Below, piece by piece: positions 1-64,000 of a stretch of DNA of 64,000 nucleotides. The position numbers were made by a program, and so were the translations under genes. The stretch comes from Azospirillum lipoferum 4B (lineage in GTDB: Bacteria > Pseudomonadota > Alphaproteobacteria > Azospirillales > Azospirillaceae): assembly GCF_000283655.1 (NCBI RefSeq), contig NC_016623.1, positions 578,501 to 642,500 on the forward strand, in the 5' to 3' direction. A model generated the notes under the pieces. It was given only the letters and a program-made list of their open reading frames with translations. It was not told the DNA's origin and did not search any database. Positions within the stretch are counted from its first letter, which is position 1. Every line of letters begins with the position of its first letter.

Positions 1-120
1 GCCGCAACCAAGGCGAAGCGGTGGACCGAGCCGGTCTTCGGCGAATCGCGGTCGGTGCTCGACCAGATCGTCAACAACCGGGTGCTGCGCTTCCAACAGG
101 CGATCCTGCGGCAGGGGTGA
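1..120 (+). CDS. C-terminal end of an unidentified protein (partial)
   Basis: An open frame enters from the left edge in frame 1 and stops at a TGA at 118-120. The 39 visible residues end in a basic, helical-looking tail (VLDQIVNNRVLRFQQAILRQ). No motif allows the family to be named. It converges on the ABC transporter gene with only 7 bases between the two stop codons, which supports it being a real gene end and not chance. The function cannot be stated from this piece. Confidence 0.5.
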   Translation, partial: AATKAKRWTEPVFGESRSVLDQIVNNRVLRFQQAILRQG

Positions 121-127
121 GTCAAGG

Positions 128-1921
128 TCACCCCGCCGCCACCAGCTCCGCCGTCCCCTCGCCGTCGCGCCGCACCGTCAGCCTGCGGTCGTGGAAGGCG
201 GCGAGGCTGGGGCGGTGGCCGATGCTGACCAGGGCGGTGCCGGGCAGGCGCTCGCGCAGCAGGCGGTAGAGCCGTTCCTCCGTCTCCGGGTCGCAGGCCG
301 AGGTCGCCTCGTCCAGATAGAGCCAGCCGGGCTTGTGCAGCAGGGCGCGGGCGACGGCGATGCGCTGCTGCTCGCCGCCGGACAGGCGTTGCGACCAGTG
401 GTCCTCCTCCGCCAGCCGGTCGGCGAAAGCGGCCATGCCGACGGCGTCCAGGGCCTCGCGCACCGTCTCGGTCCCGAAGGCGTCGGGGGCGGCCGGGTAG
501 GTGACGGCGGCGCGCAGGGTCCCGATAGGCAGATAGGGCCGCTGCGGCAGGATCATGCTGCCGGTGGCGGTGGCGGTGGCGGTGGCGGTGCCGCCGGCCG
601 GCAGCGCGATGCGGCCTTGCCCGAAGGGCCAGATGCCGGCGATGGCGCGCAGGATCGTGCTCTTGCCCGAGCCGGAAGGGCCGGAGATCAGCAGCGTCTC
701 GCCCGGCCGGACCGTCAGGTCGGCGCGCAGCAGCGGCGTGCCTCCGGTCGGCAGGGTCAGGGCCAGCCCGTCAAGCGTAAGGGCATGGTCGGCGCCAACG
801 GTGCGCTCCACCCCGGCATGGTCGCGGCTGGCTGCCCGGACGGCCTCCACCGCATGGTGAAATCCGGTCAGGCGGGTGGTGGTGGCGTGCCAGTCGGCGA
901 GATTCACATAGGCGTCGATGAACCAGGACAGCGACCCCTGCACCTGTCCGAAGGCCTGCGATGTCTGCATCAGCGAACCCAGCGGCAGGGCGCCGCTGAA
1001 ATAGCGCGGTGCGGCGACCAGCAGCGGGAAGATGACGGCGATCTGCCCATAGGCGGAGGTGAACCAGACCAGCCGCTTCTGCGTGCGCATCAGCGCCCAC
1101 CAGTTGGCGACCACGCGGGCGAAGCGCTCGTTGAAGCCGCGGGTTTCCTGCGCCTCTCCCTGCTGCAGGGCGACGCTTTCGGCATTCTCGCGCAGGCGGA
1201 CCATGGCAAAGCGGAAGTCGGCCTCGTAGCGTTGCTGTTCGAAGCTGAGCCGGGCGAGCGGCTTGCCGATCCGGTGGGTGATCCAGGTGCCGGCGACGGC
1301 ATAGACGAGCGCCACCCACACCATGTAGCCGGGCAGGTCGATGCCCAGCCACGGAATGGCGACCGAGCCCGACAGACTCCACAGGATGGCGAGGAAGGAG
1401 AGCAGCGACACCAGATTGGTCAGGAAGCCCAGCGACAGGCTCAGCGTCAGCTGCACGAAGCCGCGCAGATCCTCGGCGATGCGCTGGTCGGGGTTGTCGG
1501 TGCCGGTGTGGGCGAATTGCAGGCGGTAATAGGTCTGGTTCTCCAGCCAGTCGCCGAGATAGCGTTCGGTCAGCCAGCGGCGCCAGCGGATCTGCAGCAT
1601 CTGGTTCAGGTACAGGCGGTAGACCGCCACCGCGATGAAGACCAGCGCCAGCCCGCCGAAGACCAGAAGGGAGTGGATGAAGGCGCCCTGGTCCTTCTCC
1701 TGCAGCGCGTTGAAGATGTCGGCGTTGATCTGGGTGAACCAGACTTCCATGAACACCGCGCCCAGATTGAGGACGACGATTGCCGCCAGCAGTCCGCGTG
1801 CCGCCCATTTCTCGTCCGAGGACCAGTATGGTCTGGTCAGGCGCCAGACGTCGGACAGGAAGTGACGGGCGGCGGACAGGCGTCCGGTGGGAGCAGGCGG
1901 AGAATATGCACGCGCGGACAT
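128..1921 (-). CDS. ABC transporter, fused membrane and ATPase domains (YddA/SbmA-type)
   Basis: This is a 597-residue half-transporter with the membrane domain first and the ATPase second. The N-terminal ~340 residues carry several hydrophobic segments and match the SbmA/BacA-like ABC_membrane_2 type, seen in stretches such as VWFTQINADIFNAL near 60-73. The ATPase has Walker [10 protein letters not shown] at about 414-422, signature LSGGEQQR near 513-520 and Walker B WLYLDEATS near 533-541. Relatives export or import peptides, cobalamin or very-long-chain acyl compounds as homodimers in the inner membrane, so the substrate is open. A threonine-alanine run of ten residues lies between Walker A and the signature, encoded by a hexanucleotide repeat. 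No partner gene is adjacent. Confidence 0.9.
   Translation of the reverse strand: MSARAYSPPAPTGRLSAARHFLSDVWRLTRPYWSSDEKWAARGLLAAIVVLNLGAVFMEVWFTQINADIFNALQEKDQGAFIHSLLVFGGLALVFIAVAVYRLYLNQMLQIRWRRWLTERYLGDWLENQTYYRLQFAHTGTDNPDQRIAEDLRGFVQLTLSLSLGFLTNLVSLLSFLAILWSLSGSVAIPWLGIDLPGYMVWVALVYAVAGTWITHRIGKPLARLSFEQQRYEADFRFAMVRLRENAESVALQQGEAQETRGFNERFARVVANWWALMRTQKRLVWFTSAYGQIAVIFPLLVAAPRYFSGALPLGSLMQTSQAFGQVQGSLSWFIDAYVNLADWHATTTRLTGFHHAVEAVRAASRDHAGVERTVGADHALTLDGLALTLPTGGTPLLRADLTVRPGETLLISGPSGSGKSTILRAIAGIWPFGQGRIALPAGGTATATATATGSMILPQRPYLPIGTLRAAVTYPAAPDAFGTETVREALDAVGMAAFADRLAEEDHWSQRLSGGEQQRIAVARALLHKPGWLYLDEATSACDPETEERLYRLLRERLPGTALVSIGHRPSLAAFHDRRLTVRRDGEGTAELVAAG
563..590. repeat. In-frame hexanucleotide tandem repeat inside the ABC transporter gene
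   Basis: The unit ggtggc occurs four full times plus four bases. Read on the minus strand it encodes alternating Thr-Ala at about residues 445-454 of the transporter. Gain or loss of units would keep the reading frame. Confidence 0.85.
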
Positions 1922-2123
1922 CGGCCGGGCACTCGCAAGCGGTCAGCACATGGGATGCCGATTACCATCCTTTGCCGCAGCGGAGGCATGAATTCGCTGT
2001 CACTTGCCGCCAGCGGATCGGCCGAGGCCGCCACGAGGTGCGGCGGCATGGTGTTGGAGGGGGGCGCTGGAGGGGGCGCTGGACGGCAAGGTCGGCGGCG
2101 CCGCGCCCCGAGGCAGCCGGATC

Positions 2124-2933
2124 CTACGGTCCCGTCCGCTCCAGGAAATACTCCATCTCCTGGATGATGCCGCTCTGGGCGGCCCACAGGGCGGCCTGGG
2201 TGCGGTTGCGGACGTTGATGGTCTGCATGATGTGGCGCACATGCAGCTTGACCAGATCCTCGGTCATCAGCATCTCGCGCGCGATCTCCTTGTTGCTGCA
2301 TCCGTCCATGATCAGCTTCAGGATGCGTGCATGGCGCGGATAGAGGCCGGGATAGCCCAGAAGCTCGGATTCATGCTGGGCCGCCGACCCGTCTTCGCCG
2401 TTGCGGCGGAGGGCCGTGGGTGAGAAATAGTCGAAGCATTCCTCAGGCACCACCGGTTCGCCGGCATGGATCAGGCGCAGGGCCAGGACGAAGGCGGTCG
2501 GCGCCATCCGGTTCAGCAGATAGCCGCGCACGCCGAAACGCAGCGCCATCCGCATGTGATGGGCCGAGAATTCGTCCGCGATCATCGCCAGCCTGGCATT
2601 TTCGCCGTACCAGCTGCGGAAGTTCCAGGCGTCGGTCTTCAGCGATGCGAGATCGAACAGCACGATGTCCGCCGTCCGTTCGCCGGCCCGTTCGGTGCCG
2701 CCGTTGCCGGCCGGCGGTTCCAGCGTGACCACCGCCCCGCCGGCGGAAATGCCGGCGGCATAACGGTCGCCCGCCCCGTTCGCCCGCCCGTTCCATGCCG
2801 TCTTCGGGGAAAGCCCCGTGGCAAGCCGGCTTTGCGGATCGATGACCTCGAAGCAATCATCCAGGATGTTCAGGATGGACTCACGCAGCAATCGGCTTTG
2901 ATTGTGGACTATCACACGAATGCGGTCGGGCAT
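2124..2933 (-). CDS. LuxR-family transcriptional regulator with atypical N-terminal domain
   Basis: A 269-residue protein. The C-terminal ~65 residues are a LuxR/NarL helix-turn-helix, with the signature NKEIAREMLMTEDLVKLHVRHI and the following NVRNRTQAALWA. The N-terminus starts like a receiver domain (RIRVIVHNQSRLLRESI) but the usual acidic pocket (DD after strand 1) is absent, so classical phosphorylation is doubtful. The ATG at 2933 has a GGGGGAGA site 8-9 bases upstream. It stands alone, with about 200 bases before the ABC transporter and about 740 bases upstream. Its position beside the polysaccharide locus makes control of that locus possible, but nothing in the sequence proves it. Confidence 0.8.
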   Translation of the reverse strand: MPDRIRVIVHNQSRLLRESILNILDDCFEVIDPQSRLATGLSPKTAWNGRANGAGDRYAAGISAGGAVVTLEPPAGNGGTERAGERTADIVLFDLASLKTDAWNFRSWYGENARLAMIADEFSAHHMRMALRFGVRGYLLNRMAPTAFVLALRLIHAGEPVVPEECFDYFSPTALRRNGEDGSAAQHESELLGYPGLYPRHARILKLIMDGCSNKEIAREMLMTEDLVKLHVRHIMQTINVRNRTQAALWAAQSGIIQEMEYFLERTGP

Positions 2934-3326
2934 GTCCGTCTCCCCCAGGAATGGACGATATGGCAGGCGACATCGTCGCGCGGCTGGACCGCAGGGCCTC
3001 CTCCCCCGGACGCTGTACGGTAGGGCGGCAAGGGCGACGTGGCGATGATGGCTGCCGGTTTCTTCCGTCCGGCGATGTGCCTTCGGCTCCCCGTTCGAGC
3101 CTTCGCGTTGCTCCGTCGACTGCCGCCGCGCTGAACCGGCGCGATGTGCGAATTCGATGGACGATGCACGTTGTATCGATGGGTGCGTGTTCGTCCGATC
3201 GAATTTAGATCGAACTATGATCCGGCACTCACGGCATTGTCTGCATCACTTTTGGAAAGCTTCCAGGGTCAGAGGGAGAGAGTGTCATGCCGGCAGGAGA
3301 AGCCCGGCCCTGAAAGGCGAACAGTA

Positions 3327-3368
3327 ACTGGGCTATTTTGCACCGGATATGGGAAGTGATAGCCCAGT
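3327..3368. promoter_or_regulatory. 10-bp perfect inverted repeat
   Basis: ACTGGGCTAT at 3327-3336 is the exact reverse complement of ATAGCCCAGT at 3359-3368, with a 22-base spacer. It could be a regulator-binding dyad or the base of an RNA stem. A second element upstream, GATCGAA at 3197-3203 and again at 3208-3214, repeats at 11-base spacing, one helical turn. Confidence 0.4.
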
Positions 3369-3579
3369 CAACCCGCGCGGGCCTCCAGTGGATGACGTCT
3401 TGTGGAGAGGGGGCGTAGATGAATCGGCCGAAAGAATGCGCCTGTACTGCAAGAAAAACGGTTTAAAAAAACAATTTCAATTAGAAGCAGCAACTTCGAA
3501 GGCCGTTCCATTGGCGCCCGCCCGCAAAGATAATATAGACTCTTAAACAGCTGCGACCAGCCGGACAATTCGGCGGCCG

Positions 3580-3604
3580 AAAAAGGCGGGGACGAAGCCC
3601 CGCC
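3580..3604 (-). terminator. Rho-independent terminator after the carbohydrate-binding protein gene
   Basis: Stem GGCGGGG (3585-3591) pairs with CCCCGCC (3598-3604) around a six-base loop. On the minus strand the stem is followed by five T residues (complement of 3580-3584). It lies about 70 bases past the stop codon at 3673. Confidence 0.75.
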
Positions 3605-3672
3605 GAAGCGGGCCCCCGTCCCCATCCCGAACCGTCCGGTTCCGTCTTAAGCCGCTGCCTTAAGCCGCCCCC

Positions 3673-6402
3673 TTACGCTGCCATGTCCTGGGTGATGGCG
3701 TAGACCCCGGTATCCCAGCGGTCGATGGCGGTGTCGAAGCTGCCCATGCCGTTCACCACGTCGAAGCTCTGGGTGGTGTTGTGGATCAGATCCTGGACCG
3801 TGTAATGGCCGTTGGCCAGCTGCAGCTCCACATGGGTCGCCACCGACTTGCGCGCCGCGGTGTCGTTGAAGTCGACCCGGTCGGACGCGACCACGATCAG
3901 CCGGTCCTTCTGGTCGTAGAAGCCGTAGCCGGTGATCTGGGCGTCCGGATCCGTGTCGGTGAAGGTCAGCGGGTGCTTGTAGGTCAGCGCCTCGTCGCCG
4001 ATCAGCACCGGGGCCTTGGCCTTCAGCGCGGCGATCTCGGCATCGCTGAACAGGCTTTGCCCCTCGTAGGTCGCCTGCGGGATGATCCAGGCGCTGGGCG
4101 CGCTGGCCTTGGTCATCGCCGGCAGGGCGGCGTCGCTGACGTAATAGCCGAAGGTCACGCCGGCATCGTGCAGCTTGGTGATCGGCGTCAGCAGCTCGCC
4201 CAGATAGGCGTTGCCGATGGAGTTGCCGGCCGGCTCCAGCGCGTTCATCGCCTTTTCGGCATTGGCGCTGTAATAGAGCGCCGGGCCGAAGGGGCGGGTC
4301 GGCACGATGTCGCGCAGCATGTCCAGCCAGGGCTGCTTCACCTCGCCCCAGTCGTGATAGCTGCGCGACCACTGCTCCGCCGCGCGGCGCACGCCGCCCT
4401 GGTCGTCGGCGATCATCGTCCAGCCGCTCTGCAGCCAGGTCTGTTCCAGCCGGCCCCAGCCCAGCTCCTCGCGCGCCGTGCCGGAGACGCCGGTGTAGAG
4501 GCTGTCGACCGCACCCCAATAGTCCTTTTCCGACGAGGACATCATGTGGCCGAAATGGGCGTCCGGCGCGCGGGCGGCGTGGATGCCCAGCATCGCCTGC
4601 TCGTAGGAGGCCGGCGCCTGCTTGTGCTGCATCGTGAAGCGCTCGAGCGTCTGGACGTTGAACAGGATGTCGTCCTCGTTCATCTTCTCGGCGATCACCC
4701 GGGCGTCGACGCCGGCGAATTCGCGCATCGCCGCCGGGGTGAAGGACACCTGCGTGGTCAGCCAGGCCGGCTTGCCGGTGTGCTCGACGATGGACTCGTC
4801 CAGCGCCTTCCAGCTTTCGGCCCAGCCGTCGACGAAATAGTCCAGCCACTTGGTCGGATGGTTGGCGACGATGTAATCGGCCTGCTGCGCCAGGGTGGTG
4901 CCGGAGACCTTGATGCCGGTCTTGGCGCTGAATTCGGCGATCATCCGCGTGTTGAAGAAGTCCATCACGCCGGAATGCGGGCTGCCGTCGAAGAAATCGG
5001 CAAGCTCATAGCCGCGGGTGCCGGTCAGGGCGGACAGGCGGCCCAGCTTGTCGGCCATCCAGTCGCCGTAATGGGCGGTGCCGCCGGTCCAGCCGGCCGG
5101 CGCGTCCTTGGTGTCCAGCGGCATCAGCGGGCTGACATAGCCCCAGCCATAGGGATTGCCGCTGTCGGAATTGAGGATGTTGCCGTCGGCGTCGCGCCCC
5201 AGATACTGCTGGTGCGCCTTCACCCAGGAGACCCAGGCCTTGTGGCCGCCGAGATTGGCGAACTCGCCGCCGGTCTGCGAATACTCGAAGGTGTCCTCCC
5301 ACAGCTGCAGGCCGATCAGCGGCATCACCCCGTCGGCCAGATGGCCGGCGGCGACATCGCGCGTCTCCTTCAGGTGGGTGGAGCTGGCATAGTCCGGCAC
5401 CGATTCCCAGAACAGGTGCTGCGGCGCCAGCCCGCGGTCCGCACCCCAGGAGATGGCGGACACGTCGGACTTCAGCGGCGGACGGTCGCTGCTGACCCCG
5501 GCGCTGGCGGTGTGCTCGTTCTTCGGCAGCGTCGGGGAGGGGGCCGGCGCGGCGGGGGCGGTGGTCGAGCTGCCGCCCAGCATCGCCTTGGTGACGGGGA
5601 CGTTCAGCGTGCCGTTCCACCACAGCCCCTGCTGGCCGGCGACGACGTCCCTGCCGTCCAGCGCGCCGCGGTCATAGGTGACGCCGGCGGCGGTGGAGGC
5701 GACGCTGTGGCCGTTCACCACGACGGAGCCGATAAAGAGGCTGCGGTCCTGGCCGTTGACGACGGCGTCGTTGTCGTACTGGACCTGGATCTTGTGCGCC
5801 AGCGCCGGGTCGAGGTCGACCGTGAACTTGTAGGCGGTCTGGGTGGTGGCGGACACCTTCGCCTCGCCCACCACCTTGCCGTCGGCCAGCAGCTTGAAGT
5901 GCGGCGGCACGCCGCCGGCGCTCTTGCCCCAGGCGTTGACGACGACGCTGAAGGACTTGGTGGCGGCCGGCTCGGCGGTGGCCGCGTCCGGCGCCGGGAA
6001 CAGGGTCGCCGGCAGCGGGACGTTCAGCGCGCCGCCCCAATACATCGCTTCCTGGCCCTTCACCACGTCGCGACCGTCGATGGCACCCTTGTCGTAGGTC
6101 ACCGACGGATCGGTCACGGCAATCGGGGTGCCGTTCACGGAGACGGCGCGGACGAACAGGTTGCGGTCGGCGCCGCCCGCCATCCCGTCATTGTCGTAGA
6201 CGAGCTGCAAATTATGCGCGGTGTCGGCGGCGACCTTGGCGCTGATGGTGTAGCGCCCGGCGCTGCTGCCGTTCACCGTCGCCTGTCCGATGGTCGCGCC
6301 GTCCAGCTTCAGCGCCAGATGCGGCCAGACGCCGCCGGCTTCTTGCCCCCACGCGTCGATTGCGAAGGTGACATCGATGAGATTGGACCCGGTGATCGCC
6401 AT
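3673..6402 (-). CDS. Large protein with two CBM60-like carbohydrate-binding modules and an unassigned C-terminal domain
   Basis: The protein is 909 residues from the ATG at 6402, chosen because GGGAG sits 8 bases upstream; an in-frame start 13 codons earlier lacks such a site. Two homologous modules at about 8-131 and 148-275 share the patterns DAWGQEAGG/NAWGKSAGG, VYDNDG/QYDND and DKGAIDGRDVV/DRGALDGRDVV. These resemble calcium-dependent xylan-binding CBM60 modules. A Pro/Ala/Thr linker follows. The last ~600 residues are rich in Trp, Tyr and Asp and look like a glycosidase-type fold, but catalytic residues cannot be assigned. No Sec signal peptide is visible. The position next to the exopolysaccharide locus suggests a role in binding or processing polysaccharide. 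Confidence 0.75.
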   Translation of the reverse strand: MAITGSNLIDVTFAIDAWGQEAGGVWPHLALKLDGATIGQATVNGSSAGRYTISAKVAADTAHNLQLVYDNDGMAGGADRNLFVRAVSVNGTPIAVTDPSVTYDKGAIDGRDVVKGQEAMYWGGALNVPLPATLFPAPDAATAEPAATKSFSVVVNAWGKSAGGVPPHFKLLADGKVVGEAKVSATTQTAYKFTVDLDPALAHKIQVQYDNDAVVNGQDRSLFIGSVVVNGHSVASTAAGVTYDRGALDGRDVVAGQQGLWWNGTLNVPVTKAMLGGSSTTAPAAPAPSPTLPKNEHTASAGVSSDRPPLKSDVSAISWGADRGLAPQHLFWESVPDYASSTHLKETRDVAAGHLADGVMPLIGLQLWEDTFEYSQTGGEFANLGGHKAWVSWVKAHQQYLGRDADGNILNSDSGNPYGWGYVSPLMPLDTKDAPAGWTGGTAHYGDWMADKLGRLSALTGTRGYELADFFDGSPHSGVMDFFNTRMIAEFSAKTGIKVSGTTLAQQADYIVANHPTKWLDYFVDGWAESWKALDESIVEHTGKPAWLTTQVSFTPAAMREFAGVDARVIAEKMNEDDILFNVQTLERFTMQHKQAPASYEQAMLGIHAARAPDAHFGHMMSSSEKDYWGAVDSLYTGVSGTAREELGWGRLEQTWLQSGWTMIADDQGGVRRAAEQWSRSYHDWGEVKQPWLDMLRDIVPTRPFGPALYYSANAEKAMNALEPAGNSIGNAYLGELLTPITKLHDAGVTFGYYVSDAALPAMTKASAPSAWIIPQATYEGQSLFSDAEIAALKAKAPVLIGDEALTYKHPLTFTDTDPDAQITGYGFYDQKDRLIVVASDRVDFNDTAARKSVATHVELQLANGHYTVQDLIHNTTQSFDVVNGMGSFDTAIDRWDTGVYAITQDMAA

Positions 6403-6513
6403 CGGCACGACTCCCATTAACGAAAGATTAAGAACGTACAAGGTCGGGGTAATCAGATCGATTTGGCTACCCTTCCCGTTCGGGAGTCTTGACAGGTCAT
6501 CGCCATCGTTTGG

Positions 6514-6555
6514 AGAGTCAAAGATGGGATATGTATTTGACTCATCTTTGACTCT
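6514..6555. promoter_or_regulatory. 13-bp perfect inverted repeat between divergent genes
   Basis: AGAGTCAAAGATG at 6514-6526 is the exact reverse complement of CATCTTTGACTCT at 6543-6555, with a 16-base AT-rich spacer. It lies 111 bases upstream of the reverse carbohydrate-binding protein gene and about 190 bases upstream of the forward glycosyltransferase. A dyad of this length in an otherwise GC-rich genome is a good candidate operator for one or both genes. Confidence 0.55.
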
Positions 6556-6743
6556 TCCGTAAAAAACGATTTTGGTTGTGCGATTTCTTCAGCCGTTGAA
6601 AGCAATGGCGAAGCAACGACAGACTTAAGCCTGTTGAGCGGATTCGGTATCTTTCGTTTGTTTGGTGTGCGCGGCGTCTCCGTGGTCCACTCCGGCGTGA
6701 ACCGCCGCCGATACCGTCGATACAGCCGAGCAGGGGAAGCGCG

Positions 6744-7916
6744 ATGCGCATTGCCGTGGTGACGCAGAAGATCGTCCGCCATGACGGGCAGGGCCGGGTG
6801 AATGCCGTCGTGGTGGAGGAGTTGCTGCGCCGCGGGCACGAGGTGGTTGCCATCGCGACGGAGGTTGCCGACGAACTGGCGCGCCATCCCAGCCTGCGCT
6901 GGGTGCCGGTCAGCGGCGGCGGGGTGCCGACGCAACTGGCAAAAGATCAGCTGTTCGCCTGGCGGGCGAGCCGGGCGCTGGCGCGGGCAAGGCGGGCGGG
7001 GCTCGACCGGGTGGTGGTGAACGGCTTCGTCAGCTGGGCGCGGTCGGACGTCAACGCCGTGCATTTCGTCCATTCGGCCTGGATGCGCTCATCCACCCAT
7101 CCCGTGCGCAAGGGTCTGTCGCCGCTGTCGCTCTACCGGGCGCTCTACACCCTGCTGAATGTCGGCTTCGAGCGCTGGAGCTTCCGCCGTGCCGGCCGGC
7201 TGGTGGCGGTGTCGCGCACGGTGGCGGAGGAGTTGCGACGGGACGGCATCGACCCGGCCCGGCTGGCGGTGATCGACAACGGTGTCGACGTGGCGGAATT
7301 CCGGCCCGGAACGCCCGACCCGACCGTGTTCGGCCTGCCGGCGTCCCGTCCGGTGGCGCTGTTCGTCGGCGACGCCCGCAGCGACCGCAAGAATCTGGAC
7401 GGCGTTCTGCGCGCGCTGGCCGAAGTGCCGGACCTCTCGCTGGCGGTGGTGGGGGACGAACGCGGCGGTCCCTTCCCGGCGCTGGCGCGGTCACTGGGGG
7501 TGGAGGATCGCGTGCGCTTCCTCGGCCACCGGCGCGACGTGGCGGCGCTGATGCGGGCGGCCGACCTGTTCGTCTTCCCGACCCGTTACGAGCCATTCGG
7601 GCTGGTCCTGCTGGAGGCGGCGGCGAGCGGGCTGCCGGTCGTCACCACGCGGCTTGCCGGCGCCAGCTGGCTGCTGGAGGACGGGGCGGCCGTCGTGCTG
7701 GAAGACCCGGATGCGCATGACGCGCTGGTCGGGGCGATGCGCCGTTTGGCCGCCGACCCGGAGGAGCGCCGCCGCATGGGAGAGGCCGGCCGCCGCATCG
7801 CCGAACGCCACGACTGGCCGGTGACGGCGGGGCAGTATGTGGACCTTCTGGAAGCGATGGGGCCGCTCGCCAGCGGTGTGGAGATGGGCGGAGCGCTGGT
7901 CAGGTCGGCGTCGTGA
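6744..7916 (+). CDS. Glycosyltransferase, GT4 type
   Basis: A 390-residue GT-B glycosyltransferase that would transfer a sugar from a nucleotide-sugar donor onto a polysaccharide or lipid-linked acceptor in the cytoplasm. The N-terminus (MRIAVVTQKIV) and the Group 1 C-terminal half are clear, including the donor-binding E-x7-E motif EPFGLVLLE and the preceding FVFPTRYEPFG. The ATG has GGGGAAG 4-5 bases upstream. It is transcribed toward the long reverse polysaccharide operon and shares a bidirectional hairpin with it. The sugar and the linkage cannot be told from sequence. Confidence 0.88.
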   Translation: MRIAVVTQKIVRHDGQGRVNAVVVEELLRRGHEVVAIATEVADELARHPSLRWVPVSGGGVPTQLAKDQLFAWRASRALARARRAGLDRVVVNGFVSWARSDVNAVHFVHSAWMRSSTHPVRKGLSPLSLYRALYTLLNVGFERWSFRRAGRLVAVSRTVAEELRRDGIDPARLAVIDNGVDVAEFRPGTPDPTVFGLPASRPVALFVGDARSDRKNLDGVLRALAEVPDLSLAVVGDERGGPFPALARSLGVEDRVRFLGHRRDVAALMRAADLFVFPTRYEPFGLVLLEAAASGLPVVTTRLAGASWLLEDGAAVVLEDPDAHDALVGAMRRLAADPEERRRMGEAGRRIAERHDWPVTAGQYVDLLEAMGPLASGVEMGGALVRSAS

Positions 7917-7946
7917 GGGGCACGTCATCGCACTCGGAGACGAACG

Positions 7947-7969
7947 CCCTCTCCCGGGGCGGGAGAGGG
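7947..7969. terminator. Bidirectional hairpin between convergent genes
   Basis: CCCTCTCCC (7947-7955) pairs perfectly with GGGAGAGGG (7961-7969) around a five-base loop. It lies between the forward glycosyltransferase stop (7916) and the reverse operon end (8000). No strong T tract follows on either strand, so its efficiency is uncertain. Confidence 0.6.
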
Positions 7970-7999
7970 TGATACATGCGATTGCCCTGCGAGACGGCC

Positions 8000-9664
8000 T
8001 CACCTGACCTCCAGCCGCAGATCGACCGTCACGCTGTCGCTGCCGGCCGGTGCGTCCGCCACGGCGATGCCCACCGCGGCGGCGGGGCCGGGGGCCGGGT
8101 CCACGCGGTGCGGCAGGGCGACGGCGGGGCGCAGGACGGTGCCCATGCGGATGGCGCCGCGGGTCTTGCCGACCGGGGCGGTGCCGGCGGTGGCGACGGG
8201 GACGATGCCGCCGGCCGGGGCTGTGGTCAGGGCGACGCCGTCGGCCGGGCGGTCCGGCTCCAGACGGCGGACGCGGTCGTAATCGCGCTGCACCAGATTG
8301 CCGGCATCGATGCCGCCGGTGCCGACCTTGCGGAACTCGCCGGAACAGTCCTGCGCCTCGAAGCGGTTGGCGCGGCAGGTGCCGGTGACCGACAGGGCGG
8401 GGGCGAGCCCGTCGCGGCCGAGGCGGATCAGGCGGTCGGCATCGTCGAACCGGTTGCCGACTGCACTGGCGGCGACGATGGCCGCGGTCTGGATTTCGGC
8501 CGCGCGGTCGTTGGTGCCGTCGCCGAAGCTGGCGGTGCCGCCGGTGAACCGGTTGCGCTCCAGCGAGCGCACCACGATCAGACCGGCCGTCGGCTGTTTC
8601 GCCAGCCGGTATCCGGGCAGGAGCGAACCGCTGCAGCCGATCAAGCTGTTGCCGTACATCTCCGCCAGGGGCCCATGGATCCAGCCGTTGCCGCAGGCCT
8701 CGAAGGCGCAGTCCAGGAACTTGTTGTTGGACAGGAAGCTGCGCTTGGGCGGGCCGTCCTCCGCCAGGATGCCGTAGGGCGAGAAGCCGAAATGGCAGGA
8801 GATGAAGCTGGAATGGTCGATGCCGTTCTCCGGCGCGACGGCGATGGAGGCCAGCGTGTTGCCGGCGAGATCGGTGTCGAGGAACAGATGGTCGCCGAAG
8901 CTCTCGGTGCCGGCCGACCAGTAGGCGCCGATGTGGTTCTTGGTGAGCTGGCAGGAGATCAGCGAGGAATGGTCGCGCCAGACATCCACCCCGGCGCGGA
9001 AGCCGAACACCCCCACCCGTTCCAGCACGAAGCGGGAGGTCAGGGCCACCCCGCCCATGCCCGGTGGCGGGTCGCCCGGCCGGTTGCCGGGCTTCGGCCC
9101 CTGCAGGCTGAGATGGGCGATGCGGCTGCGTTGGTAGCCGTCATCATCACGAGCCGCCAGCCGGCTGCCCGCCCGGATGCCGAAGCGGCCGGCGCCGAGA
9201 TCCTCCGGCCAGGACAGCAGCGAGGCGCGCATGCCGGCGCCGACGATCTCCACCTCGTTGAAGGCCTCGTCATAGCGGTCGAGGTTGGGCAGGACGATCT
9301 CGCCGTCCAGCCGGTAATGGCCGGGCGGCACCATCACCGTTCCGCCATGGCCCGACCGCGACAGCTCCAGCACGGCACCCTGCAGGGCAGCCCAGTCGCA
9401 TTCCCGGTCGAGCGAGCGGACATGCGGATGGACGCGCCGCGCCGCCTCCAGGCTCTTGTAGCGTTCGGACAGGGGATGGCTGCGGCCATCGCCGATGGCG
9501 CCGCGGTCGCGGATCGACAGGGCGGGACCGGCTGACGGCGACGGTTCGGGTCGGGGGCGCAACGGCTTGTCCTGTGCGGCCTGCGCGGCGGCGGGGAGGG
9601 CCAGCGCCGCGGCCAGCAGCAGGCGCCTGCCGATGGGGCGGAAAAGTAGCGGAGGGGCCGTCAT
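8000..9664 (-). CDS. Secreted right-handed beta-helix (pectate-lyase-like) protein
   Basis: The product is 554 residues from the ATG at 9664, whose ATGA overlaps the stop of the upstream glycosyltransferase. A signal peptide is clear: basic GRR, then LLLAAALALPAAAQA. The middle has short, repeating Asn/Ser/Phe-rich rungs (SSLISCQLTKNHIGAYW, SSFISCHFGFSPYGI, NNKFLDCAFEACGNGW), typical of a parallel beta-helix. Such proteins at the end of exopolysaccharide operons are often polysaccharide lyases, epimerases or modifying enzymes in the periplasm. No catalytic residues are recognised here. It is the last gene of the reverse operon. Confidence 0.75.
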   Translation of the reverse strand: MTAPPLLFRPIGRRLLLAAALALPAAAQAAQDKPLRPRPEPSPSAGPALSIRDRGAIGDGRSHPLSERYKSLEAARRVHPHVRSLDRECDWAALQGAVLELSRSGHGGTVMVPPGHYRLDGEIVLPNLDRYDEAFNEVEIVGAGMRASLLSWPEDLGAGRFGIRAGSRLAARDDDGYQRSRIAHLSLQGPKPGNRPGDPPPGMGGVALTSRFVLERVGVFGFRAGVDVWRDHSSLISCQLTKNHIGAYWSAGTESFGDHLFLDTDLAGNTLASIAVAPENGIDHSSFISCHFGFSPYGILAEDGPPKRSFLSNNKFLDCAFEACGNGWIHGPLAEMYGNSLIGCSGSLLPGYRLAKQPTAGLIVVRSLERNRFTGGTASFGDGTNDRAAEIQTAAIVAASAVGNRFDDADRLIRLGRDGLAPALSVTGTCRANRFEAQDCSGEFRKVGTGGIDAGNLVQRDYDRVRRLEPDRPADGVALTTAPAGGIVPVATAGTAPVGKTRGAIRMGTVLRPAVALPHRVDPAPGPAAAVGIAVADAPAGSDSVTVDLRLEVR

Positions 9665-10941
9665 GGCGCGCAGGCCCGCGCCGCCGGTTCGTCGAGCCGT
9701 GCCAACGCCGCCAAGCCGCCACCCAGCGCGGCGCGGTAGACCTCCTCCACCCGGTCGAGATGGCGGTCCAGCGTGAAGGGCGCACGCCAATAGTCGGCAT
9801 GGGCGGCGCGGCCCATCCGCTGCACCTCGCCATCATGGGAGAGCAGGCGCAGGCAGCGGGCGAGGTCGGTGACGTCGCCGCTGCGGAACAGGAAGCCGTT
9901 TCCGCCCGGCTGCACCGCTTCCGCCGCCGCGCAATTGTCGCTGACGATCACGGGAACGCCGTTGGCCAGAGCCTCGTAGGCGGCAAGCCCGAAGGTCTCG
10001 TACCACAGCGACGGCACCACCAGCGCCCGCGCCCGCCGGACCTCCTCCAGCACGGCGCCGGGCGGCAGCCAGCCGGCGAGTTCCGCCTCCGGGTTCAGGC
10101 GGCGGACCGCCTCGGCCTCATCGCCGTCGCCGACGAAGCGCACCGGGGTGGCGGCCTGCGCCGCCGCCTCGGCCAGAAGGGCGGCGCCCTTCTCGCGCGA
10201 CAGGCGGCCGACGAACAGCACATTGCGGTTGTCGGCGACGGGAGCGGGGCCGCGGTCGCGGAGGTCGTCCGGCACCTCCACCGGGTTGGGGATCGGCAGG
10301 GTGACGGTGCCGGGGGGCAGATGCGGCGCGATCACCGCGCGCTGGCGGTCGCTGAGCGTCACCAGCGCCATGCCGCCGGTGAAGCCGCCGGCCAGCGCAC
10401 CCGCCGCATGCCTAGCCGCCCGCCACCATTTGTGATGCTGGGCGCGGGCGTCGCAGTCGGTGGCGAGGCAGCCGGCGGACAGCGCCCGGTGCGGGCAGTT
10501 GACGCCGTCGGGAAAGACGAAGAAGGCGCCGTTCGGACAGAGCGGGAAATAGTCGTGCAGGGTCAGCAGCACCGGCAGGCCGGAGCGGCGGCAGACCGGA
10601 AAGACGCTGGGCGACAGCGCCTTGGCCCAGCCATGTATATGGACCACCGTGTCGTTGGCCGGGCAGCGGGCCAGCAATTCGTCGAGCGCGCGTGCCGACT
10701 CCCGGTTCCAGATGCCGCGGAGCGCCGCCTGCATGCGGTCGGCGTTGCCCTTCAGGTCGGGCTGTTCCAGGCAATGGACGGTGATGCCGTCGATCAGCAA
10801 GGCGGGGTCGATGGGCGGCACGGCGGTGAAAAAGTGCACCCGGTGGCCGCGCCGCGCCAGCCCGACCGCCCCGGCGATGGCGACCTTGGCCAGCCCGCCG
10901 CTGGGATGGGCATGGTCGCAGAGGATGACGATGCTGCTCAT
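9661..10941 (-). CDS. Glycosyltransferase, GT4 type
   Basis: A 426-residue GT-B enzyme. The N-terminus SSIVILCDHAHPSGGLAKVA has the donor/acceptor loop seen in GT4 proteins. The C-terminal half contains FVGRLSREKG and an E-x7-E-like element, ETFGLAAYEAL. A cysteine-rich insertion at about 135-165 (FPLCPNG, VNCPHRALSAGCLATDC) is unusual and could bind a metal or form disulfides. It overlaps the beta-helix gene by four bases and follows the previous glycosyltransferase after a 10-base gap, so the three are co-transcribed. Its specificity is unknown. Confidence 0.88.
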   Translation of the reverse strand: MSSIVILCDHAHPSGGLAKVAIAGAVGLARRGHRVHFFTAVPPIDPALLIDGITVHCLEQPDLKGNADRMQAALRGIWNRESARALDELLARCPANDTVVHIHGWAKALSPSVFPVCRRSGLPVLLTLHDYFPLCPNGAFFVFPDGVNCPHRALSAGCLATDCDARAQHHKWWRAARHAAGALAGGFTGGMALVTLSDRQRAVIAPHLPPGTVTLPIPNPVEVPDDLRDRGPAPVADNRNVLFVGRLSREKGAALLAEAAAQAATPVRFVGDGDEAEAVRRLNPEAELAGWLPPGAVLEEVRRARALVVPSLWYETFGLAAYEALANGVPVIVSDNCAAAEAVQPGGNGFLFRSGDVTDLARCLRLLSHDGEVQRMGRAAHADYWRAPFTLDRHLDRVEEVYRAALGGGLAALARLDEPAARACAP

Positions 10942-10951
10942 GGCGGCGGGC

Positions 10952-12127
10952 TCATTGCAGGGCGTCGCGGTAGACGGCGGCGGTGCGGGCGGCGATCACC
11001 GGCCAGTCGAAGCGGCTGCGCACCAGCGACCGGCAGGCGTCGGCATCGGGCAGCCGGCGCTGGCCGGTCAGCGCTTCCTCCAGGCCGATGCCGATGGCGC
11101 GCGCGTCGGTTCCCGCCAGCACGAGGTCGCCGTCCAGCCCCTCCACCACCTCCGGCAGGCCGCCGACGGGGGTGACCAGCACCGGCGTGCCGGAGGCCAG
11201 CGATTCCAGCGCGGTGATGCCGAAACCCTCCAGCGCCTGCGACGGCATCACGCACAGGTCGGCGGCGCGGTAGGCCAGCGCCAGCTGCGAGTCGGGCACG
11301 AAGCCCAGCAGCCGCACATGTTCCTCCAGCCCCAGCGCGCCGATGCGGTCCTGCAGCGCCGCCGCTTCCGGGCCGCGGCCGGCGACGACCAGCAGCGCGT
11401 CGGGCACCCGGCGGCGCAGTTCCACCATGGAGTCAACCAGAGCGGCCAGCCCCATCCGCTTGACCAGCCGGCGGACCGTCAGGATCACGGGGCGTCCCTG
11501 TGGCCAGCCCAGCCGCGCCCGCGCCTGGTGCCGGCTGTCGGGCAGATCGTAGCGGTCGGCCTCGACCCCGCCCGGCACTCGCTGGATGCGGTCGGGCGGC
11601 ACGCCGTAGCGCTCGGCCAGGATGGTGCCGAAGGCGCGTGACAGCACGACGAAGCGGGTGGCGCGGTGGTAGACCAGCCGTTCCACCAGGAACTTCAGCC
11701 GCACCGACAGGGCGCCGGCCCCCTCCGCGGCGCTTTCCAATGCCCAGGGGCCGTGGAAATGGACGACCAGCGGCCGGTTGCGCAGGGAGGGCAGCGCCCC
11801 CACCGTGTTCAGCGCGAAGTGGGAGGCGACAAGGTCGGGGGCCTGCCGGCGCAGCGCCGCGGCGATGGCGGTGCGGGCCGCCGCCACGCGGCGCGGCAGC
11901 GAGGCGGTCGGCGGGGCGAAGCTGTCGATGCGGGCGCCGTTGTCCAGCGTGGCGGAGGTGTTGCCGAGCACCAGCCCGGAGAAGGCGATGCCCTGCTGCG
12001 GCAGATGACGGGCGAGGTGGTAGAACATGTTCTCCGCCCCGCCATGGGTTTCGGGGAACCAGCCCAGCCCGAGCTGGAGCACGCTGGCCTCCCGCATTTC
12101 CGCGGGGAAGGTCAGGCTTCCGTCCAT
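10952..12127 (-). CDS. Glycosyltransferase, GT4 type
   Basis: The protein is 391 residues. The ATG at 12127 is fixed by a strong AGGAGGACA site. The frame runs open far upstream, but that extension lies antisense of frame inside the polymerase gene. The N-terminal domain has the GG loop (WFPETHGGAENM). The C-terminal domain has TVRRLVKRMG and MPSQALEGFGITALESLASG, the donor-sugar pocket with E-x7-E. It overlaps the polymerase gene by 16 bases. It would act in the cytoplasm on the growing lipid-linked repeat unit. Confidence 0.9.
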   Translation of the reverse strand: MDGSLTFPAEMREASVLQLGLGWFPETHGGAENMFYHLARHLPQQGIAFSGLVLGNTSATLDNGARIDSFAPPTASLPRRVAAARTAIAAALRRQAPDLVASHFALNTVGALPSLRNRPLVVHFHGPWALESAAEGAGALSVRLKFLVERLVYHRATRFVVLSRAFGTILAERYGVPPDRIQRVPGGVEADRYDLPDSRHQARARLGWPQGRPVILTVRRLVKRMGLAALVDSMVELRRRVPDALLVVAGRGPEAAALQDRIGALGLEEHVRLLGFVPDSQLALAYRAADLCVMPSQALEGFGITALESLASGTPVLVTPVGGLPEVVEGLDGDLVLAGTDARAIGIGLEEALTGQRRLPDADACRSLVRSRFDWPVIAARTAAVYRDALQ

Positions 12128-13659
12128 CGATTGTCCTCCTGGGGCTTGTCCTCGGGGCGCATGTCCTCTGGGCGGTGCTCCGTGGCGAGCGCCGCCGGTG
12201 GCGGCGCGGGCTGGAGGCTGGCGAGCCCGTAATTCTTCGCGGCCATGCCCATGCCCAGGAAGAACCAGAAGCCGACGCCCGTGACCTTCACCAGCGTGTG
12301 TTCGAACACCATGCAGCCGAGGATCGTCAGGGCGGCGGCCTCGGCACAGCGGGCGAAGGGATCGGGCGGGGCGCCGCCCCGGCGCAGCAGCCCGACCATC
12401 AGCGTGACGATGCCCGCGACATAGCCGAGCGTGCCGGGCCAGCCCAGCTCGTAGGGGACGCGCAGGATGCCGCTGTCGAAATAGGCCATGGCGCCGAGAT
12501 GGCCGTCCTCGTTGGTCAGCTTGGTCGCGGTGTCGACGGTGCCGAGCCCGGCGCCGCGAACCTCCGTCAGCGCCTGGATCAGGAAGCGGCCGTAGAACTC
12601 CTGCCGTTCCTGATAGCTGCGGTCGTTCTCCATCGAATTCAGCGTGTCGAACCGCTTGACGATGGCCTGATTGACCAACGGCACGCTGAGCAGCGGCAGG
12701 GAGCACAGCACCAGACCGCAGCCGACCGCGACCAGCCGCAGCCGGTGCCGCCCGGGCATCGTCAGCAGCAGCCAGACGAAGACGAACAGCCCCGCCAGCC
12801 ACGCGGCGCGGACGAGGCTGAGCAGAAGCGATCCCAGCGCCAGGGCACCGGCGATCGGCACCAGGATGCCGCGCGCCGCCGGCAGCACGGCAAGCCCGGT
12901 CACCAGCAGGAAGGCCAGCGGGCCGGAGCTGTTCAGCGTGCTGAACACCCGCACCTGCATCGGCAGCGGCATGCCCTGGTTGGTCATGCCGACATTGATC
13001 AGCCAGCGCGCATCCCAGGGCGGCATGACGAAATACTGGATCAGCCCATAGCCGCCGACCAGCGCCATTCCCAGCACGAAGGCGCGCAGCACCGCGTCGC
13101 GGATCTGCGGGTAGATCGGCCAGTGCAGGGCGACATAGAGGCCGAGCGTCACCGGCACCAGCCAGTTCAGCAGCGCGAAGGTCGCCGCCGCCATGCCGGC
13201 CTGGGTGACGCCGTTGACGTAGGCGTAGAACAGCCCGATCATCACCGGCACGAATCCGAAATAGGCGCGGTAGCGCAGCATCGGCAGATACTGCGCGATC
13301 ACCAGACAGGTCATGGCGCCGACGGCAAACGGCGTCACCATCACCGGGCTGATCACGCTCCATCCCGCCTGGTAATCGACCAGCCGGCGCACCTCCGGCG
13401 TCAGGAACCACAGCCACCAGGTGAAGGCGGCGAAGCGGGCCGGGTCGCGCGTCACCAGCAGGGCGCCGGTGGCGAGCGCGCCGACCGGAAAGACGATTTC
13501 CAGCAGGCCGGCCTTGCCCATCAGCACCGGCATCGCCACCACGAACCAGAAGAGGGCGGGGGCCAACTTGGCGACGGACGGCAGGCCGTCCCCACCCTGG
13601 TGGTGGCCCGGCCGGGTCTGGTCGATCCCCGCAGCGGTGCCGGCAGTGGCAAAGGTCAT
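12112..13659 (-). CDS. Wzy/O-antigen-ligase-like polysaccharide polymerase
   Basis: A 515-residue integral membrane protein with about 10-12 hydrophobic segments and a large extracytoplasmic loop at about 330-400 (VPLVNQAIVKRFDTLN through GHLGAMAYFDSGI). This layout is typical of Wzy and O-antigen ligase families, which join repeat units on undecaprenyl carriers in the periplasm. Start and stop are fixed by overlaps at both ends: ATGA with the GT2 gene and 16 bases with the next glycosyltransferase. The sequence cannot separate a polymerase from a ligase. The presence of Wzx and a Wzc-like protein in the operon favours a polymerase. Confidence 0.8.
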   Translation of the reverse strand: MTFATAGTAAGIDQTRPGHHQGGDGLPSVAKLAPALFWFVVAMPVLMGKAGLLEIVFPVGALATGALLVTRDPARFAAFTWWLWFLTPEVRRLVDYQAGWSVISPVMVTPFAVGAMTCLVIAQYLPMLRYRAYFGFVPVMIGLFYAYVNGVTQAGMAAATFALLNWLVPVTLGLYVALHWPIYPQIRDAVLRAFVLGMALVGGYGLIQYFVMPPWDARWLINVGMTNQGMPLPMQVRVFSTLNSSGPLAFLLVTGLAVLPAARGILVPIAGALALGSLLLSLVRAAWLAGLFVFVWLLLTMPGRHRLRLVAVGCGLVLCSLPLLSVPLVNQAIVKRFDTLNSMENDRSYQERQEFYGRFLIQALTEVRGAGLGTVDTATKLTNEDGHLGAMAYFDSGILRVPYELGWPGTLGYVAGIVTLMVGLLRRGGAPPDPFARCAEAAALTILGCMVFEHTLVKVTGVGFWFFLGMGMAAKNYGLASLQPAPPPAALATEHRPEDMRPEDKPQEDNRWTEA

Positions 13660-14666
13660 GCCGGCGACTCCCGCCAGTCGCGCATTCCGGCCAGCCGGCC
13701 GCGCAGGGTGGCGCGCAGCTTCGCCCCGGCATGCCGGTCGCCGCGCAGGGCGAGCCGCGCCCATTGCACCGCTCCGGGAAACTCGCAGGTGCCGACCAGG
13801 AAGGCCCAGGCGGCGAAGACCATGCGGTTGGCCGGACTGAAATGGGCCATCAGGGCGATGGTGTCGTTGTAGGTGGCGTTCTCCTGTGCCAGCGGGTGGA
13901 AATGGTCGGATCCGCGCTGGTCGATGTCGAAGCGGACGGCCGGGAAATGGTCGACCGCCACCAGCGGGTCGTAGACCAGCCGCCAGCCGCGCCGCGACAG
14001 CCGCAGGCAGAAATCCACCTCGTTGCGGACCTGGGCGCCGCTGCCGCGCAGCCGGGTGTTCAGCCGTTCGTCGGCGATGGCGGCACGGCGGAAGCTCCAG
14101 TTCGCGCCCTTCAGGACATCGACGTCCTGCGCCGGGCCAACGCCCAGATGGTGGTTGCCGATGACGCGGCCGAACCATTGCAGCCGGCCGACGACCTGCC
14201 TCTCGCCGGTTTCGGGCACGCCGTCGTGATAGACATGGTCGCGTCCGCCGACGCCGCCGATCCTGGGATCGGTGCGATACCACGCCTCGATGCGCTCCAC
14301 CCAGTCGGGATGGGGAACGGCGTCGTCGTCGGTGATGGCGACGATGTCGGCGCGGGCATGGTCCATGCCGCGGTTGATGGCCGCCACCTGTCCCGGCACC
14401 TCGATCTCGACGACCTGCATCGGCAGCGCGCCCTCGTAGCGGCAGGCGACCTCGGCGGACGCGGGGTCGGTGTCGCGCACGGTGACGATCACCTGGGCGG
14501 GCGCCATGGTCTGGCGGACCAGCCCGTCGAGGCAGCCGGCCAGCTGGTCCGGCCGGCGGTAGGTCGGGACGATCACGGTGACGCCGAGGCGCTCCGTCGT
14601 ATCGGGATCGACGGGGACCAGCGGGATCGGCCGGGAAATGGCGGTGGGGGGCATGGTCTCGCTCAT
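13656..14666 (-). CDS. Glycosyltransferase, GT2 type
   Basis: A 336-residue GT-A enzyme. It has VTVIVPTYRRPDQLAGCLDGL for nucleotide binding at about 28-48 and the metal-binding ITDDDAVPHPDW at about 110-121. A later ED/QXXRW-like region is less clear. No long membrane segments are seen, so it is probably not a synthase. It sits between the polymerase and a GT4 gene with four-base overlaps on both sides, so it is translationally coupled. Confidence 0.88.
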   Translation of the reverse strand: MSETMPPTAISRPIPLVPVDPDTTERLGVTVIVPTYRRPDQLAGCLDGLVRQTMAPAQVIVTVRDTDPASAEVACRYEGALPMQVVEIEVPGQVAAINRGMDHARADIVAITDDDAVPHPDWVERIEAWYRTDPRIGGVGGRDHVYHDGVPETGERQVVGRLQWFGRVIGNHHLGVGPAQDVDVLKGANWSFRRAAIADERLNTRLRGSGAQVRNEVDFCLRLSRRGWRLVYDPLVAVDHFPAVRFDIDQRGSDHFHPLAQENATYNDTIALMAHFSPANRMVFAAWAFLVGTCEFPGAVQWARLALRGDRHAGAKLRATLRGRLAGMRDWRESPA

Positions 14667-15820
14667 GCCGGGGCCAGCTCCCGCCCGCGGGCGCTGTGGG
14701 CGGCCGGACGGGCCGGTGCCAGCGACGGTTCCTCGCCGTTCATCCAGCTGTCGATGGTCTCGCGCAGCCGCGTCTTGAACACGGCCCGGTCGAAGCGGGC
14801 GGCATAGGCCTGGATGGCGGTGGGGTCGAAGCGGTGTTCCTGCGCCTCGAACCGCTCCACCGCCTCGATCAGCGCCTCGGGCGTCTGCTGGTCGAAGAAC
14901 AGGCCGGACAGGCCGTCCTTCACCGTCTCTGTGGCGCCGCCGCGGTTCAAGGCGATCACCGGCCGGCCGGCGGCCATCGCCTCCACCGGCACGATGCCGA
15001 AATCCTCGTTGGCGGTGAAGACCAGGGCGCGGCAGGAGGCGTATTGCCGGTCCAGCTCCGCGGCGGAGCAGTGGCCGAGCAGTTCCACCGTCGGCCCGGC
15101 CATCTGCTTCAGACGGCGGAACTCCTCGCCTTCGCCGACGACGACCAGCTTGCGGCCCATGCGGTTGAAGGCCTCGACCGCCACGTCGGCGCGCTTGTAG
15201 GACACCAGCTGGCTGACGAACAGGTAATGGTCGCCGGGCGGCTCGGCGGTCGCGAAGCGGCGGGTCTCCACCGGCGGGTTGATGACGGTGGAGTCGCGGC
15301 GGTAGACCCGCCAGATGCGCTGGGCCACCGTTTCGGAGTTGGCGATGAAGCGGTCAACCCGCGCGGCGGTCGCCAGATCCCACTGCCGCAGCCGGTGGAT
15401 GGCGTAGGGCATCAGCGGCCGGATGACCGGACCCGCCGACGACAGATAGTCGTGATAGCCGCTCCACACATAGCGCATCGGCGTGTGGCAGTAGCAGACA
15501 TGCAGCGCGTCGGGTCGCGTCAGCACGCCCTTGGCCGGGCCGGATTCGCTGCTGATCACCAGATCGTAGGCGCTGAGGTCGAGCTGCTCCAGCGCCAGCG
15601 GCATCAGCGGCAGGTATTTCTGGTACATCCGGTGCGCCATCGGCAGCCGGTCGATGAAGGTGGTGGTGACCCGGTGGCTGCGGATGACCGGAGAGATGCG
15701 CTCCGGCCGATAGACGTGGGTGAAGACGTCAGCCTCCGGATACAGCTCGCACAGGGCTTCGATAACCTTCTCACCCCCGCGCATCCCGACGAGCCAGTAA
15801 TGGACGATCGCGACTTTCAT
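14663..15820 (-). CDS. Glycosyltransferase, GT4 type (WbaZ-like)
   Basis: The protein is 385 residues from the ATG at 15820, preceded by GGAGAACCCACC. The N-terminus KVAIVHYWLVGMRGGEKVIEAL and the stretch CYCHTPMRYVWSGYHDYL are characteristic of the mannosyltransferase-like WbaZ group. The C-terminal half has FVSQLVSYKRADVAV and the E-x7-E motif in ANEDFGIVPVEAMAAG. It follows the co-polymerase/kinase gene by 53 bases and overlaps the GT2 gene by four. Mannose transfer is a family-level guess only. Confidence 0.88.
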   Translation of the reverse strand: MKVAIVHYWLVGMRGGEKVIEALCELYPEADVFTHVYRPERISPVIRSHRVTTTFIDRLPMAHRMYQKYLPLMPLALEQLDLSAYDLVISSESGPAKGVLTRPDALHVCYCHTPMRYVWSGYHDYLSSAGPVIRPLMPYAIHRLRQWDLATAARVDRFIANSETVAQRIWRVYRRDSTVINPPVETRRFATAEPPGDHYLFVSQLVSYKRADVAVEAFNRMGRKLVVVGEGEEFRRLKQMAGPTVELLGHCSAAELDRQYASCRALVFTANEDFGIVPVEAMAAGRPVIALNRGGATETVKDGLSGLFFDQQTPEALIEAVERFEAQEHRFDPTAIQAYAARFDRAVFKTRLRETIDSWMNGEEPSLAPARPAAHSARGRELAPA

Positions 15821-15873
15821 GGTGGGTTCTCCGGCAAGGGGCAGACCTTCGCGAAAGGCTGGAAATCGGCCGC

Positions 15874-18198
15874 TCAGGCGATGCGGCGCAGGCGGTAGGA
15901 GCGGCCGCCGGGCGGGCGGGCGCCATATTCGAGGTTCGCGTGTTCGCGGGCGTTGACCATCGACAGCACCGCCCCGCTGACCCGTCCGCCGACCTGCCGC
16001 ACCTGCCTGATGCCGGCGCCGGCGAGGCTGGAGGCGGTGCGCGCCCAGCGCACGACATAGAGGATGCGGTCGGCCAGCGGCGCCAGGATCAGCGCGTCGG
16101 ACACCGACAGCACCGGAGGCGTGTCGAGCACGATCACGTCGTAGCGTTCGGACAGTTCCACCAGCAGCGACAGCATCGCCTGGGAACCGAGGAGGGTCTG
16201 CGGCCGGTCCACGAGCCGGCCGGCGGCGATCACCGCCACCCGGCGGCGCTCGTCGAGATGCAGCACCTGATCCAGCGTGGCGTCGCCGCCCAAGAGGTCG
16301 GTCAGGCCCTTGGGCGGCCGGCCGTTGCCCAGCAGGCGGTGGACGGCGGGCCGGCGGGTGTCGCAATCGACCACCACCACGCGGCGGCCGGCATCGGCCA
16401 GGAAGGCGGACAGCGCCACCGCCAGCGTCGTCTTGCCCTCGCCCGCGACGGAGGAGGTCAGCATGATGACCTCGCCGCCCTTGGCGGTGGCGGTCTCGGC
16501 ACCGGTGCGGACCAGCCGCAGCCGGGCGCATAGCCGCCAGACCGCTTCGGCGAAGTCGCTGCCGCCGGTTTCCGCATAGGGATCGCGCGCGGACTCGGCG
16601 TTCCGGCCCCGCTTGGTCCGCCCCAGCAGCGGCACGATGCCGACCGCCGGCAGGCCCAGCAGAGCCTCCACCTGATGGGAGCTGTAGACGCCGCGCTGGC
16701 CCATGGTGCGCACCAGAGCGATGCCGGTGGCGATGGCGCCGCAGACGACCGCGGCCAGCCCGGCCAGCACCGTCTTGCCCGGCCCGACCGGACCCGTCGG
16801 CACCGAGGATGAGGACACGATGCGCACGTCCGGCGTCATCTCCAGCGCCTGGAGCACCTGCGTCTCCTTCAGCCGGGTGACGGCGCGGCGGTAGTTGTCG
16901 TCGGACGCGTCGGCCTGCCGCTGCAACTCGCGCAGACGGACATCGGCCTGGAGGGTGTCGAAGGATTCGGTGCGCAGGCCTTCCAGCCGGCGGCTGAGGT
17001 CCTGGATTCTGGCGACCTGCTGCTCCACCTCGCCGCGCAGGCCGCGGACCACGCGGTCGACCTCGGTGGCGAGCGAGGCGTTCAGGTCGCGCAGTTCGGC
17101 GGCCGGACGGGTCAGCGCCGGGTGGCGGTCGCCATATTGGGCGCGCAGCTCGGCCAGCTGGGCGCTGAGCGCCGCCTGGCGCTGGCGCAGGCCGGTGATC
17201 AGCGGATCGCCGCCGATGTCGGCGCCGACCAGCGATTCCGGGTCGCCCGGACGCACGGCCTGCAACTGGCGCAGCCGGGCCTGGGCGTTGGCGTGGGCGG
17301 ACCGCGCCTCCGCCAACTGGGCGTTGAGGGCCGACATCTCCTCGTTCACCAGCGGGGCGTCGCGGCCCTTCACCATGCCGGTCTCCGACCGCATCGCCTC
17401 GACCGCGGCGCGGCCGGTGGCGGTCATGTCCTGGCGCAGTTCGTCCAGCCGGCTCTGCAGCCATTCGCTGGCGCGCTGGGTGGCGTTGCGCTTCGCCTCC
17501 ACCTGGATGGCGATATAGGCGTCGGCCACCGCATTGGCGGCTCGGGCGGCCAGCTGCGGATCCTTGGCCTCCACCGTGATGCGGATCGCGCGCGACTGCA
17601 CGCCGGGGCTGATGCGCAGGTTCTTCTGGAAGGCGTCGATCAGGCGGGCGCTTTCCATCTCGGCGGCGTCGCCGGTGGGGGCGGCGGGGCGCGGCGGCGG
17701 CGTCAGCATGGCGGACAGCGGTTCCGGCAGGGCGCCGACCACGTCGATCAGCAGGGCGCGGCCGTCCTCCAGCAGCGGGGTGAGCGGGCCGGGCTTGGCG
17801 GCGGTCGCCGCATATTCCGGTTCCTGGCCCAGGTTCAGCGCCTCCACCACCCGGCGGGCGAGATCGCGGGAGCGCAGGATTTCGACCTCGGTGTTGACGG
17901 TGTCCTGATAGATGCCCATCGGCTCCGACACCGAGGGGATGTTGATGACCCGGTTCGGATGCGGGTCGATCACCACCACGGTGGAGGCGCTGTAGAGCGG
18001 CGTCATCGAGTTGATCAGAAGCACCGCCGGCAGCCACAGGACCGCGGTGATGCCCAGGATCAGCCATTTCTGGCGCCAAAGCGTCTGAGCCAGCCGTTTG
18101 ACGTCGACCTTGTCGGCGCCCGAACCGACCGGCGGTGCGACCAGACCGGAGGCGAAACCGGCCGCGCCGGACGGCAGGCGGTGTTCCGGTGCTTCCAT
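15874..18198 (-). CDS. Wzc-like polysaccharide co-polymerase fused to bacterial tyrosine kinase
   Basis: A 774-residue protein with a Wzz chain-length domain: a first membrane helix at about 46-64, a long coiled-coil periplasmic part at about 200-440, and a second helix at about 475-497. A BY-kinase domain follows, with Walker A SSVAGEGKTT near 582-591, Walker A' VVVVDCDTRRP near 607-617 and Walker B VIVLDTPP near 688-695. The C-terminal tyrosine cluster is short, with Tyr758 and Tyr768 only. Such proteins set chain length and drive export by cyclic autophosphorylation in the inner membrane. No partner phosphatase or Wza-type exporter is present in this window. Confidence 0.92.
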   Translation of the reverse strand: MEAPEHRLPSGAAGFASGLVAPPVGSGADKVDVKRLAQTLWRQKWLILGITAVLWLPAVLLINSMTPLYSASTVVVIDPHPNRVINIPSVSEPMGIYQDTVNTEVEILRSRDLARRVVEALNLGQEPEYAATAAKPGPLTPLLEDGRALLIDVVGALPEPLSAMLTPPPRPAAPTGDAAEMESARLIDAFQKNLRISPGVQSRAIRITVEAKDPQLAARAANAVADAYIAIQVEAKRNATQRASEWLQSRLDELRQDMTATGRAAVEAMRSETGMVKGRDAPLVNEEMSALNAQLAEARSAHANAQARLRQLQAVRPGDPESLVGADIGGDPLITGLRQRQAALSAQLAELRAQYGDRHPALTRPAAELRDLNASLATEVDRVVRGLRGEVEQQVARIQDLSRRLEGLRTESFDTLQADVRLRELQRQADASDDNYRRAVTRLKETQVLQALEMTPDVRIVSSSSVPTGPVGPGKTVLAGLAAVVCGAIATGIALVRTMGQRGVYSSHQVEALLGLPAVGIVPLLGRTKRGRNAESARDPYAETGGSDFAEAVWRLCARLRLVRTGAETATAKGGEVIMLTSSVAGEGKTTLAVALSAFLADAGRRVVVVDCDTRRPAVHRLLGNGRPPKGLTDLLGGDATLDQVLHLDERRRVAVIAAGRLVDRPQTLLGSQAMLSLLVELSERYDVIVLDTPPVLSVSDALILAPLADRILYVVRWARTASSLAGAGIRQVRQVGGRVSGAVLSMVNAREHANLEYGARPPGGRSYRLRRIA

Positions 18199-18264
18199 GG
18201 GCTGAACTCCTCTATCTCGACTGACTGTGCGCGGGTAAGTCCGATGGGTGGATCGGGTGGTGAC

Positions 18265-20409
18265 TCAGCCGACTTCGGCCGGGTCTTTTGCGGTTTTGAC
18301 GGGTGCGGCGTTGGTGGCGGCAATGTCCTGCGCGGCCCCGGACGTGCCGGATGGCCGGTCCGGCGGCGGGAGATGTGCCGTCTTCGCCTCTGCCAGGATG
18401 CGGGCGTAGCGGGCGACGGTGTTGGGGGTGACGTTGACAAGCTTGCCGGTCCCGCCGCCGGCGACGAGCTGGGCGACCTGGAACAGCGCGCGGCCCTTCT
18501 CCAGAACCTCGCCCGGCAGCATCCACAGGATGGAATCGATGTTGGACGCCAGCCATCCCGGCTTGCCGCCGCGGGTCAGCCGGCGTTCGGCGGAGCGGAG
18601 CTGGGCGGTGTTGCGGATGGTGTAGAAGGGCGACCAGCCGTCCCAGTCGCCGGCGGTGAAGGGCAGGGCGACGAAGTCGCCGTCCACCAGCGCCGGCGCG
18701 GCGCTGCCGAAACCGGCCTTGGTCCACATGTAGTCGAAACCGGCGGACCGCACGGCGGCGGCGATGTCGGGCCGGACCGGGCCGGGACGGGCGTCGTCAT
18801 AGGGGCGCCACGCCTCGTAGAAGCGGTCGAGCCGGTAGCGGCGCAGCGCGTTGCCGATCATCCGCCGGGCATCCATCGCCGGGGCGGCGGTTCGGGGGGT
18901 GGCGCGCGGCGCCGCGGCTTCGGTCTCGGCGCTTTCGGCGCTGGCGGCCGGCGTTTCCGACGGGCGCGGGCGGGGGGAGATGCGCAGGACCGGGCGGCCC
19001 TCCTCCCAATGCAGGCGCGGCGTGCGGCCGGGCACCAGGGGGGAGTCGACCAGCGGCCACCAGCCCCGCGGCATCAGGCCGGACGGCAGCATGGTCGCCA
19101 CCTCCGCCCGCGCATCGGTCAGCAGACGGGCCAGTTCGTCCGCCTGCATCTCGCCTTCGGCGCAGACGCCGCGGCCGGTGCTGCCCAGCAGAAGCTCCAC
19201 CCGGCCGAGCACGCCGCCGCGCTCCTCCGGCACCGCCAGCAAAGCGAGGTCGGCGGGGCTGGACTGGGTCAGGCTGTCGACCGTGACCACCAGGCCGCAG
19301 CGCAGGCCGGTCGCCGCCACAAGATCGAGGATGCGCGGGATGCAGTGCAGCTCGCGGATCATGCCCGACCACAGAACCAGGGTGGTCAGCACCCGCCCCT
19401 CATCCGCCCAGCGGCGCAGCGTGGCGTCGTCGGGCTCGTAGTCGGTGAAGGGCTGCGGCGGCTCCTGGATGCGCAGCGGCACCGCGGCGGCGCTGGCGAA
19501 GGGCGGGTCGGGATCGACGATCTGCAGGCCGCGGCCGAGCCGGCCCAGCGCGAAGAAGTCGTGGTCGTCGAACTGCCGGCCATAGACCGGGTCGGCCCCG
19601 GCGCGGATCAGGTCGGCGGCGCGGTCGATCACGTCGGTCTGCGGCCGGCCGTAGAGCGGCAGCAGGCGCTTGGCCGCCGCCAGCGGCAGCTGCGCCGCGA
19701 TCAGGTCCGGGTCGCCCAGCAGGGTGCCGCGTCCCCACTCCGCATGGCGGTGGGCGAGGCCGGCGCTGAAGCTGGCATAGCTTTCGCCGGCGACCTTGCC
19801 CTCGACGGCGTCGAGTCCGCCGGGGAAGTGGCGGGCGCGCACCGGATCGACGCAGTACCCGACGAAGCGCCTCGCGCCCAAGGCTTCCAGCCGCTCGCGC
19901 AGGCCCGCGTCGGCGCTGGCGTCGATGCCCAGGCGCGGTTCGGCCAGCAGGCGCGGGTAGAGGAAGGGGGCAGCGACGATGCCGAGCGGGGTCTGCGGCG
20001 CCATATCCAGCACCGCGACCTCGACGGGCAACGGCTGCCCCAGCAGGCGGAAGGCGGTCTCGTAGAGGGCGGCGGGGTCGGTGCTGCGCAGGGCGCATTC
20101 GCCGCCGGCCTCCACCACCGGCCACAGCGGCGAGGCGGGGTCGCCCAGCGCCACGACGCGGTAGCAGGTGGTCAGCCACAGCGCATGATCCAGGTGCCGG
20201 CCGCCGGCCATCAGGCTGCCGGTGCCGGTCGCCTCGGTGCGGTTGCCGTCCTCCCAGCCGCCGAAATGGCGGCCGCTGCGGCGACCGTCATAGTAGAGGT
20301 CGAAGGCCCAGCCGGCGCGTTCCGCCGCCGCGGCCAGCACCGGCGCCATGGCGACGCGGTGCGGGTCGCCGCCATGGGCAAGGAAGAGGAGCAGGGACGG
20401 TTTCGTCAC
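18265..20409 (-). CDS. Protein of unknown function in the exopolysaccharide operon
   Basis: A 714-residue protein. The GTG start at 20409 overlaps the stop of the upstream fusion gene (GTGA) and has GGAGGGGC upstream; a longer frame exists but lies within the previous gene. There is no signal peptide and no clear membrane segment. The N-terminus (SLLLFLAHGGDPHRVAMAPVLAAAAERAG) resembles a Rossmann-type start as in glycosyltransferases. Around 370-480 a second alpha/beta region appears (LVLWSGMIRELHCIPRILDLV). An Ala/Glu/Pro linker near 540-570 leads to a C-terminal domain of about 140 residues. No family is recognised. The position argues for a cytoplasmic role in making or modifying the repeat unit. 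Confidence 0.75.
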   Translation of the reverse strand: MTKPSLLLFLAHGGDPHRVAMAPVLAAAAERAGWAFDLYYDGRRSGRHFGGWEDGNRTEATGTGSLMAGGRHLDHALWLTTCYRVVALGDPASPLWPVVEAGGECALRSTDPAALYETAFRLLGQPLPVEVAVLDMAPQTPLGIVAAPFLYPRLLAEPRLGIDASADAGLRERLEALGARRFVGYCVDPVRARHFPGGLDAVEGKVAGESYASFSAGLAHRHAEWGRGTLLGDPDLIAAQLPLAAAKRLLPLYGRPQTDVIDRAADLIRAGADPVYGRQFDDHDFFALGRLGRGLQIVDPDPPFASAAAVPLRIQEPPQPFTDYEPDDATLRRWADEGRVLTTLVLWSGMIRELHCIPRILDLVAATGLRCGLVVTVDSLTQSSPADLALLAVPEERGGVLGRVELLLGSTGRGVCAEGEMQADELARLLTDARAEVATMLPSGLMPRGWWPLVDSPLVPGRTPRLHWEEGRPVLRISPRPRPSETPAASAESAETEAAAPRATPRTAAPAMDARRMIGNALRRYRLDRFYEAWRPYDDARPGPVRPDIAAAVRSAGFDYMWTKAGFGSAAPALVDGDFVALPFTAGDWDGWSPFYTIRNTAQLRSAERRLTRGGKPGWLASNIDSILWMLPGEVLEKGRALFQVAQLVAGGGTGKLVNVTPNTVARYARILAEAKTAHLPPPDRPSGTSGAAQDIAATNAAPVKTAKDPAEVG

Positions 20410-22256
20410 GATGCGTGCCCCTCCGGCCCGTTGCCGCCGCGCTTGCACCACCACAAATGCCATTTCGCCACCCCCGGCGGTCCGAAATGGTCGGTCTTCT
20501 GCAGGGTCAGGCCGGTCGCGGCGATGGCCTTGCGCATCTCCGGCGCCCAGTGGTGGCGAACCAGCGCCTTCCATTCCGGCAGGACGCCGTGGCAGCGCAT
20601 GGTCGCCAGCAGCCGGTCCGGCCGCCAGCGGTAGTAGCTGGGATAGGCCACAACCCAGAGCGGGTTGGCATTCGTGGTGTCGCAGGCGATACGACCGCCG
20701 GGCTTGACCACCCGCTGCAGCTCGCGCACGCCGGCCTCCAGGTCGGGCAGGTGGCAGAGCAGATCCATGGCGATGACGAGGTCGAAGCTGTCGTCGGGGA
20801 AGGGCAGCTTGCGGGCGTCGGCCTGCTGCACCGCCAGGGCGGGGAACCGCTCCTTCGCCTCGGCCAGCATCTCGTGCGAGATGTCGACCAGGGTCACGTC
20901 GTGGCGTTCGGCGAAGGGGCCGGTGATGCGGCCATAGCCGCCGCCGACGTCGAGGATGCGCATCCGCGGCGCCCGCTCCAGCTCCGCCGCCACCGCGCGC
21001 CGCTTCTCGTCATAGATGCGGTAGAAGGGGGTGGTCGGATGGTCGGGGCGGAAATGGCGGCGATAGCCGTTGTTGTAGATGCCGGAATTGGCGGCCTGCG
21101 TGCGCTCGGCCTTGGCATGCTCCAGCAGGCTGGCGACCTGTGCGGCCACCCTGTCGACGTCGAAGGCCTTGGCGCGTTCCAGCCCGGCCTTGGCCGCCGC
21201 CTTCAGACCGTCCGGGTCGGCCAGCCGGGCGATCAGCATGTCGCGCAGCGGTTCCGCTTCGCCCGGCGGGACCAGCCAGCCGGAACGGCCGTTCTCGACG
21301 ATCTCGGGGAAGCCGCCGCAGTCGCTGGCGACCACCGGCACGCCCAGCGCCATCGCCTCCACCACCACGAAGCCGAAGCTTTCCCACAGCGACGGCACGA
21401 CGGCCAGCTCCGCCCGCGCCACCACGGCCAGCGCGTCTTCGCGCGGCAGGGCGCCGGTGAAGTGAACGCGGTCGGCGACCGGGGCGACGTCGCGGCGGAA
21501 CTGGTCGATGACGGCGGCGCTCGCCGGGTCCTCGCCGCCGACCATCACCAGATGCAGGTCGGGGTTGGCGGTCAGCACGGCGGGGATGGCGCGGCCGAGG
21601 GCGGCGATGCCCTTGCGCCCTTCCAGGCGACCGAAGAAGGCGATGAAGCGGTCCGGCAGGGAAATGGGCGGCTTGCCGGCCCCGGCGGCCTTCACCGCGG
21701 CGAGGTCGATGCTGTTGGGGATGACCTGGATCAGCTCCGGCGCGATGTGCCAATAGTCGGCGACCCGGCGGGCGATGGCGCGGGTGGAGGCGTAGATCGC
21801 GGCGCTGCGCTTGGTCTGGTCACGCTCCAGCGCGTTCAGCAGGTGGGTGTGCGGGCCCCAGCTCTGGGTGTTGGTGTCCACCACCAGGCCGGTCGGGGTG
21901 GCGAGCCGCGTCACCACCGGGATGGTGCTGAAGCGGGTGAGCCACCAGGCGTCGGCATCGAACTCCGCCGCATGGACCACGTCGGGATTGAAGGAGCGGA
22001 CGGCGTCGGCCAGACGGCGGTTGGTGCGGAAGCGGTCCAGCATCGGCTGGATGCGCGGGCCGGGATCGACGCGCCGGACCGTTACCCCGTCCTCGATCGT
22101 GGTGCCGGCCGCAGGACCGCCGGCCTTCCACGGCGTCACCACCTGAACCGCATGGCCCAGCCGGGTCAGCGCGCGCGCCATCGTCTGGGTGTGGGTGGCG
22201 ATTCCGCCGAGCTTTTCGCCGGGCGGATATTCGGGCGTCAAGAGCGACAGTCGCAT
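20406..22256 (-). CDS. Fused GT4 glycosyltransferase and SAM-dependent methyltransferase
   Basis: A 616-residue protein with two complete domains. Residues 1-~380 are a GT4 glycosyltransferase, with N-terminal RLSLLTPEYPPGEKLGGIATH, FFGRLEGRKG and E-x7-E in ESFGFVVVE at 292-300. Residues ~410-616 are a class I methyltransferase, with motif I ILDVGGGYG at 434-442, VDIS after strand 2, and the PFPDDSFDLVIAMDLLCHLPD acidic/aromatic block. The fusion suggests that one sugar is added and then methylated, or a capping reaction. The ATG at 22256 follows GGAAACCCACC. The stop overlaps the next gene by four bases. Confidence 0.88.
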   Translation of the reverse strand: MRLSLLTPEYPPGEKLGGIATHTQTMARALTRLGHAVQVVTPWKAGGPAAGTTIEDGVTVRRVDPGPRIQPMLDRFRTNRRLADAVRSFNPDVVHAAEFDADAWWLTRFSTIPVVTRLATPTGLVVDTNTQSWGPHTHLLNALERDQTKRSAAIYASTRAIARRVADYWHIAPELIQVIPNSIDLAAVKAAGAGKPPISLPDRFIAFFGRLEGRKGIAALGRAIPAVLTANPDLHLVMVGGEDPASAAVIDQFRRDVAPVADRVHFTGALPREDALAVVARAELAVVPSLWESFGFVVVEAMALGVPVVASDCGGFPEIVENGRSGWLVPPGEAEPLRDMLIARLADPDGLKAAAKAGLERAKAFDVDRVAAQVASLLEHAKAERTQAANSGIYNNGYRRHFRPDHPTTPFYRIYDEKRRAVAAELERAPRMRILDVGGGYGRITGPFAERHDVTLVDISHEMLAEAKERFPALAVQQADARKLPFPDDSFDLVIAMDLLCHLPDLEAGVRELQRVVKPGGRIACDTTNANPLWVVAYPSYYRWRPDRLLATMRCHGVLPEWKALVRHHWAPEMRKAIAATGLTLQKTDHFGPPGVAKWHLWWCKRGGNGPEGHAS

Positions 22257-22308
22257 GGTGGGTTTCCTCGATTGCCGGGTGATTTCCGGGTTCAGGCTTT
22301 TTGTCGGG

Positions 22309-23676
22309 TCATTCTCTGGTATGTCCGGCCGCGGTGGCGGCGGCCGGTGGCGGCTTGTTGAGCAGCTGTCGAGGCAGCGAGGCGAGCAGCGCGGGGTCCG
22401 GCAGGAAGGCCCGCCAGGGCAGCCCGGTCGCCCGCCGGTAGAGCGCCGCCGCGGCGACGAACACCAGCGCATAGGCGACGGTGGACACGACCGCCGCCGC
22501 CAGAATCCCGCCGCTGCGCAGGAACAGCAGCAGGCCGCCCAGCGTGACCGCCATGCCCAGCAGGTTGGCGAGGGTGGCGGTGAAGGGCCGGTTCTCGGCA
22601 TAGAGGCCGTTCAGCAGGATCGACGCCGCGGCATAGAGCACCGCGCCCGGCAGCAGCAGCCGCAGCGGCAGGGCGCTGTCGGCGAAGGAGGGGCCGTAGA
22701 CCAGCCCGATGGCGATGTCGGCGAACAGGAACAGACCGCCCCCCAGCACCCCGCCGACGGCGAAGGTCGCCTGCAGGCTGTTCAGCACCAGATCGCGCCC
22801 CGACCGCCCGCGCCGGGCGGCCGCCGGCATCACCACGGTGGCGAGCGCGCTCGACAGGTTGACGATCAGCCAGGACAGGCTGGTCGCCAGGGCATAGAGC
22901 CCGACCTGCGCCGCCGGCAGGAAGGCCGGGATGATCAGCAGGTCCAGCCGCTGGGTGATGACGCCCCCCACCACGTCGCCGTGGGTGCGCAGCGCATACC
23001 AGGCGGTTGTGCGGCCGAGCGCGAGGTCGGGCCGGCCGACGCCGTGGCGCCGCAGCAGAATCAGCAGGGCCGCGACCAGCACCAGCGTGCTCATCGCCGC
23101 CTGGGCGATCACCGCGGTCTCGACCGTGAACAGGCCGACGGCCCACAGCACGGCATAGGAGACGGCGACCCCGGCCGGCTGGAGGAAGTTCAGCGCGTTG
23201 AAGTTGCGGAAATCCTGGTCGCCCAGGACCAGCCCAAGCATCAGCTCCGACAGAAGCGCCAGTGCGATCATCGGCAGATAGAGGCGGGCCAGCTCCAGCG
23301 TCTCCGGCGGCTGGGCCGCCAGCAGGGTCGGCAGAAGCAGGTGGCCCGTCAGCACGGCCGCCGCGGCGACCGGCAGCAGCATCAGCGTCCAGGTGGACAG
23401 CAGCCGCCCGCCGGCCCTTGGGTCGCGGGACAGCGCATAGGTCACCGCCTTGCCGCAGCCCATGCCGAACAGCCAGCCCAGAAGCTGAGCCGTGGTGAGC
23501 ACCGCGGTCAGCGCCCCCCGGCCGTCCGGCCCCAGCGTGCGGGCGACCAGGACGCCGGTCAGCAGGCCCAGCCCCATTGTGGCGGCGGTGACGAGAATGG
23601 TGGCGACGCCGTCCCGCGCGAAGCTGCGCCGGGCCGGTGCTGCCGCCGCAGCCTGACCGGTGGAACCATTATGCAT
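22309..23676 (-). CDS. Wzx-type polysaccharide flippase
   Basis: A 455-residue membrane protein with about 12-14 hydrophobic segments, matching the MOP/polysaccharide transport superfamily. The N-terminus has LLTGVLVARTLGPDGRG, the characteristic first-loop pattern of Wzx proteins. It would flip lipid-linked repeat units across the inner membrane. It is the first gene of the reverse operon, with a 633-base upstream region that probably holds the operon promoter, and it is followed after 52 bases by the glycosyltransferase-methyltransferase gene. Confidence 0.88.
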   Translation of the reverse strand: MHNGSTGQAAAAAPARRSFARDGVATILVTAATMGLGLLTGVLVARTLGPDGRGALTAVLTTAQLLGWLFGMGCGKAVTYALSRDPRAGGRLLSTWTLMLLPVAAAAVLTGHLLLPTLLAAQPPETLELARLYLPMIALALLSELMLGLVLGDQDFRNFNALNFLQPAGVAVSYAVLWAVGLFTVETAVIAQAAMSTLVLVAALLILLRRHGVGRPDLALGRTTAWYALRTHGDVVGGVITQRLDLLIIPAFLPAAQVGLYALATSLSWLIVNLSSALATVVMPAAARRGRSGRDLVLNSLQATFAVGGVLGGGLFLFADIAIGLVYGPSFADSALPLRLLLPGAVLYAAASILLNGLYAENRPFTATLANLLGMAVTLGGLLLFLRSGGILAAAVVSTVAYALVFVAAAALYRRATGLPWRAFLPDPALLASLPRQLLNKPPPAAATAAGHTRE

Positions 23677-23814
23677 AACGCTCTCACCCCCGTTGCTGTC
23701 CCCTGAAGCGTCGGTCCCGCGTCATCCCGGCGGCGTCGCGGCTCTTGTCCGGGATTCGGCGCCGGCCCCTCCCCTGAGGCTGCGGCGATGGGCTTGTGCG
23801 GTGGACGGTTCATC

Positions 23815-23846
23815 CCTTTCGGTGGCCCGGCCTTTCGGTGGCCCGG
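23815..23846. repeat. 16-bp tandem repeat, two copies
   Basis: CCTTTCGGTGGCCCGG occurs at 23815-23830 and again, identical and directly adjacent, at 23831-23846. It lies 140-170 bases upstream of the wzx start. Confidence 0.8.
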
Positions 23847-24103
23847 ATATTCAGTCACGGAACCGGACAGGCCGGTTCCCGCGTGAAGATTGCTGGCAGA
23901 GCTAACAAAACTTCCGTTGATCTCGATTGTTTTCTCGTGAAGAAACAAACTCACTTCGACAGCGTTATTCAGTCTTGAGCGGGTTTGTTCTTTCGCATTT
24001 GCACACCGAACGGTAGTGGGAGACCGCGGCGGCGGTCAACGCCGCTTTCGGAACTGTTCTTCCAACACACCGCAGGAGTATTTTTTATTGGACGTCCGTT
24101 GGT

Positions 24104-24140
24104 GAATCTTTCGGATCCCGACGAATCTTTCGGATCCCGA
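24104..24140. repeat. 18-bp direct repeat, two copies, 19-base period
   Basis: GAATCTTTCGGATCCCGA occurs at 24104-24121 and again, identical, at 24123-24140, one base apart. The copies lie about 430 bases upstream of wzx. Nearly two helical turns separate equivalent positions, which would suit paired regulator sites. Confidence 0.8.
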
Positions 24141-24309
24141 TTATCGAGAACACCAATTTCAAAGCGGTGGGATTACCCCGGTCATGCGCCGGCTGCGCAC
24201 CGCCGGTGACGCAAGCGCGCCACCGCGCTCCGCCCCCAGGGGTGGCAGGCGGTGAAATGGAACCTTCGATCCATGTCCGAAGTGTCGACGGGCAAAAACG
24301 GGCGGACGG

Positions 24310-25335
24310 TCAGTCCGCGCCGGTCGAACGGGCGGGCATCCGGGCGGCGGTGGAGCCGCGCAGGATGCAGGTGCCGCCAAGGACGAGGCGGCGGCTGGGG
24401 CGGTCCGGCGCCTCCAGCCGTTCGAACAGCAGGGCCATGGCGGAACGGCCGATGTCCTGCACCGGCTGCTCGATCACGGTCAGGCCGGGGCCGACCAGTT
24501 CGGTCCAGGGTTCGTTGTCGAAGCCGGCGACCGCGAGCCCGTCCGGGATCGACAGGCCAAGCCGCCGGGCTGCCTTCACCACGCCCATCAGGAACAGGCT
24601 GTTGCTGACGACGAAGGCCTCCGGCCGGTCGGGTTCGGCCATCCAGTCGACCACCGCCTCCTCCGCCGCGTCGGCATAGGGGGCGAGGAAACGGGCGGCG
24701 GGCGTCAGGCCGCGGGCGGCCATGGCGGCGCGATAGCCGTCGTGACGCTCCTGGCCGGTGGTGCTGGTGTTGCCGAACAGGCCGGCGATGCGGCGATAGC
24801 CCTGGGCATGCAGATGCTCGACCAGCATCGCCGCGGCGCGCGGGTTGTCGAGCACCACCGCGTCGTGCCGCCCGGTCGGCGCGTTGCGGTCGATCAGCAC
24901 GACGGGGAAATCCAGGTCGAGCCCGTCCAGCCGGTCAAGCGTGCTGCGGGTGGGGGCGAAGATCAGGCCGGTGATCCGCTCCTCCTGCATCAGGCGTAGA
25001 TACAGCTCCTCCCGCTCCGGATTCTCGTCGCTGTTGCACAGGATGACGCGCATGCCGGCGCGGTAGGCCGCATCCTCCACCGCGCGGCTGACGGCGGTGA
25101 AGAAGGGGTTGCGGATGTCCGACACCACCAGGCCGATGGTCTGCGAATGCTGGGAGCGCAGGCGCCGCGCCGACAGGTTCGGGCGGTAGCCGGTGGCGCG
25201 CACTGCGTCCTCCACCCGCTTGCGCAGCGCCTCGCTGACCGGGCCGTTGCCGAGCACGCGCGACACGGTGGCGACCGATACGCCGGCGGCCAGGGCCACA
25301 TCCTTGATGCCGGCGGTTTTTCCCGAGACGCTCAT
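24310..25335 (-). CDS. LacI-family repressor, FruR-like regulator of the fructose PTS operon
   Basis: The protein is 341 residues from the ATG at 25335. An open frame extends further but runs through the promoter region. The N-terminal helix-turn-helix IKDVALAAGVSVATVSRVLG at about 9-28 is textbook LacI family, and the rest is a periplasmic-binding-protein-like sensor (IGLVVSDIRNPFF, AVAGFDNEPW, TVIEQPVQDIG). It is divergent from fruBKA. Two near-identical operators lie between them, which supports repression of that operon with a fructose phosphate as inducer. The inducer is inferred from family knowledge. Confidence 0.88.
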   Translation of the reverse strand: MSVSGKTAGIKDVALAAGVSVATVSRVLGNGPVSEALRKRVEDAVRATGYRPNLSARRLRSQHSQTIGLVVSDIRNPFFTAVSRAVEDAAYRAGMRVILCNSDENPEREELYLRLMQEERITGLIFAPTRSTLDRLDGLDLDFPVVLIDRNAPTGRHDAVVLDNPRAAAMLVEHLHAQGYRRIAGLFGNTSTTGQERHDGYRAAMAARGLTPAARFLAPYADAAEEAVVDWMAEPDRPEAFVVSNSLFLMGVVKAARRLGLSIPDGLAVAGFDNEPWTELVGPGLTVIEQPVQDIGRSAMALLFERLEAPDRPSRRLVLGGTCILRGSTAARMPARSTGAD

Positions 25336-25434
25336 GTCCAGACCGATCGTGTGGGGGATGCCCCGATTGAGGGGGTGCAACCTTAGCGGCGCCGGCCAGG
25401 GATGACCAGGGCGCGGCACATTTCGAGAAGCTCT

Positions 25435-25450
25435 CTGAAAACGTTTCCAG
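25435..25450. promoter_or_regulatory. Putative FruR operator 1
   Basis: CTGAAAACGTTTCCAG is a near-palindrome centred on ACGT, the typical LacI-family core AAACGTTT. It lies 100 bases upstream of the repressor gene and shares its sequence with operator 2. Confidence 0.65.
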
Positions 25451-25535
25451 TGCCTTGGTGTAAACATCCCCCATTTTCGTGCGGCTGACAAGCCGCTCAT
25501 CCCGGAAAAAACCATATGCTGCAACGCAACAAGCG

Positions 25536-25564
25536 TTGACAGCGGAACTGTAATCGTTTTCAGT
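25536..25564 (+). promoter_or_regulatory. Putative fruB promoter overlapping FruR operator 2
   Basis: TTGACA at 25536-25541 is a perfect -35 box. A weak -10 (TTCAGT) follows after 17 bases at 25559-25564. Operator 2, CTGTAATCGTTTTCAG at 25548-25563, reads CTGAAAACGATTACAG on the other strand and matches operator 1 at 14 of 16 positions. Its overlap with the spacer and -10 region fits repression. Confidence 0.6.
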
Positions 25565-25609
25565 AGGTCTCAAGAGTTTACACAAGAACTTGCGGAGGAG
25601 ACGGTCGCC

Positions 25610-28137
<2,528 letters not shown>

Positions 28138-28141
<4 letters not shown>

Positions 28142-29088
28142 CGAAACCGGTCGTCACCGTCACCCTGAACCCGGCCATCGACCAGACCATCACGGTGGAG
28201 GCGCTGAAGCCCGGCAGCGTCCACCGCGCCAAGGCGGTGCGCCACAATGCCGGCGGCAAGGGCGTCAACGTCGCCAGCTGCCTTGCCGACTGGGGCACGC
28301 CGGTGGTCGCCACCGGCCTGCTCGGCAGCGGCAACGCAGCGCCGTTCGAGGCGCTGTTCCAGGCCAAGGGCATCGCCGACGCCTTCCTGCGGCTGCCGGG
28401 AGAGACGCGCGTCAACATCAAGATCGCCGACCTCGCCGCCAACGACACCACCGACATCAACCTGCCGGGGCTGAGCGCCGATGCCGGCGCTCTCGACCGG
28501 GTGCGCGAGGCCGTGCTGGGGCTGCTGGAGCCGGGGACGCCGGTCCTGCTGGCCGGCAGCCTGCCCGACGGATTGCCGGCCGACGCCTATGCCGGGCTGA
28601 CCGCCGATTTCACGGCGGCCGGCGCGCGGGTGGTGCTGGACAGCAGCGGGGCTCCGCTGGCGGCGGCGCTGGCCTCCACCGGCGCGTTGCCCCACTGCAT
28701 CAAGCCGAACCGCCACGAGTTGGAGGATTGGGCCGGCCGGCCGCTGCCGACCGACGCGGATCTTCTGGAGGCGGCGCGTGGCCTGCAGCGGCGCGGCGTG
28801 GCGGTGGTGGTGGTCTCGCTGGGGGCGGACGGGGCGCTGTTCGTCAGCGGCGAGCGTGCGCTGCACGGGCGTCTGCCGCCGGTGACGGCGCTGAGCACCG
28901 TCGGGGCGGGCGACGCGATGGTTGCCGGGCTGATCGCCGCCTTCCAGATGAATGGCGGGCTGGAGGATGTGGCGCGCCTGTCGGTGGCCTTCGCCGCCGC
29001 CAAGCTGGGCTGCTTCGGCCCGAACCTGCCCGATCCGGCGACGGTGCGGTCGCTGGCGGCACAGGTGGCGCTGACGTCGCTTGGCTGA
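28138..29088 (+). CDS. fruK: 1-phosphofructokinase
   Basis: A 316-residue PfkB-family kinase that phosphorylates fructose 1-phosphate to fructose 1,6-bisphosphate. Visible marks are TLNPAIDQT at the start, HNAGGKGVNVA near 38-48 and the C-terminal anion-hole/catalytic STVGAGDAMVAG with its GAGD core. The start is the ATG overlapping the fruB stop. It lies between the two PTS genes in the usual fruBKA order. Confidence 0.95.
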
Positions 29089-29220
29089 TCGGGGCCTACT
29101 GATCCGGGCTGGCCCGATCCGGGTGTGCCGACTTTGCATTGCCGATGGTATCGGACGAGATTGAACACAGTGGACTCAACACAGTGGCAGGGGCGGGACC
29201 GAACCCGCCAGGAGGAAACA

Positions 29221-31002
<1,782 letters not shown>

Positions 31003-31052
31003 CCCCATCCATTCCTGAACCGTTTCCTCTCGGGCGTCCTCCCGAAGCCTTG

Positions 31053-31088
31053 CCCCTCTCCGCCCCGCGCGGGGAGGGGTTTTCTTTT
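31053..31088 (+). terminator. Rho-independent terminator of fruBKA
   Basis: A GC-rich stem-loop (CCCC GCGC GGGG core, extended by CCCCTC/GAGGGG pairing) at 31053-31079 is followed by a T-rich tract at 31080-31088. Confidence 0.8.
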
Positions 31089-31091
31089 TCG

Positions 31092-31117
31092 CGAAAATTC
31101 CGCGCCAGCTTTTGCCG
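31092..31117 (+). promoter_or_regulatory. Flagellar-type conserved motif, site A
   Basis: GAAAATTCCG is followed by CGCCAGCTTTTGCC, ending 46 bases before the ATG of the 105-residue protein at 31163. It is the same element, in the same orientation relative to its gene, as sites upstream of flagellin, the flgKL operon and the flgDE operon. Confidence 0.6.
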
Positions 31118-31162
31118 GCCCGTCCGTGTGATCCGTCACGACATCGCCCGGAGTGACGACCC

Positions 31163-31480
31163 ATGCTCGACGAAAAGCCCGATGTGATGCTGGGCAACAT
31201 GCTGCTGCACGTGAACCTGCTGGCCCTTGGCACGCTGATGACCAAGATGATGGCGGAACTGTTCCGCAAGGACGGGGACCCGGCCGGCAAGGCGGACGAA
31301 TGGCTGCGCCTGTTCGAGGCGACCGCCGCCCAGATGACCTTCGCCGGCGAAACGCCGGAATGGAGCGATCTGACGGCGCAGGAATTCCGCGACGTGCTGA
31401 TGCAGCACATCCACCGCGCCCGCGCCATGGCGCTGGGGGAGGAATGCGATCCGCGCGCCTATCTGCGTCATCACGGTTGA
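31163..31480 (+). CDS. Small protein of unknown function, probable member of the flagellar regulon
   Basis: A 105-residue acidic, mostly helical soluble protein with no signal peptide or membrane segment. It is rich in Met, Leu and Glu (MLGNMLLHVNLLALGTLMTKMM). GGAG lies 9 bases before the ATG. No known family is recognised. It is placed in the flagellar set for two reasons: the shared promoter-like motif just upstream, and the following gene being a TPR protein of the kind found with flagellin glycosylation. It could be a small chaperone, but that is inference. Confidence 0.6.
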   Translation: MLDEKPDVMLGNMLLHVNLLALGTLMTKMMAELFRKDGDPAGKADEWLRLFEATAAQMTFAGETPEWSDLTAQEFRDVLMQHIHRARAMALGEECDPRAYLRHHG

Positions 31481-31633
31481 GTCCGCCGCATCCATTCTGG
31501 CCGACGACTAAAGTGAAGCCCCTGCGATAAGAAAAATTGCGCAGTCGCGCAGGAGTTCTCCGCCGCTTCCGTACCAACGAACAGATGCGGTTCTGACACC
31601 GCAGACCAGTTCATTGACGGAACGGCGACGACC

Positions 31634-33943
31634 ATGGACGGGAACGCGACACGGCGTACCGAAGGCCTTCTGCGTCTTGCGGTCCAGCATCACAATGCCG
31701 GACAGATGGAGCGGGCGGAGCGGTTTTACCGCGAAATCCTGCGGATCGACCCGTCGCACGGCGACGCCGCCCATCTGCTCGGCCATATCGTCTTCCAGGA
31801 TGGGCGCCGCAAGGATGCCACCCGGCTGTTCGACACGGCGGCCCGTTCCAACATGCTGGTCGGCTCCTACCATCTGGTGCTGGGACAGGCGCTGATGGAG
31901 GAGGGGCGGGCGGAGGCGGCACTCGCCAGCGCCCGCCGCGCGCTGATCCTCAACCCCGACGACGCGGACGTGCTGTGCCTGCTGGGGGCCATCCTGGGAA
32001 GGCAGGGGCGGCCGGCGCCCGCACTTCGCTGCTACCGCACCGCCGCGCGGCTGGTGCCGGGTGCCGCCGAACCGCGGTTGGGCATGGGGCGGGCGCTGGA
32101 GGATTTGCGGCAGGCGGGCGCCGCACTCGGCTGCTACCGGCTGGCGGCACGGATGAGGCCGCAGGACCCAGCCATCCGCATCGCGCTCGCGAATGCGCTG
32201 CGCCGCTGTGGCCTGCTCGGCGAAGCGGCATCCGCCTATCGCGAGACGCTGCGGCTGGGCGTCGACAACGCCTCGGTCTGGGCCAATCTGGGCGCCACGC
32301 TGCAGGGGCTGGGCAGGCTTTCCGATGCGGAGGCGGCTTATGTCCAGGCTCTGCGCCGCCAGCCCGACCATGCCGAGACCCGCAACAATCTGGGCCTGCT
32401 GCTGCATGCGCAGGGTCGCCACGCCGACGCGCGGCAGCGGTTCCGCGCCGCTCTGGCGCTCGATCCAGCCCATCTGCCGGCGCTGGTCAATCTCGGCCTG
32501 GCGGAAGCGGCGCTCGGTCGCTACGACCTTGCGGAACGGTGGCAGCGCCGCGCCATCGCCCGCGACGGCCGTCAGGCCGAAGGCTGGAACAACCTTGGCA
32601 ACGCCTGCAAGGCGCAAGGACGGCGCGAGGAGGCGGAAGACTGCTGGAAACGCGCATTGGCGCTGAATCCCGCCTTCGCCGACGCGCTCGGCAATCTCGG
32701 TGCGAACCTCTCGGACAAGGAGGAGTTCGCGCCGGCAGTGGTGCAGGTGCGCCGCGCTATCCGGCTGCTGCCGGGCCATGCGCCGCTTCATGCCGTTCTG
32801 GCCTATGCGCTGAACGGCGCGCAGCGGACGGCGGAGGCCGGGGCCGCCTGCCGCCATGCGCTGGTGCTCGCCCCGGCGCTGGCCGATCCGCTCTGCACCC
32901 TTGGGCTGGCGGAACAGCGGCAGGGCCGTGCCGATGCCGGCCGCTGGTTCGAGCGTGCGGTCACCTCGGCCCCCGGCCATGCCCTGGCCCGCTTCAACCG
33001 CGGGCTGCTGTCGCTGGAGCGCGGGGCGCTGAGCGACGGCTGGGCCGACTATGCCTTCCGCTTCAAGGCGGGGCGGGTGCGTCCCGAACGGCGCTTCACC
33101 ATCCCGGAATGGACCGGCCAGCCGCTGGCCGGCAAACGCCTGTTCGTCTGGCGCGAGCAGGGGGTGGGGGACGAGTTCCTGTTCGCCTCCTGCTATCCCG
33201 ACCTGATCAAGCTGGCGGGAAGCGTGGTGATCGAATGCGAGCGCCGGCTGGTTCCGCTGTTCGCCCGCTCCTTCCCCAAGGCCACCGTGCGCGCCGAGCA
33301 GCCGCCTTGCGGACTGGTGGAGGCGGAAACCGTCGACTGCGACTATCACATCCCGGCCGGCTCGGTCCCGCGGCTGCTGCGGGAGCGGCTGTCGGCCTTC
33401 CCGGCGCGCTCCTGCTGGCTGTTCGCCGACGGCGGCCGCGTCGCCGATTGGCGGGAGCGGCTGGACGGCGCCGGCGACGACCTGCGCGTCGGCATCAGCT
33501 GGCGCAGCCAGCTGATGACCGCCGACCGCCGCGGCGCCTATCTGCCGCTGGATGCCTGGGGACCGGTCTTCGCCGTGCCCGGCGTCACCTTCGTCAACCT
33601 GCAATATGACGACTGCCGGCGCGAAATCCTCGATGCGGAAGGCCGCTTCGGACAGCCGATCTATGGCTGGACCGGGCTGGACCTGCGCGACGATTTCGAA
33701 GAGACGGCTGCCCTGGTCTCGGCGCTCGACCTCATCATCGCGCCGGCCAATTCCGTGGCGGAGCTGGCCGGTGCGCTGGGTGTGCCGGTCTGGCGCTTCG
33801 GCCATCGCGACTGGACGCAACTCGGCACCGGGGGGCGGCCCTGGTATCCGTCGATGCGCCTGTTCCAGCCGCTGGCCGGCCAGGGCCTGGAACAGGCGAT
33901 GGATCGCATCGCGGCGGAGCTGCGGCGGGTGGCGGGGCGCTGA
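31634..33943 (+). CDS. TPR-repeat protein with C-terminal GT9-like domain, possible flagellin glycosylation factor
   Basis: A 769-residue protein. Residues ~10-490 hold about thirteen TPR units of 34 residues, with recurring A/G-Y-L-P patterns such as AETRNNLGLLLHAQGRHADA and AEGWNNLGNACKAQGRREEA. The last ~250 residues (FTIPEWTGQPLAGKRLFVWREQGVGDEFLFASC to LIIAPANSVAELAGALGVPVW) match the glycosyltransferase-like tail of TPR proteins seen near flagellin genes. A role in glycosylating flagellin or another surface protein is likely. It follows the 105-residue protein by 153 bases and converges on the small gene after the ECF sigma factor. Confidence 0.75.
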   Translation: MDGNATRRTEGLLRLAVQHHNAGQMERAERFYREILRIDPSHGDAAHLLGHIVFQDGRRKDATRLFDTAARSNMLVGSYHLVLGQALMEEGRAEAALASARRALILNPDDADVLCLLGAILGRQGRPAPALRCYRTAARLVPGAAEPRLGMGRALEDLRQAGAALGCYRLAARMRPQDPAIRIALANALRRCGLLGEAASAYRETLRLGVDNASVWANLGATLQGLGRLSDAEAAYVQALRRQPDHAETRNNLGLLLHAQGRHADARQRFRAALALDPAHLPALVNLGLAEAALGRYDLAERWQRRAIARDGRQAEGWNNLGNACKAQGRREEAEDCWKRALALNPAFADALGNLGANLSDKEEFAPAVVQVRRAIRLLPGHAPLHAVLAYALNGAQRTAEAGAACRHALVLAPALADPLCTLGLAEQRQGRADAGRWFERAVTSAPGHALARFNRGLLSLERGALSDGWADYAFRFKAGRVRPERRFTIPEWTGQPLAGKRLFVWREQGVGDEFLFASCYPDLIKLAGSVVIECERRLVPLFARSFPKATVRAEQPPCGLVEAETVDCDYHIPAGSVPRLLRERLSAFPARSCWLFADGGRVADWRERLDGAGDDLRVGISWRSQLMTADRRGAYLPLDAWGPVFAVPGVTFVNLQYDDCRREILDAEGRFGQPIYGWTGLDLRDDFEETAALVSALDLIIAPANSVAELAGALGVPVWRFGHRDWTQLGTGGRPWYPSMRLFQPLAGQGLEQAMDRIAAELRRVAGR

Positions 33944-33958
33944 CCGTACGCGGAAAAG

Positions 33959-34237
33959 CTACATCAGCCGCGTCGGCTGATCGCCATCCTCGTCGAAGCC
34001 GCGTTCCGAGGGCGGCAGGCGGAAGGCGGCGGCGAAGATGCGGTCGGCGAGGCCGGGCGGGGGGCGATCCTCCGACCGGCCGAGCGCCAGTTCCATCGTC
34101 ACCATCTCGTCCAGCATCGCCTGCGCCTTGACCGAACGCAGAAGAAGGCGCCGCGCATCCCGGGCCGCATCGGCGGGCCAGAGTGCGAGGTCGCCCCCGT
34201 GGCGATCGAGCCGATCGCGAAACTCCTCATCCGTCAT
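33959..34237 (-). CDS. Small protein coupled to the ECF sigma factor, possible anti-sigma factor
   Basis: A 92-residue soluble protein starting at the ATG at 34237, which lies inside the end of the sigma factor gene (11-base overlap). The N-terminus RLDRHGGDLALWPADAARDARRLLLRS follows a pattern known from short alphaproteobacterial proteins encoded beside ECF sigma factors. No zinc-finger HxxxCxxC and no membrane helix are seen, so it would have to act as a soluble inhibitor or adaptor. Its last codons contain a perfect 7-base inverted repeat (33963-33969 and 33975-33981), which may form part of a terminator between the convergent genes. Confidence 0.65.
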   Translation of the reverse strand: MTDEEFRDRLDRHGGDLALWPADAARDARRLLLRSVKAQAMLDEMVTMELALGRSEDRPPPGLADRIFAAAFRLPPSERGFDEDGDQPTRLM

Positions 34238-34967
34238 CGAATGAATCCCTGGCCGCCTGCGCACTGGCGCGCAGCAGCAGCCGGAGCTGCTGGCGCGCAC
34301 GTTTCAAAAGGGATTCTACAGCACCTATGCTGATTTGCATAACGCTCGCGATGTCGGCGTTGCTTAAATTCTCGTAATAAAACAACGTCACCGCGGCGCG
34401 CTGCTGCGGGGTCAGCTTGTTCTGGGCATCCAGGAGGCGCGCGGCGACCTGCCGGCGGTGGATGGTGCTCACCGCGTCGGGCGCGGCGTCCGACGGTTCC
34501 GCCACCGCGTCCAGATCCTGGCCGACAGGCCGCCTCTTGTGGTCGATGCAGCGGTTCACCACCACCCGGTAGAGCCAGGTGGTGAAGCGGGCGCCGCCGT
34601 CGTCGGTCCATTGGGCGCGGCGTTGCCAGACCTGCAGGAAGGCATCCTGCACGACGTCCTCCGCCTCCGCCTCGTTGCCGGTCAGGCGGCGGGCCAGCGC
34701 ATAGGTGCGCTTCAGGTGGCGGTGGACCAGGCGCCGGTAGGCCGTCTGGCTGCCGGACCGGATCTGCGCCATGAGCGTCTCGTCCGGCTCCTCGCCCAGT
34801 GGAACGATGGCGCCGGCGGGGGTCCCCCGCGTCACCTCGCCGGTCATTGCCAGTCCGCGATTGGCCAGTCCGCGATTGGCCAGTCCGGAATCGGCCAGTC
34901 CGGGATCGGCGCGCCCGCAGTCGTCCGACCGGCGCCTGGCATCAAGCCGAGAGTCCGCCATGAGCAT
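34227..34967 (-). CDS. ECF-type RNA polymerase sigma factor in the flagellar cluster
   Basis: A sigma-70 family protein of about 246 residues. Region 2 is clear (LVHRHLKRTYALARRLTGNEAEAEDVVQDAFLQVW), with the FTTWLYRVVVNRCID block after it. Region 4 is clear (LTPQQRAAVTLFYYENLSNADIASVMQ, then VESLLKRARQQLR). There is no region 3, as expected for ECF factors. The start is uncertain between ATGs at 34967 and 34961. Either lies inside fliS, so translation is coupled. The N-terminal ~45 residues carry four copies of a five-residue repeat (GLADS/GLANR type). Its tie to fliS suggests that it controls late flagellar genes. Confidence 0.85.
   Translation of the reverse strand: MLMADSRLDARRRSDDCGRADPGLADSGLANRGLANRGLAMTGEVTRGTPAGAIVPLGEEPDETLMAQIRSGSQTAYRRLVHRHLKRTYALARRLTGNEAEAEDVVQDAFLQVWQRRAQWTDDGGARFTTWLYRVVVNRCIDHKRRPVGQDLDAVAEPSDAAPDAVSTIHRRQVAARLLDAQNKLTPQQRAAVTLFYYENLSNADIASVMQISIGAVESLLKRARQQLRLLLRASAQAARDSFDDG
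34849..34908. repeat. 15-bp tandem repeat, four copies, in the sigma factor N-terminus
   Basis: The unit gccagtccgcgattg occurs exactly at 34849-34863 and 34864-34878, then with two changes each at 34879-34893 and 34894-34908. It is in frame and encodes repeated GLA-N/D-R/S-type pentapeptides between the start and region 2. Copy-number change would keep the frame. Confidence 0.85.
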
Positions 34968-35421
34968 GATCCATCGTTCTCCCGACGACGGATGCATGCG
35001 GCCCTTTGGCCGGGGCACCGACGACAGTGGAAGGCCCGCCGCGTTCTGCGGCGATGGCCTGCCAGGCCTTCAGCATGAAGGAGGTCTGGCTGATGAGTGA
35101 GTCGCAGGCCGCAACCGGATCCTTCCGGCTGGCGGCGGCGCCCGCCTGTGCGATCAGCCGGCGATAGAACCGCCGGAGCGTCCAGGCAACATCCTCATAT
35201 TTGTCGAAAATTAGAATGGAATCAAGACCCGCGAACACCATCACGGCGCGCTGGATGGCCACATGATGGTCTTCGAAGCGGCGCGCGGCCGCGGCGTCGC
35301 GGGCGGCGTGCAGGTGGATCATCGCCCGCTCGTAAAGCCGGACCACGGCGACCAGCGGCGGCACCGTGCTGTTGGCGACGGCATAGGCGTTCAGGGCTTT
35401 CGAATAGGCGGAGTTGCGCAT
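34942..35421 (-). CDS. fliS: Flagellar protein FliS, flagellin export chaperone
   Basis: A 159-residue protein with the FliS layout: AYAVANSTVPPLVAVVRLYERAMIHL near the start, then helices with FAGLDSILIFDKYEDVAWTLRRFYRRL and a C-terminal aromatic KAWQAIA. FliS binds the C-terminus of flagellin in the cytoplasm and prevents premature polymerisation. It is longer than usual by about 30 residues because of a Gly/Ala/His tail that overlaps the sigma factor start. It follows fliD by 70 bases. Confidence 0.85.
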   Translation of the reverse strand: MRNSAYSKALNAYAVANSTVPPLVAVVRLYERAMIHLHAARDAAAARRFEDHHVAIQRAVMVFAGLDSILIFDKYEDVAWTLRRFYRRLIAQAGAAASRKDPVAACDSLISQTSFMLKAWQAIAAERGGPSTVVGAPAKGPHASVVGRTMDHAHGGLSA

Positions 35422-35491
35422 GGCGCCGGGTCCTCGTGATGGGGAAGAGCCTTGCTTTCGGAAGGGCTGGGGTCGGTCGTACTGAGACCGC

Positions 35492-37177
35492 TCAGCTGTC
35501 GTCGTCCTCGCTGTAGGTCAGCTGTTTCAGCAGCAGGGCCGCGGTTTCGGCCGCCGCCTCCAGCCGGGCGTAATAGGCGGTCAGCGTCGTGCGGTAGGTT
35601 TCGGCCTTGGTGCGGATGTCGTCCGACCGGCTCTGCAGGGTGGTGTCCTGGGCCTCCAGGTCGTCGATGGCGGTGGTGAGGTCGCTGTCGTAGTCGGCGG
35701 CCGCAGCATCGATGGCGCTGTACAGCGTGTCGGCCAGTCCCTGGGAGAAGTCGACGTCGACGCTGCCGCTGCTGCCGGTGTAGACGAGCACGATGCCCTC
35801 ATAGGCCGTGCCTTCGGCGCCGATGATGCGGTTGCCGCTGACGGTGAACAGGCTGCTGTCGCCATCGACCGAGGCGGAGGTCAGCGTCCCGTCCTCGCCC
35901 CGGACGATGTCGAGGGTGAAGGACTGTGGCGTCTGCGCGGTTTCGTAGCGCAGCAGGGACAGCTGGCTCGACGAAGACGTCATATTGAGGCCGAGCAGCT
36001 GCTTCACTGCATCCAGGTCGGAGCTGAGGACGCTGTTCAGCGTGTCCTCGTCCAGCTCCAGATTGTTGGTGCTGTCGAACGTGATGCCGAGGGAGGCAAG
36101 GGACAGCACGGTCCCGTCGTCAGTGGCGATCGTGGTGTTCAGCGCGCTCGATACCGACTGCGTGATCTGGCGCAGCAGGCTGTCGGCGAACAGCGTCGCA
36201 TCCTCGCTCGCCTCGCCGTCCGAGGTGGTCGATTGCTGGGTGACCACGAAGTCGCGATAGGCGTTGTAGGCATCGACGAAATCGGTGATCGCGGTCTTGA
36301 TCGACGACAGGTCGGTCGAGATCTCCATCGAGACCGCGGTGTCCGGGCTGGCGCTGTAGAGATTCAGCGTCACGCCCTCGATGGCGTCGTCGATGGTGTT
36401 GGAACTGCGGGTGATGGTGACGCCGTCGATCTCGACGATGGCGTCCTGGACCGCGACCAGTTCGTTCTTGATCGCGCCGTCGTCATCGGTGAGGCCCAGC
36501 GAGGACAGCACCCCGTCGCCGCCGTCGGTCAGCGTGATCTCTTCGCCGGTGTTGTTGGCGGTCAGGATCAGCTGATAGCCGCTGTCGCTGACCTGCACGA
36601 TGCTGGCGGTGACCCCGCTCGTCGATTTCTGGGAGTTGATGGCATCGCGCAGGTCGGTCAGGCTGTCGTCGCTTTCCATCGAAATGGTCACGGCGCTGCC
36701 ATCGGCCGCCTGCAGCGTGAAGCTGCCGGAATACCCCATCGCGTCGGTCTTGCTGCTGGCGCTGTCGGCGGCGATCTTGTGCTTCGTCGCGATCTGCTGC
36801 ACCACCACCGAATAGGTCCCGACCTCGGTATCGTCGTCCACCGTCGCGCTGAACACGTCGTCGTCGCCGATATAGGCGGCGCGCTGGCTGAACAGGTTGC
36901 TGGAGGCGCCGGTCGATGTGCTGCGGTTGCGCAGACCGTCCAGCGATTCGTTCACCGTCTGCAGAAGGTCCTGCAGGTCGGTGTAGGCGGTGATCTTCGC
37001 CTCGTTCGCGGTGATCTTGGCGTCGATCCGGTCGGCCTTGGTCAGGCGCGCGTTGACCTTCGCCTCGATCAGCAGGGAATAGTCGATTCCCGTGCCGGAA
37101 TCGCTGGAGGTCAGCGCCGAATAGCCGGTGCTTGCGGCGGTGGTCGTCGTGCTGGTGGTCGAGGTGACTGTGGTCAT
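35492..37177 (-). CDS. fliD: Flagellar hook-associated protein 2, filament cap FliD
   Basis: A 561-residue protein. The N-terminal region has GIDYSLLIEAKVNARLTKADRIDAKI, the FliD_N pattern that follows a Ser/Thr-rich leader. The central D2/D3 part is rich in Ser, Thr and Asp. The C-terminal FliD_C coiled coil ends in LTAYYARLEAAAETAALLLKQL. Export is by the flagellar type III route, so no signal peptide is expected. The ATG at 37177 was chosen; another ATG nine codons upstream cannot be excluded. It lies between fliC and fliS, the standard order. Confidence 0.93.
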   Translation of the reverse strand: MTTVTSTTSTTTTAASTGYSALTSSDSGTGIDYSLLIEAKVNARLTKADRIDAKITANEAKITAYTDLQDLLQTVNESLDGLRNRSTSTGASSNLFSQRAAYIGDDDVFSATVDDDTEVGTYSVVVQQIATKHKIAADSASSKTDAMGYSGSFTLQAADGSAVTISMESDDSLTDLRDAINSQKSTSGVTASIVQVSDSGYQLILTANNTGEEITLTDGGDGVLSSLGLTDDDGAIKNELVAVQDAIVEIDGVTITRSSNTIDDAIEGVTLNLYSASPDTAVSMEISTDLSSIKTAITDFVDAYNAYRDFVVTQQSTTSDGEASEDATLFADSLLRQITQSVSSALNTTIATDDGTVLSLASLGITFDSTNNLELDEDTLNSVLSSDLDAVKQLLGLNMTSSSSQLSLLRYETAQTPQSFTLDIVRGEDGTLTSASVDGDSSLFTVSGNRIIGAEGTAYEGIVLVYTGSSGSVDVDFSQGLADTLYSAIDAAAADYDSDLTTAIDDLEAQDTTLQSRSDDIRTKAETYRTTLTAYYARLEAAAETAALLLKQLTYSEDDDS

Positions 37178-37335
37178 GGCGACGGTAATCCCCCGGATGG
37201 TCATCCTTCTCCGGCTGCCGGTATCGCGGCGGCCGGGGAAGGATGAGCGCGGCGGTTGTAGAGGCCGCCGGATGGCGGCGCCCCGCGGTGATGTGAGGCT
37301 GGGCGGGGCGCGCCGGCGCGGCGGCCGGCCAACCG

Positions 37336-38160
37336 TCAGCGCAGCAGGGAGAGCAGGTTTTCCGGCATCGAGTTCGCTTGCGACAGGACGGCGATGGCCG
37401 CCTGGGTCAGCACCTTTTCCGAAGCGAGCTGCGATTGCTGGGCCGCCACGTCGACGTCCATGATCGCGGATTGCGCCGCTTCGGTGTTCTCGATGGTGGT
37501 GTCGATCATGTCGCTGCGGAACTCGAAGCGCGAGATCAGCGCGCCGACATCGGCGCGGGCGTCCGACAGGCTGGTCACCGCGGTGTCGAGCGCGGTCAGC
37601 GCGGCGGCGGCGGTGGCCGACGTGCCGACATCCAGCGTGTTGATGCCCAGCCCGGTGGTGGTCACGTCGCCGATGGTCACCGTGATGTTGTCGGTGTCGG
37701 TGGTGCCGACGCGGAAGCTCACGCCCGACGCCCATTGTTCGGTGCCGTCGAGCAGCGATTCGTCGTTGAATCGGGTGCCGGACGCGATGCCGTCGATTTC
37801 GTCCTGCAACTGCTGGAATTCGGCATCCAGATAGGCGCGCTCGTTGTCGGTGACCGAACCGGAGAGCGACTGCGTCGCCAGCGAGCGCATGCGCTGCACG
37901 ATGTCGGAGATGCTGGACATGCCGCCGTCGGCGGTCTGCAGGATCGACGAGCCGTGCGAGGCGTTGGTGGCTGCCTGGTTCAGCACGGTGATGTCCGACT
38001 GCAGCGAGGTGCCGACGGCGAGGCCGGCGGCGTCGTCCGACGCCTTGGTGATGCGCGAGCCGCTGGCGATCTTCGACACCGAATCCGACTGGTTTTCGGA
38101 ATTGATGTTCAGATAGCGAAGCGCCGAATTGGATGCCGTGTTGGTCGTGATGACGGGCAT
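37336..38160 (-). CDS. fliC: Flagellin
   Basis: A 274-residue flagellin. The N-terminal helix domain has ITTNTASNSALRYLNINSEN, SGSRITKASDDAAGLAVGTSLQSDI and MRSLATQSLSGS. The C-terminal domain has DVDVAAQQSQLASEKVLTQAAIAVL and ends in ANSMPENLLSLLR. The central variable region is short, as in lateral-type flagellins. GGAGACCAGATC precedes the ATG at 38160. A conserved motif lies 65 bases upstream. It could be the lateral rather than the polar filament protein; sequence alone does not decide. Confidence 0.95.
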   Translation of the reverse strand: MPVITTNTASNSALRYLNINSENQSDSVSKIASGSRITKASDDAAGLAVGTSLQSDITVLNQAATNASHGSSILQTADGGMSSISDIVQRMRSLATQSLSGSVTDNERAYLDAEFQQLQDEIDGIASGTRFNDESLLDGTEQWASGVSFRVGTTDTDNITVTIGDVTTTGLGINTLDVGTSATAAAALTALDTAVTSLSDARADVGALISRFEFRSDMIDTTIENTEAAQSAIMDVDVAAQQSQLASEKVLTQAAIAVLSQANSMPENLLSLLR

Positions 38161-38224
38161 GATCTGGTCTCCTGATCGAACCGGGGCCGTTTCGGCGACC
38201 CTCACCGGGACTCACGGGGGACGC

Positions 38225-38247
38225 GGCGGAAACTGGCGGGGTTTTTC
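38225..38247 (-). promoter_or_regulatory. Flagellar-type conserved motif, site B (upstream of flagellin)
   Basis: On the minus strand an A-rich block (GAAAAACCC) is followed by CGCCAGTTTCCGCC, 65 bases before the flagellin start. It differs from sites A, C and D by a C-to-T at the base after CGCCAG and one pyrimidine change. Confidence 0.6.
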
Positions 38248-38286
38248 GATTGGGGTAGAAGTTTTTTGCGGGCGCCCTCGCAGCGG

Positions 38287-39192
38287 TCACAGGTAGTCGG
38301 ACAGGCTGTTCTCTTCGAGGATCTTCATCAGGCTCATGGTCGCCTCCAGCGAGGCCTGGAGCTGCGACAGCCTGGTGGTTGATTCGGCCAGATCGATGCT
38401 GCGGATGTCGTCGACCTGGGTCTGCAGCACCAGCTGCTCGTCCACATGACGGTCGATGGTGTTTTCCAGCGACGCGCTGGCGGCGCCCAGCTTGGCCTGG
38501 ACGATGGTCAGGCCGTCGGTCGCGTCGGATGCCAGCGTCGTCGCTTCGGCCAGCAGATCCTCGTCCACCGGATCGGTCGACATGTTGGCGATCAGGCTGA
38601 AGGCGCGCAGGGCCTGTTCGAAGGCCGGATCGTCGGCGGTCACGCCGTAGGACAGAACGAAATCGTCGGCAGCCTGGAAATGCGCGACCGTGGAATCGCC
38701 CTGGTAATAGCCGGTGTCGGAGCTGGACGGATAGGTTTGGGCAGCATAGCTGTCGAGATCCACCGCCGTCCGGTCGGTGCGCCCGCCGGCGAACAGGTAG
38801 CGTCCGTCCTGCTGTGTGTTCATCAGGCCGGCGAGCTCCTCCATCAGCTGGCCGGCTTCCGCCACCACGCCCTCGACCCCGGCGGCATTGTCGCCCATCA
38901 GTCCGGTGATCAGCGCGCTGAGGCGGGAGGTCAGGTCGGTCATGCTGCCGACCGCGTCGTACATCGACTGGATGCGGCCGTTCACGACCTCGCCCTCGTC
39001 GACATACTGTTCCAGGCGGCGGTAATGGCTTTCCAGATTGACCAGCCGGCTGCTGTCGGTGGCGATGCCCTTGTAATCGGTGGAGTTCAGGCCCGACGCC
39101 GACCGGATCTGTTCGGCCGCCACCTTGGCTTCGGCCTTCAGCATGTACTGGACGAGCGTGTTCTGATGGTTGTAGGTCGCGACCCGTTCCAT
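38287..39192 (-). CDS. flgL: Flagellar hook-associated protein 3, hook-filament junction FlgL
   Basis: A 301-residue protein with the flagellin-fold N-terminus (ERVATYNHQNTLVQYMLKAEAKVAAEQIRSASG) and a C-terminal helix (LSQLQASLEATMSLMKILEENSLSDYL). The internal GRYLFAGGRTDRTAV motif is typical of FlgL. GGAGACCGCG precedes the ATG. It follows flgK by 11 bases in one operon, and no terminator is evident before the flagellin promoter region. Confidence 0.92.
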   Translation of the reverse strand: MERVATYNHQNTLVQYMLKAEAKVAAEQIRSASGLNSTDYKGIATDSSRLVNLESHYRRLEQYVDEGEVVNGRIQSMYDAVGSMTDLTSRLSALITGLMGDNAAGVEGVVAEAGQLMEELAGLMNTQQDGRYLFAGGRTDRTAVDLDSYAAQTYPSSSDTGYYQGDSTVAHFQAADDFVLSYGVTADDPAFEQALRAFSLIANMSTDPVDEDLLAEATTLASDATDGLTIVQAKLGAASASLENTIDRHVDEQLVLQTQVDDIRSIDLAESTTRLSQLQASLEATMSLMKILEENSLSDYL

Positions 39193-39203
39193 CGCGGTCT
39201 CCT

Positions 39204-40964
39204 TTACTGAACCATGTCCAGCGCCGTGTCGAACATCTCCTGCAGCGTCTTCATGACCGCGGCTGCGGCCTCGTAGGCGGATTGCAGGGTGGAGATCGCA
39301 GCCGTCTCCTCGTCGACATTGACGCCGCTCCGGGACGAAAAGGTCGTCTCCAGGCTGCTGGTGTAGGTTTCCTGGCTCTCCAGGGCGCTGGCTGCCGTCT
39401 CGGCGAGCGTAGCGGCACCCTGGATGACGGCGCCGGCATAGCCGGCGAAGGTGGTGCTGCGGGCACTCAGGCCCCCGGCGGCATCGAAGGAGCGGCTGGT
39501 CGAGAAGGCGGCCGACAGCGCGCTGGCGATGGAGCCCTCGCCGCTGGTCAAGGCCGTATCCCCGGCGGTCAACCCGCTGGTGGAGGACAGGACGCCGGTG
39601 GCGAGCAGGCTGCTGTCGGCGGAGATGCGCGCCGCCACCTCGATGTCGGAGGCGCCGGTTCCGGTCAGCAGGTCGTTCAGGCCGTAGGCGTCGGAGAAGG
39701 CGCCGGTCGTCCCGTCGTTGGCGTCGCCGCCGAGCGCGATGCCGTTGCTGGAACTGTCGGCGGAGATCACCAGCTTGCCGTCGGCGGAGATCGAGGCGGA
39801 GGCGTTGCTCATCGTGTTGATGGCGTCCACCACGTCCTGCAACGTCGACATGGTCGACAGGTCGATGTCCAGAACCTCCGCCGCCGTGCCGCTGCTGTCG
39901 GTGACGGCGACCCGCAGCGTGCCGCTGGTGACCTTGAGTGCGTCGCCGGCCGATACCGTTTCGGTTCCCGTCAGTGTCTGCGGTGCCGGATAGGAGGTGC
40001 CCTGGTTCTGGATGCCGTTCAGCGTGTCGATCAGCGAGGTCGCCAATTCGTCCAGGGCGGCCTGCTGGGCCGGCAGATCGCTGTCGCGCAGCTGCACCAG
40101 CGCGCCGAGCGAGCCGCCCAGCGAGGAGCCGGTGATGTCGGTGCCGTTCAGCATGATGCCGTTGAAGCCGCTGCTGCCGCTGGCGCTGTAGGTCGTATCG
40201 GCGCTCACCGAGGAGGCCGGCGTGTAGGACAGCTCGTGCACCGCGCTGTCGAGCAGCGACTTGCCCGACGCGGTGGAGATGCGCATCAGCCCGCTGTCGT
40301 CGACCTGATAGGTGACGTCGAGATCGGAGGCGAGAGACTTCAGCGCCGTGTTGCGCTGGTCCTCCAGGTCGGTGACGTTCTGGCCGAGCGCCTTGCCCTT
40401 GACGATCTGCTCGTTCAGGTCGTCGATGCTGTGCAGCGTCTCGTTGATGCTGTCGACGGTGGTGGCGATCTCGTCGTCGGCCTGGGCGCGCAGCGACTGG
40501 ACGGTGGAGGAGGTGCTGCGCAGCGTCTCGGCCAGGTCGGACAGGTCCTGCACGGTCGCGGCCTTGGCGCTCCCGCTTTCCGGCGAGGTGGCGAGCGTGC
40601 CCAGCGTGTCGGCCAGCGCGTCGATCATCGAGCCGATGTCGGTGCCGGTGCTGTCATCGTCCGCCGTCACGCTGCCGAGTGACGATTGCAGCTGGTCGAG
40701 ATAGCTGTCGCGCGTTTCGGCATAGCCGAGGTCGGACTCCGCCGACACGATGGTCTTCAGCAGATAGCGGTCGACATTGCTGGAGACGGAGGTGATGTCG
40801 ACGCTGGAGATTCCGGTCCCGGTGTCGCGGGTGACGGTGGAGGAGGTCTTGCGGGTATAGCCCTCGGTATCGGCGTTGGCGACATTGGAGGAGGCGACCG
40901 CCAGCCCGACCTCGGACGTGCGCAGAGCCGATGTGGCGATGGATCCGGCGACGCGAAGCGACAT
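39204..40964 (-). CDS. flgK: Flagellar hook-associated protein 1, FlgK
   Basis: A 586-residue protein. The N-terminal rod/hook motif ALRTSEVGLAVASSNVANADTEGYTRK and the C-terminal SGVNVDEETAAISTLQSAYEAAAAVMKTLQEMFDTAL are the FlgK signatures. The middle is Ser/Thr/Asp-rich. It forms the first junction ring between hook and filament. GGGAGACCGCGCC precedes the ATG. It is followed by flgL and preceded, after 30 bases, by a 192-residue unknown protein. Confidence 0.95.
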   Translation of the reverse strand: MSLRVAGSIATSALRTSEVGLAVASSNVANADTEGYTRKTSSTVTRDTGTGISSVDITSVSSNVDRYLLKTIVSAESDLGYAETRDSYLDQLQSSLGSVTADDDSTGTDIGSMIDALADTLGTLATSPESGSAKAATVQDLSDLAETLRSTSSTVQSLRAQADDEIATTVDSINETLHSIDDLNEQIVKGKALGQNVTDLEDQRNTALKSLASDLDVTYQVDDSGLMRISTASGKSLLDSAVHELSYTPASSVSADTTYSASGSSGFNGIMLNGTDITGSSLGGSLGALVQLRDSDLPAQQAALDELATSLIDTLNGIQNQGTSYPAPQTLTGTETVSAGDALKVTSGTLRVAVTDSSGTAAEVLDIDLSTMSTLQDVVDAINTMSNASASISADGKLVISADSSSNGIALGGDANDGTTGAFSDAYGLNDLLTGTGASDIEVAARISADSSLLATGVLSSTSGLTAGDTALTSGEGSIASALSAAFSTSRSFDAAGGLSARSTTFAGYAGAVIQGAATLAETAASALESQETYTSSLETTFSSRSGVNVDEETAAISTLQSAYEAAAAVMKTLQEMFDTALDMVQ

Positions 40965-40994
40965 GGCGCGGTCTCCCTCTCCTTCGTTGCGGGG

Positions 40995-41573
40995 TCAGAC
41001 CGTCACGCCGACGGCATGGCCGGTGGTGCGCATGGCCACCCGTGCGCCGTACCGCGCACCCGGACCGCAGGCGACGCCGTAGACGCCGGCCGGCGCGGTG
41101 GAGGCGGCGCGCAGGGCGGCGCCGATGGCGTTCTGGCGGGCGCGGTGGACCTTGATCTGGGCCTCCATCACCCGCATGCGGGCGGCAAGCGCCGGCAACA
41201 CCTGCCCGGCGGCGGCCTTGGCCGCGCCGCGTACCGCCGGGGCGACGCGCTTGCTGCGGACCTGTGCCAGCGCATCGGCCAGCCGGTCCTTCCAGGTCCT
41301 CAACAGGGTCTGCATGTCGCCCGCCGCCAGCAATGCGTCGCGCGGACGGCCTTCCCGTACCGCCGCCTCGGCCCGTGCCGCCGTCCGGTCCAGTTCGGCG
41401 ACGAAGTCTTCCAGCACCTGCACCGCATCGACGCGCAGGAAGATCGTGGGGGCGTCCGGAACGGTCGAGGCGGCGGGCGCCGCGGCCTTCGTCAGCTTCA
41501 GCTCGGCAGGCTGGGACTTCGCCGCCGCGGGCTTTTGGGGTGCCGGTTTGCGCAGGGTCTGCTTGAGCGCCAT
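40995..41573 (-). CDS. Unknown flagellar-operon protein, possible FlgK/FlgL export chaperone
   Basis: A 192-residue basic protein starting at the ATG at 41573 with GGAG 8 bases upstream. The Ala/Pro/Lys-rich N-terminus looks disordered. Residues ~50-160 are alpha-helical and rich in Ala, Arg and Leu (VLEDFVAELDRTAARAEAAVREGR). It has no membrane segment. It is the first gene of the operon with flgK and flgL and carries the conserved motif upstream. By position it could be a FlgN-like chaperone, but its sequence does not clearly match that family. Confidence 0.6.
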   Translation of the reverse strand: MALKQTLRKPAPQKPAAAKSQPAELKLTKAAAPAASTVPDAPTIFLRVDAVQVLEDFVAELDRTAARAEAAVREGRPRDALLAAGDMQTLLRTWKDRLADALAQVRSKRVAPAVRGAAKAAAGQVLPALAARMRVMEAQIKVHRARQNAIGAALRAASTAPAGVYGVACGPGARYGARVAMRTTGHAVGVTV

Positions 41574-41612
41574 GGCGAAGGCTCCGGGGTTGTGATGTCG
41601 GGTTCCACGGCG

Positions 41613-41643
41613 GGCGGGGCGAAAGCTGGCGCTGTATTTTTTT
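41613..41643 (-). promoter_or_regulatory. Flagellar-type conserved motif, site C (flgKL operon)
   Basis: On the minus strand a run of A residues and TACAG is followed by CGCCAGCTTTCGCC and a GC-rich tail, 40 bases before the ATG at 41573. Confidence 0.6.
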
Positions 41644-41661
41644 TTAAGGAGAGCCGCCCTG

Positions 41662-41919
41662 TCAGCGGCGTACGGCCATCGCCTTGCCATAGGCGCTGAC
41701 CGCGGCATTCGCGGCGCGGCCGCGGTGGATGCGGGCGGCGAGGCTACGCTTTTCGCTGCCCAGCCGGTCGATCAGCGAGATCAGATCGTCGGCAAGGGCC
41801 AGCCGCTCGGCCCGCGTGCTGCTGCGGGCCAGCAGCGACCGCGCATGCGCCACCAGCCGGCGATGTTCCAGCAGCAGGGAGTCGGCGCGGGTGAACCCTT
41901 CGTCCGGTGCGGCGGCCAT
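41662..41919 (-). CDS. Small helical protein of unknown function in the flgDE operon
   Basis: An 85-residue protein starting four bases after the flgE stop, so it is co-translated with flgE. It is Arg/Ala/Leu-rich and entirely helical in character (LLEHRRLVAHARSLLARSSTRAERLALADDLISLIDRL). There is no signal peptide. It could be a chaperone of the type III flagellar apparatus or a hook-assembly accessory, but no family is recognised. The flgKL operon begins only about 90 bases later. Confidence 0.6.
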   Translation of the reverse strand: MAAAPDEGFTRADSLLLEHRRLVAHARSLLARSSTRAERLALADDLISLIDRLGSEKRSLAARIHRGRAANAAVSAYGKAMAVRR

Positions 41920-41923
41920 GGCG

Positions 41924-43219
41924 TCACCGCTTCATCGAGATCAGCGTGTCCAGCATGTCCTGCGCCGTCGTCATCACCTTGGATGCGGCGGAATAGGCCT
42001 GCTGGGCGACGATCATCCGGCTGAACTCGTCGGTCAGTTCGACGGTCGAGCTTTCCAGGGAGCCGGCCTCGATGTCGCCGGCCTTGCCGTCGCCCGCGGT
42101 GCGCAGCTGGTAGCTGCCGGATTCGTAGGTCTGGGTGAAGGTGGTTCCGCTCTCGCTGTCCAGCCCGTCGGCATTGGCGAAGGTCGCGATCGGGATCTGG
42201 TAGATCGCCCGCGTTTCGCCGTTGTCGAAGGTGGCGCGCACCACGCCTTCGCTGTCGATGGTGGTGCCGGTCAGCGTGCCGGGCTCGTAGCCGTCCTTGG
42301 TCGCCGTCCAGTCGCCGATTTCCGGTTCATCCTCGCCGGACGTGTACTGCGTCAGCCCGTCGATGCCGTCGGCGGTGCCGAGATCCATCGAGACGCTGCT
42401 GTCGGCGGCGCCGGTCGTCCATCCGGTGACGGAGAAGGCGATGGCGGAGGGATCGACCGCCGTGCCGTTCTGGGTGGCGCCGGCCAGCGACCCGTCGTCG
42501 TTGAACTCGATCGTGATCGGGAAGCCGGAAATGGTGCCGGTCGTGGTCGTTCCATCGTTGGAGCTGACCGGGTTGGCGGCATCGACCGACCATGTGTTGT
42601 CGGCGGTCTTGCTCCAGGTCATGGTGACGGAGTGGCTGTTGCCCAGCGCGTCGAACATCTCGACATCGGAGGTGAAGCTGTCGCCGGTTTCGGCATCGGA
42701 CGGCAGATTGGCCTCGATCCCGAGGGTGGAGGTCGCCTTGGGCGTGCCCTTGATGTTGGAGAGATTGATCGATTCCAGGCTGTCGACCGAGGTCTTGTTG
42801 CCGGCGCTGACATTGCCGCTGTCGTCCAGCTTCCAGCCCGAGAGGTAGTAGCCCTCCGAATTCACCAGATACCCGTCGGAATCGGCGCTGAACGAGCCGT
42901 TGCGGGTGAAGTAGGTTCCGCCGTCGGCCGTGTCGTCCGACACCACGAAGAAGCCCTCGCCGTTCACCGCCAGATTGGTGGTGACGCTGGACGTTTCGAT
43001 CTCGCCCTGGCTGCTGATGCTGCGGCTGTTCGAGGCGATGACGCCGCCGACCTGCTCGTCGACCGTGGTGGTCTTGTTGATGTAGGAGGTGAACTCGGTG
43101 ACGGTGCCCTTGAAGCCGGTGGTGCTGGAATTGGCGATGTTGCTGGAGATGCTGGCGAGCGCCTTGCTCTGGGCGGTCAGCCCGGACACGGCGCTGTACA
43201 TGGCGCTGGTGATGCTCAT
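41924..43219 (-). CDS. flgE: Flagellar hook protein FlgE
   Basis: A 431-residue hook subunit. The N-terminal AMYSAVSGLTAQSKALASISSNIANSSTTGFKG is the standard rod/hook motif. The C-terminal SSTVELTDEFSRMIVAQQAYSAASKVMTTAQDMLDTLISMKR is the FlgE-specific end. The central domains are Ser/Thr/Asp-rich. It polymerises to form the hook outside the cell. It lies downstream of flgD, whose product caps the growing hook. Confidence 0.95.
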   Translation of the reverse strand: MSITSAMYSAVSGLTAQSKALASISSNIANSSTTGFKGTVTEFTSYINKTTTVDEQVGGVIASNSRSISSQGEIETSSVTTNLAVNGEGFFVVSDDTADGGTYFTRNGSFSADSDGYLVNSEGYYLSGWKLDDSGNVSAGNKTSVDSLESINLSNIKGTPKATSTLGIEANLPSDAETGDSFTSDVEMFDALGNSHSVTMTWSKTADNTWSVDAANPVSSNDGTTTTGTISGFPITIEFNDDGSLAGATQNGTAVDPSAIAFSVTGWTTGAADSSVSMDLGTADGIDGLTQYTSGEDEPEIGDWTATKDGYEPGTLTGTTIDSEGVVRATFDNGETRAIYQIPIATFANADGLDSESGTTFTQTYESGSYQLRTAGDGKAGDIEAGSLESSTVELTDEFSRMIVAQQAYSAASKVMTTAQDMLDTLISMKR

Positions 43220-43260
43220 CGCGGCACCTGTCGTCTGGAATTCGGGGAGGGGAGGAGAGG

Positions 43261-43971
43261 TCAGGACACCGACAGCACGTCGTCGGACGACAGGCTGACG
43301 CCGCCGACGCTCAGCACCGCGGTGCCGGACGAGCTGTCGACCGAGGTCACGGTGCCCTTGAAGCGCGTCGTCGTGTCGATGGCCTTGCCGTTGGCGTCGA
43401 GGGCCTTGACCGTCAGTGTGTAGGTGCCGCTGCTGTAGCTGCTGCCGTCGGTGCCGATGCCGTCCCAGGTCACTTCATGGGTGCCGGCATCGGTGGAGGA
43501 ACTGACGTCGCTGTAGACCGTGTTGCCGCTGGAATCGGTGATGGTGAGCGTCACCGACGACGCTTCGGAATCGAGGTCGTATTCCCAGGTGGCCTCGCCG
43601 TCCTGCAGCGGCGTGGTGGAGCCTTCGGCCTCCACCGTCTTGCCGTAGTAATTGATGGCGCTGCTGCCGGACCCGAGCGACGAGCTCACCGAGCTGGCAA
43701 GGTCTGAGACCGTGCTGTTCAGCTCGTCGAGCTTGTCGTTGGTCGTCATCTGCTGTTCCAGCCCGGAAAGCTGGACGAGCTGGGTGGTGAAGGTGGTGGT
43801 GTCCACCGGGTTCGTCGGATCCTGGGTTTCCAACTGCTTCAGCAGCAGGGTCAGGAACGTCTCGTAGCTTTCGCTGACGCTGGACGACGAACTGGTCGAC
43901 GACGAACTGCTGGACGACGAGGAGGACGTCGTGGTCGTCGAGGACGTGGAAGTGACCGAATCCACCAGCAT
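43261..43971 (-). CDS. flgD: Flagellar hook-capping protein FlgD
   Basis: The protein is 236 residues from the ATG at 43971, chosen over a GTG four codons upstream because GTGGAG is well spaced before it. After a poly-Ser/Thr leader comes the FlgD N-terminal domain (YETFLTLLLKQLETQDPTNPVDTTTFTTQLVQLSGLEQQ). A FlgD Ig-like part follows, with HEVTWDGIGTDG and SGTYTLTVKALDANG. It is a temporary cap for FlgE assembly. A run of about 30 Ser/Thr residues at the start is longer than usual. Confidence 0.93.
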   Translation of the reverse strand: MLVDSVTSTSSTTTTSSSSSSSSSSTSSSSSVSESYETFLTLLLKQLETQDPTNPVDTTTFTTQLVQLSGLEQQMTTNDKLDELNSTVSDLASSVSSSLGSGSSAINYYGKTVEAEGSTTPLQDGEATWEYDLDSEASSVTLTITDSSGNTVYSDVSSSTDAGTHEVTWDGIGTDGSSYSSGTYTLTVKALDANGKAIDTTTRFKGTVTSVDSSSGTAVLSVGGVSLSSDDVLSVS

Positions 43972-44103
43972 CGCGCTCTCCACCCAATCGCGGCCCGTTC
44001 GCGGACTCCGGGATGGGGTTCGCGTCGGTTCAGGCCGGTGTCGTTCCGGGAGGGGCGACGGGCAGGCGCCGCCCCGTTCGTTCTGTGGCTATCCACGGAA
44101 CGG

Positions 44104-44130
44104 CGGGCGAAAGCTGGCGCGGTTTTTTTC
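44104..44130 (-). promoter_or_regulatory. Flagellar-type conserved motif, site D (flgDE operon)
   Basis: On the minus strand GAAAAAAACCG is followed by CGCCAGCTTTCGCC. It lies about 130 bases before the flgD start at 43971 and just downstream of the terminator of the 171-residue gene. Confidence 0.6.
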
Positions 44131-44150
44131 GGGAAAAATGCGGTGTGCAT

Positions 44151-44184
44151 AAAAAGCCCCGGCGGGACGGGGTCCGGCCGGGGC
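44151..44184 (-). terminator. Rho-independent terminator of the 171-residue gene
   Basis: GCCCCGGC (44156-44163) pairs exactly with GCCGGGGC (44177-44184). On the minus strand five T residues (complement of 44151-44155) follow the stem. It separates the upstream unknown gene from flgD. Confidence 0.75.
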
Positions 44185-44253
44185 GAAAAGGCAGGTGAGA
44201 CGACGATGACCGCAGGGATGAACGGTTGCAAGGCAGCCGTTGCGGGAGTCCCG

Positions 44254-44769
44254 TCAGCCGGCGCGGCGCAGGTCGGAGCGACCGGGGGAGGTCGCGGGCC
44301 GGTGCGCGGCGGTGACGGGGAAGGCCAGGACCGACGGGCGGCCGTCGGACACCCGCAGGGCATCCGCAGGCTCCCGGCCGTTCAGCAGCCACTGGTAAGC
44401 GGCGGCGATGGCGACCCGGTCGCGGCCCTCCGTCGGGAGGACGCGCAGGCCGGTGGCCGTCTCGCTGCCGGCCGTGCCGCCGCTGCGGCGGACCGCATCG
44501 CACAGCGCGTGGCCGAGCCGGAGGTCCGGCACCAGAACCGCGCTGAACCCGGCCTGGGCCAGGACCGACGCCAAAGCACCCAGATGGGACGGCGGCAGGG
44601 GGGAAGTGCCGACCTCCCGCAAATCCAGGAACAGGCGGGAGCCCGTGCCGGCGCCGGACAGCGCATTGCGCAGCGTCCCGAGCCAGGCGGAGGGGGGAGC
44701 AAGAGGAAGGCCGGTGCAGGCGACGGCGTGGAGACCCCAGTCGGTGGCTGCGACGGTCATGTCCTTCAT
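44254..44769 (-). CDS. Protein of unknown function upstream of flgD
   Basis: A 171-residue protein from the ATG at 44769 after GGGGAAGAGC. The region GSRLFLDLREVGTSPLPPSHLGALASVLAQAG followed by VLVPDLRLGHALCDAVRRSGG has the alternating hydrophobic pattern of a STAS-like alpha/beta domain, but the match is not secure. It has its own terminator, so it is a separate unit from the flagellar operon. It could be a regulator by analogy with STAS proteins, but nothing more can be said. Confidence 0.55.
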   Translation of the reverse strand: MKDMTVAATDWGLHAVACTGLPLAPPSAWLGTLRNALSGAGTGSRLFLDLREVGTSPLPPSHLGALASVLAQAGFSAVLVPDLRLGHALCDAVRRSGGTAGSETATGLRVLPTEGRDRVAIAAAYQWLLNGREPADALRVSDGRPSVLAFPVTAAHRPATSPGRSDLRRAG

Positions 44770-44939
44770 GCTCTTCCCCTTCGGTCAGGTCCGGGCCGCT
44801 TTCAGGACCGCTCCGCCGGTTCCGCCGCCTGGGGGGACGGGAGGGGGCCGGTGGAGCGGTCCTAGGGGAAGAGTATAGGGAGGAATCCTAACAATCGGTA
44901 ACGCAAACTAGTTTCGGGACTGTAATCCACATTCCGGAT

Positions 44940-47063
44940 TCAGCATCCGATCGGCTGTCCGTCCGCCGCCCGTTGCAGAAGCAAAGCGGATGGGCGCCAT
45001 TGCGGTCCGCCGATGTCGCGGTGGTAACGTTGCACGGATGCTGCGATTTTGCCCAGCCCCTCGCGGTCGGCCCAGAACAGCAGGCCGCCGCGCCAGGATG
45101 GAAAGCCGTAGCCGTGCAGCCAGATTGCGTCGATGTCGACCGGCCGCGCGGCGATGCCCTCCTCCAGAATCTTGGCGGCCTCATTGACCATGACGTAGAG
45201 GCAACGTTCGCGAACCTCCTCGTCGCTGACGGCGCGCGGGGCGATGCCGCGATTTCGGCGGTCCTCCTCGATCACCGCCGCCACCTCCGGATCGGGGATG
45301 GGGGTGCGGCTGCCGGGTTCGTAGCGGTAGACGCCGGCCGAGGTCTTCTGGCCGTAGCGGCCGCGTTCCGCCAGCACGTCCAGCCAGTTGGGCGCCTGCG
45401 CCTCCGGATCGCCGGCCTTGCGGCGCTCCTCGCGGATGCGCCAGCCGACATCGATGCCGGCAAGGTCGGTCATCGAAAAATGGCCGAGCGGGAAGCCGAA
45501 CTCCGTCAGCACGCGGTCGACCTGCTCGGGGCTGGCGCCTTCCTCGACCAGCGCCATCGACTCACGCCCGCGCTGGTGCAGGATGCGGTTGCCGACGAAG
45601 CCGTAACAGACGCCGACCGCCACGCCCACCTTGCCGATCCGCCGCGCCAGACCCATCACGGTTGCCAGGACGGTATCGGAGGTCCGGGCACCGCGTACCA
45701 CCTCCAGCAGGCGCATGACGTTGGCCGGGCTGAAGAAATGCATGCCCAGCACGTCCTGCGGCCGGCCGGTCGCCGCGGCGATGGCATCGACATCCAGCGT
45801 AGAGGTGTTGGTGGCGAGGATCGCGCCCGGCTTGCAGGTGTCGTCCAGCGTCCGGAAGATGGTCCGCTTGACCTCCATGCTCTCGAACGCCGCCTCCACC
45901 ACCAGATCGGCGTCGGCGAGGTCGCCGTAGGACAGGGTGGGGCGGATCAGGGCCATCCGCTCCTCCACCTGCGCGGCGGTCAGGCGGCCCTTGCGGGCAG
46001 TGGCTTCGTAGTTGCGGCGGATGGCGGCGGTGCCGCGGTCCAGCGCCTCCTGCGCGCTGTCGACCAGAACCACCGGGATGCCGGCATTGGCGAAGCACAT
46101 GGCGATGCCGCCGCCCATGGTGCCGGCCCCGATCACGCCGACCTTGCGGATCTCGCGCGTCGGCGTGCCGGCCGGCAGGCCGGGGACCTTCGCCACCTCG
46201 CGCTCCGCAAAGAAGGCGTGGATCAGTCCGGCGCGCTGGGGCGAGTCCATGCAGGCCAGGAACAGTTCCCGCTCCCGCGCCGTGCCCTCGGCGAAGGGCA
46301 GGGTGACGGCGGCCTCCACCGCATCGACGATCCGGTGGGGGGAGAACAGCTGCGGCTGACGCTTCGCCAGTTCCGCTCGCTTCGCCGTGAACAGGGCGGG
46401 GTCGGTCCCGGCGATGCGGTCGGTGCGGGCGCTGACCGGCTCCGGCATCCGCCCGTCCGCGAGCAGCCGGTCGGCGGTGCGCAGGCCTGCCTCAAGCGGC
46501 GAAACATCGTCCTCCACCGCATCGACAAGGCCGATTGTCAGAGCCTCCTCCCCGCCCACCGGGTCACCGGACAGAATCATGTCGAGCGCCTTGGCGGCGC
46601 CGACCAACCGCGGCAGCCGCTGGGTGCCGCCGGCGCCGGGCAGCAGGCCCAGCTTCACCTCCGGCAGGCCGAGCTTTGCCGATTTCAGCGCGACGCGGAG
46701 ATGGCAGGCCAGCGCGACCTCCAGCCCGCCGCCCAGCGCCGTGCCGTGGATGGCGGCGATCACCGGCTTGGTCGAGGCGTCGAGGCGGGCCACCACCTCC
46801 GGCAGGGTCGGCGGTGCCGACGGCTTGCCGAACTCGCGGATATCCGCCCCGGCCATGAAGGTGCGGCCGGCACAGACCAGCAGAAGTGCCTCCGCCTCCG
46901 CATCGGCAAGCCCCGCCTCCAGCGCCGCCACCAGCCCGCTGCGCACGCCATGGCCGACGGCGTTGACCGGCGGATAGTCCACGGTGATGACGCCGACGCG
47001 CCCCTGCCGGGCATACTGGACAGGATTGGACGGAATCGCTTCAGTCTGGGCCGGCGACGGCAT
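44940..47063 (-). CDS. Bifunctional enoyl-CoA hydratase / 3-hydroxyacyl-CoA dehydrogenase (FadJ/FadB type)
   Basis: A 707-residue beta-oxidation enzyme. The N-terminal crotonase domain has GRTFMAGADIREF near 66-78 and GTALGGGLEVALACH near 107-121, which builds the oxyanion hole. After about residue 300 comes the NAD-binding dehydrogenase (VGVIGAGTMGGGIAMCFANAG), then LGMHFFSPANVMRLLEVV and a C-terminal helical domain. It hydrates and then oxidises acyl-CoA intermediates in the cytoplasm. The thiolase partner gene is not in this window. The promoter region upstream carries TTCCGAA-type half-sites shared with the next two units. Confidence 0.93.
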   Translation of the reverse strand: MPSPAQTEAIPSNPVQYARQGRVGVITVDYPPVNAVGHGVRSGLVAALEAGLADAEAEALLLVCAGRTFMAGADIREFGKPSAPPTLPEVVARLDASTKPVIAAIHGTALGGGLEVALACHLRVALKSAKLGLPEVKLGLLPGAGGTQRLPRLVGAAKALDMILSGDPVGGEEALTIGLVDAVEDDVSPLEAGLRTADRLLADGRMPEPVSARTDRIAGTDPALFTAKRAELAKRQPQLFSPHRIVDAVEAAVTLPFAEGTARERELFLACMDSPQRAGLIHAFFAEREVAKVPGLPAGTPTREIRKVGVIGAGTMGGGIAMCFANAGIPVVLVDSAQEALDRGTAAIRRNYEATARKGRLTAAQVEERMALIRPTLSYGDLADADLVVEAAFESMEVKRTIFRTLDDTCKPGAILATNTSTLDVDAIAAATGRPQDVLGMHFFSPANVMRLLEVVRGARTSDTVLATVMGLARRIGKVGVAVGVCYGFVGNRILHQRGRESMALVEEGASPEQVDRVLTEFGFPLGHFSMTDLAGIDVGWRIREERRKAGDPEAQAPNWLDVLAERGRYGQKTSAGVYRYEPGSRTPIPDPEVAAVIEEDRRNRGIAPRAVSDEEVRERCLYVMVNEAAKILEEGIAARPVDIDAIWLHGYGFPSWRGGLLFWADREGLGKIAASVQRYHRDIGGPQWRPSALLLQRAADGQPIGC

Positions 47064-47179
47064 CGGCGCTCTCCGAAAAGCCTTGAATCAGGGCACGTCG
47101 GCCCGCGGACGGTCAGTCTAGCAGACGACCGGCCGGAATCAAGTTTTCGGAATATGATTTTGCTATACGGAATTTAAGA

Positions 47180-47668
47180 TCATTGCGGGGCCGAGATCCG
47201 CATGACGAAGCCTGTCGGCTTGTCGGTTGCACCGAAGGGGCCGGCGACCTTGTTGGCGACCGGGGGCAGGCTTTTCAGATAGACGGCGATGGCGCGGGCG
47301 TCCTCGTCGCTGAGCGCGGCGAAGGACATCCAGGGCATGACCGGCGCCAGCATGCGCCCGTCCGGACGCTTGCCGGTGCGGATGGCGGTGACGATCTGCT
47401 CCTCCGTCCAGTTGCCGAGCCCGGTCTCCTTGTCGGGGGTCAGGTTGGAGCCGTGGAAGACGCCGAGGCCGGGAATCTCAAGGCCGACCTCCGACCCGCT
47501 GAGCGCGCGGGCGAGGTCCGGCTTGCCCAGCAGATGGCCCGGCGTGTGGCAATCGCCGCAGCTGATGACGGTGACGAGATACTTGCCGCGGGCGACGGCG
47601 TCGTCGGCCAGGGCAGGACCGGCGAGGGTCGCGGACAGAAGCAGGGCGGACAGGGTGTGGCGGATCAT
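47180..47668 (-). CDS. Periplasmic c-type cytochrome
   Basis: The protein is 162 residues from the ATG at 47668 (GGAG 9 bases upstream). A signal peptide ends near ALA at residue 21. The haem motif CGDCH lies at 37-41 and the probable axial Met is in the PVMPWMSF block. The C-terminal LSDEDARAIAVYLKSLPP is typical of short cytochromes that partner dehydrogenases. It follows the E1 beta gene on the same strand with a 48-base gap, so it may be co-transcribed. The electron donor is unknown. Confidence 0.85.
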   Translation of the reverse strand: MIRHTLSALLLSATLAGPALADDAVARGKYLVTVISCGDCHTPGHLLGKPDLARALSGSEVGLEIPGLGVFHGSNLTPDKETGLGNWTEEQIVTAIRTGKRPDGRMLAPVMPWMSFAALSDEDARAIAVYLKSLPPVANKVAGPFGATDKPTGFVMRISAPQ

Positions 47669-47716
47669 AGGGGTGTGCTCCGGGGAAAAAGACATGGCGG
47701 GGTATCGGGCGCTGCG

Positions 47717-48676
47717 TCAGCCGCCCATCTGCGAGCGGACGGCCGCGACGATGGCGTCGGCCTGCGGGACGAAGGCCTGTTCCAGCGGGAAGCTGGCCGG
47801 GGCCGGGGCGTCGGGGCCGGTCAGGCGCAGAACCGGGGCACGCAGGCTGGCGAAGGCCTTTTCCGCCACCAGGGCGGCGATCTCCGCGCCGACGCCGCAC
47901 AGGCGGCTCGCCTCATGCACCACCACCAGACGTCCGGTCTTGGCGACGGAGCGCAGGATGGCATCCTCGTCCAGCGGCTTCAGGCTGCGCAGGTCGATCA
48001 CCTCGGCGTCGATGCCGGTGGCCGCCAGTGTGTCGGCGGCGGCCATGCAGGTGCCGACCGTCTTGGCATAGGACACCAGGGTCACGTCGCGGCCCTCGCG
48101 CCGCACCGCCGCCTTGCCCAGCGGGATGGCGTTGGCATCCTCCGGCACGTCGCCGGCGCTGTAGCCGAGCGCGATGTCGGCGAAGACCAGCACCGGGTTG
48201 TCGTCGCGGATCGCCGATTTCATCAGCCCCTTGAAGTCGGCGGGGGTGGAGGGCATGACGATCTTCAGGCCGGGGCTGTGGACGAACCAGCTCTCCACAT
48301 TGTGGTTGTGCTGGGCGCCGACGCCCCAGCCGGCGCCGGTCATCGCCAGCACCACCATCGGGAAGCTGAACTGCCCGCCGGAGATGTAGCGCAGCTTGCC
48401 GGCGCTGTTGACGATCTCGTCCATGGCATAGCAGAGGAAGGGGGCGAACAGCAGGTCCACCACCGGGCGCAGGCCGGTGGCGGCGGCCCCGGCGGCGGTG
48501 CCGGCGATGATGCCCTCCGCCAGCGGGGTGTTGCGGACGCGGGCGGCGCCGAACCGCTCCAGCAGGTCGCGGCGCTTGGTGGCGACGCCTTCGCCGAAGA
48601 TCATCACGGTGGGGTCGCGCTGCATCTCCTCGGCCAGGGCGGCGGAGATCGCGTCGTTGACGGTCATGGTGGTCAT
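47717..48676 (-). CDS. TPP-dependent 2-oxoacid/acetoin dehydrogenase E1, beta subunit
   Basis: A 319-residue transketolase-type beta subunit. Landmarks are LAEGIIAGTAAGAAATGLRPVVDLLFAPFL, the central GVGAQHNHNVESWFVHSPGLKIVMPSTPADFKGL and the C-terminal transketolase_C domain (VEVIDLRSLKPLDED-type pattern). It would pair with the alpha subunit encoded 17 bases upstream. Acetoin, pyruvate and branched-chain oxoacid dehydrogenases share this fold, so the substrate is open. No E2 or E3 gene is adjacent. Confidence 0.9.
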   Translation of the reverse strand: MTTMTVNDAISAALAEEMQRDPTVMIFGEGVATKRRDLLERFGAARVRNTPLAEGIIAGTAAGAAATGLRPVVDLLFAPFLCYAMDEIVNSAGKLRYISGGQFSFPMVVLAMTGAGWGVGAQHNHNVESWFVHSPGLKIVMPSTPADFKGLMKSAIRDDNPVLVFADIALGYSAGDVPEDANAIPLGKAAVRREGRDVTLVSYAKTVGTCMAAADTLAATGIDAEVIDLRSLKPLDEDAILRSVAKTGRLVVVHEASRLCGVGAEIAALVAEKAFASLRAPVLRLTGPDAPAPASFPLEQAFVPQADAIVAAVRSQMGG

Positions 48677-48693
48677 GATGGCGATCCTTCCGC

Positions 48694-49650
48694 TCAGGCG
48701 TAGACGTCGGTGGTCAGGGCATCGGGGCCCGGATAGGGGCTGGCATCGGCGAAGGCGGTCGCGGCCTCCATCGTCGCGCGGACGCGGGACTCCATGGCGG
48801 CGACGCCGTCGGCGCCGAGGCGGCCTTCACGTTCCAGCCTCGTGCGCAGGCGCAGGATCGGGTCGCGCTCCCGCCACTGGGCCAGTTCGGTGCGGTCGAC
48901 ATAGGCCTGGTCGTCGGGCTCGAAATGGCCGCGCAGGCGGTAGGTCATCGCCTCCAGCAGGAAGGGCTTGCCGGTGCGGCGGATGCTGTCGATGGCGGTG
49001 CAGGCGGCATCGAACACCGCCAGCGGGTCGTTGCCGTCGACCACGGCGCTTTGCACCCCCAGGGCCGCCGCCTGACCGGCGATGCCGTCGGCCAGCATGG
49101 TTTCCTTGCGGTGGACGAAGGCCTGCCACTGGTTGTTCTCGCAGACATAGAGGATCGGCAGCGTCCATACCGCGGCGAGGTTCAGCGATTCCTGGAAACG
49201 CCCTTCGGTGGCGGCGCCGTCGCCGAAGAAGCAGGCGACGATGCCCGGCTGGTCCAGCATCCTGCGCGACAGCCCGACCCCGGTCGCCAGGGCCAGTTCG
49301 CCACCGACGATGGTGGAGGTCAGCACGACGCCCAGATCCTTGGCGGAGATGTGCAGCGACCCGCTCTTGCCGCCGCAATAGCCGTCGCGCTTGCCCATCA
49401 CCTCCGCCAGCATGCGGCCGGGATCGGCGCCGCGGGCCAGCAGATGGCCGGCGCTGCGGTGGTTGGTGAGGATCAGGTCGTCGGCGGTCAGCGCCGACAC
49501 GACGCCGACGGCCGGCGCCTCCTGCCCCACCGAGGTGCAGGTTCCGGCGGCGCGGCCGCGGCCATGCAGGTCGATCAGCGTCTCTTCATAGGCCCGGATC
49601 AGCATCATGCGTTCCAGGGCCTGGACGGGGTCCAGTGGATGAATGCTCAT
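48694..49650 (-). CDS. TPP-dependent 2-oxoacid/acetoin dehydrogenase E1, alpha subunit
   Basis: The protein is 318 residues from the ATG at 49650 (GGGAGACCACC site). A longer open frame exists upstream but has no supporting site. The thiamine diphosphate motif GDGAATEGRFQESLNLAAVWTLPILYVCENN lies at about 144-174, with ASVGQEA-like and GGKSGSLHI stretches typical of E1 alpha subunits. It works with the beta subunit as a heterotetramer that decarboxylates a 2-oxoacid or cleaves acetoin. It is first in its operon, behind a 238-base AT-rich promoter region with two dyads. Confidence 0.9.
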   Translation of the reverse strand: MSIHPLDPVQALERMMLIRAYEETLIDLHGRGRAAGTCTSVGQEAPAVGVVSALTADDLILTNHRSAGHLLARGADPGRMLAEVMGKRDGYCGGKSGSLHISAKDLGVVLTSTIVGGELALATGVGLSRRMLDQPGIVACFFGDGAATEGRFQESLNLAAVWTLPILYVCENNQWQAFVHRKETMLADGIAGQAAALGVQSAVVDGNDPLAVFDAACTAIDSIRRTGKPFLLEAMTYRLRGHFEPDDQAYVDRTELAQWRERDPILRLRTRLEREGRLGADGVAAMESRVRATMEAATAFADASPYPGPDALTTDVYA

Positions 49651-49754
49651 GGTGGTCTCCCTGAATTCGGGGGACCGTTCGGATGCGGGGATTCTTCGTT
49701 GCGGCGCCTGATGCCTCTCTTCAGCGAAGTGGCGGGGCCTGCCGCGATGTTGCA

Positions 49755-49777
49755 TTCCGAACGGTCTGTGTTCGGAA
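49755..49777. promoter_or_regulatory. 8-bp inverted repeat upstream of the E1 genes
   Basis: TTCCGAAC at 49755-49762 and GTTCGGAA at 49770-49777 form a perfect dyad with a 7-base spacer, 105 bases upstream of the E1 alpha start. The TTCCGAA heptamer recurs in the promoter regions of the fadJ-like gene and the ABC transporter operon. Confidence 0.55.
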
Positions 49778-49802
49778 ACGACCATAGGCACGCTAATCGA
49801 AC

Positions 49803-49830
49803 TTCCGGTACTAACTGTTTCTTACCGGAA
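49803..49830. promoter_or_regulatory. Second 8-bp inverted repeat upstream of the E1 genes
   Basis: TTCCGGTA at 49803-49810 and TACCGGAA at 49823-49830 are perfect reverse complements around a 12-base spacer. Each arm shares TTCCG with the first dyad. Confidence 0.45.
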
Positions 49831-49888
49831 TGCTAAAAGTTCATTAAGTGTCGCGGCCGATATAATTATCTGAATCATATCGATTTTT

Positions 49889-50647
49889 TCAGCGACGCGA
49901 CCAGCGTGTCATCCATCCGGCCAGCCGGTCGAACCCGGCGTCGATCACCACCGCAAGTGCGGCAACGATCAAAGCGCCCTGGATGACGTAGGCTTGGTTG
50001 GATCCGTTCAGCCCGACGATGATGGGTAGGCCGAGGGTTTTCGCCCCGACGGTGGAGGCGATGGCGGCGGTGCCGACATTGATGATGACGGCGGTCCGCA
50101 CGCCGGCCAGGATCACCGGGGCGGCCAACGGCAGCTCCACCTTGAACAGCACCTCCGCCGGTCCCATGCCGAGGCCGCGGGCGGAGTCCAGCACCGCAGG
50201 CGAGACGCCGTCCAGCCCGGCCACCGTGTTCTCCACCACCGGCAGCAGGGCGTAGAGCGTCAGCGCGATCAGCGCCGGCTCGGGACCGAAGCCCATCACC
50301 GGAACCGCCAGCGCCAGCACCGCCACCGGCGGGAAGGTCTGGCCCATGGTGGCGACGGTCTCCAGCAGGCCGCGGAACTCCCGCCCCCAGGGGCGCGTGA
50401 CGGCGATGCCGGCCCCGCCGCCCAGCAGGATGGCGGCGAGGCTGGAGAGGCCGACCAGCACCATATGGTCCAGCGTCAGGCGGACGAAGCTCTCCGCCTC
50501 GTAGAGCGGGCGGTCGAGGCCGGGATAGAGCGTGGCGAACAGCGGCTTCAGCGACGGCATGCCCAGCACCAGCGCCACCAGCGCCACCAGCCCCAGCATC
50601 AGCCGGTCGGTCAGGAACTCCCGCGGGGCCATGCCGGCGACGGTCAT
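49889..50647 (-). CDS. ABC transporter permease, osmoprotectant type (second permease)
   Basis: A 252-residue inner-membrane permease with about five to six hydrophobic segments. The EAA-type loop reads [37 protein letters not shown] at about 148-185. It belongs to the YehW/OpuCB-like group of glycine betaine/choline/osmoprotectant importers. Its ATG overlaps the stop of the ATPase gene. It is the last gene of the operon. Confidence 0.88.
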
Positions 50648-51588
50648 GCCGCCCGGTCCGGCGCTGGACGGACGAGATCGGACAGGTGCAGCACCCCGGC
50701 GGGCTGGCCGTCACCATCCACCACCGGCAGCCGCTCGGCGCCGCGGGAAACCATTTCCGACAGGGCGCGGTGAAGCGGCGTTTCGGACGGCAGCGGCTCG
50801 CCGCCCACGCGTTCCTGCGGGCGGGCACGGTCGCCTGCCGTCTCCACCGCCAGCCGCTTCAGCCCCCATTCCTCCCGCCCCACGAGGTCGCGCACCAGCG
50901 GGCTGGCCGGGCGGGTCAGGATTTCCAGCGGGGTGGCGCATTGGATCAGGCGGCCATGGTCCATAACCGCGATGCTGTCGCCCAGCCGCAAGGCCTCGTC
51001 CATGTCGTGGGTGACGAAGACCACGGTCGTGCCGGTGCGGCGGTGGATGGTCGCCAGTTCCGTCTGCAGGCTGGCGCGGGTGATGGGATCCAGCGCGCTG
51101 AACGGCTCATCCATCAGCAGGATGCGCGGCTCCGCCGCCAGCGCGCGGGCGACGCCGACGCGCTGCTGCTGCCCGCCGGACAGCTGGTGCGGATAGGCGG
51201 AGCGGTAGCGGCGCGGGTCGAGGTTCAGCAGCTCCAGCAGCTCCGTCACCCGGTCGCGGATGCGCGGCTTCGGCCAGCCCAGCAAGGCCGGCACGGTGGC
51301 GATGTTGCGCTCCACCGTCCAATGCGGGAACAGGCCGACCGACTGGATGACATAGCCCATGCGCCGGCGCAGTTCCTCCGGCTTCAGGGAGGCGATGTCC
51401 TCGCCGTCGATGCGGATGGCGCCCTCGTCCGCCGGGATCAGCCGGTTGATCATGCGCAGCACCGTCGATTTGCCGGAGCCGGACGGGCCGATCAGCACGC
51501 GGAACTCGCCCTCCGCCACGCTGAAGGACACGGTGTCGACCGCCGTCCAGGAGCCGAAGCGCTTGCTCACGCGCTCGAAATCGATCAT
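50644..51588 (-). CDS. ABC transporter ATP-binding protein, osmoprotectant type
   Basis: A 314-residue ATPase with Walker [10 protein letters not shown] at about 34-42, signature LSGGQQQR at about 137-144, Walker [13 protein letters not shown] and switch His in FVTHDMDEA. The C-terminal extension has one or two CBS-like segments ([21 protein letters not shown]), which in OpuA-type transporters sense ionic strength. The start at 51588 overlaps the permease stop (ATGA) and is the conventional ABC ATPase start. It lies between the two permeases. Confidence 0.92.
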
Positions 51589-52769
51589 GGCGCACTCCTT
51601 CCCGGCGAAAGGCCGATGTGGCTGGTGGCGGCGGCGATGCCGATGGACAGCAGGGCGTCGGCCGCCACCGCCAGCAGGATGACGGGAACGGCCCCCAGCA
51701 GCACGAGGTCCAGCGCGTTGGCGAAAAGCCCCTGGAACATGATGGCGCCCAAGCCCCCGGCACCGATCAGCGCCGCCACCGCCGCCAGCCCGACTGCCTG
51801 GACCACGGTGATGCGCAGCCCCGACAGGAAGACCGGCAAGGCCAGCGGCAGGTCGACGCGCAGGAAGATCTGGCGCGGCGTCAGACCCATGCCGCGCGCT
51901 GCCTCCCGCACCGGGGCGGGCACGCCGTCCAGCCCGACCGCGGTGTTGCGGACGATGGGCAGCAGCGAATAGAGCGTCAGCGCGATCACCGCCGGCAGCG
52001 GCCCGACCCCGCTGATCCCCCAACCCGGCAACAGGGCGCCGAGTGCGGCCAGCGGCGCCATCAGCAGCCCGAACAGGGCGATGGACGGCACCGTCTGCAC
52101 GATGTTCAGCACCGGGAACACCGCGCGCCCGACCGCCTCGACACGGTGCGCCGCCACGCCGAGCGGAATGCCGACCAGCAGCGTCGGCACCAGCGCCGCC
52201 GCGACCAGAGTGGCGTGGCGCAGCACGGCGTCGGCGAACACGTCGCGCCGGTTGGCGTATTCCTTGAGGATCGACAGCGCATCGAGATGGCCGGTCGCCA
52301 GTTGCAGCGCCACCAGCCCGGCAACCGCGCCGCCCACCGCCAGCCGGCCGACCGCCCCCAGCCCCATCCGCCGCGCGGCATCGACCGCGGCCAGCAGCCC
52401 CGCCGCCGCCATCACCCAGAAACCGGACGCGAAGGAGGTGCGCGCCGCCGCCGACGCTCCCTGCGCCAGCACCGCCGCGTGGTGCCCGGCCAGCCAGACC
52501 AGCCCGGCCGCGAACAGCCCCCCCGCCGCCACCGTCAGGCCGAGCCCGAAGCGCGTCGGCCGCAGGAACGGCGTCGCCAGCAGGACCAACCCCGGCAGCA
52601 GGACGGCGAGGCCGCCCAGACCCTGCACCGCCGCCCACAGCGGCACCGGCCGGCCGGACAACAGCCGGTTGGGCGCGAAGCCCAGGAACGGCAGCGCGAC
52701 GGCGGCGACGGCGGCGGCCAACGCCATCAGCAGGGCGACGCGGTTGTGCAGGGGAAGGCGGACGGTCAC
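51585..52769 (-). CDS. ABC transporter permease, osmoprotectant type, with extended N-terminus
   Basis: A 394-residue permease beginning at a GTG at 52769. The first ~190 residues hold about five extra hydrophobic segments that are absent from the shorter permease. The remainder is the transport domain with the EAA loop [37 protein letters not shown]. This layout matches YehY-type permeases. The four overlapping or closely spaced genes (binding protein, permease, ATPase, permease) form one transporter. Confidence 0.87.
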
Positions 52770-52778
52770 GTCACCGGC

Positions 52779-53711
52779 TTACTTCAGAAAGCCCTTGGAC
52801 TTCAGGTACTCGGTGGCGACCTGCTTCTGGTCCTGTCCGTCCACCGAGATCTTCGCGTTCAGCCCCCGCAGCGTCTCGGCGTCCAGGCTGGCGAAGACCG
52901 GGTTCAGCAGGTCGGCGATCTTCGGGTTTGCCGACAGCACCGATGCGCGGACGGTCGGCGCCGGTTCATACACCATCTGCGCGCCCTTGGTGTCGGCCAG
53001 CACGACGAGGTCCAGCGCGGCGATGGCGCCGTCGGTGCCGTAGACCATGGCGGTGTTGACGCCGGAGGTCTGCTCCGCCGCCGCACGGATGGTCGCCGCG
53101 GTGTCGCCGCCGGCCAGGATCAGCATCTGGTCGGGCTTCAGCGCGAAGCCGTAGGTCTGCTGGAAGGAGGGCAGGGCGGCCGGGCTCTCCACGAACTCGG
53201 CCGAGGCGGCGACCTTCGCCTTGCCGCCGCCGGAAACCCACTTGGCGAAATCCTCCATCGTCTTCAGCGTGTTGGCGTCGGCCACGTCGCGGCGGACGGC
53301 CAGCGCCCAGGTGTTGTTCGCGGGGGCCGGCTTCAGCCAGACGATGCTGTTCTTCTCCCGGTCCATCTGCCGGACCTTCTCATAGCCGGCGCCGGCATTC
53401 TTCCAGACCGGATCGCTGTCGACATTGAAGAAGAAGGCGCCGTTGCCGGTGTATTCGGGATAGACGTCGATCTCGCCCGACAGCAACGCGCCGCGCACGA
53501 TCTTGGTCGGGCCGAGCTGGATTTTGTTCTCCGTCGGGATGCCGTTGGCCTGCAGCATCTGGAGGATCATGGTGCCGAGCAGCCCGCTTTCCGCATCCAG
53601 CTTGGAGCCGACACGGACCGCATCCGCGGCCTGCGCCGCCCCGGCGATCAGGCCCAGCGCCAGCGCCGCCGCGCCCATCACGGCACGGCCCCTGTTGAAC
53701 AGTGTGAACAC
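52779..53711 (-). CDS. Osmoprotectant ABC transporter, substrate-binding protein
   Basis: The protein is 310 residues. The GTG at 53711 is preferred because GGGGGGAGGA lies 8 bases before it; upstream in-frame codons have no such site. A signal peptide (VMGAAALALGLIAGAAQA) is followed by the OpuAC-like fold (VRVGSKLDAESGLLGTMILQML, SGEIDVYPEYTGNG, VVLADTKGAQMVYEPAPTV). It captures a betaine- or choline-like compound in the periplasm. It is the first gene of the operon. Confidence 0.88.
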   Translation of the reverse strand: MFTLFNRGRAVMGAAALALGLIAGAAQAADAVRVGSKLDAESGLLGTMILQMLQANGIPTENKIQLGPTKIVRGALLSGEIDVYPEYTGNGAFFFNVDSDPVWKNAGAGYEKVRQMDREKNSIVWLKPAPANNTWALAVRRDVADANTLKTMEDFAKWVSGGGKAKVAASAEFVESPAALPSFQQTYGFALKPDQMLILAGGDTAATIRAAAEQTSGVNTAMVYGTDGAIAALDLVVLADTKGAQMVYEPAPTVRASVLSANPKIADLLNPVFASLDAETLRGLNAKISVDGQDQKQVATEYLKSKGFLK

Positions 53712-53827
53712 CCCTGATCCTCCCCCCGGATATGCTTCGGGGAAAGGATGGGCGACAGCCTCGCTCACGGCAAGACGCGCTTTCCGAATGTCCGGTCCCG
53801 GATATGAGATTCAGCCTAATCCGGTGA

Positions 53828-53853
53828 GGAACTTCCTGTCCGTCCAGCCTGTT
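53828..53853 (+). promoter_or_regulatory. Possible EcfG-type general-stress promoter
   Basis: GGAAC at 53828-53832 is followed after 17 bases by TGTT, close to the alphaproteobacterial EcfG consensus GGAAC-N16/17-CGTT. It lies 29 bases before the small gene at 53882. The -10 match is three of four. Confidence 0.4.
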
Positions 53854-53881
53854 GAGCGGGACATTGCGACAGGAGGACACG

Positions 53882-54058
53882 ATGTCCCAGGGCGACAAGG
53901 ACAAATACACCGACAAGCAGAAGCGCAAGGCCGAGCATATCGAGGACGGTTACGAGAAGCGCGGCGTCTCCCATGACGAGGCCGAGCGGCGCGCCTGGGC
54001 CACCGTCAACAAGCAGGACGGCGGGGGCAGGAAGGGCGGGTCGGGCGACAGCGCCTGA
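53882..54058 (+). CDS. Small conserved hydrophilic protein (plasmid-stabilization-annotated type)
   Basis: A 58-residue, strongly charged protein with the pattern KYTDKQKRKAEHIEDGYEKRG and DEAERRAWATVNKQ, and a glycine-rich tail. Very similar small proteins are widespread in Proteobacteria and often carry the label plasmid stabilization protein, although evidence for that role is weak. AGGAGG lies 5 bases before the ATG at 53882. A possible EcfG promoter suggests a stress role. It is a lone gene. Confidence 0.8.
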   Translation: MSQGDKDKYTDKQKRKAEHIEDGYEKRGVSHDEAERRAWATVNKQDGGGRKGGSGDSA

Positions 54059-54088
54059 ATTGCCGTCGACCCGACCCGGCGAAAGCGG

Positions 54089-54649
54089 TCACAGGCTTTC
54101 GATGAGTCCGTCGGTGGTGGTCACCTCGCAGAACTCGTAGCCGAGCGTGGCGACATGGACGGCATGGACCTGCTCGGCCGGGATGGTTCCGCCCCGGCCG
54201 TCCGGCAGCTCGAAGCAATCGCAGGCATCGGTGACCAGCGTGATCGGCCACCCCAGATTCGCACCGGTGCGGACGGTGGTCGACACGCACATGTCGGTCG
54301 AGATGCCGAACACCACCACCCGCTCGATCTTCAGCCGGCGCAGCCGCAGATCCAGGTCGGTGCCGATGAAGGCCGAGTTGACGCTCTTGCTCACCAGCGC
54401 TTCACCGTCGAGCGGCTCGAACCCCTCGCGGAAGCGGTTGCCCGGCTGTCCGGGGCGGAGAGTGGAGGCCGGCCCGGTCGAATCGTGACGCACATGGATG
54501 ACCGGCCGGCCGCTGCGCCGCCAGGCGTCGAGCAGGCGCAGCCCATTGTGGTCCAGCGCGCGGTTCCAGCGCCGCGGCCATGACGGACCGTCGAAGGCGC
54601 ATTGCATGTCCACCGGCAGAAGGGCGGAGGCGGCGGGAAGCAAGGTCAT
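54089..54649 (-). CDS. Isochorismatase-like cysteine hydrolase
   Basis: The protein is 186 residues from the ATG at 54649 (GGAG six bases upstream). The probable catalytic triad is Asp14 in LLPVDMQ, Lys88 in ALVSKSVNSAF, and Cys121 in ISTDMCVSTT. Family members hydrolyse amides or isochorismate-type ethers in the cytoplasm. It is divergent from an Lrp/AsnC regulator, which probably controls it. The substrate is unknown. Confidence 0.85.
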   Translation of the reverse strand: MTLLPAASALLPVDMQCAFDGPSWPRRWNRALDHNGLRLLDAWRRSGRPVIHVRHDSTGPASTLRPGQPGNRFREGFEPLDGEALVSKSVNSAFIGTDLDLRLRRLKIERVVVFGISTDMCVSTTVRTGANLGWPITLVTDACDCFELPDGRGGTIPAEQVHAVHVATLGYEFCEVTTTDGLIESL

Positions 54650-54726
54650 TGGATACTCCGTGCAAATCGTCCATGGTCCCTGGCTGTGAATTTCCGCCGA
54701 AAGGCTGCCGGTTGCAGCCCGGCAAG

Positions 54727-54744
54727 ATGCCGGCCGGCCGGCAT
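54727..54744. promoter_or_regulatory. 18-bp perfect palindrome between divergent genes
   Basis: ATGCCGGCCGGCCGGCAT is its own reverse complement. It lies 32 bases before the Lrp-type gene and 77 bases upstream of the isochorismatase-like gene, a natural place for a shared operator. Confidence 0.5.
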
Positions 54745-54776
54745 TCCGCCGGTGGGAGCGGGTTTTGGGGACAGGG

Positions 54777-55196
54777 ATGGACGATAAGGACCGGCTGCTG
54801 CTGGCGGCCTTGCGCAAGGATGCCCGCCGGACATTGGTGGCGTTGGCACGGGATATCGGGCTGTCGCGCAGCGCCACCCAGGAACGGTTGGACCGGTTGC
54901 TGAGATCGGGCGTGATCCGCGGTTTCACGACCGTCGAGGACGGGCCGGTGGCGGATGGCGTCGCCGCCTATTTCCTGCTGCGCCACGAGCCGGGACACAG
55001 CTGCGCCCAGCTGGTTCCCAAGCTCAAGCGGATGCCCGGGATCGTCGCCATGGATGCCGTGGCCGGGGCCACCGATATGGTCATCCGGGCGGAAGCGCCC
55101 GACATCCGCGGCATCGAAGCGGTCCGCGCCGCCATTGCCGGAATGCCCGGCGTTGCCGAGGTGACGACGCAGATGGTGCTGGAACGGTTCGCGTAG
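54777..55196 (+). CDS. Lrp/AsnC-family transcriptional regulator
   Basis: The protein is 139 residues from the ATG at 54777 (GGGGACAGGG upstream). The N-terminal helix-turn-helix is DDKDRLLLAALRKDARRTLVALARDIGLSRSATQERLDRLLRSGVI. The C-terminal RAM ligand-binding domain has VAMDAVAGATDMVIRAEAPD and VAEVTTQMVLERFA. Such regulators sense amino acids or related small molecules. It is divergent from the isochorismatase-like gene and converges on pqqE with 17 bases between stops. Confidence 0.88.
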   Translation: MDDKDRLLLAALRKDARRTLVALARDIGLSRSATQERLDRLLRSGVIRGFTTVEDGPVADGVAAYFLLRHEPGHSCAQLVPKLKRMPGIVAMDAVAGATDMVIRAEAPDIRGIEAVRAAIAGMPGVAEVTTQMVLERFA

Positions 55197-55213
55197 ATCG
55201 CGCGGCGAATCGC

Positions 55214-56332
55214 TCAGGCGCCGCGATAGGTCCAGACGCTTTCCAGCGCCGCGGCATCGCGGTCGCGCAGGACGGCGACCTCCGCATGGGCCGGCGACAG
55301 TTCACACACCGGGTCGGTCGCGTCCGCACTGCCGGCCAGCGCCAGCGCCTGGCAGCGGCAGCCGCCCCAATCCTCTTCCTTGTGGTCGCAGGATTGGCAG
55401 GGCTCCGGCATCCAGGCGGTGCCGCGGTAGCGGGCGAAGGCCGGGCCATCGCGCCAGATGTCGGACAGGCTGCGGTCGTGGACCGTCTCGAACTCCAGCC
55501 CCGGAATGGTCTCGGCGGCGTGGCAGGGCAGGACGCGGCCGCGCGGGGTGACGTTCATGAAGCGCCGGGCCCAGCCGCCCATGCAGCTCTTCGGCCGGCG
55601 GGCGTAGTAATCGGGCACCACGTAATCGACGACGATCCGTCCGGCCAGTTCCGGCAGTCGCGCCCGAACCGCGGCGTCCATCGCCAGCAGCTGGTCGCGC
55701 GACGGCATCAGCGCGGCGCGGTTGGCGAGCGCCCAGCCGTAATATTGGACGTTGGCGATCTCGATCCGCCCGGCGCCAAGCTCCATCGCCAGATCGATGA
55801 CGTCGTTGACCCGGTCGATGTTGTGGCGATGCAGCACGGCATTGATGGTCAGCGCCAGTCCTTGCGCCACCACCGCGCGCGCGACCTCCAGCTTCTTGAC
55901 ATGACCGCCCTTGTAGCCGCCGACGCGGTCGGCACCGGTGGCCTCCGAGTCCTGCAGGCTGATCTGGACATGCTGGAGCCCGGCGCGCTGCAGCCGTTCC
56001 AGCCGCGGCCGGTCGAGCAGGACGGCGGAGGTGATCAGGTTGCTGTAGAGCCCGATCTCCGTCGCATGAGCGACCAGCTCCTCCAGATCTTTGCGGACGC
56101 AGGGCTCGCCGCCGGAGAAATGGACCTGGAGGGCGCCGACGTCGGCCGCCTCGTCCAGCACCCGTTTCCAGGTGGCGGTGTCCAGTTCGGCGCTGGCGGA
56201 ATCGAGCGCCACCGGGTTGGAGCAGTAGGGGCAGCGCAGCGGGCAGCGGTGCGTCAGCTCCATCAGCACGGCGAAGGGCGGTGCCGGTTCGGCGGCCGTC
56301 GCGGCGGCGAAGGCGGGCAGGGCGCAGCTCAT
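55214..56332 (-). CDS. pqqE: PQQ biosynthesis radical SAM enzyme PqqE
   Basis: The protein is 372 residues. The ATG at 56332 is fixed by AGGAGGTGCGTCAA. A slightly longer frame overlaps pqqD but lacks a site. The radical SAM cluster motif Cys30-x3-Cys34-x2-Cys37 lies in [10 protein letters not shown], followed by [12 protein letters not shown]. The C-terminal SPASM cysteines ([28 protein letters not shown]) bind auxiliary iron-sulfur clusters. It forms the carbon-carbon bond between Glu and Tyr of PqqA with PqqD as chaperone. Confidence 0.96.
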
Positions 56333-56354
56333 TTGACGCACCTCCTGGGGCACT

Positions 56355-56651
56355 TCATGTGACGACATAGCCCTTGTTGCGCAGGTCGGTCAGCATCTCC
56401 AGCACGTCGGCGGCGACCTCCGCGCGGGGGGCGTCGTATTCCGCCGTCAGCCGGTCGATGCCGGCGGCCACGTCGGCGACCTCCGCCCCGACACAGGCGC
56501 GCACCACCGCCAGCGCCATCTCGTCCAGCACCAGCAGGCGTTCGGGCGCCATCAGCATCCATTCGCCGCGGCGGCGGTCGTTGCGCAGCATGACGCCGGG
56601 GGCCAGCCGCAGCCGGTCGGCTTCGCCGATTTGGGGAGAAACTGCGTTCAC
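56355..56651 (-). CDS. pqqD: PQQ biosynthesis peptide chaperone PqqD
   Basis: The protein is 98 residues. The GTG at 56651 overlaps the pqqC stop (GTGA), so the start is set by translational coupling. It shows the PqqD pattern [36 protein letters not shown] with a short C-terminal helix region. It binds the PqqA peptide and presents it to PqqE. The gene order pqqA-B-C-D-E is intact. Confidence 0.95.
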
Positions 56652-57436
56652 CGGCTGTACCGTGTCGGTTCCATGTCCTCCGGCACGAAGGCGCCGGGCG
56701 GGATCAGGTTGGGGGTGACATAGGCATGGTGCAGGGCGTCCAGCTGGGCCCACAGCAGTTCCGTCTTGAAACGGAGCGCGCGCAGGCATTGCCGCTGGTG
56801 TTCCGCTGTATGGGCATTGGTCAGCACATAATCCAGCCCGAACTCCACATCGCGCGGCGCCTCGTCCAGCCGCTTGCGGAAATAGGACAGGGTGCTGTCG
56901 TTGGCGAAGGCGTAGTTGCGCTCGAAGCCGGCGATGCGTTCGCGGTGGATCGACGGCGCGAACAGCTCGGTCAGCGAGGACGCCACCGCCTCCAGCAGCG
57001 AATGGTCGCGGACGAAGTTGACATAGGCATCCACCGCGAAGCGGGTGGCGGGCAGGATGCCCTCCAGCGACTTCACATAGTCGCGGTCCAGCCCCAGCCC
57101 GTCGGTCAGCCGCAGCCAGCGTTCGATGCCGCCGACCTTGGTCTCGTCCAACTCGCCGGCCTGGGTCAGCCCGTCATGGTCGAGCACGCGCTGAAGCCAG
57201 GCGCGGCGCAACGCCGGATCGTCCATGCGGGACATGATGGTCAGATCCTTGCGGGGGATCGACACCTGATAATAGAAGCGGTTCAGCGCCCAGGCCTGGA
57301 TCTGCCCCTTTTTCAGCCCGCCGCCGTGCAGCAGCTGATGGAACGGGTGGAGGTCGTGATACTGCCGCTCGCCGATGGCATAGAGGGCGGCGCGGAACTC
57401 CTCACGGGTCATCGGTGCAGCGGTGGGGTCAGTCAT
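56648..57436 (-). CDS. pqqC: Pyrroloquinoline-quinone synthase PqqC
   Basis: A 262-residue cofactorless oxidase that carries out the last ring closure and oxidation in PQQ synthesis. Characteristic stretches are FHQLLHGGGLKKGQIQAWALNRFYYQVSIPRKDL near 32-65 and the His-rich active-site helices (FVRDHSLLEAVASSLTELFAPSIHRERI and TNAHTAEHQRQCL). The start overlaps the pqqB stop by four bases, and the stop overlaps pqqD. Confidence 0.96.
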   Translation of the reverse strand: MTDPTAAPMTREEFRAALYAIGERQYHDLHPFHQLLHGGGLKKGQIQAWALNRFYYQVSIPRKDLTIMSRMDDPALRRAWLQRVLDHDGLTQAGELDETKVGGIERWLRLTDGLGLDRDYVKSLEGILPATRFAVDAYVNFVRDHSLLEAVASSLTELFAPSIHRERIAGFERNYAFANDSTLSYFRKRLDEAPRDVEFGLDYVLTNAHTAEHQRQCLRALRFKTELLWAQLDALHHAYVTPNLIPPGAFVPEDMEPTRYSR

Positions 57437-58377
57437 AGGGTCAGCTCCAGCCCATCATGGGCGATGCGCCAGCCGGCCGCCTCGGCTTCCGCCCGTTCGG
57501 GCGAATCCTCCAGCAGGGCGGGGTTCGTGTTGTTGATGTGGATGTAGATCTTGCGGGCGACATTCAGCGGCGCGAAGGCGGCCATGCTGCCCGAAGGCCC
57601 CGACATCGGCATGTGCCCCATGCGCGCCGCCGTCTTCACGCCGGTGCCGCTACGGATCATCTCGTCGTCGGTCCAGGTGGTGCCGTCGAACAGCACCAGC
57701 GGCGCGCCATGCAGACGGTCGGCCAGCCAGCCCGGCATGCCGGCGCAGCCGGGAATGTAGAAGAAGCCGTCATTCGACCCGCCATTCGACCCATCGGTCG
57801 GGCGGATGCGCAGCGCCACCGTGTCCTCGGCGACGGAGCCGAAGCCGGGACCGGCCGAGGCATCCTCCAGATAGAGCGCGACCTTGCCCGGCACGGCGAA
57901 GGCCTCCACCTCCAGCCCCAGCGGGCGGCCGTCGGCGCCGGCGGGCTGGAACGGCTCGCCCAGCGCCATCGGCCGGCGGGCGACGAATTCCGGGTTCAGC
58001 ACGTTGAAGACGCTGTTGGCGGCCAGCACGCCATGGACGCGCGGGGTGGCATAGACGGCGAAGGGATGGGATTCGCGCAGGGTCAGCAGACCCGCGACAT
58101 GGTCGATGTCGGCGTTGGTCAGCAGGGCCGCGGCGATCGGGTTGCCGCGCAAGGACCCCTTCGGATGAAGCTGCGGGTTGGCGAGCAGCTGCGCGCCCAG
58201 GTCGGGCGAGGCGTTCAGCAGCAGCCAGCGCTCGCCATCGGCGGTCACCGCCAGCGACGATTGGGTGCGCGGCGTCGCCGCCGGGTCGCCGGAACGGGCA
58301 CGGCGGCAGCCCTCGCAGGCGCAGTTCCATTGCGGGAAACCCCCGCCGGCCGCCGAACCGAGGACGAGAATTTTCAT
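57433..58377 (-). CDS. pqqB: PQQ biosynthesis protein PqqB
   Basis: A 314-residue metallo-beta-lactamase-fold protein. The start at the ATG at 58377 (MKILVLGSAAGGGFPQWNC) is the family's usual N-terminus. A zinc-type patch CACEGCRRA at 22-30 and the metal site LTNADIDHVAGLL are present. PqqB acts after PqqE in maturation, probably as a hydroxylase. It is coupled to pqqC and separated from pqqA by a strong hairpin. Confidence 0.95.
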   Translation of the reverse strand: MKILVLGSAAGGGFPQWNCACEGCRRARSGDPAATPRTQSSLAVTADGERWLLLNASPDLGAQLLANPQLHPKGSLRGNPIAAALLTNADIDHVAGLLTLRESHPFAVYATPRVHGVLAANSVFNVLNPEFVARRPMALGEPFQPAGADGRPLGLEVEAFAVPGKVALYLEDASAGPGFGSVAEDTVALRIRPTDGSNGGSNDGFFYIPGCAGMPGWLADRLHGAPLVLFDGTTWTDDEMIRSGTGVKTAARMGHMPMSGPSGSMAAFAPLNVARKIYIHINNTNPALLEDSPERAEAEAAGWRIAHDGLELTL

Positions 58378-58436
58378 CGCCACCGCCTTTACATCTTATT
58401 TGAAAAACCGTCTTGCTGCGGTTTCCTGGGTTGGAG

Positions 58437-58471
58437 GCCGGGGAGGGGTGCCAGCACCCCGTCCCCCCGGC
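58437..58471 (-). promoter_or_regulatory. Hairpin between pqqA and pqqB, probable attenuator
   Basis: GCCGGGGA (58437-58444) can pair with TCCCCCCGGC (58462-58471, two-base bulge) around an inner perfect stem GGGGTG (58445-58450) and CACCCC (58455-58460). No T tract follows on the minus strand, so it is more likely to attenuate or stabilise RNA than to terminate fully. Confidence 0.55.
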
Positions 58472-58486
58472 TCCGCATCGACCGGC

Positions 58487-58567
58487 TTAGAGACCGGCGC
58501 AGGCGTAGGCGTTGATCTCGGTGCCGACGGCGATCTCGGTGGTCTTCGGTTTGCGCCAGGTCTTCAT
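58487..58567 (-). CDS. pqqA: PQQ precursor peptide PqqA
   Basis: A 26-residue peptide beginning MKTWRKPKTTEIAVG. Glu17 and Tyr21 are the E-x3-Y pair joined and processed into PQQ. GGAG lies nine bases before the ATG at 58567. It is the first gene of the pqq operon, in its own short segment before the hairpin that precedes pqqB. Confidence 0.93.
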   Translation of the reverse strand: MKTWRKPKTTEIAVGTEINAYACAGL

Positions 58568-58704
58568 TGCGTGATGCTCCTGTTTGCTGACTGTTGCCTA
58601 CCAAGATGGTTGGCGAAGTGAAGAGTAGCGGTTCGGGGCGGAGGACCGCCATGCTACGATGGTGCAATCCGCCACCCCTTTCGGCGGATCCGCCCGCAAG
58701 CGCG

Positions 58705-59415
58705 TCAGGGTGCGGACGGGTTGCGGGCCGGCCCAGGCGGCGGGGGCGGCGGCGGATGCGCCTCCTCCGTCGGCAGACCGGCCTCCATCCAGCCGTCGAT
58801 GCCGGTCGGGTACCAATGGACCCGGGCATAGCCAAGCAACAGCGCACGCTTGGCCGCGTTCCACGACAGCCAGCAATCGGACAGGCAATAGAACAGAAGA
58901 TCGCGGGTCCGGTCGCCTGCGGTCAGCCGCTGCAGTTGCGCTTCGAACCAGGCCAGCGTCGCATCGTCGGGCGCGCCCATGCCGACATTGGGCAGCCACA
59001 CGCTGCCGGGAATCTGGCGGTAGGGCTTGGATTGCAGCCAGGGGGCGCCGGGGAGCGTGCTGCGCTCCAGCCGCTGGACGAAGATCGGGATGACGCGGCC
59101 TTGCGACAGCAGGGACTGCACCGCCGGGGTGTCGACCGTTTCCCCTCCGGCGATGCCGTCAGGCGTGGGGGAGCGGTAGTCGGACAACCGGTAACCGTCG
59201 GGCTGGTGGATGCCGGCGGCGAGGGCGGGGGTGGTGAAGGCGAGTAGAAGGAGGAGGATGGTGAGTCTTGGGAAGCTGTGCCCCCTCCCTAACCCTCCCC
59301 CTCTTCGAGGGAGAGGGAACTCCGCCGCTCCCGCACTCAACTCCCTCTCCCTCGAAGAGGGGGAGGGTCGGGGAGGGGGCAGCACCGCGGCAATCCAGAC
59401 TGTCAGCGGGCGCAC
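58705..59415 (-). CDS. PQQ-dependent catabolism-associated CXXCW-motif protein with interrupted signal region
   Basis: A 236-residue protein from the GTG at 59415, 7 bases after the response-regulator stop. The family mark is FYCLSDCWLSWNAAKRAL, a C-L-S-D-C-W motif with rhodanese-like features, and the tail is proline-rich. A signal peptide ending in LLLLLAFTTPALA begins only at about residue 50. Between the start and that segment the DNA is a palindromic repeat (59281-59380) read in frame. Either the true start is inside the repeat region or the repeat has been inserted into the leader. The product probably supports PQQ-dependent alcohol oxidation in the periplasm. Confidence 0.75.
   Translation of the reverse strand: MRPLTVWIAAVLPPPRPSPSSRERELSAGAAEFPLPRRGGGLGRGHSFPRLTILLLLLAFTTPALAAGIHQPDGYRLSDYRSPTPDGIAGGETVDTPAVQSLLSQGRVIPIFVQRLERSTLPGAPWLQSKPYRQIPGSVWLPNVGMGAPDDATLAWFEAQLQRLTAGDRTRDLLFYCLSDCWLSWNAAKRALLLGYARVHWYPTGIDGWMEAGLPTEEAHPPPPPPPGPARNPSAP
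59281..59380. repeat. Palindromic repeat element inside the leader of the CXXCW-protein gene
   Basis: Positions 59293-59318 and 59342-59367 are perfect 26-base reverse complements, with a 23-base spacer. Imperfect pairing continues outward (59281-59292 with 59368-59380). The arms are CCCTC/GAGGG-rich, as in the dispersed palindromic repeats common in alphaproteobacterial genomes. The element lies in the reading frame ahead of the hydrophobic signal segment. Confidence 0.85.
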
Positions 59416-59422
59416 GAGCCCC

Positions 59423-60070
59423 TCACCGCCGCTCGGCCAGCACGCGGTTGGCGATCACCACCGCCTGGGTGCGGCTGTAAACTTTCAGCTTTTGCAGGAT
59501 GGCGGAGACATGCGCCTTCACCGTCGTTTCGGTGATGCTGAGGTCGAAGGCGATCTCCTTGTTCAGCTTGCCGGTGCCGAGCAGCTCCAGCACCCGCAGC
59601 TGCTGTGCGGTCAGGGTGGCGATGCGCCGCGCGATCTCCGCGGTTTCGGCATCCTCCGCCTCTCCGACACTCTCGTCGCCGACCTGCGGCGGGACGTAGA
59701 GTTCGCCGTTCAGCACCTGTCGCAGGGCCGCGGCGATGGCATCGCGCGGGGTCGATTTGGGGATGAAGCCGGCGGCCCCGCTTTCCATCGCCTCGCGAAC
59801 CCAGCGCCGTTCCTCATGGGCGGATACGACGACGACCGGTGTCGCCGGAAAGCGCTGACGCAGCGTGCGCAGCCCGCCCAGCCCGTTCATGCCCGGCATG
59901 TTGACATCCAGAAGCACGAGGTCGAGGTCGCCCCGCTCCTCCAACGCCTGCATGACGCTGTCGAGCCGGTCCGCCTCCATCACGTCGGTGGCCTGGCAGG
60001 AATAGAGAACCGCGCTGCGCAAGGCATCGCGCACCATCGGGTGATCATCGGCGATCAGGATCCGGGTCAT
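59423..60070 (-). CDS. NarL-type response regulator, likely controlling PQQ/alcohol dehydrogenase genes
   Basis: A 215-residue regulator. The receiver domain has DD at 8-9, phospho-acceptor Asp55 in LVLLDVNMPG and Lys in the FIPKS loop. The LuxR-type output domain has GTGKLNKEIAFDLSITETTVKAHVSAILQKL. The location between PedF and the CXXCW-protein gene matches regulators of the AgmR/EraR type that turn on PQQ-dependent alcohol oxidation. No sensor kinase gene lies in the window. It has 173 bases of upstream sequence before the pedF stop. Confidence 0.88.
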   Translation of the reverse strand: MTRILIADDHPMVRDALRSAVLYSCQATDVMEADRLDSVMQALEERGDLDLVLLDVNMPGMNGLGGLRTLRQRFPATPVVVVSAHEERRWVREAMESGAAGFIPKSTPRDAIAAALRQVLNGELYVPPQVGDESVGEAEDAETAEIARRIATLTAQQLRVLELLGTGKLNKEIAFDLSITETTVKAHVSAILQKLKVYSRTQAVVIANRVLAERR

Positions 60071-60243
60071 GGCCTGCGGTTCCCTGTGCAGCGGCGGACG
60101 GGACGGGGTATGGTGAAAAGTCGCCCGTTCATTGTGTCAGACCGAAATGGCAAGGCGCAACACCGCGAATGACACGAATTGTTTTGTGCGCGAACATGTC
60201 GCATCGCCATCGGAGTTGCTCCTTCCGGTCGGGATCTCGGTGA

Positions 60244-60702
60244 TCACTCCTCGTGAACGGTTTCCAGCCAGGAGCGGATGGCCCACAGCGCCTCCTGCCC
60301 CAGCGCCTCGCCGAAGGCCGGCATGTAGGTGACGCCGTTGCGGATCGAGCCGTTGATCACGCGCTCCTTGAACCATTCGTCGCCGGCATCGCCCTTTTCC
60401 AGATAGCGCAGGTCGGGAGCGATGCCGCCCGACACCGCACCCAGCCCGTGGCAGCGCGCGCAGTTCTGGTTGAAGGCCGACGCGCCGATCTCGATGGCGC
60501 GCTGGTTGCTGCGGTAGGGGTTGCTGTCGCGCCACTTGTCACCCAACTTCTCCAGTCCGCTGGTGTCGACCGCCTGCGGCACCACATCGCCATGGGCATA
60601 AACAAGGCCGGGCAGCGCCAGCGCCAGCACTCCGGCCAGGGCGGCGGCATGCAGTGCCGGACGGCGGCGGGGGAGGGGAGGCGTGGCGGTGCTGTGCGTC
60701 AT
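60244..60702 (-). CDS. pedF: Cytochrome c-550, PedF type
   Basis: The protein is 152 residues from the ATG at 60702. A signal peptide ends near residue 36. Haem motif CARCH lies at 81-85, with the axial Met in VTYMPAFG. The stretch HGDVVPQAVDTSGLEKLGDKW through RSNQRAIEIGASAFNQN is typical of PedF, the electron acceptor for PQQ-dependent ethanol/alcohol dehydrogenase in the periplasm. It is the first gene of a reverse set that leads to the response regulator, the CXXCW protein and pqqABCDE. Confidence 0.88.
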   Translation of the reverse strand: MTHSTATPPLPRRRPALHAAALAGVLALALPGLVYAHGDVVPQAVDTSGLEKLGDKWRDSNPYRSNQRAIEIGASAFNQNCARCHGLGAVSGGIAPDLRYLEKGDAGDEWFKERVINGSIRNGVTYMPAFGEALGQEALWAIRSWLETVHEE

Positions 60703-60953
60703 CGGTGCGTCCTCTTCCTGCATCCTTCTTGTGACCGCCGCAGTCGGACCGCGTGTCGCCCAAGGATTGGCGGGCATGCGGGACGGTTGCGGGGCCGGAT
60801 TGCGGTCGAGGATAGCAATCGTTCGTTCGCTTAATTATTCGACAATGGTACAAGGCCGCGGGGCACGGTCCGGCTCACGCCCGGACGAACCGTCCGGCCG
60901 CATCCTGGACGATGGTCGGATGACGCATGCGGCAGGCGGCGGCTGCGGTCCGG

Positions 60954-61871
60954 CTACGCCAGCGGCGGCAGCCGGCCGGCATTGATCGCCGCCTTCACCT
61001 TCGCCAATTGCCGCACCGCCGGATCGCCCAGCCGCAGCGCCACGCCCGTCGACAGCACGTCGATCAGCGTCAGGTGCACAAGCCGCGAGGCCATCGGCGT
61101 GTACATTTCGGTATCCTCCACCGGCTGGCTGGCGACGACCACGGTCGCCATTCTGGCCAGCGGAGACCGTGGCGCGGTGATCGCGACCACCGCCGTACCC
61201 TGTGCCCGCGCCGCCGCCGCCAGCTCGTTGATCGCCCCGCTGCGCCCGGTGTTGGACAGTGCCAGCAGCACCCCGCCGGCCCCCATGTTGACCAGCAGCA
61301 TGCGCGCCAGCACCGGGTCGGCGCAGGGCTGGGCATCGGCGCCGAAGCGCAGCAGCTTGTGCGCCGCATCCTGTGCCAGCGCGCTGGACCCGCCGGTGCC
61401 GACGCACAGAACCCGCGGTGCGGCGGCCAGCAGGGCGATGGCCTGCTCCAGCGCCCGCTCGTCCAGCGTGGCGGAGGCGGCGGTCAGTGCCGCGGCGCTC
61501 GATGAAAAAATTTTTCGTGCGAGCGTGCCGACACCGTCGTCGGGCGCCACATCCTGGCTGACATAGGGCGTGCCGCTCCGCACCTCGTCGCGCAGGGCGT
61601 CGCGCGCCTGACATTCGGCAAGCCGCAGCTTGAAGTCCGGAAAGCCGGCGCAGCCGACGCTGCGGCAGAATCGCACGACCGTCGCCTCGCTCACCTCCGC
61701 CGCCTGGGCCAGCGAGGTGACGTTGAGGTCCAGCACCCGGCGCGGATCGGCCAGAACCAGATCGGCGATCTGCCCCTCGGACCGCTTCAACTCGCCGCGC
61801 AGCCGGCGGATCGCGTCCAGTATATCCAATGGTGCAGTGCTGGCGGCAGCGCTGTTGACCGGTGGTGGCAT
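60954..61871 (-). CDS. hexR: RpiR-family regulator HexR
   Basis: A 305-residue protein with an N-terminal RpiR helix-turn-helix ([43 protein letters not shown]) and a C-terminal SIS sugar-phosphate domain ([41 protein letters not shown]). In this family 2-keto-3-deoxy-6-phosphogluconate is the usual signal. It is divergent from edd, whose promoter carries a palindrome overlapping the -35 box, consistent with repression of the Entner-Doudoroff pathway. Confidence 0.9.
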
Positions 61872-61999
61872 GGCGTAAAGTTACTTTCCAGCAAGGCCCT
61901 GCGGGGGCGGCGCCCGACGGCATCCCCGCCGGGGCGCAGAGTCCACTATGAAGAATTTTGCCGCGCCTGGCGAGAAATCCAGCACCGGAACCCCATATA

Positions 62000-62017
62000 T
62001 GAAAAAAATTTTCTTCA
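62000..62017. promoter_or_regulatory. Putative HexR operator
   Basis: TGAAAAAAATTTTCTTCA is nearly palindromic (16 of 18 positions) with an AAAATTTT core. It overlaps the -35 box of the probable edd promoter. A related half-element, TGAAGAATTTTG, lies at 61949-61960. GAAAAAATTTTTC lies inside hexR at 61504-61516. Confidence 0.6.
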
Positions 62018-62042
62018 CACCCCGCCGCCCCTGGCGTATGGT
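62014..62042 (+). promoter_or_regulatory. Probable edd promoter
   Basis: TTCACA (62014-62019) and TATGGT (62037-62042) are separated by exactly 17 bases. They resemble sigma-70 -35 and -10 boxes with two mismatches or fewer each, and they lie 45 bases before the edd start. Confidence 0.5.
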
Positions 62043-62087
62043 CCGTTCCGGAAATCATCGCCTCCCTCTAACGGTCGAGATGCGATC

Positions 62088-63929
62088 ATGAGCAAGCCCG
62101 CCCCCCTGAATTCTGTCGTCGCCCGCGTGACCGAGCGCATCGCCGAGCGCAGCCGCGACCGCCGTGCGGCCTATCTGGCGCGGCTGGAAAGCGCCGGTGC
62201 GAAGCCGCGCCGCCATCGCCTGGGCTGCGCCAACCTCGCCCACGCCTTCGCCGCCTGTGGGGCGAACGACAAGGCGGCTCTGCGCGGCGAGACCCAGCCG
62301 TCGATCGGCATCGTCACCGCCTACAACGACATGCTCTCCGCCCACCAGCCCTACGAGGGCTATCCCGCCATGATCCGCGAGTCGGTGCGCGCGGCCGGCG
62401 GCGTGGCGCAGGTCGCCGGCGGCGTGCCCGCCATGTGCGACGGCGTCACCCAGGGCTATGAGGGGATGGAGCTGTCGCTGTTCAGCCGCGACGTCATCGC
62501 GCTGGCGACTGGCGTGGCGCTGTCCCATGCCACCTTCGACGGCGTGCTGTGCCTGGGCATCTGCGACAAGATCGTCCCCGGCCTGACGATCGGCGCGCTG
62601 GCCTTCGGCCATCTGCCGACCATCTTCGTGCCCGCCGGCCCGATGCCCTCCGGCCTGTCCAATGCCGACAAGGCCAAGGCGCGCCAGCTCTACGCCCAGG
62701 GCAAGGTCGGCCGGGAGGAACTGCTGGACGCGGAGTCCAAATCCTACCACGCGCCCGGCACCTGCACCTTCTACGGCACCGCCAACACCAACCAGATGCT
62801 GATGGAGATCATGGGCCTGCACCTGCCGGGCGCCAGCTTCGTCAACCCCAACACGCCTCTGCGCGATGCGCTGACCGATGCGGCGGCCCGCCGGGTGGTG
62901 GCGATGACCGCGCCCGGCGCCGGCATCCCCATCGGCCGCATCGTCGACGAGCGCGCGCTGGTCAACGGCATCGTCGGGCTGCTGGCCACCGGCGGTTCGA
63001 CCAACCACACCCTGCACATCCCGGCCATCGCCGCCGCCGCCGGCATCGAACTGAACTGGGAGGATTTCTCGGAGCTGTCGGCGGTGGTTCCGCTGCTCGC
63101 CCGTGTCTATCCCAACGGCAGCGCCGACGTGAACCGCTTCCATCAGGCCGGCGGCATGCCCTTCATCATCGGCCAGCTGATCGACGCCGGCCTCGTCCAC
63201 ACCGACATCTCCACCATCCTGGGCGAGGGCGGGCTGGAGCCCTACCGCAGTATGCCTGACCTCGACGAGGGCGGCGCCCTGACCTGGACCCGTGCAGCCA
63301 CCGACCAGAGCGGCGATCCGACGGTCGTCGCCACCACCGCGGCACCCTTCGCGGCCGAAGGCGGCCTGCGCGTGCTGACCGGCAATCTCGGCCGTGGCGT
63401 CATCAAGACCTCGGCGGTCAAGCCGGAGCACCGCGTCGTCGAGGCGCCCGCCCGCGTCTTCGACAATCAGGAGGCCGTCCAGGCCGCCTTCCGTGCCGGC
63501 GAACTCGACCGCGACGCGATCGTCGTCGTCCGTTACCAGGGCCCCGGCGCCAACGGCATGCCGGAGCTGCACAAGCTGACCCCGCCGCTGGGCGTGCTGC
63601 AGGACAAGGGCTTCAAGGTCGCGCTGGTGACCGACGGCCGCATGTCCGGCGCATCCGGCAAGGTCCCGGCGGCCATCCACGTCACGCCGGAGGTGAAGGG
63701 CGGCGGCCCGCTCGGCCGCGTGCGCGACGGCGACATCCTGCGGCTGGACGCCGAGGCCGGGACGCTCGACGCCCTGGTCGATGCCGCCGAGTGGGACAAC
63801 CGCGGCGCTCCGCCGCCGCCGAGCGAGGATGCCTCCCACGGCTGCGGGCGCGAGCTGTTCTCGCTGTTCCGCAACAATGCCGGTCCGGCGGAGAGCGGCG
63901 CCTCGGTCCTCAACCTGCTCGGCCGATAG
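62088..63929 (+). CDS. edd: 6-phosphogluconate dehydratase
   Basis: A 613-residue dehydratase of the Entner-Doudoroff pathway that converts 6-phosphogluconate to 2-keto-3-deoxy-6-phosphogluconate. Iron-sulfur and metal residues lie in the blocks [52 protein letters not shown] and [12 protein letters not shown]. The C-terminal ILVD/Edd domain has [22 protein letters not shown]. It is divergent from hexR. No eda gene follows within the 70 bases left in the window. Confidence 0.96.
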
Positions 63930-63952
63930 GGCCGCGACAATTCTGGAAGAAA

Positions 63953-63980
63953 CGGGCCGGCATCGGGCCATGCCGGCCCG
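63953..63980. terminator. Strong hairpin downstream of edd
   Basis: CGGGCCGGCAT (63953-63963) is the exact reverse complement of ATGCCGGCCCG (63970-63980) with a six-base loop. It begins 24 bases after the edd stop. No T tract is visible before the window becomes too short, so termination is likely but not certain. Confidence 0.6.
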
Positions 63981-64000
63981 GATTGTGACCGGCCCATCCC

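Follow-up and report, generated by a model that had tools for sequence, protein, structure and literature searches.

Four short, similar sequences lie upstream of genes in the window, the whole 64,000-nucleotide stretch of Azospirillum lipoferum 4B analysed here (NC_016623.1, positions 578,501 to 642,500). Three precede flagellar genes and one precedes an open reading frame of 105 residues (p105). The initial annotation read them as a promoter-like motif common to one flagellar regulon, one of whose genes had no flagellar annotation. Are these sites the promoters of one regulon? If so, which sigma factor reads them, and does p105 belong?

The 14-base cores of sites A to D were all found where the initial annotation had placed them, at 31103-31116 (+), 38225-38238 (-), 41618-41631 (-) and 44106-44119 (-), and they compare as it had described: C and D are identical, A is off by one base and B by two. 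On its own the core shows only slight enrichment in the window: with up to two mismatches it matched 16 times, against an average of 8.3 over 100 shuffles, one of which also reached 16. All four sites share a longer layout of an A-rich block, CGCCAG, 16 bases and CGTG, with the A-block near-fixed at 9 to 4 bases upstream of CGCCAG. Written as CGCCAG[CT]TTN4CN7CCGTG, this matches four times in the window and not once in any of 200 first-order Markov simulations; reduced to CGCCAG-N16-CGTG, it matches five times (simulated mean 0.82, maximum 4), the fifth at 45091 (+) within an opposing open reading frame. Site B alone has the full CGTGAG; site A reads CGTGTG, and C and D read CGTGGA. Site A precedes p105, with 34 bases between its CGTG and the ATG, while B precedes fliC2, C precedes hp2-flgKL (hp2 first) and D precedes flgDE. 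The features of the region are as follows.

31052..31090, forward: hairpin with T-run, resembling a terminator, that separates the fructose PTS operon from site A; from a pattern scan
31094..31128, forward: site A, putative p105 promoter (-35 at 31103-31108, 16-base spacer, -10 at 31125-31128; predicted start about 31138)
31163..31480, forward: p105, 105-residue protein of no known family, helical model
33959..34237, reverse: asf6, anti-sigma factor counterpart, its name taken from the syntenic gene of the published cluster; no Pfam match
34227..34847, reverse: rpoE6, ECF sigma factor; start inferred, frame open to 35018
34942..35421, reverse: fliS
35492..37204, reverse: fliD, identified from its place in the gene order by comparison with the annotated A. 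brasilense cluster, not by Pfam
37336..38160, reverse: fliC2, small flagellin of 274 residues
38213..38247, reverse: site B, probable fliC2 promoter, CGCCAG-N16-CGTGAG, -35 and -10 as in the mapped Sp7 promoter; predicted start about 38203
38287..39192, reverse: flgL, flagellin-type domains, named by position
39204..40964, reverse: flgK
40995..41573, reverse: hp2, 192-residue protein with a helical model, encoded by the first gene past site C
41606..41640, reverse: site C, putative hp2-flgKL promoter; predicted start about 41596
41662..41919, reverse: 85-residue protein of unknown function, downstream of flgE
41924..43219, reverse: flgE
43261..43971, reverse: flgD
44094..44128, reverse: site D, putative flgDE promoter; predicted start about 44084

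Both rpoE6 and asf6 lie within this region (33959..34847). A counterpart of this system in A. brasilense Sp7 is described in a study from December 2025 (PMC12826043), according to whose main text no flagellum-specific sigma factor had been known in Alphaproteobacteria. There, 5' RACE of fliC2 placed the start 58 bases upstream of the ATG, behind a promoter of the ECF sigma factor RpoE6 with -35 CGCCAG, -10 CGTGAG and 16-base spacing. Promoter derivatives lacking either element were dead, and a fliC2 fusion depended on rpoE6 in A. brasilense and responded to RpoE6 in E. coli (PMC12826043). Overexpression of RpoE6 raised FlgL, FliD, FliS and FliC2, and binding by Asf6 was demonstrated in Sp7 (PMC12826043). 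The A. brasilense record with that paper's FliC2 accession carries CGCCAG-N16-CGTGAG from -93 and a G at -58, consistent with the mapped start. The window resembles the Sp7 system in both promoter elements, their spacing and the gene order, and its sigma factor is orthologous (72.7% identical over residues 12-205). The initial annotation had taken the A-block as the -35 and a GCC-rich end as the -10 element. The published mapping contradicts this assignment: CGCCAG is the -35 element and CGTG(AG), which had been overlooked, the -10.

The RpoE6 sigma factor and the fliC2 promoter, one of the four, are thus already in print. In that study the fliC2 promoter alone was mapped and that intergenic region alone aligned, and its main text describes no promoter ahead of flgDE, of hp2-flgKL or of any 105-residue gene (PMC12826043). 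What appears to be new, from comparison of sequences, is the same promoter ahead of these three units. We consider it very probable that the motif is a promoter read by RpoE6, and sites A, C and D would be read by it as well. The earlier suggestion of testing an ECF sigma factor was apt; the factor is most likely RpoE6.

Is the site conserved ahead of the same genes elsewhere? A strict test was applied to the window and the genus genomes, with CGCCAG-N16-CGTG no more than 350 bases from the start. The site was present upstream of fliC2 in 24/25 cases and of flgD in 21/23; 18 of 13000 simulated upstreams bore it. A site also stood before hp2-flgKL in 17/25, and site C was missing in the other eight, A. 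brasilense-like genomes among them. Other genes of the cluster had the strict site rarely (flgE, 1/24) or never (flgL, fliD, fliS, asf6 and flgK, 0/25 each). The strict 26-base pattern matched 46 times in 45 genus genomes, every time ahead of one of the four genes, against nine matches for the reversed pattern. Its exact form occurred in 21 of the 24 genus genomes bearing RpoE6 and in one of the 21 lacking it (Fisher p 1e-8, where kinship of the genomes overstates their independence). The three exceptions with RpoE6 (G005, G008 and G018) have CGCCAG-N16-CGTG instead. In the genus, rpoE6 and fliC2 occur in exactly the same 24 genomes. Beyond the genus, four of six loci with the same cluster had CGCCAG-N15..17-CGT ahead of both fliC2 and flgD; all eight upstreams of these four loci carried it, compared with 191 of 11000 simulated. 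In the two Rhodoplanes loci that have this cluster, no such site was present (0/3 upstreams).

Could RpoE6 share the motif with another ECF sigma factor, RpoE8 or a paralog, so that p105 answers more than one signal? We regard this as rather unlikely. The rpoE8 promoter answers both RpoE6 and RpoE8, according to the main text of the Sp7 study (PMC12826043), genus genomes hold further ECF sigma factors 42-49% identical to RpoE6, and one genome (G025) keeps p105 with a perfect site, yet lacks rpoE6 and fliC2. However, an exact match is absent from 20 of the 21 genus genomes that lack rpoE6, although 16 of these 21 hold at least one RpoE6 relative at E 1e-35 or better.

It is much less probable that the conserved block is an activator binding site or an mRNA leader element and not a core promoter. 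The flgD leader past the motif is itself partly conserved, with GATAGCCACAGAAC exact in 14/23. Against this, the block covers about -35 to -8 relative to the mapped start and both halves are required (PMC12826043), and the distance from motif to start codon varies among genes and genomes from 33 to 138 bases.

Is site A a chance match and p105 an unrelated gene? The gene follows a fructose PTS gene in 11/16 genomes and in the window, and searches of the protein found no relative: there was no match in Pfam up to E 10 or in NCBIfam up to E 0.1, and nothing among solved structures (lowest E 0.98 against PDB sequences and 2.9 in Foldseek). The structure model of p105 is of good confidence (pLDDT 85.9) and shows a helical protein, three of whose helices are long. 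A place in a known flagellar chaperone or regulator family was considered for p105 and found no support in these searches. The strict site, however, stands upstream of p105 in 17/17 copies in the window and genus genomes, in at least three gene neighbourhoods, and rpoE6 is also present in 15 of the 16 genus genomes bearing p105. This bears out the inclusion of a gene not annotated as flagellar, and we hold a chance match to be highly improbable. In the window, the hairpin and T-run resembling a terminator separate the fructose operon from p105 (the scan found three such patterns, compared with 0.6 in shuffles), which suggests that p105 is its own transcription unit. The next forward gene, a TPR gene at 31634-33943, begins 153 bases past p105, and the window scan found no strict site of its own. 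So far p105 appears restricted to this genus.

The FliA (sigma-28) promoter consensus is TAAA at -35 and GCCGATAA at -10. Degenerate FliA promoters are the least credible reading, for although the sites sit ahead of late flagellar genes and AG-TT followed by CCG 11 bases on loosely recalls the FliA layout, no genome among 45 of the genus (the window's own assembly not among them) has a TIGR02479 match above cut-off, and the promoter mapped in Sp7, which has these elements, depends on RpoE6 (PMC12826043). Three of 14 control genomes exceeded that cut-off. The best matches in the genus are frames of about 660-680 residues, a size that suggests the housekeeping sigma factor. The FliA consensus is not followed by the four sites or by an aligned set of 79, which show CGCCAG and CGTG and, in the case of the 79, were chosen for having them. 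The initial annotation had itself judged the motif a poor site for FliA and for sigma-54. We agree on both counts; no GG-N10-GC pair occurs in the conserved block, judged by eye.

How might the RpoE6 regulon work? The -35 element would be CGCCAG, after which the 16-base spacer has a T-rich beginning, and the -10 element would be CGTG. The A-tract of about six bases before the -35 lies at the position of an UP element and may aid the promoter. Asf6 would hold RpoE6, which when free would transcribe four units: fliC2-fliD-fliS-rpoE6-asf6, hp2-flgKL, flgDE and p105. RpoE6 would feed itself, because rpoE6 lies within its own target unit. Together the units would provide an additional hook, with junction, cap and filament. 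The regulon resembles another hook-to-filament set controlled by a dedicated sigma factor, joined by one apparently genus-restricted gene whose product may work with this set. The hp2 product, examined as a possible FlgN-type chaperone, gave a helical model of moderate confidence (pLDDT 73.0), with a lowest Foldseek E of 0.38. Late control by FliA/FlgM in enteric bacteria is similar in that an alternative sigma factor with an antagonist switches on junction, cap and filament genes. Here, in contrast, the sigma factor is of the ECF type with another promoter sequence and no FliA above cut-off in the genus genomes, the hook genes flgDE are included and the sigma gene would lie inside its own target operon.

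We tentatively propose that RpoE6 commands a complete swap-in outer flagellum without a basal body of its own, its release from Asf6 replacing everything past the rod, with p105 as a new switch factor. The parts would be the hook proteins FlgD and FlgE, the junction proteins FlgK and FlgL, the cap FliD, the chaperone FliS and the small flagellin FliC2. Support comes from FlgD (PF03963) copy numbers, with three copies in 19 and two in five of the 24 genus genomes that have RpoE6 and no more than two in any of the 21 that lack it, and from the asf6 mutant, whose filaments were inferred to be almost wholly FliC2 (PMC12826043). A sigma factor of this type, recognisable by sequence alone ahead of hook, junction, cap and filament genes, would make a flagellum-swapping switch testable, and the promoter is a first functional lead for p105, a protein family without a known relative.

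Does the regulon extend further? A looser pattern matched 55 times in 19 genomes; 38 of these matches fell at the four promoters and 17 lay elsewhere. Outside the four units, 13 fell in the 13 genomes with RpoE6 and four in the six without, against 29 for the reversed pattern in all 19. An equal rate ahead of unrelated genes, which would have told against the proposed regulon, was not seen in the genomes examined; elsewhere the looser pattern occurs at background only. Since rpoE8, pqq and exaA nevertheless respond to RpoE6 (PMC12826043), some of its targets may be indirect or have weaker sites. The pqq genes, at 55-58 kb in the window, have no strict site ahead of them, and among the 11 of 17 off-unit matches inspected no fifth member stood out. 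For nine of these the overlying open frame had 296 codons or more, and for the other two it had 196 and 170, which is weak evidence because open frames are common in GC-rich DNA. One near-identical off-unit match recurs in three genomes (G026, G032 and G035); the two inspected lie under an opposing frame of 639 codons.

Four promoter-like sites precede the 105-residue gene (site A), fliC2 (site B), the hp2-flgKL operon, which begins with the gene for hp2, a helical protein of 192 residues (site C), and flgDE (site D). The positions reported in the initial annotation, and the differences it noted within a shared 14-base core, were borne out by re-reading the window sequence. The likeness goes beyond that description, as all four sites, oriented to their genes, have an A-block, CGCCAG, 16 bases and CGTG in common. 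The pattern CGCCAG[CT]TTN4CN7CCGTG has 4 matches in the window and none in 200 simulated windows. The shorter CGCCAG-N16-CGTG has 5 matches, compared with an average of 0.82 and at most 4 in the simulated windows; the fifth, at 45091 (+), lies within an opposing open frame (44940-47063).

Site B reads CGCCAG-N16-CGTGAG. In Azospirillum brasilense Sp7 the start of fliC2 has been mapped by 5' RACE, according to a December 2025 paper (PMC12826043), with a -35 element of CGCCAG and a -10 element of CGTGAG 16 bases apart. Deletion derivatives indicated that both elements matter, the promoter is driven by the ECF sigma factor RpoE6, and Asf6 is its proposed anti-sigma factor (PMC12826043). Junction and filament genes are named in the Discussion of that paper. 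On plasmid p3 of A. brasilense MTCC4038, where the flagellin bears the accession given there for FliC2, the CGCCAG/CGTGAG pair starts at -93 and a G is present at -58, in agreement with the publication. The window contains both regulatory genes and other features of interest:

31052-31080, terminator-like hairpin upstream of the 105-residue gene
31634-33943, TPR protein gene, convergent with asf6
33959-34237, asf6 counterpart
34227-34847, rpoE6, an ECF sigma factor by Pfam and NCBIfam, with 72.7% identity to its A. brasilense ortholog
55214-58383, PQQ-type biosynthesis genes (radical SAM protein, PqqC-like protein, lactamase-fold protein)

Comparison was made with 82 genomes of the family, 45 of them Azospirillum, with G001 the nearest to the window. 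RpoE6 orthologs (72-100% identity) are present in 24 of the 82, all within the genus, and the next hits reach at most 50% identity. FliC2 is present in the same 24 genus genomes. The exact 26-base pattern is found in 26 of the 82 genomes, with 46 matches in Azospirillum and 4 outside it; when reversed, it has 9 matches in the same 45 genus genomes. All 46 in the genus precede fliC2 (19), the 105-residue gene (12), flgD (11) or hp2 (4). The pattern is present in 21 of the 24 genomes with RpoE6 (absent from G005, G008 and G018) and in 1 of the 21 without (Fisher p 1e-8, a value inflated by relatedness). That single genome, G025, has only the 105-residue gene and its site.

Promoters were counted per gene in the window and genus genomes, as strict CGCCAG-N16-CGTG within 350 bases before the start. 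Such a site precedes fliC2 in 24/25, flgD in 21/23 and the 105-residue gene in 17/17, flgE in 1/24, and flgL, fliD, fliS, asf6 and flgK in 0/25 each; simulated upstream regions carry it in 18/13000. The flgD count omits G031, where the contig ends before flgD, and G004, where flgD lies beyond the stretch examined. The misses, CGCCCA for fliC2 in G012 and AGCCAG and CGCCTG for flgD in G016 and G012, still have CGTG at 16 bases. Before hp2-flgKL a strict site is present in 17/25, and none was found within 1500 bases before flgK in G005, G007, G008, G011, G012, G016, G019 and G037.

With a looser pattern, 38 of 51 matches in 13 RpoE6 genomes fall at the four promoters. The remaining 13, approximately one per genome, are similar to the 4 matches in 6 genomes lacking RpoE6, and the reversed pattern has 29 matches over all 19 genomes, above the counts outside the four promoters. 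Therefore there is no excess of such sites beyond the four units in these 19 genomes, although weaker sites would escape the pattern. An equal rate before unrelated genes, which the initial annotation said would count against the motif, was not seen in these genomes; elsewhere the looser pattern occurs at background level.

In a gene-weighted set of 79 sites, conservation is seen in an A-tract at -9 to -4 before CGCCAG, in CGCCAG itself, in a TTT near the beginning of the spacer and in C-CGTG. Because CGCCAG and CGTG were selection criteria for these sites, independent evidence of conservation is confined to the A-tract, the TTT and the C that precedes CGTG. If transcription starts 10 bases after CGTG, as published, the A-tract would lie at approximately -39 to -44, where an UP element would be expected. 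CGTG is separated from the start codon by 51-138 bases at fliC2, 92-125 at flgD and 33-57 at the 105-residue gene. The flgD leader after the promoter, GATAGCCACAGAAC (window 44068-44093, -), is exact in 14 of 23 flgD loci, hinting at a separate function for this 5' untranslated region.

Both in the window and in the A. brasilense cluster as annotated, every flagellar gene seen encodes a part beyond the rod. Three copies of PF03963 (FlgD) are present in 19 of the 24 RpoE6 genomes and two in the other 5, with at most two in all 21 genus genomes lacking RpoE6. By these copy numbers, the RpoE6 genes usually form an extra set running from hook to filament. RpoE6 would govern the hook besides the filament, because flgDE share the promoter type.

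RpoE6 and its fliC2 promoter were already known. No second RpoE6 paper was found in open-licence PMC full text, and none of the matches listed there, judged by title and start of abstract, concerned ECF control of flgDE in Azospirillum. As far as this search reaches, the promoters of flgDE, hp2-flgKL and the 105-residue gene, the link of the last to the regulon, the strict regulon bounds, and the element pair in other genera are new.

Among the best 80 loci from a scan of named genomes, at least six outside the genus have an RpoE6 relative and cluster genes. CGCCAG-N15..17-CGT precedes both fliC2 and flgD in four of these (L195, L196, L198, L199), which come from a Rhodospirillales MAG, two unplaced alphaproteobacterial MAGs and Pararhodospirillum oryzae. 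All 8 upstream regions carry the pair, 7 at 17 bases, compared with 191/11000 simulated ones. Two Rhodoplanes loci have it in 0/3.

The 105-residue gene is present in 16 of the 82 family genomes, all Azospirillum, and in 1 of 385 evenly drawn class genomes, again Azospirillum (at most 12 candidates scored per genome). In 15 of the 16, rpoE6 is also present. The gene comes after fruA, a fructose PTS gene, in 11 of the 16 genomes; elsewhere it is by the TPR gene beside asf6 or near flgD, and the site accompanies it in each case. In the window, fruA and the TPR gene are its neighbours, and asf6 is 2.5 kb away. The fructose PTS operon (25610-31002) immediately precedes the gene (31163-31480), and an rpoE6 mutant is reported to grow poorly on fructose (PMC12826043); the link to this operon may be real or positional. 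Among plasmid records the gene was found only in that of A. oryzae, after the fructose operon and labelled 'hypothetical protein'. It was not found in the three rpoE6-bearing A. brasilense plasmids, a possible reason for its absence from the Sp7 work. The modelled protein has three long helices, with no fold match by structure comparison. G025 (locus L191), without rpoE6 and fliC2, retains the gene with a perfect RpoE6-type promoter; a relic, a missing replicon or another sigma factor are alternative readings.

The TPR protein, whose C-terminal part has no Pfam family apart from weak TPR, was matched in the examined rpoE6 stretches of genus genomes, including those without the 105-residue gene. 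The pqq genes of Sp7 respond to RpoE6 (PMC12826043); those of the window have no strict site upstream. G001 has another ECF sigma gene (L031:6619-7137; G001:C4:228618-229136, - strand), with 47% identity to RpoE6, which adjoins flgD and points away from it. Similar-scoring frames of 203 residues are present in many genus genomes.
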